A DNA stretch of 30,628 nt, taken from a virus. Location: the IMG/VR virus record IMGVR_UViG_3300032294_001141, positions 1 to 30,628 of that record; one strand, 5' to 3'. Positions 1 to 30,628 of the stretch are shown in pieces. The position numbers were made by a program, and so were the translations under genes. The notes below the pieces were generated by a model, which saw only the letters and a list, made by a program, of their open reading frames with translations, made no database searches and was not told where the DNA came from. Numbering within the stretch: the first letter of the stretch is position 1; every line of letters starts with the position of its first letter.

Positions 1-186
1 AAATGGTATGAGTCAGATAATCCGACACTTCAGATAGCACTGTATAGATTAACCTCTAGAGAAGATGAGCATAAGAAACTAAACCAGACATACACAGATA
101 TCACTAGTAAGAATGAAAAGATAGATAATAAATTTGAAATAGAAATACTTACTAACAAAAATGAGGCACAACAAGAAACCGATTAG
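1..186 (+). CDS. Terminase small subunit, C-terminal part (start outside window)
   Basis: An open frame runs from base 1 to a TAG at 184-186 and gives the last 61 residues of a protein whose start lies upstream. Small terminase subunits bind phage DNA and bring it to the large subunit for packaging. Support comes from position directly before the large terminase gene and from the segment LNQTYTDITSKN, which resembles the NQTHTDITS-like tails of PBSX-type small subunits. The DNA-binding N-terminus is not visible. The 3' end overlaps the next gene by 26 bases in another frame, suggesting coupled translation. The call rests mostly on context. Confidence 0.6.
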   Translation, partial: KWYESDNPTLQIALYRLTSREDEHKKLNQTYTDITSKNEKIDNKFEIEILTNKNEAQQETD

Positions 187-460
187 TGTTATCAATATTG
201 AAACAGGAGAGATTATTGAATTTGGGTCTCAAACTGATTTTGCTAGAGTTGTATCGGTTAATAGATCTACCATCAATAGATGGAAAGATAAAAATAAAAC
301 ACTTAAAGGAGTTTGGGTTTTTAAGGAAGCGACTGACTCTACCCTATCTATTCACAAAGACTTTCTACTCTCAAATGGTAAAAAGAAACAATGTAGGAAG
401 TGCCAGATAATATTAAGTTTAGAAGTCCAGGTCTGCCCTATCTGTAATACAAGACAATGA
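161..460 (+). CDS. Small NUMOD1-like DNA-binding protein with zinc ribbon
   Basis: A 99-residue protein. Residues 8-56 (from PISVINIETGEII to KGVWVFKE) look like a NUMOD1 module, a short DNA-binding domain usually attached to HNH or GIY-YIG homing endonucleases. Its core is the helix-turn-helix-like stretch SQTDFARVVSVNRSTINRW. Residues 78-96 carry a CxxC...CxxC pair (CRKC and CPIC) typical of a zinc ribbon. No nuclease domain is present. The gene is wedged between the two terminase genes, overlapping the first by 26 bases and the second by 4 (ATGA). It may aid cos or pac recognition, act as a regulator, or be the remnant of a homing endonuclease; the role is inferred. Confidence 0.6.
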   Translation: MRHNKKPISVINIETGEIIEFGSQTDFARVVSVNRSTINRWKDKNKTLKGVWVFKEATDSTLSIHKDFLLSNGKKKQCRKCQIILSLEVQVCPICNTRQ

Positions 461-1629
461 AAATACAAGCGACAGTAGTATTCCAAAAGAACTGGGAGGC
501 TAATAAAAGAATTATAGTTAATCAGGGAAGCTCTAGAAGTTCCAAGACTTATTCTATAGCTCAGAAATATATCCTTAAACTTCTAAAAGAAAAAGGTAAG
601 ATTTTGTCTATTGTAAGAAAGACATCCCCAGCCCTAGATTTAACTGTGGCTAGAGACTTCTTTGAGATACTTATCAATTGGAACTTATATGATAGCAAGA
701 ACCATAACAAAACATTAAAGACATATAACCTCAATGGAAACTTAGTAGAGTTCCTTGGTATGGATAACCCACAAAAGAAAAGAGGAGCTAAAAGAGACTA
801 TTTGTGGCTTAATGAGGCTAATGAATTATCTGTAGAAGATTGGAGGCAGTTAGCTATGAGAACAACAGGGGAGATTACATTAGATTTCAACCCTTCAGAC
901 TCATTCCACTGGATATATGATGATGTGATGACTAGAGATGACTGTGTAGTTATAAAATCAACCTACAGGGATAACCCATTTTTACCTCAGGAGGTAATAG
1001 ACGAGATTGAAAGGTATAGGGTGTTAGATCCAAACTTTTGGAGAGTATTCGGATTAGGAGAAAGGGGAGTATCAGAAGACTTAATTTATACCCATTGGCA
1101 AAGATGTGAGATTTTACCAGAAAGCTATGATAGAAAGTATTATGGGGCTGACTGGGGGTTTAACAATCAGACTGCTATTGTAGAAGTAAGAGAAAAAGAT
1201 AATGTGCTATATGTACAAGAGTTATTATACCAATCAGGACTTAATTCAGATGAGATTATAAGAAAGCTACAAGAGTTAAACATACCCAGAGATGCAGTTA
1301 TAGTGGGAGATAGTGAAGACCCTGGCAAGATAAATGACATTTATATGGCGGGATATAACATAAAACCAGCTTATAAGAATAAAGGCTCAGTTATACGAGG
1401 TATAAATGCAGTTAAAGTTAAAGAGATACATATAACTAATACTTCAATCAATATGATTAAAGAGTTACAATTCTACAGGTGGCAAAAGAATAAAGATGGG
1501 CAGACTATGGATATGCCAATCAAAGTCAAAGACCATATTATGGATGCTATGCGGTATTGTATAGACTATATGGAACTTGAAAAGGCAACAGATGGTAAGA
1601 TATATAATAATAAACCATTTGGATTTTAA
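457..1629 (+). CDS. terL: Terminase large subunit
   Basis: A 390-residue packaging motor of the PBSX/Terminase_3 type. The N-terminal ATPase has a Walker A-like loop GSSRSSKT (residues 24-31) and a Walker B-like YLWLNE (115-120, acidic residue E120). The C-terminal RNase H-like nuclease shows acidic residues in GADWGF (D232), VGDSEDP (D285) and KDHIMDAMRY (D359/D363). It pumps DNA into the prohead through the portal and cuts the concatemer. Length is normal. It starts inside an ATGA overlap with the upstream gene and ends 3 bases before the portal gene. Its last codons contain copy 1 of the AGGCAACAGATGGTAA element at 1583-1598, encoding KATDGK here. Confidence 0.95.
   Translation: MKIQATVVFQKNWEANKRIIVNQGSSRSSKTYSIAQKYILKLLKEKGKILSIVRKTSPALDLTVARDFFEILINWNLYDSKNHNKTLKTYNLNGNLVEFLGMDNPQKKRGAKRDYLWLNEANELSVEDWRQLAMRTTGEITLDFNPSDSFHWIYDDVMTRDDCVVIKSTYRDNPFLPQEVIDEIERYRVLDPNFWRVFGLGERGVSEDLIYTHWQRCEILPESYDRKYYGADWGFNNQTAIVEVREKDNVLYVQELLYQSGLNSDEIIRKLQELNIPRDAVIVGDSEDPGKINDIYMAGYNIKPAYKNKGSVIRGINAVKVKEIHITNTSINMIKELQFYRWQKNKDGQTMDMPIKVKDHIMDAMRYCIDYMELEKATDGKIYNNKPFGF
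1583..1598 (+). repeat. Late-gene element copy 1 (before portal)
   Basis: Perfect copy of AGGCAACAGATGGTAA, lying inside the 3' end of the terminase gene. 34 bases separate it from the portal ATG at 1633. ATATAT at 1600-1605 can pair with ATATAT at 1629-1634, so the portal start codon would sit in the stem. A mini-ORF beginning at the element's own ATG reads through to a TGA that overlaps the portal ATG. Confidence 0.8.
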
Positions 1630-1632
1630 TAT

Positions 1633-3054
1633 ATGAAGCAATATCCTCCACAAAAAGACATAGACAGATTAGCCAAATATGACACCTACGAGAAGTTATT
1701 TGAAGGGAATCATAGAATAGCTTTTAGCAAAAGATTAGAGCAATATGCCAGTCAATTTGCAGGGGATATGTCTCTTGTAAGATATGTGGTACTTCCCTAT
1801 CCTAGAATTATTAGCACTATTTCAGCTGACCTTTTATTTGAGGAACAACCAAAAGTAGTGTTAGAAAATAGCACTAATCAAGACTTTGTAGACAAACTAT
1901 GGTATGAAAATAGTATGTGGACTACTTTATATGAGGAGGCTTTAGTTTCAAGCTATAAAGGTGACTCAGTACTTAGAATATTAGCTGTAGACGGACAGAT
2001 TAAGATAGATACAGTTAAACCAGATGTATATTTCCCAGTATATAATGACAATAATGTTAAAGTTCCAGTAAAAGAGCATATATTGGCATATATCCAGATG
2101 ATTGATGATAAACAATACCTTGTAGTAGAAACCTATAGAGTAGGAGAGATAGAAACTCAGGTATATGATTTTAAAGATGGTGTTATAGGAGGGGAATATA
2201 GCTCTATGGATATGCTAGGAATAGAACCTATTGTAAAGACTAACTTAGGAGATGGATTTAGTCTTATCCATCATATTAAGAACTGGGGAATGAGTGGTAA
2301 ATTCTGGGGGATTAGCGACTATGAGGACTTAATGGACTTATTCTTTGCTATCAACAACAGATTATCTAGAAATGAGCATATATTAGACAAACACGGAGAC
2401 CCAATCTTAGCAGTCCCTAAAGGTGTATTAGATAGCAATGGGAATGTATCAAGACAACAAATGGGTATGATAGAATTACCTAGTCACCCAATGACAGGTG
2501 AGGCAGATAAACCAGAATATATTGTTTGGGATAGTAAATTAGAATCATCTTTTGCTCAGATTGATGTATTATTAGAGCAGTTATGGATTAGTTCACAGAT
2601 GTCCCCTACTTTATTTGGACTTACTAAATATGGAATAGCAGAAAGTGGTAGAGCTTTGAAATATAAACTGCTTAGAACTTTATCTTTGAAACACCGCAAA
2701 CAGATGTACTGGGATAATGGAATAAAAGCACTTGTAGAGTCTGCTATTGAATTTGCAAGAAATAACCAATTGACTAGTGATGGATTACGACCAGCTGAGA
2801 CTGAAGTACCTACAATCTATTGGCAAGATGGTATTATAATGGATGAATTAGAAATCTTACAAGCTGAACAGGCTAAATTAGATTATGAATTAACTACTAA
2901 AGAAGATGCAATCTCTAATGTAGATGGTATAACTAGCAATGAGGCTCAAGATAAACTAACTAGAATACAAAAAGAATTAGATGCTAAAAATAAAGCTAAT
3001 CCATTTTCAATAATTAACAGAGGAATAAATGGCGGAGACGAAGAAGAGGATTAG
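1633..3054 (+). CDS. Portal protein (SPP1 gp6-like)
   Basis: A 473-residue protein at the position of the portal, between large terminase and minor head protein. Portals form the dodecameric ring at one capsid vertex through which DNA enters and to which the tail connector binds. The central part has the pattern of SPP1 gp6/A118-type portals: a clip and stem region around MSPTLFGLTKYGIAESG (about residues 331-347), followed by a helical segment and an acidic, Lys-rich C-terminus. Length is normal for the family. The start lacks a Shine-Dalgarno site; ATATATGAAG is the context. Its last 26 bases overlap the next gene. Confidence 0.9.
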   Translation: MKQYPPQKDIDRLAKYDTYEKLFEGNHRIAFSKRLEQYASQFAGDMSLVRYVVLPYPRIISTISADLLFEEQPKVVLENSTNQDFVDKLWYENSMWTTLYEEALVSSYKGDSVLRILAVDGQIKIDTVKPDVYFPVYNDNNVKVPVKEHILAYIQMIDDKQYLVVETYRVGEIETQVYDFKDGVIGGEYSSMDMLGIEPIVKTNLGDGFSLIHHIKNWGMSGKFWGISDYEDLMDLFFAINNRLSRNEHILDKHGDPILAVPKGVLDSNGNVSRQQMGMIELPSHPMTGEADKPEYIVWDSKLESSFAQIDVLLEQLWISSQMSPTLFGLTKYGIAESGRALKYKLLRTLSLKHRKQMYWDNGIKALVESAIEFARNNQLTSDGLRPAETEVPTIYWQDGIIMDELEILQAEQAKLDYELTTKEDAISNVDGITSNEAQDKLTRIQKELDAKNKANPFSIINRGINGGDEEED

Positions 3055-4117
3055 ACCTGAAGGGATAGTCCAATCAGATGTACAAGTTAAACTAATAGAA
3101 GCCATTGTAAAAGAAGCTTATCTTGACCTTGCCACTTATGCTGACAGATTAGACAAAGGTACATTGTCGGCTAAATCTAGAGCAATCAAGAATATTGCAG
3201 ATAAATATAATTTACAACTGGAGGCTTGGGCTAACATAACCATCCCCTCTTTATATTATGAAGGAATGACCAATGCGGTTAATGCCTCAATCAAAGGTGG
3301 GCAGGTGTATGAGTTTAGTCAATCGTTTGTAAGTCTACATCAAGAAGCTTTAGAAGCCCTTATATCCCAAACTTATACTTATACAGATAAAATAGCTCAA
3401 GGTATACAAGACACTGGAACTAGAGCTTTGACCTTTGCTGAACAGGAAAAGATAAAAGTAGAAATAGGAAAAGGATTAGTTACCGGAGCTGACCAGAATA
3501 CTATAGCTAAAGGAGTAACTAGTGTATTAAAACAGGCTGAAGCTACTGCTGTAGTATCTGTAGCAGGTAGAAGGCAGGGGCTTGACACTTATGCTTCAAC
3601 CTTAGCTAGAAGTATACTTACAGATGCCCAATGGCAGGGGACTAGCAATACTATAATTCAAGAAGGTTATGATTTAGTACAAGTGTCAGACCATTTTGGG
3701 GAATGTTCATTATGCCGACCTTATGAAAACGAAGTGTTATCCCTAACAGGTAGAACCAGAGGATATACCACACTAGCAGAGGCTACTTCTAATGGACTTA
3801 AACACCCTAACTGTAGACACTCAATCTCACCATTTACAGAGGGATTAGCTGAGGTAAGCAAGGTATGGAATACAGAAACACAACGATATGAGGACAAAGA
3901 AAATGTTAAGTCTCAAAATAAAACTACTAACAGCCCTAAATCTATTCTTAGAGCCTATGAGCAGTTTACAACTAAAATAGGAATTAAAGATTATAATATA
4001 GTCAACGAAGCTATCAAGAACAAAGATGTAAAAACTATCCAAGAAGTCAAAAAAAGGACTAAAGACGAGAGATTAAAAGAAAGCCTAGACATACTATCCG
4101 ACTATATAGAAAAATAG
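3029..4117 (+). CDS. Minor head protein (phage minor capsid protein 2 / SPP1 gp7-like)
   Basis: A 362-residue head morphogenesis protein. The diagnostic block is around residues 227-270: DHFGECSLCRPYENEVLSL followed by GLKHPNCRHSISPF, the Cys/His signature of the SPP1 gp7/Mu gpF and minor-capsid-2 families. Such proteins bind the portal and are packaged in a few copies; some accompany the DNA at ejection. The N-terminal two thirds are helical and variable. The start ATGGCGGAG overlaps the portal end. The TAG stop supplies the first bases of late-gene element copy 2. Confidence 0.88.
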   Translation: MAETKKRIRPEGIVQSDVQVKLIEAIVKEAYLDLATYADRLDKGTLSAKSRAIKNIADKYNLQLEAWANITIPSLYYEGMTNAVNASIKGGQVYEFSQSFVSLHQEALEALISQTYTYTDKIAQGIQDTGTRALTFAEQEKIKVEIGKGLVTGADQNTIAKGVTSVLKQAEATAVVSVAGRRQGLDTYASTLARSILTDAQWQGTSNTIIQEGYDLVQVSDHFGECSLCRPYENEVLSLTGRTRGYTTLAEATSNGLKHPNCRHSISPFTEGLAEVSKVWNTETQRYEDKENVKSQNKTTNSPKSILRAYEQFTTKIGIKDYNIVNEAIKNKDVKTIQEVKKRTKDERLKESLDILSDYIEK

Positions 4118-4131
4118 GCAACAGATGGTAA
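4116..4131 (+). repeat. Late-gene element copy 2 (before scaffold)
   Basis: Perfect AGGCAACAGATGGTAA; its first AG belongs to the TAG stop of the minor head gene. The distance to the next ATG (56 bases) is the longest of the six copies. The spacer holds a short GC-containing hairpin, CATCC-ACGATAC-GGATG, unlike the A/T-only hairpins of other copies. A mini-ORF MVI-stop starts at the element's ATG. Confidence 0.8.
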
Positions 4132-4187
4132 TATAAGCCTAACGGGTCATCCACGATACGGATGTTATCAACATAATTTGCATAAAT

Positions 4188-4781
4188 ATGGCAGAGGATA
4201 CAACCCCGCTGGAGAGCGAAATTACTCAAGATACAACTACTGACACACCAGTAGAAGAGACAAAACAAGAAATCCAAATTCCAAAATCAAGGTTTGACCA
4301 GGTTAATAAAGAAAGAAACGAATATAAAGCTAAATTAGCAGAATTCGAAACCAAAATCGCCGAGGAACAAGGTAACTGGAAACAACTTGCAGAAACCCGA
4401 GAACAGGAGCTTAAAGATATACAAAATAGATATAGACAAAGCAATCTTGAAAAATCTCTAATACAGGAAGCAGTAAAGTATAATCCTCACGACTTAAAAG
4501 CAGTTATGAAGTTTATAGAAACTGATAATGTTACTGATGAGACAGGTGAGGTTAACATCACAGGGCTTACATCAGAACTAACTCGTATCAAGACCGAAAT
4601 GCCCTATCTTTTCAAAGCTGATACAACTAGCAACGCTGGAAACGCTAACGGGGGAAACTCTTCAAGCTCAACTGGTGTTATATTTAAAGAATCACAATTG
4701 GCAGACTCTGACTTTGTGGCTAAAAATATAAAAGCTATTGCTGAGGCTAAGAAAGAAGGACGAATATTAATAGGACAATAA
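4188..4781 (+). CDS. Capsid scaffolding protein (GP20-like)
   Basis: A 197-residue protein directly before the capsid gene. The N-terminus is acidic and Thr/Glu-rich. Residues about 35-95 form a charged coiled coil (starting near FDQVNKERNEYKAKLAEFE), followed by a short helix region, an Asn/Gly/Ser-rich linker (about 148-160) and a basic C-terminal helix ending KKEGRILIGQ. This layout matches GP20-type scaffolds of Gram-positive siphophages, which template prohead assembly and are then expelled; the basic tail usually contacts the coat protein. No protease is seen nearby, so the scaffold may leave intact or be cleaved by something outside the window. Confidence 0.8.
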   Translation: MAEDTTPLESEITQDTTTDTPVEETKQEIQIPKSRFDQVNKERNEYKAKLAEFETKIAEEQGNWKQLAETREQELKDIQNRYRQSNLEKSLIQEAVKYNPHDLKAVMKFIETDNVTDETGEVNITGLTSELTRIKTEMPYLFKADTTSNAGNANGGNSSSSTGVIFKESQLADSDFVAKNIKAIAEAKKEGRILIGQ

Positions 4782-4795
4782 ATTAAATTACCAAT

Positions 4796-5704
4796 ATGGC
4801 AGGAGAAATAACAAAGTCATTACTTGACTCATTCATCCCTACTGTAGCCGCTGCTACAGCTATGGAGACCTTAAAAGACAGAAGAGGAATTTCCCGATTT
4901 GTAAATACTGACTTTTCAAATGATGTAAGACAATTTGGAGAAGCTGTAAAAGTTGGATTCTTAGGAGACTTAGGAGTTGCTGATACTAAAGTAGCTGGAT
5001 CTGAATATGCAAATACAGGGCCTGCTGACAGTGATGTAACAATTACTCTTAACCAACACAGACACAAGACTGTTTTGATTGAAGATGTTGGACGAGCACA
5101 ATCACGACCAGATGTACTACAAGGATATATCAACGAAGCTATTGAATCAGTATTGAGAGCTGTTGATGTTTCTGTTGCTACCCTTGGATTATCTTTCACA
5201 AATACTTTTGCTGAAACTGCTAATGCTTATCAGGATATAGTAGCTCTTAGAAGAACTTTAGTTGCTAACAAAGCTCCAGTTGAAGGGCCTTTCATCTTAG
5301 CTGTAAGCCCTACTAAATATGCTGATTTGTTAATTGACACAAATATTAGCAAGGCTTTAGAGTATGGAACTCCAGTAGCTGTACAAAATGCTCAAATTCC
5401 TGCAGTAGCTGGAATGGGATTATTTGAAACCCAATTGATCCAATCAGGAGGAAGCCCAGTTAGAATTAACAATATGGCTTTCCACAGAGATGCTATGGCT
5501 ATCGCTGTTCGTCCACTTCCAGTTGATGGAAATGGTCTAGGTGTAAAACAAGGTGTTTACAATGATCCAGTAACAGGTCTATCTCTTAGATTAACTATGG
5601 GATATGATGCTAAAATTGGAGGAATGTTTGCAAGAGCTGAAATCCTTTATGGTGTTGCTATCATGAGACAAGGATTAGCAGTAGCTTATAGAGAAAATCT
5701 ATAA
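4796..5704 (+). CDS. Major capsid protein (HK97 fold, P22 gp5-like family)
   Basis: A 302-residue protein following the scaffold, the usual place of the coat protein. It starts MAGEITKSLLDSFIPTVAA. The central pattern DSDVTITLNQHRHKTVLIED is typical of the P22 coat-like branch, where this strand and loop precede the spine helix, here QGYINEAIESVLRAVDVSV. It has no N-terminal delta domain, consistent with a separate scaffold. Codon use is more uniform and less AT-rich than in neighbours, as expected for the most expressed gene. The start context ACCAATATGGCAGG has no Shine-Dalgarno. A terminator follows directly. Confidence 0.85.
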   Translation: MAGEITKSLLDSFIPTVAAATAMETLKDRRGISRFVNTDFSNDVRQFGEAVKVGFLGDLGVADTKVAGSEYANTGPADSDVTITLNQHRHKTVLIEDVGRAQSRPDVLQGYINEAIESVLRAVDVSVATLGLSFTNTFAETANAYQDIVALRRTLVANKAPVEGPFILAVSPTKYADLLIDTNISKALEYGTPVAVQNAQIPAVAGMGLFETQLIQSGGSPVRINNMAFHRDAMAIAVRPLPVDGNGLGVKQGVYNDPVTGLSLRLTMGYDAKIGGMFARAEILYGVAIMRQGLAVAYRENL

Positions 5705-5722
5705 CCCTACTCACTTACTATT

Positions 5723-5747
5723 AAGAGCTTGAAATATAGCTCTTTTT
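5723..5747 (+). terminator. Rho-independent terminator after capsid gene
   Basis: Stem AAGAGCT (5723-5729) pairs with AGCTCTT (5738-5744) around an 8-base loop, followed by a T run. It should end or reduce transcription coming from the head genes. Its loop also carries the -35 box of the promoter listed next. Confidence 0.75.
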
Positions 5748-5757
5748 AGTTTATAAT
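5729..5757 (+). promoter_or_regulatory. Sigma70-type promoter overlapping the capsid terminator
   Basis: TTGAAA at 5729-5734, a 17-base spacer and TATAAT at 5752-5757. The -35 box is the terminator loop and the spacer includes its 3' arm. It would drive the 53-residue gene and the glycosyltransferase independently of the late operon. Confidence 0.6.
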
Positions 5758-5785
5758 TAAAATGTAATAAATAATCATATTAAGT

Positions 5786-5947
5786 ATGAAAATCACTAGA
5801 CAAGTAGATAGTGTATATAGCAAAATAAAGCTACATAATCAAGAAATATACAATCAAATTAAAGATATTGAGTTAAAATTATCTAAAATTAAATTGGCAA
5901 AAGATAAATATGGACTGTTAATGCACAAACATTTTTTAACAGGATAA
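5786..5947 (+). CDS. Small coiled-coil protein, 53 residues
   Basis: A short gene starting MKITRQVDSVYSKIKLHNQE and ending HKHFLTG. The middle has heptad-like Ile/Leu spacing (EIYNQIKDIELKLSKIK) and is highly charged, so a small helical or coiled-coil protein is likely. Start context is TTAAGTATGAA, the AAGTATG form shared by several accessory genes in this window. It sits 17 bases before the glycosyltransferase and behind the promoter at 5729-5757, so the two probably form one moron. Function is unknown; a helper of the glycosyltransferase or a head-decorating peptide are possibilities. Confidence 0.6.
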   Translation: MKITRQVDSVYSKIKLHNQEIYNQIKDIELKLSKIKLAKDKYGLLMHKHFLTG

Positions 5948-5963
5948 TTTAGATATAAATAAT

Positions 5964-6944
5964 ATGAAATCAATATACTATGCTACCCCACCGCTTAAGA
6001 CTAAAATAGGCGGTTTTGGCAATGTAGCCAACACTTGGTATAGAATTAACCAAGAAGATAAAAAAATAGCCTTAGAACTAGAAAATAAAGGGCAGGATGT
6101 AGGTTTTCTATATTATCAACCACCCCAAGTGCCAATGTTAGATGGATGTAAGAAGAAAATAGGTTATTTTATGTTTGAGTCTACTAAATGCCCACCTGAT
6201 TGGGAGCCTTATATAAAGCAATTAGATTTACTTATAACACCTAGCAAATTTGCAAGAGATATATTTTATAATCAGTTTGGAATAGACAGTCTAGTTATCC
6301 CCCACGGAATAGATACAGATTTATATACCTATAAACCGCGACCAGAAAATAGAGTGTTTAAGTTTTTACATTACAATGCTTTTGACTTTAGAAAGGGTTT
6401 TGATGTAGTGGTAGAAGCTTTTACACAAGAGTTTGCCCAAGAGGAATGGGTAACATTGACTGTAAAAGGAACTGGAGGCAATAATTATCCGTATATGAAT
6501 TATTCTATAGATACAATTATAGAAGATTACACCCCAGAACAGTTAGTAGATTTATTAGCTAGTCACGATTGTTTTGTATTCCCGTCCAGAGGTGAAGGGT
6601 TTGGAATGACACCGCTTGAAGCTATGAATGTAGGAATGCCAGTAATTATCCCCAATGCTCACGGAATAGCTGAATATTTTGATAATAGATATTGCTATGA
6701 AATAGAATGTGCTATGAGTAAAGCTGTATATTATAGAGAGGACTATGATAAAAACGATTTAGGGTTATGGTATGAGCCTAAAATAGAGTCGGTTAGAAAA
6801 CAAATGAGGCAGGCTTTTAATGATTGGAAAGCAGGAAAAGGACAATATGCAAAAGGCTTAGATAAAGAGCGGTCAGAATATGCCAGTCAATTTAGTTTAA
6901 GAAAATCATATAATGAGATAAGGCAACAGATGGTAAACTTATAG
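5964..6944 (+). CDS. GT4-type glycosyltransferase in the head gene cluster
   Basis: A 326-residue GT-B fold glycosyltransferase. Visible signatures: N-terminal GGFGNVANTW (Gly-rich, acceptor side), VIPHGID (111-117), a basic pair in FDFRKGFD (R143, K144), and the nucleotide-sugar motif GEGFGMTPLE with the E-x7-E pair E211/E219. GT4 enzymes are retaining transferases using activated sugars. There is no membrane segment or signal peptide, so it acts in the cytoplasm. Placement between capsid and connector genes suggests that it sugars a virion protein or modifies the host surface or DNA; the target is unknown. Its final codons contain late-gene element copy 3 (RQQMVNL). Confidence 0.88.
   Translation: MKSIYYATPPLKTKIGGFGNVANTWYRINQEDKKIALELENKGQDVGFLYYQPPQVPMLDGCKKKIGYFMFESTKCPPDWEPYIKQLDLLITPSKFARDIFYNQFGIDSLVIPHGIDTDLYTYKPRPENRVFKFLHYNAFDFRKGFDVVVEAFTQEFAQEEWVTLTVKGTGGNNYPYMNYSIDTIIEDYTPEQLVDLLASHDCFVFPSRGEGFGMTPLEAMNVGMPVIIPNAHGIAEYFDNRYCYEIECAMSKAVYYREDYDKNDLGLWYEPKIESVRKQMRQAFNDWKAGKGQYAKGLDKERSEYASQFSLRKSYNEIRQQMVNL
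6921..6936 (+). repeat. Late-gene element copy 3 (before connector gene)
   Basis: Perfect AGGCAACAGATGGTAA inside the 3' end of the glycosyltransferase gene, read in a different codon frame from copy 1. It is followed by a perfect 7-bp hairpin, CTTATAG (6938-6944) with CTATAAG (6953-6959), ending 3 bases before the ATG at 6963. Confidence 0.85.
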
Positions 6945-6962
6945 TAATAAACCTATAAGATT

Positions 6963-7691
6963 ATGGCATTAAATACAATATTATCTCATCCAGATCAAGA
7001 CTCTTATGTAACCATTGCTGAAGCTAATAATTATTTGGCTATTAAACAGAATTATTCACATTGGGCTGGATTATCTACCATACAAAAGGAAGGTTTCTTA
7101 AAACAAGCCGCTTTGCAAATGGATCAATTAAGGTATAAAGGATATAAAGTATATTATACAGATAAAGACTACCGTAGAGAGCAGAATTTAGCCTTCCCGC
7201 GAGAGGGAATAGAAAAACTACATCACGGTAATATAAGCAGTGCAACTAGCACCACGGTGTCAGTTTTACAGTTAGGAGGACAGCAATATTTAGCTGATGA
7301 TGTTTTGAACGGTGGGGCGGTTGTAGTTAGAGAAGGTACAGGTAGAGGGCAGGTTAGAGCTATTACAGATTGGGTAAGCTCAACAGGTACAGCAACCGTG
7401 TCAGGGTGGGATATACAACCAGATACAACTAGCCAAGTGTTATTTATATCTCCAATAGATAAAAAAATAAAGAATGCTCAAATTGAACAGGCATATTTCT
7501 TGAGTAGATATAAAGATGAGGATATATTAAATATAATCTCAGGAGTTAATTCATACAAAATAGGAGATTTATCTGAGACTTATGGTACAGATAGTGTAAG
7601 GTTTGCTCTAGTTGGAGGAATGCCATTCTCCCCTCTTGCTAATCAGTTATTACAAGGCTTGATTGATACAACAGGCTATATGCACTACTAA
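6963..7691 (+). CDS. Head-tail connector/adaptor (DnaT-like fold) with inserted domain
   Basis: A 242-residue protein at the place of the gp15-like adaptor that sits on the portal. The N-terminal 80 residues show the DnaT-like connector pattern: YVTIAEANNYLAIK, SHWAGL, LKQAALQMDQLRYKGYK and LAFPREG. The matching C-terminal helix is IEQAYFLSRY (about 176-185). Between them, residues about 85-170 form a beta-rich insert with GGAVVVREGTGRGQVRAIT, a pattern seen in modular tail and surface domains. Ordinary adaptors are about 100-150 residues, so this insert is an enlargement that may protrude from the neck. Confidence 0.7.
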   Translation: MALNTILSHPDQDSYVTIAEANNYLAIKQNYSHWAGLSTIQKEGFLKQAALQMDQLRYKGYKVYYTDKDYRREQNLAFPREGIEKLHHGNISSATSTTVSVLQLGGQQYLADDVLNGGAVVVREGTGRGQVRAITDWVSSTGTATVSGWDIQPDTTSQVLFISPIDKKIKNAQIEQAYFLSRYKDEDILNIISGVNSYKIGDLSETYGTDSVRFALVGGMPFSPLANQLLQGLIDTTGYMHY

Positions 7692-7692
7692 T

Positions 7693-8010
7693 ATGATTGA
7701 TTTATCTAGATACTTAAATCAAGATATAGAACTAAACACTAGAACTGGCTATGATAAATATGGTAAACCAGAAACTTTAACTTGCTATATTAAAGCTAGG
7801 CTAGTGTATGCTAATAGACAGGATAGAGGATTACAAGCAAAACCTTTAGACTATGATGTAGAGGTTTGGGTATATCCACAGACTACAGTCGCAGTAGATG
7901 ATACAATCACAGCTGATAATATTGAGTTTAGAGTGATAGAAGTCCAGATATTAAGAGACAGGCTAGGGAATATACACCATAAAAAACTATTATGTCAAAA
8001 GTATGTCTAG
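7693..8010 (+). CDS. Head-closure (stopper) protein
   Basis: A 105-residue protein starting MIDLSRYLNQDIELNTRTG. The ATG one base after the previous stop is preferred to an in-frame ATG 30 bases upstream inside the previous gene. Size, beta-rich character (YDVEVWVYPQTTVAVDDTI, NIEFRVIEVQ) and the position right after the adaptor fit SPP1 gp16-like stoppers, which close the neck after packaging. It overlaps the next gene by 8 bases. Confidence 0.65.
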   Translation: MIDLSRYLNQDIELNTRTGYDKYGKPETLTCYIKARLVYANRQDRGLQAKPLDYDVEVWVYPQTTVAVDDTITADNIEFRVIEVQILRDRLGNIHHKKLLCQKYV

Positions 8011-8410
8011 TATTAAAATTAAAAGAAATACATTAACTCCAAACTTAAAAAAACTTCAGACTATAAATCCTATGGATGAATGGGGAAGAATATGTGCTGG
8101 AGAATTACTTAGATTATCTAGGCAAATTGTGCCATTTGGAATTAGAAGAGGTAAAAAAAGATACAGCCCTGGTAGATTGTCTCAATCAGGATTTTTTAAA
8201 AGAGAAGGGCAGTATTGGATCACAGGCTATGATACAAAGTATGCAATGTATCAGCACGAAGGTATGAGAAGAGATGGAAGCCGAGTGGTTAGGAATTGGA
8301 GCAACGGTAGGAAAAGCAAATACTTAGAAAATCCATTAAAAGAAAACATTAGCACTTGGAACAAAGTAGCAAAAGAAGTATTAGCAAGTGAATTAAAGAA
8401 AAAACTATGA
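8003..8410 (+). CDS. Tail-completion / minor capsid protein (HK97 gp10-like)
   Basis: A 135-residue protein with the usual pattern of gp10-like neck proteins: an N-terminal helix pair, then VPFGIRRGKK...GRLSQSGFF (the VPFxTGxLxxS region), a strand and YAMYQHEGM (about 81-89), and a C-terminal helix ending in KELKKKL-like basic residues. These proteins join the tail end to the head stopper. The start context CAAAAGTATGTC is the AAGTATG form, and the stop overlaps the next start (ATGA). Confidence 0.7.
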   Translation: MSSIKIKRNTLTPNLKKLQTINPMDEWGRICAGELLRLSRQIVPFGIRRGKKRYSPGRLSQSGFFKREGQYWITGYDTKYAMYQHEGMRRDGSRVVRNWSNGRKSKYLENPLKENISTWNKVAKEVLASELKKKL

Positions 8411-8784
8411 CACTACTTACAGATATAACTACATATATAGATAGCAATACAAGTTTAACAGCTGGGACTAATTTATTTATAGGGACTTTACCTGCCAATG
8501 TAGATAATTGTGTTGGTATATTTCAATCAGGAGGTGTAGAGCCTACTACATACCTAGATATTATAAAACCTACAATACAAGTTATAGTTAGGAATACTAA
8601 TTATGAGACTGCTCAGCAGTTATCTTATGAGATATATGATAGTCTACATCAATTGTATGCTCAAACTATGGGAGGAACTGAAATATACACTGTATTTGCC
8701 TTGCAAGAGCCTACAGATATAGGGGAAGATGAAACAGGTAGAGCAGTGTTTACAGGTAATTATGTACTTGAGATAAAAAATTAG
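8407..8784 (+). CDS. Tail terminator protein (Minor_capsid_3-like)
   Basis: A 125-residue protein. MTLLTDITTYIDSNTSLTAG begins the N-terminal helix; LFIGTLPANVDNCVGIFQSGG and the helix ETAQQLSYEIYDSLHQLY follow the layout of tail-terminator proteins, which cap the growing tail tube and join it to the head. Place and size agree. It overlaps the previous gene by 4 bases. Its TAG stop is shared with late-gene element copy 4. Confidence 0.65.
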   Translation: MTLLTDITTYIDSNTSLTAGTNLFIGTLPANVDNCVGIFQSGGVEPTTYLDIIKPTIQVIVRNTNYETAQQLSYEIYDSLHQLYAQTMGGTEIYTVFALQEPTDIGEDETGRAVFTGNYVLEIKN

Positions 8785-8798
8785 GCAACAGATGGTAA
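8783..8798 (+). repeat. Late-gene element copy 4 (before tail tube gene)
   Basis: Perfect AGGCAACAGATGGTAA beginning in the TAG stop of the tail-terminator gene, 28 bases before the tail tube ATG. A 5-bp A/T hairpin, TATAA (8807-8811) with TTATA (8817-8821), follows. The mini-ORF at its ATG is MVR-stop. Confidence 0.8.
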
Positions 8799-8826
8799 GA
8801 TAAGAATATAATTAATTTATACGAAT

Positions 8827-9324
8827 ATGGCATTACAAGACATCAATGTTGGATACGCTACAGTCAGTTGGAAAGGAACTTCTTTAGGTGAAACTGAAGG
8901 AGAAGTAAGGTTTGAGGTTATAACTCAAAGAGTTATGCAATCATCAGATACTTATGGAGTAGAAACTCCATTTGATATGATTGAGGTAGGACGACAATTA
9001 AAAGTTACAGTTCCTTTATCTGAATACGCAATTCAAACATTACAAACAATTATTCCTACTGCTACTTTATCAGGAGGAAGATTAAGAATTGGTGGTACAA
9101 CTGGAACATCTACCAGAGCTACAGCTGGAAGATTGATTATCCATCCTGTAATTAGAGGGTCAAATACTGGACACGATGTAGTAATTCATCAGGCAGTTAT
9201 TAGTTCTGAAACAATTGAGGTAGCATTTTCAAATGACAGAAGTCAAATAGAAATAGAGTTTATGGCTCTTCTTGACCCAACAAATGTAAATGGAGCATTA
9301 GGATATATCGGAACACCTGCTTAA
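8827..9324 (+). CDS. Major tail tube protein
   Basis: A 165-residue, Thr/Gly-rich beta protein (MALQDINVGYATVSWKGTSL at the start) placed between tail terminator and assembly chaperones, where the tube subunit is found. Alternating strands such as EVRFEVITQRVMQSSDTYG and IEVAFSNDRSQIEIEFMALL fit the tube fold that stacks in hexameric rings around the tape measure. The sequence does not identify a particular subfamily. The start lies in ACGAATATGGCA with no Shine-Dalgarno, and the gene follows element copy 4. Confidence 0.75.
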   Translation: MALQDINVGYATVSWKGTSLGETEGEVRFEVITQRVMQSSDTYGVETPFDMIEVGRQLKVTVPLSEYAIQTLQTIIPTATLSGGRLRIGGTTGTSTRATAGRLIIHPVIRGSNTGHDVVIHQAVISSETIEVAFSNDRSQIEIEFMALLDPTNVNGALGYIGTPA

Positions 9325-9325
9325 T

Positions 9326-9640
9326 ATGAATATACAAGCATTAACAATATCACAAGTATTAGAATTAACTCAGGAATTACAACCAATTCTTGAGTTATCT
9401 TCACAAATAGATCCAGAGAATGTAGCACAGTCAACTATGACTACAATTCTAGGTAATCTTGAGAAAGCCATCCCAGTATTAGTTATCTTAAGTGGAAAAA
9501 CTTATACAGAAGAGCAAATCAAAGAGATGAACCTTGTAGAATTGACTAAATTAGTAGATGACATCTTAGAAGCTAACGGGGTGCAAGAACTATTGGGTTT
9601 ATTTACCAAAATCAGCCAAAAGTTCCAGAGCCAGAAATAG
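9326..9640 (+). CDS. Tail assembly chaperone, short frame (G-like)
   Basis: A 104-residue, mostly helical acidic protein between tail tube and tape measure, the place of lambda G-type chaperones. Such proteins bind the tape measure and recruit tube subunits and are absent from the virion. Codons 90-92 contain the slippery heptamer GGGTTTA in the correct phase, so a fraction of ribosomes probably shifts by -1 into the next frame and makes a G-T fusion. It begins one base after the previous stop. Confidence 0.75.
   Translation: MNIQALTISQVLELTQELQPILELSSQIDPENVAQSTMTTILGNLEKAIPVLVILSGKTYTEEQIKEMNLVELTKLVDDILEANGVQELLGLFTKISQKFQSQK
9595..9601 (+). promoter_or_regulatory. -1 ribosomal frameshift site GGGTTTA
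   Basis: The heptamer lies in phase as G GGT TTA, the X-XXY-YYZ form. Slipping back one base gives GGG TTT ATT TAC and continues open into the frame that contains the next ORF. A GAGGA/TCCTC hairpin lies at 9640-9652, further downstream than usual for a stimulator. Confidence 0.7.
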
Positions 9641-9657
9641 AGGAATATCCTCCTAGC

Positions 9658-9975
9658 TTGATGACTTTTACCTATGAGTTTATGGCTCATAACTATTCGT
9701 ATTCAAAACAAGAAACAATGCAACTGACTATCCCAGAGGCATTGTTTTTTTATAAACAAACTCAGAAAAGACAAAAGATTAAAGCAGTAGATGAAATCTC
9801 TAAGTATGAAATATTATTAGCTATTGTAACTAACCCACATGTAAAGGCAACTGAGGCTAGAAAGCTACCTAATGAGTTTAAAAGGATAAAGATGAGGCTA
9901 GAGAATAGACAAGCTAAACCGGAAGATATAGAGAAGAATTTAGATAGATTAAAAGGGTTGTTAGGAGGCGGATAG
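9658..9975 (+). CDS. Tail assembly chaperone, T-like extension frame
   Basis: Read from its own ATG this ORF gives 105 residues (starting MMTFTYEFMAHNYSYSKQ); it is more likely made as the C-terminal part of a fusion. The frame is -1 relative to the upstream chaperone and is open from about 9577, so frameshifting at 9595-9601 would give a protein of about 216 residues ending at 9975. Between the frames the fusion reads FIYQNQPKVPEPEIEEYPPS, a plausible flexible linker. No ribosome site precedes the ATG at 9658. The TAG stop forms the start of element copy 5. Confidence 0.7.
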   Translation: MMTFTYEFMAHNYSYSKQETMQLTIPEALFFYKQTQKRQKIKAVDEISKYEILLAIVTNPHVKATEARKLPNEFKRIKMRLENRQAKPEDIEKNLDRLKGLLGGG

Positions 9976-9989
9976 GCAACAGATGGTAA
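9974..9989 (+). repeat. Late-gene element copy 5 (before tape measure)
   Basis: Perfect AGGCAACAGATGGTAA starting in the TAG stop of the chaperone frame, 26 bases before the tape-measure ATG. TATATA at 9990-9995 can pair with TATATA at 10011-10016, next to the start codon. The mini-ORF is MVIYN-stop. Confidence 0.8.
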
Positions 9990-10015
9990 TATATAACTAA
10001 TAAAGTAACATATAT

Positions 10016-11815
10016 ATGGCATTATCAGCAGGAGCAGTAGTAGCACAATTTGATGGAGACTTCTCAGGTCTTAATAAAGGTTTGCAACAGGCACAATCTA
10101 AAGTAGATGGATTTGTTAATAAAATAGGTGGGGTCGGACAAACAATTGGAGGGGCTTTTCTTACAATAAGTAAATATGCTGGAATAGCAGGAGCTGCAAT
10201 AAAAGGTACAGCTCTTGTAATGGGAAATAAAGCAGCTAATGCTGCAAGTGATTTAGCCGAAGCTCAGAATGCTGTTAATGTTGTATTTGGAGATTCTGCT
10301 AATATATTATTAGATTTTGCTAAAACAGCAGATAAAACAACTGGATTATCTCAAAAAGCATTTTTAGGTGCTGCAACTCCTATTGGAGCCGCACTCCAAA
10401 ATGTCGGGCTTAATTCAAAACAAGCTGCAAATGAAGCTGTTAATTTAACCAAAAGAGCTGCCGATTTAGCTTCTATATTTAACACAGATTTAGATAGTGC
10501 TTTGACTGCTATACAAGCAGGATTAAGAGGAGAAGCTGATCCATTAGAAAGGTTTGGAGTAGGATTAAGTGATGCCAATATAAAAGCTTATGCTTTAAAA
10601 AAAGGGATAGCTTTAGCTGGAAAAGAAATGACAGACCAGCAAAAAGTAACTGCTAGGTTAGGATTGTTTTTTGAACAAACTAATAAAATACAAGGGGATT
10701 TTGCTAACACTTCAGACCAATTAGCTAATAAACAAAGAATAAATGCTGCAAGATTTGAAAATCTACAAGCTACTATTGGAGAAAAATTATTGCCGACTAA
10801 ATTAAAATTAGCCGATGCTTTAGGAAAAGTTTTAGATTGGATGGATCAAAATTCAGAAGGAATTAGTAATTTATTAAACAATTTTATAATAGGAGGAGCT
10901 GGGATTGCTAAAGCAATTATAACAGGACTTGTAGAAGCCCCTAAAAGAGCTGCTGAAGCTTTTCAATCATTCTTAAAATTTATAGAACCAATAATGCCAT
11001 TTTTAACCGTATTAGGAGGATATTTAGTGTTTATGGCTACTCAAATATTATCTGCTTTTAAATACGCTTGGGAACAATTAAAACCTCCTATAATAGAATT
11101 ATGGAATACTATTAAAGATTTTTGGAATGCAATTTTACCTATATTAATATTATTAGGGACGGTGTTATTGTTTGTAGTATGGCCAATGATACAAATAGCT
11201 ATAGCTAGTATAATACAAGTATTTAAAGGATTATTGACTGGAGTTAGTGGAATTATAAATGTTATATCTGGCATACTTAATGCTTTTATAGGAGTAGTAT
11301 ATGGAATATTTACTGGAGATTTTTCAAGAGCTGCAGAAGGATTTAAGCAAATATTTAGAGGATTAGGACAATGGATACAAGGTGCTTTTCAAATTATATT
11401 AGCTCCATTTAGAGGAATTATAGATGGAATTACAAACTATATAAAAGGAATAAACTTCTTTCAGATAGCTGTTAATTGGATGCAAGAGTTAATCCGGGGG
11501 ATACAAAGCAAAGCTGGTGGAATTGGAGGAGCTGTTAAAAGTGCTATTGGAGGTATGTTACCTGAAGGGGTTAGAAAACTTATCCCAGGATTTGCCGATG
11601 GTGTTAGAAACTTTTCAGGAGGTCTTGCAGTTGTAGGAGAAAGAGGTCCTGAGCTTGTTAACCTACCAAAAGGAGCTGATGTGTTTACTAATGAAGAGAG
11701 CAGAAAGATGACAGCTGGAGGTGGAGGTATCACCATTGAGACTATGAATATTAAGAGTGGTGTAGATTGGGAATTAGGGGCTTCTTATATGGCACAAAAA
11801 TTAAGATTATCATAA
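10016..11815 (+). CDS. Tail tape measure protein
   Basis: A 599-residue protein of the expected type: N-terminal Gly/Ala-rich helical region (QFDGDFSGLNKGLQQAQSKV), helical conserved domain around residues 70-270, then several hydrophobic segments (about 285-480, e.g. ILPILILLGTVLLFVVWPMI), and a Gly-rich C-terminus with FADGVRNFSGGLAVVGERG, the motif common at tape-measure ends. It fixes tail length and travels with DNA at ejection. At about 0.15 nm per residue the tail would be near 90 nm. No lytic domain is visible. Confidence 0.92.
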   Translation: MALSAGAVVAQFDGDFSGLNKGLQQAQSKVDGFVNKIGGVGQTIGGAFLTISKYAGIAGAAIKGTALVMGNKAANAASDLAEAQNAVNVVFGDSANILLDFAKTADKTTGLSQKAFLGAATPIGAALQNVGLNSKQAANEAVNLTKRAADLASIFNTDLDSALTAIQAGLRGEADPLERFGVGLSDANIKAYALKKGIALAGKEMTDQQKVTARLGLFFEQTNKIQGDFANTSDQLANKQRINAARFENLQATIGEKLLPTKLKLADALGKVLDWMDQNSEGISNLLNNFIIGGAGIAKAIITGLVEAPKRAAEAFQSFLKFIEPIMPFLTVLGGYLVFMATQILSAFKYAWEQLKPPIIELWNTIKDFWNAILPILILLGTVLLFVVWPMIQIAIASIIQVFKGLLTGVSGIINVISGILNAFIGVVYGIFTGDFSRAAEGFKQIFRGLGQWIQGAFQIILAPFRGIIDGITNYIKGINFFQIAVNWMQELIRGIQSKAGGIGGAVKSAIGGMLPEGVRKLIPGFADGVRNFSGGLAVVGERGPELVNLPKGADVFTNEESRKMTAGGGGITIETMNIKSGVDWELGASYMAQKLRLS

Positions 11816-11816
11816 T

Positions 11817-12650
11817 ATGGAAACTTTAGCATTTAATGAAATTACAGCTACAATAGGAGGTCAATATCATTTAGCTAATATAGAAGGACTACTAATTAGT
11901 GGGCTTGAATTTGCCTCATATAATATACCTCAAAGCAATAAGGCAGGGTTTGTATCCAATTACACTCATAGTAAGGTGATAAGCATAGATATAGCGGTCA
12001 GAGGTACAGATATAAATGACTTCTATGATAAAAGACAGGCTTTATTGAAAGCTATATATCCAAACACTAATCAATCGGTTGTATTTACTTATACCACTGA
12101 AGATAGTCAAGTTTATACTTTTGAGGGATATCTTAGAACTGGAGTCAATGAAGGTGAAAGGACTGGAGCATATCAGACTATAGGTTTCTCAATATATGTG
12201 CCGTCTGGGACGATTACCAATGGGAACTTAAACTCTATTACCCTTGACCAAGCAGGAGTGCCGACAGGGGCAGTTTTGCCTTGGACTTTGCCAGTATTGC
12301 TAGGAACTGTATCAGGGTCGGGAACTTTAGCCAATGCAGGGAATGGATATGCTACGGTAGATATACAATTTATAGGCCCTGGTGAAGGGTTTACTATTCT
12401 TAATCAGACCACTGGGGATAGTTTCAAAGTAGATGGATTAACTTTGACCGCTGGGCAGATTATAGAAGTGTTTGGATCTACACAAACTGTCACTCAGCAA
12501 GGTGTATCTATTTATCAATATGTAACATCAGACTCTAACTTTATCACTTTAGCTCCTGGAAATAATAATCTTGCATTATATGTAGACAGTGGAGCTACTT
12601 CAGACACTAAGGCAATAATAACTTGGTATAACACTTATGTCGGAATATAA
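11817..12650 (+). CDS. Distal tail protein (Dit-like)
   Basis: A 277-residue protein directly behind the tape measure. The N-terminal domain carries the siphovirus tail component pattern, including VISIDIAVRGTDINDFYDKR and LLKAIYPN, followed by FEGYLRTGVNEGERTGAYQT. A second, Gly/Thr-rich galectin-like domain fills residues about 150-277. Dit forms the hexameric hub that joins the tail tube to the baseplate. The 3' end overlaps the next gene by 14 bases. Confidence 0.8.
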   Translation: METLAFNEITATIGGQYHLANIEGLLISGLEFASYNIPQSNKAGFVSNYTHSKVISIDIAVRGTDINDFYDKRQALLKAIYPNTNQSVVFTYTTEDSQVYTFEGYLRTGVNEGERTGAYQTIGFSIYVPSGTITNGNLNSITLDQAGVPTGAVLPWTLPVLLGTVSGSGTLANAGNGYATVDIQFIGPGEGFTILNQTTGDSFKVDGLTLTAGQIIEVFGSTQTVTQQGVSIYQYVTSDSNFITLAPGNNNLALYVDSGATSDTKAIITWYNTYVGI

Positions 12651-13677
12651 ATATATTTTATGGGATTATAGAACTGGGCAGAAAGAAATCTTCCCAGAGG
12701 TTTTAAATAGACAATATTCTTATCAGCTTAACCGAGCAGGTAAAGCTAGTTTTACTTTACCTATTACAGTTGAAAGGCTACAACGATTTGATATATACCT
12801 TGGGGTGACAAGACTGCTTATATACAGAGAAAATACTCTTATATGGGCAGGTGTAGTCTGGGAAATACAGGAAGGTGCTAGTGATGACGGGGATGTAACT
12901 ATACAATGCACAGAGATATTCCATATATTGAGTGAAAAACGGTATACTTCTAATACTTATACCGTTACAGATGCAGGGCAGATAGCTTGGGGCTTGATAA
13001 ATACTACACAAGGGCTTACAGGTGGCAATTTAGGGATTACACAGGGTACAATAGAAACTACTCAGAATAGAGATAGACAATATTTTGATGAGAGTATAGG
13101 TGAAAAGATTATCCAATTAACAGAGGTTATAAATGGCTTTGATTTTGTTATAACACCTAGCATAAAAATAAATACTTTAGGTGTATTTAATGTATATGCT
13201 AAGAGAGGGTCTACAATTACAGATTTTAAATTAGAATATGGTGAGGGGTTAAAGAATAATATACAATCTTGGAGCCGAAAAAGGACTGTATCAGATATGT
13301 TTAATAGCATAGTGGTAGAAGGTGAAGGATATGGAGATATTGCACTTAAAGCGACAACTACAGATAGTAGTTTAATTAATGCGGTTGGATTATTAGAAGG
13401 CCGAAAGCAGGAAAAATCTATAAATCAGCAAACTACACTTAATCAGAAAGCGGATGAATATATTAGGGTTCACAAGACAGAACAGCCAATTTATGATATA
13501 ACTCTTAATAATGCCTATAATGATTTTGGTAAATATGATGTGGGAGATATAGTGCCAATTAGAATAAAATATGGTTATGTAGATATAAATACCACTATGA
13601 GAATATATGGCATAGATGTAAGAGTTTCAAATGCAGGAGAGGAAAGCATAAAGTTAACAATATCACCTATAATATAA
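12637..13677 (+). CDS. Tail-associated baseplate hub protein (gp37-like)
   Basis: A 346-residue protein that follows Dit and fits the ReqiPepy6 gp37-like family of tail hub proteins. Its N-terminus YKYILWDYRTGQKEIFPEV, then QYSYQLNRAGKASFTLP, then LIYRENTLIWAGVVWEIQEG, is characteristic, as is the C-terminal YDVGDIVPIRIKYGYVDI. Such proteins close the tail tip and open on receptor binding. No peptidase extension is present, so wall digestion at entry must come from another protein. Confidence 0.75.
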   Translation: MSEYKYILWDYRTGQKEIFPEVLNRQYSYQLNRAGKASFTLPITVERLQRFDIYLGVTRLLIYRENTLIWAGVVWEIQEGASDDGDVTIQCTEIFHILSEKRYTSNTYTVTDAGQIAWGLINTTQGLTGGNLGITQGTIETTQNRDRQYFDESIGEKIIQLTEVINGFDFVITPSIKINTLGVFNVYAKRGSTITDFKLEYGEGLKNNIQSWSRKRTVSDMFNSIVVEGEGYGDIALKATTTDSSLINAVGLLEGRKQEKSINQQTTLNQKADEYIRVHKTEQPIYDITLNNAYNDFGKYDVGDIVPIRIKYGYVDINTTMRIYGIDVRVSNAGEESIKLTISPII

Positions 13678-13682
13678 AATAT

Positions 13683-13892
13683 ATGAGTACAAGTATACAA
13701 GAGCAGGATTTAATTCAAAAAATAAAAGACTTACAGCAAAGAGTAAACGATTTAGAAAGGCAACAGCGAACTATTGGGGGTTGGACAATTACACCTACAA
13801 CCTTAGCAAGTGGAAACTTAGAAATTAATTCTACTATACCTAGAATACTTATGAAGAAAAGTGGGCAGAATAAATTAGTAATTGAAGGATAA
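13683..13892 (+). CDS. Small tail/baseplate protein with coiled coil
   Basis: A 69-residue protein. Residues 1-28 form a coiled coil (QEQDLIQKIKDLQQRVNDLE); the rest, with GGWTITPTTLASGNLEI, resembles the beta-repeat that follows coiled coils in phage fibre proteins. It may be a short linker subunit or a remnant of a larger fibre. The last base of its TAA stop is the first base of the next ATG. Confidence 0.55.
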   Translation: MSTSIQEQDLIQKIKDLQQRVNDLERQQRTIGGWTITPTTLASGNLEINSTIPRILMKKSGQNKLVIEG

Positions 13893-14293
13893 TGGCTGGA
13901 TTATTTGAAATAGCAAAAGATGGATTTGATGTACTTACCACTGCGGATAAGAATAAAATTTATAGTTCAAAATATCAGACATTTAAGGCAGAAATAGAAG
14001 TAACTGTTGATGATACTATAACTGCTGGGGATACTGAAGAAGTTTTAACGGTTACTCACAATCTTGGATATTATCCTGTTGTGTATGCTTGGATAACTCA
14101 TGCTGGTCAAACTCACGAAATATGTGGATTTAGAGCTATAGATTTCCCTAGTGGAGGTGAAATACAAGCTACTTGGTTGCACATAAACACTAATCAAATA
14201 GAATTTTACATATTTCCACCTGGGGCATCTCCAACTATGCCAAGTACCAAAACTTATACCTGGACATATAAAATTATGAAAGATGAGTTCTAG
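13892..14293 (+). CDS. Tail module protein A (one repeat unit)
   Basis: A 133-residue protein beginning MAGLFEIAKDGFDVLTTADK. It has one copy of a module found twice in the next gene: an IAKDGFDVLT-type lead, a short helix, a strand and a VTHNLGYYP motif (about residues 52-60), then a beta-rich half. This is likely a trimeric baseplate or decoration protein. It is coupled to both neighbours: 1-base overlap upstream and 11 bases downstream. Exact role is unknown. Confidence 0.6.
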   Translation: MAGLFEIAKDGFDVLTTADKNKIYSSKYQTFKAEIEVTVDDTITAGDTEEVLTVTHNLGYYPVVYAWITHAGQTHEICGFRAIDFPSGGEIQATWLHINTNQIEFYIFPPGASPTMPSTKTYTWTYKIMKDEF

Positions 14294-15062
14294 ATTAGCA
14301 ATAGCAAGAGACGGTCAAAATGTACTCACTGAAAGTGATAAAGATTTATTATTTTCAACTGGTTTTAATAATCTTAAAATTTGGAAAGCTAAAAAAGTAA
14401 CTATAACTGTACCTAATGGAGGTTTTGGAGTTGGTTCGGTAACTCAATCATATAGTCACGGTTTATCTTATGCTCCTACATTTTCAGTATATTATAAAAT
14501 ATTATCTGGTGCTAATGCTGGTAAAATAATACCTTTTATGACACAAGGTCCTAATGATTTTAGCACCGCCTATACTACAAGCTCTAATATTGTGTTTAAT
14601 TTAGTAGATTTTGAAGCTGGTAATCAAGAATTTTATTATCTTATAAATGTTGACCCTGTTTCTACTGGAACTTTATCTGGAGCTTTAAACTCTCAATTTA
14701 GAATAGCAAAAGATGGGTTTAATTGTTTAACAGAAGACAATGAAGTTAATTATGAATTTTTATCTGCTAGACCTGTGTATAATATTTATCAAAAATCTAC
14801 AGCTACTATAACTTTATCCGCTAGTAATTTAGAAGAAACTGTAACTATTGCTCATAATTTAGGTTATATACCACTTGCTATTGTGCAAGAAATAAACGAA
14901 GGTCCTAGATTACCTTATTTTCAAGGAAACCTTGCTTTAGATTATTTTCTTGATTCTACAAACATATACATAAGAGCTATACAGGCTTTTACAACTTTTA
15001 CAATACCACTTTCTTTTAAGATACAAATATTTACTAATGAATATGGAGAAGATATCAATTAA
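14283..15062 (+). CDS. Tail module protein B (two repeat units)
   Basis: A 259-residue protein with two tandem copies of the module of its upstream neighbour. Copy one starts LAIARDGQNVLTESDKDLLF and has YSHGLSYAP; copy two starts at about residue 139 with FRIAKDGFNCLTEDNE and has IAHNLGYIP. Together with the upstream gene this gives three related modules in a row, pointing to local duplication. Probable surface-exposed baseplate protein; a receptor-binding role is inferred only from place. Confidence 0.6.
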   Translation: MSSRLAIARDGQNVLTESDKDLLFSTGFNNLKIWKAKKVTITVPNGGFGVGSVTQSYSHGLSYAPTFSVYYKILSGANAGKIIPFMTQGPNDFSTAYTTSSNIVFNLVDFEAGNQEFYYLINVDPVSTGTLSGALNSQFRIAKDGFNCLTEDNEVNYEFLSARPVYNIYQKSTATITLSASNLEETVTIAHNLGYIPLAIVQEINEGPRLPYFQGNLALDYFLDSTNIYIRAIQAFTTFTIPLSFKIQIFTNEYGEDIN

Positions 15063-15071
15063 AAGCTACAT

Positions 15072-15087
15072 AGGCAACAGATGGTAA
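15072..15087 (+). repeat. Late-gene element copy 6 (before baseplate protein)
   Basis: Perfect AGGCAACAGATGGTAA, 30 bases before the ATG at 15118. An 8-bp hairpin, ATATCTAT (15091-15098) with ATAGATAT (15110-15117), follows and touches the start codon. The mini-ORF is MVNYIY-stop. Confidence 0.85.
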
Positions 15088-15117
15088 ACTATATCTATTA
15101 AGTAATAATATAGATAT

Positions 15118-16437
15118 ATGGCAATAGATGTAAGCTACAGAGATACCTATACAACTTCAGCAGAGGATTTATCTCGTACTAATAGAAATTTTATTATAAA
15201 CGAAGGAGTAGCTTTTGATGGTATGAGGGTTACTCAATCAGGTACTCCTGGTATGAGTGTTGCTGTAGCTACTGGAACTGGATATTTTTATGGATCAGGA
15301 AGCAATGCCAATGTAATGTATGAATTTTATTCAGATGCAAGTGAAACTGTAACTATTGGAGCTTCTGGAGTACAAGGAAGGATAGATATAATCTGTCTAA
15401 AAGTAGATGCTTCCACTGGTGTAGCTAGTATTGTAGCTGTAGCTGGGACTCCTTCAGGATCTCCTGCTGTACCTGCCACACCTGCTTCTCACTATAAATT
15501 AGCTGAGGTAGCTGTTGGAGCTGGTGTAACTTCTATCACCAATGCTAATATTACAGATAGAAGAAGGTCTGTGTTTGTAGCACCTACTGGAGCAAGAAAT
15601 CAAGGGCTTATAAATGGATATATTATTTCTTCTGTAGCTTCTAATAATTTAACTGTATCTATAAGTACAAGTCCTACTTCTGTTGTAGCTCCAACTGTAA
15701 CTAACCCAGTGGGGGTTTGGGTAGGTGGAACTTTAAGGTGGATAACATCGGCTTTAACTTTTACTCGTAATGGAGGGACAAGTTCATTAAATATGGGGTC
15801 ATCTGAACTTGCAACAAGAGAAGTAGATTTATTTTCATATTTACAATGGAATACAACTACTCAATCTATAAACCTTTTAGCTTCTCGCACACCCTATGCA
15901 AGAAAAATGTCTGGATTTGTAAATTCAGCTACTGACTCAAAAGGAGTTTTAGGAATTGTAAATTATAATTCTAATGATGATGTAGTTTTGGTAGATAGAT
16001 TTTCAGCTACATCTAACTCAAGCAATAACTTTACGGCTACTGGGAATGTATATGGAGAGCCTGTTTGTGAAACAAGGTGGTTAACTTGGCTACCTACAAT
16101 TAGTGGATCTGGGTCAATGACTTTAAGTGTAGGGACTGTAGATTATGCTAGATATAAAATAGTAAATAATAATGTGTTTATATCTTTAAGCTTAAATAAT
16201 TATACAACTGGAGGAACTGCTAGTAATTTTATTAGAGCTAGTTTGCCTATAACTCAATCACCTATTACAGGAAATTGGAGACACGGAGCTACTTATTTTG
16301 TAAATAATGGAGCAAATACAGTAGGACAATTTGGATTTGGAACTTCTGGAGTTATAGAATTTGGGAAACTTGATGTATCTAATTTAACTTTAGGAACTGG
16401 ATACTATGCTGGAGTAACTTCTTCTTACGAAATCTAA
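15118..16437 (+). CDS. Baseplate / receptor-binding tail protein
   Basis: A 439-residue protein starting MAIDVSYRDTYTTSAEDLSR. The first 150 residues have the pattern of phage structural proteins that attach to the baseplate: FIINEGVAFDGMRVTQSG, GRIDIICLKVDASTGV, HYKLAEVAVGAGVTSITNAN and ITDRRRSVF. The rest is Ser/Thr/Asn/Gly-rich beta sequence, fitting a trimeric stalk or head domain. It is likely an attachment or receptor-binding component, upstream of the membrane and fibre genes. Confidence 0.65.
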   Translation: MAIDVSYRDTYTTSAEDLSRTNRNFIINEGVAFDGMRVTQSGTPGMSVAVATGTGYFYGSGSNANVMYEFYSDASETVTIGASGVQGRIDIICLKVDASTGVASIVAVAGTPSGSPAVPATPASHYKLAEVAVGAGVTSITNANITDRRRSVFVAPTGARNQGLINGYIISSVASNNLTVSISTSPTSVVAPTVTNPVGVWVGGTLRWITSALTFTRNGGTSSLNMGSSELATREVDLFSYLQWNTTTQSINLLASRTPYARKMSGFVNSATDSKGVLGIVNYNSNDDVVLVDRFSATSNSSNNFTATGNVYGEPVCETRWLTWLPTISGSGSMTLSVGTVDYARYKIVNNNVFISLSLNNYTTGGTASNFIRASLPITQSPITGNWRHGATYFVNNGANTVGQFGFGTSGVIEFGKLDVSNLTLGTGYYAGVTSSYEI

Positions 16438-16447
16438 CAACAACCCT

Positions 16448-16636
16448 ATGAATAACAAGAAATGGTACCAATCAAAAACAATTGTAGCTAGTATAATCAC
16501 TTTAGTTATATCAGCTTTAGAAATAGCCAATACAGCCCTATTAGGTGGTGGAGTAGATGATACAGCCATAATTACTTTAATCACCTCAGCAGTGGCAGTT
16601 TATGGGCGAATTACAGCTAAAGATTTTATAGAATAG
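16448..16636 (+). CDS. Holin-like membrane protein
   Basis: A 62-residue protein, MNNKKWYQSKTIVASIITLV at the start. It has a short basic N-terminus, a hydrophobic segment at about 12-30 and a second weaker one at about 38-53 (DTAIITLITSAVAVYGRI), ending ITAKDFIE. Two-pass small proteins with KKWYQSKT and YGR motifs occur as holins or holin-like proteins in tail-to-lysis regions. The endolysin is 7 kb downstream in another operon, so the assignment is tentative. Confidence 0.5.
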   Translation: MNNKKWYQSKTIVASIITLVISALEIANTALLGGGVDDTAIITLITSAVAVYGRITAKDFIE

Positions 16637-16638
16637 GT

Positions 16639-16992
16639 ATGAAAATAGAGCATATTGAAAAATTAGACTCAATTATAGATAATCCCAATCAGCATAACAC
16701 TGAAGAAAAACTTAGTATTGTAATTAGAGTAGTTAGAGATATTGCTATGCAGGTAAGAGAACATTATAATTCAATAGGATTGTTAAGAGATATGATAAAA
16801 ACAATACAAGATACTTTAGAAGGACTTGATAGTAAATTATTTGGGAATAAAGAAAGCGAAGGGACAATCTATACATTAAAATCACAAGTAAATATGATGA
16901 AAAGAAGTTTTGATAACTTTACTAAATTGTTATGGGTTGTATTAGGAACGGTAGCAATAGATATGATTTTTAGATTTTTTAATATAATATAA
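16639..16992 (+). CDS. Coiled-coil protein with C-terminal membrane anchor
   Basis: A 117-residue protein. A helical, charged body (about 1-92; HYNSIGLLRDMIKTIQDTLE) precedes a single hydrophobic C-terminal segment, LLWVVLGTVAIDMIFRFFNI. This is the layout of XhlA-like or holin-accessory proteins that sit on the inner membrane face. It starts 2 bases after the holin-like gene, so the two probably act together. It could also be a tail-tip assembly helper. Confidence 0.5.
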   Translation: MKIEHIEKLDSIIDNPNQHNTEEKLSIVIRVVRDIAMQVREHYNSIGLLRDMIKTIQDTLEGLDSKLFGNKESEGTIYTLKSQVNMMKRSFDNFTKLLWVVLGTVAIDMIFRFFNII

Positions 16993-16993
16993 T

Positions 16994-17386
16994 ATGTGTA
17001 ATTCATCAGACGGACAATTAAATCATACTAAAGGAGATAGTTTATCTAGAATTATTACTATAGAATATAGTGATGGGACTGCTTTTAATTTAACTGGATA
17101 TACTGCTTTTTTTACTATTAAAAATTTAGATGATGAAAGTCTTGATGATAGTTCTGCTATATTTACTAAATCTTGGGTAGTAGTTTCTTTTGTAGATCAA
17201 AAAACTGGAACCACTATAACTCCTGCTAATGGAAAAACTTTATTAACTGCAACTGCTAGTGAAATGTCTATTCAACCAAATATATATAAATATGATATAC
17301 AAATAAAATCACCTGCTGGGGAAATAACTACAGTAATAATCGGACAAATTCAAATTATAGATGATACAACTAAAAGGATAGTATGA
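16994..17386 (+). CDS. Baseplate upper-protein-like N-terminal domain (BppU-like)
   Basis: A 130-residue protein with the beta-sandwich pattern of BppU-type N-terminal domains: a GDS/GDT start (KGDSLSRIITIEYSDGTAF), NLTGYTAFFTIKN, then IYKYDIQIKSPAGEITTVI and a final IGQIQIIDDTT. In BppU proteins this domain docks side fibres on the Dit core. Here it is separate and overlaps the next gene by ATGA, so the two proteins may assemble as one fibre. Confidence 0.6.
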   Translation: MCNSSDGQLNHTKGDSLSRIITIEYSDGTAFNLTGYTAFFTIKNLDDESLDDSSAIFTKSWVVVSFVDQKTGTTITPANGKTLLTATASEMSIQPNIYKYDIQIKSPAGEITTVIIGQIQIIDDTTKRIV

Positions 17387-18369
17387 GCAATGATATAAAT
17401 GCTATAATTGACAATAGACCAATTGAAGCAATTATAGATAATAAATCAATTCAAGCTACTATTGACAATAGAGAAATTAAAGCTACTATTGACCAACAAT
17501 CAATTCAAGCAACTATTGACAATAGAGAAATTAAAGCTACTATTGAGGGAGTTATTGTTAATCTACCTGGTGGTTTTACTGATGTTGTTGTTGTAAATGT
17601 TAGAAATACAACTAATGAAACTTTATTAAAAGGGACTGCCGTTTATATCAATGGAGCTACAGGTCAAATCTCTACAGTAGCTAAAGCTATTGCTACTTCT
17701 GATGCAACTTCTGCTCAAACTTTAGGTTTAATCAATGCTGATTTGCCTAAAAACACAAACGGACAAGCTACTATTATTGGTTTAGTTGATGATATAAATA
17801 CCTCTGCTTATACAGACGGTCAACAATTATATTTAAGCCCTACTATTGCGGGAGGGTTAACCGCTACTAAACCTTATGCCCCAGACCATTTAGTATATAT
17901 AGGAATTGTTGAATATGCTCATCCAGTTCACGGAAAAATATTTGTTAAAGTTCAAAATGGATATGAGTTAGATGAATTACATGATGTTTCAGCTAGAAAC
18001 CCTTCTAACAATGATTTTATTAAATATAATAGTACAAGTGGGCTTTGGGATAAAACACAGCTTAAAACTATAAATAATCAATCTATTTTAGGAAGTGGAA
18101 ATATAACTATATCTGGAGGTAGTGTTGCTGAAACTTTTAATACTGTATCTAAAAATCTTAATTCTTGGAACGAAATTTGGAGTTTAACTAATGGTTATAT
18201 AAATTCTAAAATATATACAAATGGAACTAATACAATAACTAAAACTATAAATTGGAACAATGGACTTATAACTTCTATTGTACTTAGTGGTGATACTCCA
18301 ACTGGTATAGATTTAATTAAAACTTTTGATTATACTAATACAAACTCAGTAGAAATAACTTACTCTTAA
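17383..18369 (+). CDS. Fibre protein with N-terminal 9-residue repeats
   Basis: A 328-residue protein. Residues 7-56 are built from six 9-residue units of the form A-x-I-D-N-x-x-I-x (for example AIIDNRPIE, ATIDNREIK, ATIDQQSIQ). The following LPGGFTDVVVVNVRNTTNET opens a domain common in tail proteins (GTAVYINGATGQISTVAKA, LGLINADLPKNTNGQATIIG). The C-terminal part resembles adhesin-like fibre tips (SILGSGNITISGG). It probably forms a fibre shaft, with the repeats as a regular beta structure. Confidence 0.65.
   Translation: MSNDINAIIDNRPIEAIIDNKSIQATIDNREIKATIDQQSIQATIDNREIKATIEGVIVNLPGGFTDVVVVNVRNTTNETLLKGTAVYINGATGQISTVAKAIATSDATSAQTLGLINADLPKNTNGQATIIGLVDDINTSAYTDGQQLYLSPTIAGGLTATKPYAPDHLVYIGIVEYAHPVHGKIFVKVQNGYELDELHDVSARNPSNNDFIKYNSTSGLWDKTQLKTINNQSILGSGNITISGGSVAETFNTVSKNLNSWNEIWSLTNGYINSKIYTNGTNTITKTINWNNGLITSIVLSGDTPTGIDLIKTFDYTNTNSVEITYS
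17401..17550 (+). repeat. 27-base tandem repeats (54-base higher unit) in fibre gene
   Basis: Six 27-base units encode the 9-residue repeats. Units three and five, and four with the unit before three, are almost identical, giving a 54-base period (TCAATTC begins at 17446 and again at 17500). This array could gain or lose units by slippage. Confidence 0.85.
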
Positions 18370-18373
18370 ATAT

Positions 18374-21300
18374 ATGGCAAATCAGACTGTAACAACTGGA
18401 ACTCCTACATCTCCTATAAATTATGATGATGCTTCAATAAGTGGTTTACTTAATGGAGAGTCTATAACTATTAACGGGGGAGCTGTTCGTATTGATTCTG
18501 ATGTTAGATGGAATCAACAAGCTGCGGTTTTTGGTGGTTTATCATTAAGTAGCACTTTAGGAGGGTCTCTTGTTATTAACGGTTCTCAAGTTTGGGAAAT
18601 TCCTTTTTCGGCATCGACCGGAAATGTTCCAACACAAGGTGCTTTAGGAACTAATGGAGTTTTAGGTGGAACTAGTGGAGCTACAGGTGAACTTACTAGA
18701 GTGTGGGCTACTGGTTCACTAGAGCCTGCTACTGCTGGTGGGGCTATGCCAGCGACGGGATTTATCAAACTTCGTAGCAAAACAGGTAATTTTCAAAATG
18801 GAGAGACAATTACACTTCCTGGAGGTGCTACAATTACTGCTTCTAGTGCTGGTAAAAGGTCTTGGGTTCACATTGTAGGCAGGGAAGGCCAATCTTGTTC
18901 AATTCCACGGCTTGGTAATTTTGCCATTACAGGTGATTGGTACGAACTTGGAACAACAAACGGTCTTGATGACCAGACAATACAATTTCCAGTAGCAGAT
19001 GAATGCCCTGCTCTTCAAATTGAAACTTCAGCTGGGTCTGGGGTTTATGAGTGGTGGTTAAATGCTGGACGAAAATGGGTCGGACAAGTGCAATTTGCAT
19101 CGGCTGTTCAAAATATGACAGAAACAGTTAATATTGCAACAAGACCTAATTACAATGACCCCGCTGGGTTTATGACGACAGCAAGACAACTTAGAGAAAC
19201 TGCAACGACCAGTGTTCATACAACCGCATTGTCTTTATCCGCAAGTACGATTGAAACTGGTATATATACACTTAGAACATACATTAAAAAAGACACTCGT
19301 CGTTATGGTTTTGTTCAAATAGCTTCAGGAGTAGCAAGTGCAGACCGTTATGGAGTAATTATTGATTTTGATGCTTCTGGAGCGGTGGTTGCCACACCTA
19401 CAGTTGGAACACCTCTTAATACAAGCAACACCGTTACAAGTATTGGGGGCGGTTGGTATATGGTAGAACTTACAATTAATGTTGTGTCAATTTCAACAAG
19501 CACTCTGCTTGGAGCTGTTGGTGCATCAAACTCAGCGACACCCACCTTAGTAAACGGGCAACCTTCGTATCTTGGGGTGATAACTGAGGGTATTTGGTAC
19601 ACAGAGCTTCAATTAATTGCTCCTTCTTCTATCCAATATGTAAATAGCACGGATGAACGAGGTAAATTCTTTTTTTCTAACCCTCAAACAGGAATCATTA
19701 CTTTAGCTCAAAGAACAGGAAGAACAGCTGGATTAAAACCTCCAAGCGGGTGCAAAATAAGAATACCTAATGTCATATGTTCAAATGCTCCCGTTATTGA
19801 TTATACAATCAATTCTGTACAACAACCTGGTGCTACTCCTGGACGATATGGTTTTACTACAACCTCTGCTGGAGCTTTATCAATTTCCCACGCCACATTA
19901 AATTGGTATCAAGCAATAAGTTCAGCATTTTCAATTATATTACAAAATAGTGCTTTAACAGCTTGGAGTGCTGGTGCTGTTGCGTCGTCACAAACCTATA
20001 GTAATTTAGGAATTGGTCTTTCTCGTGATAATTTAACAAGTGGTTTCTTTACTGTCGGCAGTACTCAGACAGGTGGAACCATTACGGACATTAGGGTTTG
20101 CCGAGACCAAATTAACAGTGTTTGTTTAACAATTTCTGCTTGTTCTAATTTTGATATCACACGGGCAAGAATAGAATCATTTGGAAATGGTCAAGGTAGA
20201 GTTGGACGAGTTAATGCAGCTGGAGCGGGTGTGAGTGCTGTTAACTCTTCAAACTTAACATTTGATGATTGCACAATTGTTGGAACTACTTTAACACTTA
20301 CTACCTGTAATAACTCAACTGTAAAAAATACAAAATATGCTGAACGAATTACTGGGGAAACAGCTTCAAACGACGGTGGTACTGGTGTTAATATTATTAC
20401 ATCTTGTTCAAACATTGATGTTGAAGGATTTGCTACAATATCAGGGCTTACTAATGTTCACCCTCAAGCTTGTCTTGTTAATGTTCAAGTAAACTGTACT
20501 AATATTGATGTGCGAAACATTGGAACACCTACATCTCCTTTTAACGGAGGGTCTGCTAACCAAACCGCTAATGCTGTTCGCTTTGGTGGTACTGTTTTTA
20601 ATAGTGATGCTCGTCGAGTATATACAGAAAATTTATCTAGTGTTGCTGTTGCTTATGCATCTACAAATCAAAAGATTAGACTTTATAATGTATGGGGGGA
20701 TGCAGCTGATAGTTTAACATCTGTAACTGGACTTGATGTTTTGGCACAAGGATGCCGTTGGTCAAACACGGGTGCAGCACAAAATGCGGTGTATGGTGTT
20801 CACTGGGAAGATGCTTTTACAGGTACAACTAGTGGAAGGTTGGTAATATGGGGCAATGAGCCATTACCAGAAACTGCTTCTCAATGTAGTTTTACTTTTG
20901 GCACAAATGCTGGGTTTACATCGGCTGGTAGTGCTGTTATGCCTAATGTGGGCGATGAAATTATTTGGACTATGCCCTACTTTGCTTTAGGACATACTGG
21001 GATAGCTCAATTTACTTATGGAAATAGTGCATCAGAAACTTGGTTATACAATGCTACAAATCCTCAAAACTTTGAGTTTACATATCAAATTGACAAAGGA
21101 AGTGGATTTTCTACTTGGAAACAATTTCTAAATATTGCTCGCCGAAGTGCTGGTGGAACATCTGGAACAAATACAATTACAGTTACATCTGCTGATTGGG
21201 ATGCTATGACAACTAAACCAGTTGTAGGAGATTATTTAGTTATGGGAACTGGTACAAGATTGCCAGCTAATACAACAATTACAAATATTGCAGGATATGT

Positions 21301-22252
21301 ATTAACCCTTTCAAATAATTTTGCAACTAGTGCTTCAGCAAATGAATTGATGTATTTTTATAAAGATATAAGAAATGAAGTAATTTCATCTACTACTGGA
21401 TATGCCTTAAAAGTTAAATGCAGGGTCAATACCGCAAACACTTCCAATGCTTACACAAACCTCCGTATTCCGTTTGACACTAATGCAACAGCACAGCAAG
21501 AGCAATATCCACTACCCACTACTCAATTAAGCGGGACTGTATCTGGTATTTTAGATGGTTCTCGTATTCAAGTTTATAATCAAACAACAGATACAGAAAT
21601 TGCTAATGAAATTGTTACTGGTACATCGTGGACTTATTTATACGATGAAGGTACAGATTTTACTGACGGAGATATTATTCGTGTAAGACTTGCTTTATTT
21701 TCAGGGACTACAGCATCTAAAGATTTTGAAGCTTTAGCAATAGCCTCTTCAGCTGGATGGGCATTATTAGGAAATCAAATTACAGATGATGTTTATGTTG
21801 CAAACGGTATAAATGGGAATTCTGTAACAGAGTTTACTTTAGATTATCCAAATGTACAAGTAGATATTAACGACCCCGACGGTACTACTACTATTGCAAG
21901 ACTTTATGCTTTTTGGTGTAAAGAAAGAGCTACTGAAACAGGAATAAGAGATTTAATAAATGGAATTATAGCGGAAGATACAGGTAACTATAAAATTATT
22001 ACATCTATTATAGACTTAAAATTAGACAATACAGCTAGTACTGGAGTTATATTTACTGATGATATTAGGCTTTATAGAGATGATGGTGTAGCTCCAATAG
22101 TAACTTCTACAACAGGAGGTGGCTCTATAACTCTTTATGCTGGAAAAGTTTATGTAGTCTCCACTGGTGGAAGTGCTTTAACTCCAGAAGAGTCAGCTAA
22201 ATTAGACCAGATAGCTAAAGATACTAAGACAACTATTGCATTAAGTGCTTAA
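18374..22252 (+). CDS. Giant tail fibre / spike protein
   Basis: A 1292-residue protein, by far the largest here. Recognisable parts: Gly/Ser-rich N-terminal beta region; a jelly-roll-like segment at about 275-420 with GIYTLRTYIKKDTRRYGFVQ and GGGWYMVELTINV, typical of sugar-binding domains in phage fibres; a Cys/Asn-rich repeating region at about 560-800 (SACSNFDITRARIESF, NSSNLTFDDCTIVG, NCTNIDVRNI) that looks like a right-handed parallel beta-helix; and a C-terminal head ending GGSALTPEESAKLDQIAKDT. It likely binds, and may cut, a host surface sugar. The middle is richer in G+C and uses CGN and ACG codons more than its flanks, a sign of exchange. Confidence 0.8.
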   Translation: MANQTVTTGTPTSPINYDDASISGLLNGESITINGGAVRIDSDVRWNQQAAVFGGLSLSSTLGGSLVINGSQVWEIPFSASTGNVPTQGALGTNGVLGGTSGATGELTRVWATGSLEPATAGGAMPATGFIKLRSKTGNFQNGETITLPGGATITASSAGKRSWVHIVGREGQSCSIPRLGNFAITGDWYELGTTNGLDDQTIQFPVADECPALQIETSAGSGVYEWWLNAGRKWVGQVQFASAVQNMTETVNIATRPNYNDPAGFMTTARQLRETATTSVHTTALSLSASTIETGIYTLRTYIKKDTRRYGFVQIASGVASADRYGVIIDFDASGAVVATPTVGTPLNTSNTVTSIGGGWYMVELTINVVSISTSTLLGAVGASNSATPTLVNGQPSYLGVITEGIWYTELQLIAPSSIQYVNSTDERGKFFFSNPQTGIITLAQRTGRTAGLKPPSGCKIRIPNVICSNAPVIDYTINSVQQPGATPGRYGFTTTSAGALSISHATLNWYQAISSAFSIILQNSALTAWSAGAVASSQTYSNLGIGLSRDNLTSGFFTVGSTQTGGTITDIRVCRDQINSVCLTISACSNFDITRARIESFGNGQGRVGRVNAAGAGVSAVNSSNLTFDDCTIVGTTLTLTTCNNSTVKNTKYAERITGETASNDGGTGVNIITSCSNIDVEGFATISGLTNVHPQACLVNVQVNCTNIDVRNIGTPTSPFNGGSANQTANAVRFGGTVFNSDARRVYTENLSSVAVAYASTNQKIRLYNVWGDAADSLTSVTGLDVLAQGCRWSNTGAAQNAVYGVHWEDAFTGTTSGRLVIWGNEPLPETASQCSFTFGTNAGFTSAGSAVMPNVGDEIIWTMPYFALGHTGIAQFTYGNSASETWLYNATNPQNFEFTYQIDKGSGFSTWKQFLNIARRSAGGTSGTNTITVTSADWDAMTTKPVVGDYLVMGTGTRLPANTTITNIAGYVLTLSNNFATSASANELMYFYKDIRNEVISSTTGYALKVKCRVNTANTSNAYTNLRIPFDTNATAQQEQYPLPTTQLSGTVSGILDGSRIQVYNQTTDTEIANEIVTGTSWTYLYDEGTDFTDGDIIRVRLALFSGTTASKDFEALAIASSAGWALLGNQITDDVYVANGINGNSVTEFTLDYPNVQVDINDPDGTTTIARLYAFWCKERATETGIRDLINGIIAEDTGNYKIITSIIDLKLDNTASTGVIFTDDIRLYRDDGVAPIVTSTTGGGSITLYAGKVYVVSTGGSALTPEESAKLDQIAKDTKTTIALSA

Positions 22253-22264
22253 ATATTGTATAAT
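22236..22264 (+). promoter_or_regulatory. Possible promoter at the end of the fibre gene
   Basis: TTGCAT (22236-22241), 17-base spacer, TATAAT (22259-22264). It overlaps the last fibre codons and would start a short RNA near 22271 that ends at the terminator 22333-22364. Confidence 0.4.
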
Positions 22265-22270
22265 ATATTT

Positions 22271-22366
22271 ATCCACAAATGTAATTGCTCTTTTAAGTGG
22301 ATGACATATACCTTTTCATAAATATTGCTATAAAGTACAAGAATTCATACACCTTGTGCTTTTTAG
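22271..22366 (+). ncRNA. Candidate small RNA A
   Basis: No convincing ORF is present. The stretch has a promoter-like sequence just upstream, a hairpin ATCCAC (22271-22276) with GTGGAT (22297-22302), and a terminator at its end. It may be a separate small RNA or simply the untranslated 3' end of the fibre mRNA. Confidence 0.35.
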
Positions 22367-22370
22367 TTTT
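22333..22370 (+). terminator. Terminator after the fibre gene
   Basis: Nine-pair stem AAGTACAAG (22333-22341) with CTTGTGCTT (22353-22361), one G-T wobble, followed by TTTTTAGTTTT. It closes the long late operon. Confidence 0.75.
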
Positions 22371-22453
22371 ATATAGTATATTTAAGATGTTGTATCCAAA
22401 CAACCACCTAAGTCAACTTGAAATGGGCTAGTGTAAAGTTGAACAATAAGCTC
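22371..22453 (+). other. Non-coding stretch with nested inverted repeats
   Basis: No ORF worth calling. It holds TCAACTT (22413-22419) with AAGTTGA (22436-22442), directly followed by ACAATAAGC (22443-22451) with GCTTATTGT (22466-22474). The second hairpin contains the -35 region of the next promoter, so it may be an operator or part of an upstream RNA. Confidence 0.45.
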
Positions 22454-22482
22454 TTGCAAACGGGGGCTTATTGTGTTATAAT
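22454..22482 (+). promoter_or_regulatory. Sigma70-type promoter inside a 9-bp inverted repeat
   Basis: TTGCAA (22454-22459), 17-base spacer, TATAAT (22477-22482). The arms ACAATAAGC and GCTTATTGT (22443-22474) bracket the -35 box, a layout suited to repressor binding. Confidence 0.5.
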
Positions 22483-22488
22483 TATAAT

Positions 22489-22600
22489 ATGTCCATACAT
22501 ATATCAGCTGTAAGTGTATGGTTGGGGTAGCTCCCTGTAAAACTCCCCTTATAGACTACAACTAGGCAATCCTGGGTGTATATCTGTAAGGGGCTATTTT
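22489..22600 (+). ncRNA. Candidate structured small RNA B
   Basis: Downstream of the promoter at 22454-22482 lies a non-coding, relatively G+C-rich stretch. CCATACA (22493-22499) pairs with TGTATGG (22515-22521). A strong 10-pair helix, CCCCTTATAG (22545-22554) with CTGTAAGGGG (22584-22593, one wobble), follows, then CTATTTTCG. GGGG at 22524-22527 could compete for the CCCC strand, so two folds are possible. The next promoter begins within 10 bases. It could be a trans-acting small RNA or a leader. Confidence 0.45.
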
Positions 22601-22603
22601 CGT

Positions 22604-22632
22604 TTGACAAAACTTGATAAATGTGGTATATT
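22604..22632 (+). promoter_or_regulatory. Strong sigma70-type promoter for the RusA-endolysin operon
   Basis: TTGACA (22604-22609), 17-base spacer, TATATT (22627-22632), 26 bases before the ATG at 22659. It is the best promoter match on the plus strand. Confidence 0.75.
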
Positions 22633-22658
22633 AAGGGTAAGTTAAAAACACTAAAAGT

Positions 22659-22943
22659 ATGAAAACAACTGTAAATAAAATGTATCTAAAATTACTTATA
22701 AATAATCCAGAACTGCAAAAAGAGTTTGAACAGTTTATATATAAAATTACAAAAGATAAAGTATTAAATAAACATTTACAATTAGTTGGAGAATTAAAAG
22801 AATTTGATTTACCAGAAGAGCAAGAATTATATAATTTATATATGTCTGGAGTAGAAGATGTTCAAACAAAAGCAGATAAAAAACCCTATAAAGATTTAAT
22901 AAAAAAAACTAGAAAAAACTTAGAAAAAATATATAAAGTATGA
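22659..22943 (+). CDS. Unknown helical protein, first gene of the operon
   Basis: A 94-residue, Lys/Glu-rich, probably all-helical protein (MKTTVNKMYLKLLINNPELQ at the start, KKTRKNLEKIYKV at the end). It starts in the AAAAGTATGAAAA context behind the strong promoter and overlaps the RusA gene by ATGA. No family recognised. Its coupling to a Holliday junction nuclease suggests a DNA-related or regulatory role. Confidence 0.7.
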   Translation: MKTTVNKMYLKLLINNPELQKEFEQFIYKITKDKVLNKHLQLVGELKEFDLPEEQELYNLYMSGVEDVQTKADKKPYKDLIKKTRKNLEKIYKV

Positions 22944-23311
22944 AAGAAATATATATTCCTAACAATGTGCCTAGCTCTAAAAATAGTAAAAGGTGGACTG
23001 GTAAGTTTTTAATTGGAAGTAAAACTACAATGGAATATAAGAAAAATGTAGGTGAATTTTATGCTTTATATAAAAAGCACTTCCATAATATGGTAAAAGA
23101 TAAAAACACACCTTACAGGGTAGAATTTACCTTTATACGGGATAGTAAAAGAAGGTTTGACTATTGTAATGCTATCCAAATTGTAGCAGATATGATGGTA
23201 GAATATAAATGGATAGAAGATGACAATGCGGATATATTTATCCCAGTATTTGCACCATATCAATATAAAAAAAATGATGGAGGTGTTATAATAAAAGTAT
23301 TAGATAATTAA
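22940..23311 (+). CDS. RusA-like Holliday junction nuclease with altered metal site
   Basis: A 123-residue protein with the RusA outline: N-terminal strand IYIPNNVPSSKNSKRW, then RRFDYCNAIQIVADMMVEYK (71-90) and IEDDNADIF (92-100). RusA dimers cut four-way junctions in phage recombination or debranch DNA before packaging. Family members have D-x-D-N in the first block; here it reads D74-Y-C76-N77, so one of the usual metal-binding Asp residues is Cys. D84 and D94/D95 are kept. Activity may be reduced or the site adjusted. It sits between a small helical protein and the endolysin. Confidence 0.75.
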   Translation: MKEIYIPNNVPSSKNSKRWTGKFLIGSKTTMEYKKNVGEFYALYKKHFHNMVKDKNTPYRVEFTFIRDSKRRFDYCNAIQIVADMMVEYKWIEDDNADIFIPVFAPYQYKKNDGGVIIKVLDN

Positions 23312-23315
23312 AACT

Positions 23316-24029
23316 ATGAAATTACAAGACTGGCAAGACTACACATATCACCCACCACTACTAGATAATTATAAATTAGGGTTTAAGCACGGACAAAAAT
23401 ATCCTCAAGGATTTGGTAATCTTACAGGTAGACCACATCTTGGGCAAGATTATCTTTTACCTATTGGAAAACCTATATATGCTATTGCTGACGGTATAAC
23501 TGAAACATTCACTGGAATACAAGCTGGGAATATGGTCACATTGACTACAAATAGGGGTTTATCCGTAAGATATATGCATTTGGATAAATTTGTACAGGCA
23601 AGTAATGGAAGAGTCTCTAGAGGGCAAATTATAGGCTATACTGGCAATACTGGTAAAAGTACAGCACCTCATTTACATTTAGATATTTTTAAGGGAGTGC
23701 CTACTAATATAAATCAGTTTAGCAATTTTATTGACCCATTAACACTTAAATATTCAACTACTATGCCGGAACAACCAAAACCTCAAGAATTTAACTTTCA
23801 AGGTAAAGAATTTCAAACTAGAATATTTGAAAATTATGAAATACTATTAGCATATCCTGTATTATTCTTAGCTCATAAATACGGATATAAGGACGGAGAA
23901 TTTGCTTGGAATGACAAAGGAGGATTTAGAAATTTTATTCGTTGGTGGGGACAATATAGAAGTAAAGAGCAATTCAAACAAGCAGTTGAGGCTGATTATC
24001 AAACTTGGAAAAAAGAGCAAGGTAAATAA
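23316..24029 (+). CDS. Endolysin, M23-family metallopeptidase
   Basis: A 237-residue wall-cutting enzyme. Zinc ligands are visible: H41-L-G-Q-D45, Y87-M-H88 and H119-L-H121 in APHLHLD. The M23 domain covers about residues 20-145. A Pro/Gln-rich linker (MPEQPKPQEF, about 149-160) leads to an 80-residue helical C-terminal domain with several Trp (KGGFRNFIRWWGQYRSKEQF), a possible wall-binding or host-specific part. M23 enzymes cut peptide cross-bridges. No signal peptide, so a holin is needed for release. Confidence 0.88.
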   Translation: MKLQDWQDYTYHPPLLDNYKLGFKHGQKYPQGFGNLTGRPHLGQDYLLPIGKPIYAIADGITETFTGIQAGNMVTLTTNRGLSVRYMHLDKFVQASNGRVSRGQIIGYTGNTGKSTAPHLHLDIFKGVPTNINQFSNFIDPLTLKYSTTMPEQPKPQEFNFQGKEFQTRIFENYEILLAYPVLFLAHKYGYKDGEFAWNDKGGFRNFIRWWGQYRSKEQFKQAVEADYQTWKKEQGK

Positions 24030-24030
24030 T

Positions 24031-24219
24031 ATGAAAACATTATATAAAACAATAATTGTTAGCAATAAAGATAAATTTGATATAGAGATTAACAGTCATC
24101 TTGAAAAAGGTTGGGAGCTATATGGGAACTCGTATACAACAGGTTGGAGAAGAATAACTGAAGGCACTTCAGGTTATTGGACTATAGATTACTGTCAAGC
24201 ACTTATTAAAAAAATATAG
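24031..24219 (+). CDS. DUF1737-like small protein
   Basis: A 62-residue protein beginning MKTLYKTIIVSNKDKFDIEI. The core HLEKGWELYGNS and the ending YCQALIKKI match DUF1737-like proteins, which carry an xGWELYG motif and a terminal QALVK-like strand. The start after TAAATAATATG, 2 bases past the endolysin stop, is preferred to an in-frame ATG inside the endolysin gene. Role unknown. Confidence 0.7.
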   Translation: MKTLYKTIIVSNKDKFDIEINSHLEKGWELYGNSYTTGWRRITEGTSGYWTIDYCQALIKKI

Positions 24220-24259
24220 CAATAACAATATGGTTATAGACGAAAATACTAAAAAAGTA

Positions 24260-24268
24260 TGATATAAT
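24260..24268 (+). promoter_or_regulatory. Extended -10 promoter
   Basis: TGATATAAT (TG-N-TATAAT) with no good -35 box. It precedes the structured leader at 24275-24383. An inverted repeat ATACT/AGTAT lies directly upstream. Confidence 0.5.
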
Positions 24269-24274
24269 ATTTAC

Positions 24275-24383
24275 ACATATAAGTTCCTTGTTCATTTCCT
24301 GTGGGGTTCCGGAGGTTCCTCTAACTGAGCAGGCAAGGCATTGAACAATTACCTACACTTGAACGGTTGTAGGTTTTTGTTTT
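24275..24383 (+). ncRNA. Candidate structured RNA C (small RNA or attenuating leader)
   Basis: Non-coding and richer in G+C than its surroundings. CCTTG (24286-24290) pairs with CAAGG (24334-24338), and CCTG (24298-24301) with CAGG (24330-24333), stacking into one long arm around a GGTTCC...GGTTCC-bearing loop. GTTCA (24290-24294) can pair with TGAAC at 24342-24346, or with TGAAC in the terminator loop at 24360-24364. A terminator closes it and a small gene follows, so it could be a transcription attenuator or riboswitch for that gene, or a free small RNA. Confidence 0.5.
24351..24383 (+). terminator. Terminator at the end of RNA C
   Basis: ACCTACA (24351-24357) pairs perfectly with TGTAGGT (24368-24374) around a 10-base loop, followed by TTTTTGTTTT. 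It lies between the promoter at 24260 and the gene at 24386. Confidence 0.85.
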
Positions 24384-24385
24384 AT

Positions 24386-24676
24386 ATGATACATTATAAA
24401 TGTACATTTGCTACAAGAGCAATGGCTACACTTCTCAAGCCACCTGTTCGTTCCATTTATATTTACAGAGGATATATTCAAGTTAAAGATAAAATGAGAT
24501 TTATCAGATTTGACACTTTTAATCGCAGAATTTACCCTTATGAATACTATGATTGCCTTGACCAGCATTCAATGGAAATCTACACTGTATTAGGTCAAAA
24601 TATCTTAAATTATCATCTGTACAATATCCGTCCACTTACAAAATCTGACCCTGAATGTATACAACCTACAATCTAA
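24386..24676 (+). CDS. Unknown small protein at the end of the rightward arm
   Basis: A 96-residue protein from the first ATG after the RNA C terminator; an in-frame ATG at 24422 (MATLLKPPVRSIYIY) is an equally reasonable start. It is rich in Tyr, Arg and Ile (RRIYPYEYYDCLDQHSMEIY). No family recognised. A 15-base inverted repeat, TACATTATAAATGTA at 24390-24404, lies at its very start. The bidirectional terminator follows 8 bases after the stop, supporting a real gene. Confidence 0.5.
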   Translation: MIHYKCTFATRAMATLLKPPVRSIYIYRGYIQVKDKMRFIRFDTFNRRIYPYEYYDCLDQHSMEIYTVLGQNILNYHLYNIRPLTKSDPECIQPTI

Positions 24677-24682
24677 ACTAAA

Positions 24683-24712
24683 AAGGGAGTGTTTAGCTCC
24701 CTCTTTTTCTTT
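24683..24712. terminator. Bidirectional terminator between the converging arms
   Basis: GGGAG (24685-24689) pairs with CTCCC (24697-24701) around TGTTTAG. T-rich sequence follows on the plus strand and AAAAA precedes it (T-rich on the minus strand), so it can end transcription from both sides. Confidence 0.85.
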
Positions 24713-24720
24713 ATATTATA

Positions 24721-25095
24721 TTAAAATAAACTTATAATATAACCTAAAATAAACCACAAACTTATAAATAATAATATTACTGTAACTACAATTGTATATA
24801 ACCATTTTTTAATTTCTTTAACTCCTTCTTCAGCATCTTGACTATCTATAACATCCTCATCAATATAATCATCATTGCTTTTATGTATAATATAATCTGA
24901 ATGTAATTTTTTAATTTTATTGTAATTTTCATCTTTAATATCTTTTGAAAATCCTCTAATAATTTTACTTAAAGTTCCATATTGAATATCTAGCATATCT
25001 GCTAATTGTTTTCTAGTAAATCCTTCTTGTAAAAGATAATCTAATCTAACTATTGAGTTTAATAAGTTTTCTGATTTTGCTTTATTTTTTGCCAT
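24721..25095 (-). CDS. Tail-anchored helix-turn-helix protein
   Basis: A 124-residue protein with a DNA-binding-like N-terminus and a membrane C-terminus. Residues about 24-50 (FTRKQLADMLDIQYGTLSK) read as a helix-turn-helix. An acidic stretch (DDYIDEDVIDSQDAEEG, about 75-91) follows, and residues 99-124 (IVVTVILLFISLWFILGYII) are one hydrophobic segment. A DNA-binding domain tethered to the membrane could regulate lysogeny or stress response, or tie phage DNA to the membrane. It is the last gene of the leftward arm. Start is in TTAAATATGGCAAA. Confidence 0.65.
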   Translation of the reverse strand: MAKNKAKSENLLNSIVRLDYLLQEGFTRKQLADMLDIQYGTLSKIIRGFSKDIKDENYNKIKKLHSDYIIHKSNDDYIDEDVIDSQDAEEGVKEIKKWLYTIVVTVILLFISLWFILGYIISLF

Positions 25096-25151
25096 ATTTA
25101 ATGATTAGTTAATTATTATGTACTCGATTTTGCAGGTATACCTTATCGACC

Positions 25152-25289
25152 TTAGGGAGGTAATTCTGCTAATTTTATATCTTTAGCTTCTTCTAATTCT
25201 TTTTCTTCTCTAAGTATAATTTCTCTAACTTCAGCTGTTAATTCCATAAGTTTTTTATCAAATACAAATGGTTTTCTAAAGTTTTTCAT
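25152..25289 (-). CDS. Small charged protein, 45 residues
   Basis: A short ORF starting MKNFRKPFVFDKKLMELTAE and ending IKLAELPP. The middle is a helix rich in Glu and Lys. It starts 2 bases after the stop of the upstream tiny membrane gene. The first residues MKNF echo the MKNL/MKNT starts of other genes in this operon. Unknown function. Confidence 0.55.
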   Translation of the reverse strand: MKNFRKPFVFDKKLMELTAEVREIILREEKELEEAKDIKLAELPP

Positions 25290-25291
25290 AT

Positions 25292-25423
25292 TTATATCTT
25301 AAACCAAACTAATATTTGTGCAAATGCAAGTCCTGCTATAATTATTGGTATAGAAAATGTAATCCCTATAATTCTAAATATAGTCATTATATATTCACCT
25401 ATTATTGCTAATGTTAATTTCAT
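25292..25423 (-). CDS. Tiny membrane protein, 43 residues
   Basis: Short ORF starting MKLTLAIIGEYIMTIFRIIG in the AATAAGTATG context. Almost the whole chain is hydrophobic (GITFSIPIIIAGLAFAQILV), enough for one long or two short membrane passes. Tight spacing to both neighbours supports it. Role unknown; small membrane proteins in phage early regions often modify host membrane functions. Confidence 0.5.
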   Translation of the reverse strand: MKLTLAIIGEYIMTIFRIIGITFSIPIIIAGLAFAQILVWFKI

Positions 25424-25425
25424 AC

Positions 25426-25926
25426 TTATTTTAATTTATTTCTAATAATCTCTTTGTCTTCATCGGATAGCTTGAATAATATGTCTTCTAGGGTTCTTTC
25501 TGGTATTTCTTCCTCCTCTTTAACTGGCATTACGCAATAGTGGGGGAATATTACATCCATATCTTTATCTACAAAATTCACCAAATAATAAACACCATAC
25601 ATATCACTTCTAACATTATGTATTGTCATTATTTTTCCAATCATATCTCCATACTCTCCAATATCCCTTGCACTCTCCATAATCCTCACCTTCTGCCCTA
25701 CTTTCAATACTTCTGGCTTCTGGTATCGTGGGTCTATGAGGGTGAATTTAGCGTTTTTGTCCTTAAATCTTATAATGCGTGTACCGTCTTCTTGATCAAA
25801 ACAAGATTGCAAAAATTTTCTATTGATAATACATACCCACATTGTATTCTCATTATTAAAATCAATCTGAAATGGTCTATCTTTAGGGGCGAGTTTTATG
25901 AGTTGGTCGTATGTAAGGTTTTTCAT
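25426..25926 (-). CDS. Unknown protein with SH3-like middle domain
   Basis: A 166-residue protein. It begins MKNLTYDQLIKLAPKDRPFQ; residues about 72-133 (LKVGQKVRIMESARDIGEYG, then GKIMTIHNV, YLVNFVDKDMDVIF) look like a small beta-barrel of the SH3/KOW sort, and the C-terminus (RTLEDILFKLSDEDKEIIRN) is helical. The first 21 bases are identical to those of the next upstream gene. No catalytic motif seen. Confidence 0.6.
   Translation of the reverse strand: MKNLTYDQLIKLAPKDRPFQIDFNNENTMWVCIINRKFLQSCFDQEDGTRIIRFKDKNAKFTLIDPRYQKPEVLKVGQKVRIMESARDIGEYGDMIGKIMTIHNVRSDMYGVYYLVNFVDKDMDVIFPHYCVMPVKEEEEIPERTLEDILFKLSDEDKEIIRNKLK
25906..25926 (-). repeat. 21-base repeat at a gene start, copy 1
   Basis: The first seven codons (MKNLTYD), exactly the same 21 bases as at 26180-26200. 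Beyond them the two proteins do not resemble each other. Confidence 0.9.
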
Positions 25927-25927
25927 A

Positions 25928-26200
25928 TTATTGAAGTAGGGTTAATTTATGAGGAATTTTAGTATCTGTTAAGTCAAAATAGGTTGATGAATAATCTTGA
26001 ACTTTATCTTTACAATAGTCTGCGTGTTTTGAGCTAAAAGCCTTTAATTCACTATGGTTATCAAATAGCTTTGTAAAGAATGGGAAATCACCATATCCAT
26101 CATTATAATAAGCAATAAACACCCATATTCTAATTTTTCTATTACCAACAGATGTTAGTGTCGGGATAAAGTTATTAGTGTCGTATGTAAGGTTTTTCAT
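25928..26200 (-). CDS. Unknown 90-residue protein
   Basis: Starts MKNLTYDTNNFIPTLTSVGN. It is rich in aromatic residues (RIWVFIAYYNDGYGDFPFF) and likely a small alpha/beta protein. It overlaps the upstream tiny membrane gene (ATGA) and ends one base before the next gene. The shared MKNLTYD lead points to a duplicated translation start. No family recognised. Confidence 0.6.
   Translation of the reverse strand: MKNLTYDTNNFIPTLTSVGNRKIRIWVFIAYYNDGYGDFPFFTKLFDNHSELKAFSSKHADYCKDKVQDYSSTYFDLTDTKIPHKLTLLQ
26180..26200 (-). repeat. 21-base repeat at a gene start, copy 2
   Basis: Identical to 25906-25926; covers the first seven codons of the 90-residue gene. Confidence 0.9.
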
Positions 26201-26316
26201 AATTGCGTTATTATATATATAATTATTGCTAGTAAACCAATTATAGCAACTCTTTGAATTAACAGTTCACTTTTAATCCTTGCAATTTCTAATAGTATTT
26301 TTGTTTGTTTGTTCAT
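26197..26316 (-). CDS. Tiny membrane protein, 39 residues
   Basis: Short ORF MNKQTKILLEIARIKSELLI followed by a hydrophobic end (VAIIGLLAIIIYIITQL). A positively charged helix leads into one membrane segment. Its stop overlaps the next start (ATGA). The ATG follows the previous stop by one base or so, so it fits the operon. Function unknown. Confidence 0.5.
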   Translation of the reverse strand: MNKQTKILLEIARIKSELLIQRVAIIGLLAIIIYIITQL

Positions 26317-26317
26317 A

Positions 26318-26518
26318 TTATGTCCTAAATATAATTCTTAATAATATAATTATTATCATAACAACAACAGCTATAATTATTCCCAAAGCTAAAGGTATCC
26401 ACAATGGTCCAAGTATCCAATACCAAGCCCAATTGATATATCCTGTTAATTTTAACCCAACAAATAATATTGTTAATAGTCCTAAAAAAGAAATTGAATT
26501 TGATGATGTATTTTTCAT
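26318..26518 (-). CDS. Two-pass membrane protein, 66 residues
   Basis: MKNTSSNSISFLGLLTILFV begins the first hydrophobic segment; after GYINWAWYW a second long one (ALGIIIAVVVMIIIILLRII) ends in RT. The start context is AATAAGTATG. Such small Trp-bearing membrane proteins in phage early operons may be exclusion factors or membrane modifiers; that role is not shown by the sequence. Confidence 0.6.
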   Translation of the reverse strand: MKNTSSNSISFLGLLTILFVGLKLTGYINWAWYWILGPLWIPLALGIIIAVVVMIIIILLRIIFRT

Positions 26519-26520
26519 AC

Positions 26521-26706
26521 TTATTTTTTATACCTGTTAATAATGTTGTAAATCCTTGCTCGAGATATTCCTAGGTCTTTGGCTAATATAGTAACGGAAG
26601 CTCCGCTACTATATGCCTTTAAGATTATACTGTCTCTTTTATTAGGTTTTTTTGTGTTCCACTGTATATCTCTCTTGATCATCCCGTATTTCATTTTCTT
26701 ATTCAT
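26521..26706 (-). CDS. Small helix-turn-helix protein
   Basis: A 61-residue basic protein whose C-terminal half is a resolvase-type helix-turn-helix: DSIILKAYSSGASVTILAKD followed by LGISRARIYNIINRYKK. The N-terminus is Lys-rich. It could be a repressor of the repeated early promoters or a nucleoid-like protein. It overlaps the upstream gene by 8 bases and ends 2 bases before the next start. Confidence 0.65.
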   Translation of the reverse strand: MNKKMKYGMIKRDIQWNTKKPNKRDSIILKAYSSGASVTILAKDLGISRARIYNIINRYKK

Positions 26707-26992
26707 TAAATTCTTTATAATCTCTTATATAGCTATCATCATTGTCTTTTTGAGTTTGATATTCCTCTAATATCCAAGCATCAGGTAAAAATCCAAGATT
26801 ATATAATTGTTTTATAGTTAAACAATCAAATAAATCTACAAGTATATCAGTTTGAATTCCTTTATCTCCACTAGCGGGAGTATTTGTAAATAATTTAACT
26901 GATATATCATCTACTATATAATCAGGTATACTTTTTAATTTAGGGTTATACCCAGCCCAATCCCATTGTTTTAATATTTGCTCAATTTCCAT
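26699..26992 (-). CDS. Unknown 97-residue acidic protein
   Basis: Starts MEIEQILKQWDWAGYNPKLK and is first behind the promoter at 27038-27066. It is acidic and mixed alpha/beta (YIVDDISVKLFTNTPASGDK, CLTIKQLYNLGFLPDAW). No family recognised. It overlaps the small helix-turn-helix gene by 8 bases. Acidic small early phage proteins are often inhibitors of host proteins, but nothing here proves it. Confidence 0.6.
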   Translation of the reverse strand: MEIEQILKQWDWAGYNPKLKSIPDYIVDDISVKLFTNTPASGDKGIQTDILVDLFDCLTIKQLYNLGFLPDAWILEEYQTQKDNDDSYIRDYKEFNE

Positions 26993-27016
26993 ATAAGTGT
27001 TTTTAATTATTAACCC

Positions 27017-27030
27017 GATAATCTCTTATC
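27017..27030 (-). promoter_or_regulatory. Leader hairpin with GNRA tetraloop (copy 1)
   Basis: On the minus strand GATAA-GAGA-TTATC, within CAGATAAGAGATTATCGGG, just after the promoter. The loop is GAGA. The copy at 30260-30273 has loop GAAA on the same stem, so the only difference keeps the GNRA form. Confidence 0.55.
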
Positions 27031-27037
27031 TGTATAT

Positions 27038-27066
27038 ATAATATCATAATATTGACACTTTGTCAA
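27038..27066 (-). promoter_or_regulatory. Sigma70-type early promoter with operator-like palindrome
   Basis: On the minus strand TTGACA (27066-27061), 17-base spacer and TATTAT (27043-27038). The -35 box is one arm of the perfect inverted repeat TTGACA-AAG-TGTCAA (27052-27066), a likely repressor site. Confidence 0.75.
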
Positions 27067-27085
27067 TAGTTTTATTTACTTTATT

Positions 27086-27496
27086 TTAATCTTCTTGAGC
27101 TTCTATTGCAAAACCGCCATAATATCCATTATGAATATTGTGGGTACAGATAACAAATACTCCTTTATCTGTAATTACATCTAAAAACATAATATCGTGT
27201 TCATCACTACCGTCTTGATATTCTCCTCCATCTTTTAATTCTAAGTCTAACAACTTTGCTCCTGAATATAAAGATAAATCATAATCTGTAGACATATATC
27301 TATATTCACAACAACCTTTTTTATTATCTAATATAGACATTTTATATCCATTCTCAAATTCAAATCTTAATCTTTCTGGATTTGTATCTTCATCAAGCCA
27401 AACTTTTTTTATTGTTTGATTTAATCCTTTTTGTATTGCAGTGACACTTTTTTTGTTGCAATTTAATTTTTTAATCATTACTCCTAATCCTTCCAT
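27086..27496 (-). CDS. DUF7448-like protein
   Basis: A 136-residue protein. RLRFEFENGYKMSILDNKKG, then CCEYRYMSTD and the ending THNIHNGYYGGFAIEA fit the DUF7448 pattern of phage accessory proteins (double Cys, terminal HNGYYGGF). The biochemical role is unknown. An internal ATG at the seventh codon is preceded by AGGAG, one of few Shine-Dalgarno-like sites in the window, so MIKKLNCNKK is an alternative start. Confidence 0.6.
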   Translation of the reverse strand: MEGLGVMIKKLNCNKKSVTAIQKGLNQTIKKVWLDEDTNPERLRFEFENGYKMSILDNKKGCCEYRYMSTDYDLSLYSGAKLLDLELKDGGEYQDGSDEHDIMFLDVITDKGVFVICTHNIHNGYYGGFAIEAQED

Positions 27497-27510
27497 AGTT
27501 ATATTTTTTA

Positions 27511-28071
27511 TTATTTACTCCATTTACTTTTACTAGCATCCCAAGCTTTAATACCTCCTCTAGATATCTTAAAAGCCATAGCTTCTACATTTGTTTTTGC
27601 ATCAAAGGGAGATATATATTCTCTACCCATTTGTCTTAATGTACCTTCCCAAGTGGATTTTATAAACTGGCTACATCCAGAGGCAGTAGAGTTTTTATTC
27701 TTTGCATTTGGATTGCCTCCACTTTCAGCTTTTATAATTCTTCTCATAAGGTCACTATCTACTTTATATTTACTAGCCATCTCATCTACATAGTCATAAC
27801 AACTCCCAGAATAGGCAATTTGCTCTTTTTTTACCTCTCTCGCAAGAGTTTTAGGTTTAGGAGTAGATTGTATAGGCTTTGGCTCTGGAATAACCTCTAA
27901 TTTCTCTAATTTTGTAAATTCTTGTTTATTTGGTGTATAAGGTTCAGCTATTGCTTCAGAAAATTTGAATATCCAGAATAATATTAGTCCAATGTATGCA
28001 ATTATTAAAATACTATATTTCCATTTTAATAATGTTTTTTTAGATATAGGGCGGTCTACTAATTTTCTAAT
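27511..28071 (-). CDS. Membrane-anchored lytic transglycosylase, probable ATT start
   Basis: The catalytic part is a small SLT/lysozyme-like domain (about residues 95-186): MASKYKVDSDLMRRIIKAES with catalytic Glu near 116, GNPNAKNKNSTASGCSQF and STWEGTLRQMG. An in-frame ATG at 27780 would give only this domain. The frame stays open upstream to 28080 and encodes a basic lead (RKLVDRPISKK), one membrane segment (YSILIIAYIGLILFWIFKF, about 19-37) and a Pro/Lys linker, a sensible anchored enzyme. No ATG, GTG or TTG exists there. An ATT at 28071, in the AAACAT-ATT context that mirrors AAACACT-ATG elsewhere, is the best start. It may aid entry, lysis or superinfection control. Confidence 0.7.
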   Translation of the reverse strand: MRKLVDRPISKKTLLKWKYSILIIAYIGLILFWIFKFSEAIAEPYTPNKQEFTKLEKLEVIPEPKPIQSTPKPKTLAREVKKEQIAYSGSCYDYVDEMASKYKVDSDLMRRIIKAESGGNPNAKNKNSTASGCSQFIKSTWEGTLRQMGREYISPFDAKTNVEAMAFKISRGGIKAWDASKSKWSK

Positions 28072-28080
28072 ATGTTTAAT

Positions 28081-28113
28081 TTAATTATAATACTCTTTCG
28101 AGTCAACAGTCAT
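28081..28113 (-). other. In-frame mini-ORF before the transglycosylase
   Basis: ATG at 28113 opens MTVDSKEYYN and stops at TAA 28083-28081, in the same frame as the transglycosylase, whose sense codons resume at once. Readthrough of this TAA, or its loss in a relative, would give a full-length protein with a normal ATG. It may also be chance. Confidence 0.35.
28092..28103 (-). promoter_or_regulatory. Small GNRA hairpin before the transglycosylase
   Basis: On the minus strand ACTC-GAAA-GAGT, a 4-bp stem with a GAAA tetraloop, 21 bases upstream of the proposed ATT start. Confidence 0.35.
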
Positions 28114-28123
28114 AATCAGTGTT

Positions 28124-28275
28124 ATATAAAGTTCTCAAGGGAGGGGACAATGATTTAATTGCTAGACTTTTTGAGAGCTACTCATCTATCATTTATGTAC
28201 TCACACCGTTGATGTTATCACTGTATGCAGTTCGCCTTTGGTTATTCCGCCACCCCTCCATTGAAAACTCTATAT
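28124..28275 (-). ncRNA. Candidate novel structured RNA with 23-position closing stem
   Basis: The two ends pair over 23 positions, 28124-28146 with 28253-28275, with 20 pairs and 3 mismatches. The inner part is a perfect G/C-rich helix GGAGGGG/CCCCTCC, striking in this AT-rich DNA. The enclosed 106 bases have short hairpins: TGG/CCA next to the closing helix, ACTG-CATA-CAGT, TGAG-TAGCT-CTCA, and AATGAT/ATCATT. One of these (ACATC-AAC-GGTGT) uses a G-T pair that only works on the minus strand, which matches the direction of the flanking genes. It is not a tRNA. It could be a leader of the transglycosylase, a free RNA, or a DNA-level cruciform. Confidence 0.5.
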
Positions 28276-28305
28276 TTTAATGTGCTGTACTTATTATATC
28301 ATAGG

Positions 28306-28659
28306 CTAATCTTTATCTAGTAATTCTGGGTTCTCGTATATGTTGCCAATGATTTCACAATATTTTTTAATATCATCTAAATTGCAACTATCTAAGTTAA
28401 ATCCATATCCTGCACAACTATCTTCACGAGTAATAAAGTTAAACTCCTCTATTTTGACTACTTCTTTATATCCAAATTGACCAACTATGATATCCTCCTC
28501 ATAAATCTCTACTCCATTTTTATCTTTAAGTCCTGTGTCTTGCATAAGTACAGTTCCAATACTATTAAAATCAATCCATTTGCAAAATTCTATAGTTCCC
28601 ATTGTAGGAGAATAATTCATATTTACTTTATCCCAAGCTCTAAATTTAATCTCTCTCAT
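28306..28659 (-). CDS. YopX-family protein
   Basis: A 117-residue protein with the family hallmarks: MREIKFRAWDKVNMNY at the start, LMQDTGLKDKNGVEIYEEDI in the middle and IIGNIYENPELL near the end. YopX proteins are widespread in phages of Firmicutes and others; their function is unknown. The start context is ATAAGTATGAG, 2 bases after the previous stop. Length is normal. Confidence 0.9.
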   Translation of the reverse strand: MREIKFRAWDKVNMNYSPTMGTIEFCKWIDFNSIGTVLMQDTGLKDKNGVEIYEEDIIVGQFGYKEVVKIEEFNFITREDSCAGYGFNLDSCNLDDIKKYCEIIGNIYENPELLDKD

Positions 28660-28661
28660 AC

Positions 28662-28826
28662 TTATATACTTAATTGATAATCTTTATATAATTGGTCTGT
28701 CATTATAGCACAGTGTTCTAATAAATCATTTGTAATTTCTTGATGTAGTGAGATATATGTTTCTATATCTTCTTGTACTATATTTGATATGTATTCATTT
28801 TTTATTTCTTCCATATGTTTAAGCAT
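28662..28826 (-). CDS. Small helical protein, 54 residues
   Basis: Short ORF starting MLKHMEEIKNEYISNIVQED, ending QLYKDYQLSI; acidic and probably all helical. The start overlaps the stop of the upstream membrane gene by 8 bases; an internal ATG (MEEIKNEY) is a possible alternative. It ends 2 bases before YopX, so it is part of the same mRNA. No family recognised. Confidence 0.55.
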   Translation of the reverse strand: MLKHMEEIKNEYISNIVQEDIETYISLHQEITNDLLEHCAIMTDQLYKDYQLSI

Positions 28827-28944
28827 ATACCCATAATAACATCCAACAAAACCATATTAAGAATGGGATCATAATTATTGTAGATATAACATCTATTGGA
28901 CGGTCTTCATCATCATTAAAAGGTGTAAATAAAAATTTAATCAT
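28819..28944 (-). CDS. Tiny membrane protein, 41 residues
   Basis: MIKFLFTPFNDDEDRPIDVI followed by a hydrophobic end STIIMIPFLIWFCWMLLWVY. One membrane segment is likely, with a short acidic head. It is the first ORF behind the promoter at 29034-29062 and starts after AAACACTAAACACTATG. Function unknown. Confidence 0.6.
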   Translation of the reverse strand: MIKFLFTPFNDDEDRPIDVISTIIMIPFLIWFCWMLLWVYA

Positions 28945-28962
28945 AGTGTTTAGTGTTTAATT

Positions 28963-29011
28963 TATACTCGACATTGGATTGTATTGGCTCGGTAAGTTAT
29001 ATACTCGGCAT
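28963..29011. repeat. Pair of 12-base repeats TATACTCGRCAT in a leader
   Basis: TATACTCGACAT at 28963-28974 and TATACTCGGCAT at 29000-29011, 37 bases apart, with a partial copy (GGCTCGGTA) between. They lie downstream of the promoter at 29034-29062, in the leader of the tiny membrane gene. They may bind a regulator or form part of an RNA element. Confidence 0.5.
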
Positions 29012-29033
29012 ATCAATCTCTGGTCTTAATATA

Positions 29034-29062
29034 AGAATAACATAATGTTTACATTTTGTCAA
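29034..29062 (-). promoter_or_regulatory. Sigma70-type early promoter, 29-base repeat copy 1
   Basis: On the minus strand TTGACA (29062-29057), 17-base spacer, TATTCT (29039-29034). Bases 29036-29064 are identical to 30283-30311. The spacer holds the inverted repeat AATGTAAACATT, an operator candidate. It drives the 28944-28306 gene group. Confidence 0.75.
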
Positions 29063-29077
29063 TACTAAGTTATCCAC

Positions 29078-29125
29078 AAAAACAAAAGAGACCAGAATGT
29101 CCTGTTAAGGATAATCCCAGCCTCT
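29078..29125 (-). terminator. Minus-strand terminator with wobble-rich stem
   Basis: On the minus strand AGAGGCTGGGA (29125-29115) pairs with TTCTGGTCTCT (29097-29087) over 11 positions with four G-T pairs, with TCCT-TAAC-AGGA nested inside, and TTTTGTTTTTG after it. The G-T pairs work only on the minus-strand RNA. AGCC-TAGA-GGCT overlaps the 5' arm and could compete. Confidence 0.65.
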
Positions 29126-29161
29126 AGGCTTATCGAGTACCCGTAAAAACACTAAACGGGC
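29078..29161 (-). ncRNA. Candidate small RNA D
   Basis: A short unit with its own promoter (29168-29196) and a terminator at its end. Elements in order on the minus strand: CCCGT...ACGGG hairpin (about 29160-29140), AGCC-TAGA-GGCT, then the terminator, which can form only if AGCC-TAGA-GGCT is open. No ORF. It may be a free RNA or an attenuating tail of the coiled-coil gene. Confidence 0.4.
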
Positions 29162-29167
29162 AGAGTT

Positions 29168-29196
29168 AGTATAACAGATTATTTATCTTTTGGCAA
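29168..29196 (-). promoter_or_regulatory. Possible promoter inside the coiled-coil gene end
   Basis: On the minus strand TTGCCA (29196-29191), 17-base spacer, TATACT (29173-29168). It overlaps the stop codon of the gene at 29179-29403 and would start RNA D. Confidence 0.4.
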
Positions 29197-29403
29197 GGTA
29201 TACACTTGCACAGTTTCTTTTTTCTTAAACTTATATATATTTATATCTGAAGAATATTCTGTTATATTAAGCTCTTTCATTTTTTGAGATAAATTTTTTT
29301 TATAAGTATTTCTATCTTCTAACAATTTTAATAATTGCAATTCTATTTCTTGAATAATAGAATTTGTGTTTTCTAATTGAGATATAATCTCTTTTAACTC
29401 CAT
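29179..29403 (-). CDS. Coiled-coil protein, 74 residues
   Basis: Starts MELKEIISQLENTNSIIQEI one base after the stop of the annealing-protein gene; a longer frame from 29424 would overlap that gene and is less likely. Residues 1-45 are a strong coiled coil; the end is a basic strand (YKFKKKETVQVYTLPKDK). Its tight link to the recombination gene suggests a partner of that protein. No family recognised. Confidence 0.6.
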   Translation of the reverse strand: MELKEIISQLENTNSIIQEIELQLLKLLEDRNTYKKNLSQKMKELNITEYSSDINIYKFKKKETVQVYTLPKDK

Positions 29404-29404
29404 A

Positions 29405-30154
29405 TTAAAAAGGTATTTCTTCAAGTTCTATATCATCATCTTGAATTATAACTTCATTTGAACCTGAATTTTTCTGTACTATTTTTTTAATTTGTTCTAA
29501 TGTTGTTGTATATATTGATTTTCCTGCTTGTTCTTGAGCTTTTACTATCTGGTCTACTGTATATCCTTCTTGAGCATTCTGAATTACCCAATTTATATTC
29601 TTTTGAATAGGTTGTTTGTCTTTAGTGTATAAACTGAACCAAACTTTCTTGCCTGTTGTACTGCTTGGAGCTAAATTTTGACCTTGTGAGCTATTTTGAT
29701 TGGCTGTAGGTGTATTTGTATTACTTCCATCATATTTACCTCCATATCCCATATAAATATCTGAGGCAAGTCCTATCATTTTACCTGCTACTGATAAAGC
29801 ATCGGTATATGCCATTTTTTCAGCTTCATCTGACACATATAGACCTTTACTTTCTTGAGTTGCTAATTTGCTTCCACCTGTTGCGGGGATAGGTTCGCTC
29901 CATACATCATCTACTTTATATAAAAATTCTAATCTACAATTTACTACAACTTCGTTATTACTAGCTTCTTTATATTCAAATTGTACATTTTGAACTTTCC
30001 AACCAAATCCACAAGCTCCAAATATTTCTGTCAATTTCATAATCCTCCATTGAGGTTTTATATCTGACATTCCTTTTAATCTACCAGCTCCAATTTTTTT
30101 AAGAAACTCTTTTGGCACTGATTTTAATTCATTATATATTTTTAATGGTTCCAT
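29405..30154 (-). CDS. Rad52-like single-strand annealing protein with SSB-like tail
   Basis: A 249-residue protein of the phage annealing type. The core (about 1-135) includes FLKKIGAGRLKGMSDIKPQW, LTEIFGACGFGWKV, the strand block VVVNCRLEFLYKVDDVW, GGSKLATQESKGLYVSDEA and DALSVAGKMIGLASDIYMG, the pattern of Rad52/DdrA-like recombinases in Gram-positive phages. They pair complementary single strands in recombination-dependent replication. After a Gln/Asn/Ser linker, a small helical domain (about 170-220) follows. The last residues, DDDIELEEIPF, resemble the acidic SSB tip DDDIPF that recruits repair proteins. Confidence 0.75.
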   Translation of the reverse strand: MEPLKIYNELKSVPKEFLKKIGAGRLKGMSDIKPQWRIMKLTEIFGACGFGWKVQNVQFEYKEASNNEVVVNCRLEFLYKVDDVWSEPIPATGGSKLATQESKGLYVSDEAEKMAYTDALSVAGKMIGLASDIYMGYGGKYDGSNTNTPTANQNSSQGQNLAPSSTTGKKVWFSLYTKDKQPIQKNINWVIQNAQEGYTVDQIVKAQEQAGKSIYTTTLEQIKKIVQKNSGSNEVIIQDDDIELEEIPF

Positions 30155-30156
30155 AC

Positions 30157-30237
30157 TTATAAAACTAAATAAACTAATAATTCTAAATCTTCATTTTTTT
30201 GGTCTTGTTCTAATGGCAATAAATCTATTGTATCCAT
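30157..30237 (-). CDS. 26-residue leader or microprotein
   Basis: Short ORF MDTIDLLPLEQDQKNEDLEL ending LVYLVL, the first behind the promoter and leader at 30260-30309. The start follows AAAAAAACACTATG, the same A-rich context as other starts here. It ends 2 bases before the annealing protein ATG, so it may be a real microprotein or a leader that couples translation. Confidence 0.45.
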   Translation of the reverse strand: MDTIDLLPLEQDQKNEDLELLVYLVL

Positions 30238-30259
30238 AGTGTTTTTTTAGTTAATACCC

Positions 30260-30273
30260 GATAATTTCTTATC
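30260..30273 (-). promoter_or_regulatory. Leader hairpin with GNRA tetraloop (copy 2)
   Basis: On the minus strand GATAA-GAAA-TTATC, within CAGATAAGAAATTATCGGG. Same position after its promoter and same stem as the copy at 27017-27030; only the third loop base differs, GAAA against GAGA. Confidence 0.55.
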
Positions 30274-30280
30274 TGTTATA

Positions 30281-30309
30281 ATAATAACATAATGTTTACA
30301 TTTTGTCAA
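30281..30309 (-). promoter_or_regulatory. Sigma70-type early promoter, 29-base repeat copy 2
   Basis: On the minus strand TTGACA (30309-30304), 17-base spacer, TATTAT (30286-30281). Bases 30283-30311 are identical to 29036-29064, including the AATGTAAACATT spacer palindrome. It drives the recombination genes. Confidence 0.8.
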
Positions 30310-30330
30310 TATTTTATTAAATATTTATAC

Positions 30331-30355
30331 AAAACAAAAACTCCCCGAAAGGAGT
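30331..30355 (-). terminator. Minus-strand terminator with TTCG loop
   Basis: On the minus strand ACTCCT-TTCG-GGGAGT (30355-30340) followed by TTTTTGTTTT. It separates the upstream unit from the recombination promoter. Confidence 0.85.
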
Positions 30356-30445
30356 AAATGTTCATTGAATTAAATGTCATCAGACCAAGAGAGGAGTGAT
30401 GACTAGCATCAATATCAAGTAACCACAGTTCACTAATTCTGTGGC
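30331..30445 (-). ncRNA. Candidate small RNA E
   Basis: A roughly 115-base unit without a convincing ORF, between a promoter-like sequence (30452-30480) and the terminator at 30355-30331. Hairpins: CCACAG (30423-30428) with CTGTGG (30439-30444), and the perfect GTCATCA (30376-30382) with TGATGAC (30397-30403). It may be a free small RNA, or a 3' region of the partial gene upstream. Confidence 0.45.
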
Positions 30446-30451
30446 AATAAA

Positions 30452-30480
30452 ATTATAACATCTTTTTTATTTATAAACAA
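30452..30480 (-). promoter_or_regulatory. Possible promoter for RNA E
   Basis: On the minus strand TTGTTT (30480-30475), 17-base spacer, TATAAT (30457-30452). The -35 box lies in the last codons of the partial gene. Confidence 0.4.
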
Positions 30481-30628
30481 TATCTTTTTTATCTCCAGCA
30501 AATTTTCTTAAATCATTTTTACCAAATATAACCCATTTCAAATCATTGCTCATTCTTCTACCCCAATAATAAGGTTTCTTTTCTAAAAAATTGCTATTAT
30601 TTGTATTATTAATACTTGTATTATTTTG
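30467..30628 (-). CDS. Partial gene at the window edge
   Basis: The last 53 residues of a protein that begins outside the window. The visible part opens Asn-rich (QNNTSINNTNNSNFLEKK), then YYWGRRMSNDLKWVIFGKND and FAGDKKDIVYK. The Asn-rich stretch may be a linker before a short C-terminal domain. No family recognised. The stop is followed by the RNA E unit. Confidence 0.55.
   Translation of the reverse strand, partial: QNNTSINNTNNSNFLEKKPYYWGRRMSNDLKWVIFGKNDLRKFAGDKKDIVYK

Follow-up and report, generated by a model that had tools for sequence, protein, structure and literature searches.

The locus analysed here raises the question of what a 16-base element, AGGCAACAGATGGTAA, does ahead of the virion genes of a phage. 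Six exact copies are found, all on the plus strand (Table 1), in the whole stretch of 30,628 bases that was analysed (the window), and no further copies exist there at up to three mismatches. For shuffled sequence 0.36 is expected, and six was reached in 0 of 100 shuffles, which bears out the number, positions and strand given in the preliminary description. The distances from the end of the 16-mer to the ATG of the next gene are 34, 56, 26, 28, 26 and 30 nt for sites 1 to 6, again as first described (26–34 nt at five copies, 56 nt at the other), and the earlier observation that copies 1 and 3 are coding in two different frames also holds: copy 1 (codon position 2) lies in the 3' end of terL and copy 3 (codon position 1) in the 3' end of a glycosyltransferase gene. 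The first bases of copies 2, 4 and 5 form part of the TAG stop codon of the preceding gene.

Each copy stands before a short series of virion genes, whose leading members encode the portal, the scaffold, a head-tail adaptor, a probable tail tube, the tape measure and a virion structural protein. Matches to PHROGs in the window include terminase, portal, minor head, scaffold, major capsid, glycosyltransferase, connector proteins, tape measure, Dit and tail proteins, and support the presence of a tailed-phage late region. The genes originally proposed to be served by the element stand for portal, scaffold, connector (head-tail adaptor Ad1) and tape measure. A tail tube is plausible for the gene at 8827, where the PHROGs match is "Ig domain protein", and the proposed baseplate gene at 15118 instead matches "head protein / virion structural / minor tail". 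Further downstream, 27-base tandem repeats (17392-17546, plus strand) give a tail-region protein an N-terminal series of I-D-N-x-x-I repeats.

On sequence grounds, the six 16-mers are most likely promoters of the phage virion genes. The explanation that we favour, and hold with good confidence, is that they are late promoters for a host sigma70-type RNA polymerase acting together with a box-binding factor, itself most likely phage-encoded.

Table 1. Predicted late promoters, leader hairpin and candidate regulators in the window.
Feature	Coordinates	Strand	Details
Late promoter 1, portal gene at 1633	1583..1608	+	16-mer 1583-1598; predicted start ~1608-1609; hexamer TAAGAT
Late promoter 2, scaffold gene at 4188, then major capsid	4116..4141	+	16-mer 4116-4131; predicted +1 4141; TAATAT
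Late promoter 3, head-tail adaptor Ad1 at 6963	6921..6946	+	16-mer 6921-6936; predicted +1 6946; TAAACT
Late promoter 4, probable tail tube at 8827	8783..8808	+	16-mer 8783-8798; predicted +1 8808; TAAGAT
Late promoter 5, tape measure at 10016	9974..9999	+	16-mer 9974-9989; predicted +1 9999; TAATAT
Late promoter 6, virion structural/fibre-like gene at 15118	15072..15097	+	16-mer 15072-15087; predicted +1 15097; TAAACT
RNA hairpin, leader of predicted scaffold-gene transcript	4148..4164	+	Stem CATCC/GGATG, loop ACGATAC
61-aa helix-turn-helix (HTH) protein	26521..26706	-	Weak match to "late transcriptional activator" PHROGs, E 0.003-0.02; candidate factor
124-aa HTH protein, conserved hydrophobic C-terminal helix	24721..25095	-	Candidate regulator

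Clade-specific versions of the element

An exact-pattern scan of IMG/VR retrieved 52 stretches containing the 16-mer, among them several relatives with two to five copies per stretch, the others being unrelated, single chance matches. More distant relatives were added through capsid, portal and pattern scans, and the full contigs fall into clade A (G001 and G002), clade B (G003 and G004) and clade C (G013 to G015, with a portal ~69% identical). This search of related phages, proposed in the preliminary description, showed that the same six genes are headed by the element throughout clades A, B and C, and that its sequence is uniform within a clade and differs between clades. Its core reads GGCAACA-GA in clade A, to which the window belongs, GGCAACA-AR in clade B, GGCAACA-TA in clade D (two short contigs) and AGTCTCA-TA or AGTCTCA-TT in clade C. 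Clade B has AGGCAACAARTGNTAA at the six gene starts and clade D has GGCAACATATGNTA at four sites in all. Within clade C, G013 carries AGTCTCATATGNTA at five of the six sites and AGTCTCATTTGNTA at one; G014 and G015, the latter a fragment with five sites visible, carry AGTCTCATTTGNTA, with one TG-less variant at site 2.

Most of the contigs are fragments, and no end repeats were detected in the 30,628-base window record. Contig G013 has an exact terminal overlap of 123 bp and is therefore probably complete, and it contains exactly six sites of the late type. Contig G004 (IMGVR_UViG_3300015375_000129) has C-type terL and portal genes at one end and B-type genes with a second, B-type terL at the other; because two terL/portal sets of different clades lie at its ends it probably arose as a chimera during assembly, and the mixed sites seen there were left out as evidence of real mixing. 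The predicted regulon is a complete, position-resolved set of late promoters in an uncultured phage group.

The C-terminal peptide of TerL follows the element, reading KATDGK in clade A, KATSAK in clade B and KVSYAR or KVSFAR in clade C between conserved flanks, so that a DNA element lying inside terL dictates the C-terminal residues of that protein.

Position-by-position conservation

Upstream regions were aligned on the element to give 27 site-by-clade representatives, numbered from the predicted start. The core that runs from the box to TA served as the anchor, and the unanchored evidence consists of -7T, the predicted start and the positions that vary. The 27 representatives are not independent, because clade sequences at one site share descent, and the weight of the argument lies on the six sites per genome agreeing among themselves, in each clade. 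Positions -12T, -11A and -7T are invariant in 27 of 27 representatives, and -15T and -14G are also fixed, the G at -14 being lost only in one C2 variant (TTTAG), which lacks the TG and has a perfect TATAAT hexamer. Positions -13, -10 to -8 and -6 to -2 vary. What is fixed is the pattern TGnTAnnnT, followed by a pyrimidine-A start at five of the six sites: +1 is a constant A within each of these five, with T or C at -1, and a purine start ~7 nt past the -10 element fits there (Y-1/A+1), as judged from the sequence pattern alone. At site 1, which lies inside the 3' end of terL and is constrained by its reading frame, the predicted start is displaced by one base. Besides this -10/start pattern, the only conserved part is a box of 7 bp, specific to the clade, that spans -24 to -18 (GGCAACA in the window). 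In both box types -23G, -19C and -18A are invariant, and -24, -22, -21 and -20 occur in two states only, G/CAA or A/TCT, with 0 mixed sites. No conserved -35 region was found at the late sites in this alignment.

The extended -10 and start signature within each clade, its recurrence at the same six positions and the concerted change of the box strongly support the late promoter that had been one of the first suggestions for the repeat. From these patterns we infer that the sites act as promoters, that a factor exists and comes from the phage, and how it works, as follows. Each 16-mer would make up the upstream portion of a late promoter. Its last six bases and the three that follow would form an extended -10 element (TG-n-TAAnnT) for host RNA polymerase of the sigma70 type, and transcription would start ~10 nt past the 16-mer, so that leaders would measure 17-47 nt. 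The -24 to -18 box would be read in trans by a factor, most likely encoded by the phage, that recruits or activates polymerase at all six promoters. In another lineage the specificity of the factor would have changed, and all six boxes with it, to AGTCTCA; that all six elements changed together in relatives suggests that the reader is a phage protein that evolved with them. Such a history would make these phages a natural case of a promoter class changing specificity at all six of its sites. Against this explanation counts the placement of the box, which directly adjoins the extended -10 and is an unusual position for an activator.

Other promoter assignments were considered on the same alignment. 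An alternative register with a -10 of TAATAA, 16 bp after the box, was rejected: its sixth T is missing at most sites, and TGnTAnnnT is invariant. A sigma54 promoter (GG at -24, GC at -12) was likewise rejected, there being no GC at the required distance and no GG in clade C. A phage-specified or alternative sigma factor might read the whole -24 to -7 element as its own promoter, which would account for the box and the -10 being one contiguous conserved unit and for the three bases shared by both box types; however, no sigma-like ORF was recognised among the early ORFs scanned, a part of the total, and the late -10 part matches the extended -10 of early promoters that carry a normal -35 (see below). 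We regard this reading as unlikely.

The preliminary description also offered two functions at the RNA level, a processing site and a translation element replacing Shine-Dalgarno (SD). An element of either kind, acting as a processing site or translation enhancer in read-through mRNA, would be expected to have one orientation and to lie always ahead of a start codon, as the copies do. The conserved bases, however, fit DNA promoter positions and lie upstream of the predicted RNA start, and the distance to the start codon varies from 26 to 56 nt. Nearly all of the 41 window genes, and not the six alone, lack even a partial SD match (AGGA, AAGG or GAGG) in the 20 nt before the start codon, where the sequence is AT-rich. 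Both functions are disfavoured by these observations. Taken together, an RNA-level element is highly improbable.

The least probable of the readings weighed here is a recombination or homing target through which cassettes would spread among gene modules. It is suggested by relative L012, in which an extra gene cassette (L012:2968-4293) lies between sites 2 and 3, enclosed by two copies of the 16-mer. The cassette has its own exact 16-mer with the same spacing and TA at -1/+1, which favours the promoter reading. Against a recombination target, placement relative to the -10 pattern is kept at every site, and concerted sequence change is not needed for a passive recombination site.

The hairpin in the leader of the predicted scaffold-gene transcript (Table 1) is present at the same place in G1-G4, G13-G15 and L059, with an invariant ACGATA loop and stems that differ by clade (CATCC/GGATG, GTCC/GGAC and GCTC/GAGC). 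The stems covary: 36 of 36 cells pair, three of the four pairs counted change on both sides, and slid controls reach at most 53% paired. The folding energy of the hairpin alone was not unusual. It is possibly a site of translational or mRNA-stability control.

Probable early promoters, host and candidate readers

The probable early promoters of clades A, B and C share TTGACA-N17-(TG)nTAnnAT, with examples at 27066 (-) and 30309 (-) in the window, 8118 (-) in G001, 2920 (-) in G003 and 7889 (-) in G013, in contigs as oriented in the analysis. The pattern TTGAC-N17/18-TA..[AT]T is enriched in some genomes, with 13 occurrences in G013 against ~3 in mononucleotide shuffles of the window. The extended -10 is therefore common to both promoter classes; only the late class has the box, which is the part that differs from clade to clade. 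In the window, TTGACA-N17-TGnTATTAT is found at 27066 (-), 30309 (-) and near 29080 (-); at 27066 the -35 lies within a palindrome, TTGACA-AAG-TGTCAA, that is probably an operator. The early transcript leaders at 27000-27060 and 30243-30300 (-) share ACAGATAAGARATTATCGGGT, a conserved element of these leaders, and the other clades have GATTGAGACGCCGAG in a similar place.

TerL matched proteins from Hymenobacter and a Chitinophagaceae MAG (~45%), which points to Bacteroidota; a scan of genome contigs for the host with the major capsid protein found nothing. The primary sigma factor of Bacteroidota uses TAnnTTTG, and genes of this phylum lack SD sequences (PMC6847099). The phage genes resemble Bacteroidota genes in their missing SD. 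A Bacteroidota -7 element (TAHHTTTG) was rejected for the late sites, which read TAnnnT without TTTG, and in the window TAHHTTTG showed no enrichment (25 occurrences, compared with 30 in mononucleotide shuffles). The Bacteroidota signal of TerL conflicts with the promoter type, and this too counts against the favoured explanation.

Two HTH proteins, encoded in every relative with an early region, were considered as the reader of the box (Table 1). The recognition helix of the 61-aa protein is nearly alike in a clade A phage (LTRQRIYQII) and the clade C phage (LSRQRIYQII), whose boxes differ, and varies within clade A, where the box is identical; that of the 124-aa protein groups by clade, yet differs among clade B phages, which share one box. 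Both were set aside as the factor, their recognition helices not tracking the box types cleanly. PDB profile and fold searches with the two returned only weak, generic HTH matches (best E 0.067), and both structures were predicted from single sequences, the 124-aa model being unreliable (pLDDT 59). With its N-terminal HTH and hydrophobic helix, the 124-aa protein is possibly a membrane-anchored regulator. The reader of the box may also be a host factor that differs between hosts.

It is conceivable, though we advance it tentatively and think it somewhat less probable than not, that the system represents a novel class of phage late activator, which would bind a 7-bp spacer box just upstream of an extended -10, with a specificity naturally switched between close relatives, such that promoters and reader form matched, mutually incompatible sets. 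The reader protein could be found by pairing boxes with candidate genes, and such sets might be used as orthogonal promoters.

Comparison with known systems

The promoters of T7, T3 and SP6 are present in many copies per genome and diverge in concert with the protein that recognises them, a single-subunit phage RNA polymerase. The elements described here are like these families in having multiple copies that change together between related phages. A phage polymerase had been among the first proposals for the reader; it is not supported by the terminally redundant G013, in which no ORF exceeds 568 aa, so that, judged by ORF size, no single-subunit RNA polymerase was found there.

Lambdoid Q-dependent phages have a single late promoter. 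They too have a phage-specific element, the Q binding element (QBE), in the -35/-10 spacer of late promoters; that of 21Q has functional bases at -21 and -13 and overlaps the -24 to -18 box, -21 being within both (PMC6606751). The box could accordingly be where a Q-like antitermination factor loads: at each promoter host polymerase would start unaided and pause, and the factor would bind between -35 and -10 and ride through terminators. The initial transcribed region is AT-rich at most late sites and -10-like at several, as a pause element would be, but such a sequence is not conserved and is absent at site 2, which reads TAACGG. The QBE of 21 has direct-repeat subsites and requires a sigma-dependent pause, whereas here there are six promoters and no repeat in the element; with six promoters close together in ~13.5 kb a long-range antiterminator is also less needed, and no Q-like protein was found among the proteins scanned. 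Antitermination is decidedly unlikely on this evidence.

The start-associated sequences of cluster K mycobacteriophages are short, repeated, asymmetric and cluster-specific, and lie in the same orientation ahead of many start codons, typically 3-7 bp away; they contain an SD and serve non-structural genes (PMC3203893). The late element is similarly short, repeated, asymmetric, clade-specific and placed in one orientation before starts. Its identification as a start-associated sequence was rejected: it lies 26-56 nt from the start, has no SD and heads virion genes.

As to class, we place the predicted element among the extended -10 promoters, with a box in the spacer that is specific to the lineage, and assign it no activator family. 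In T4 middle promoters, present in many copies per genome, the MotA box takes the place of the -35 and is paired with a host -10 that often carries TGn; this box spans about -35 to -26 and is separated from the -10 by 12+/-1 bp (PMC2988021). The late box does not share the MotA spacing, ending 5 bp before the -10 hexamer and hence 7 bp closer than the MotA box, and MotA promoters serve middle genes whereas the elements here serve late genes. Compared by promoter layout, the late elements would nevertheless work most like T4 middle promoters, with a phage box in place of the -35 and a host -10.
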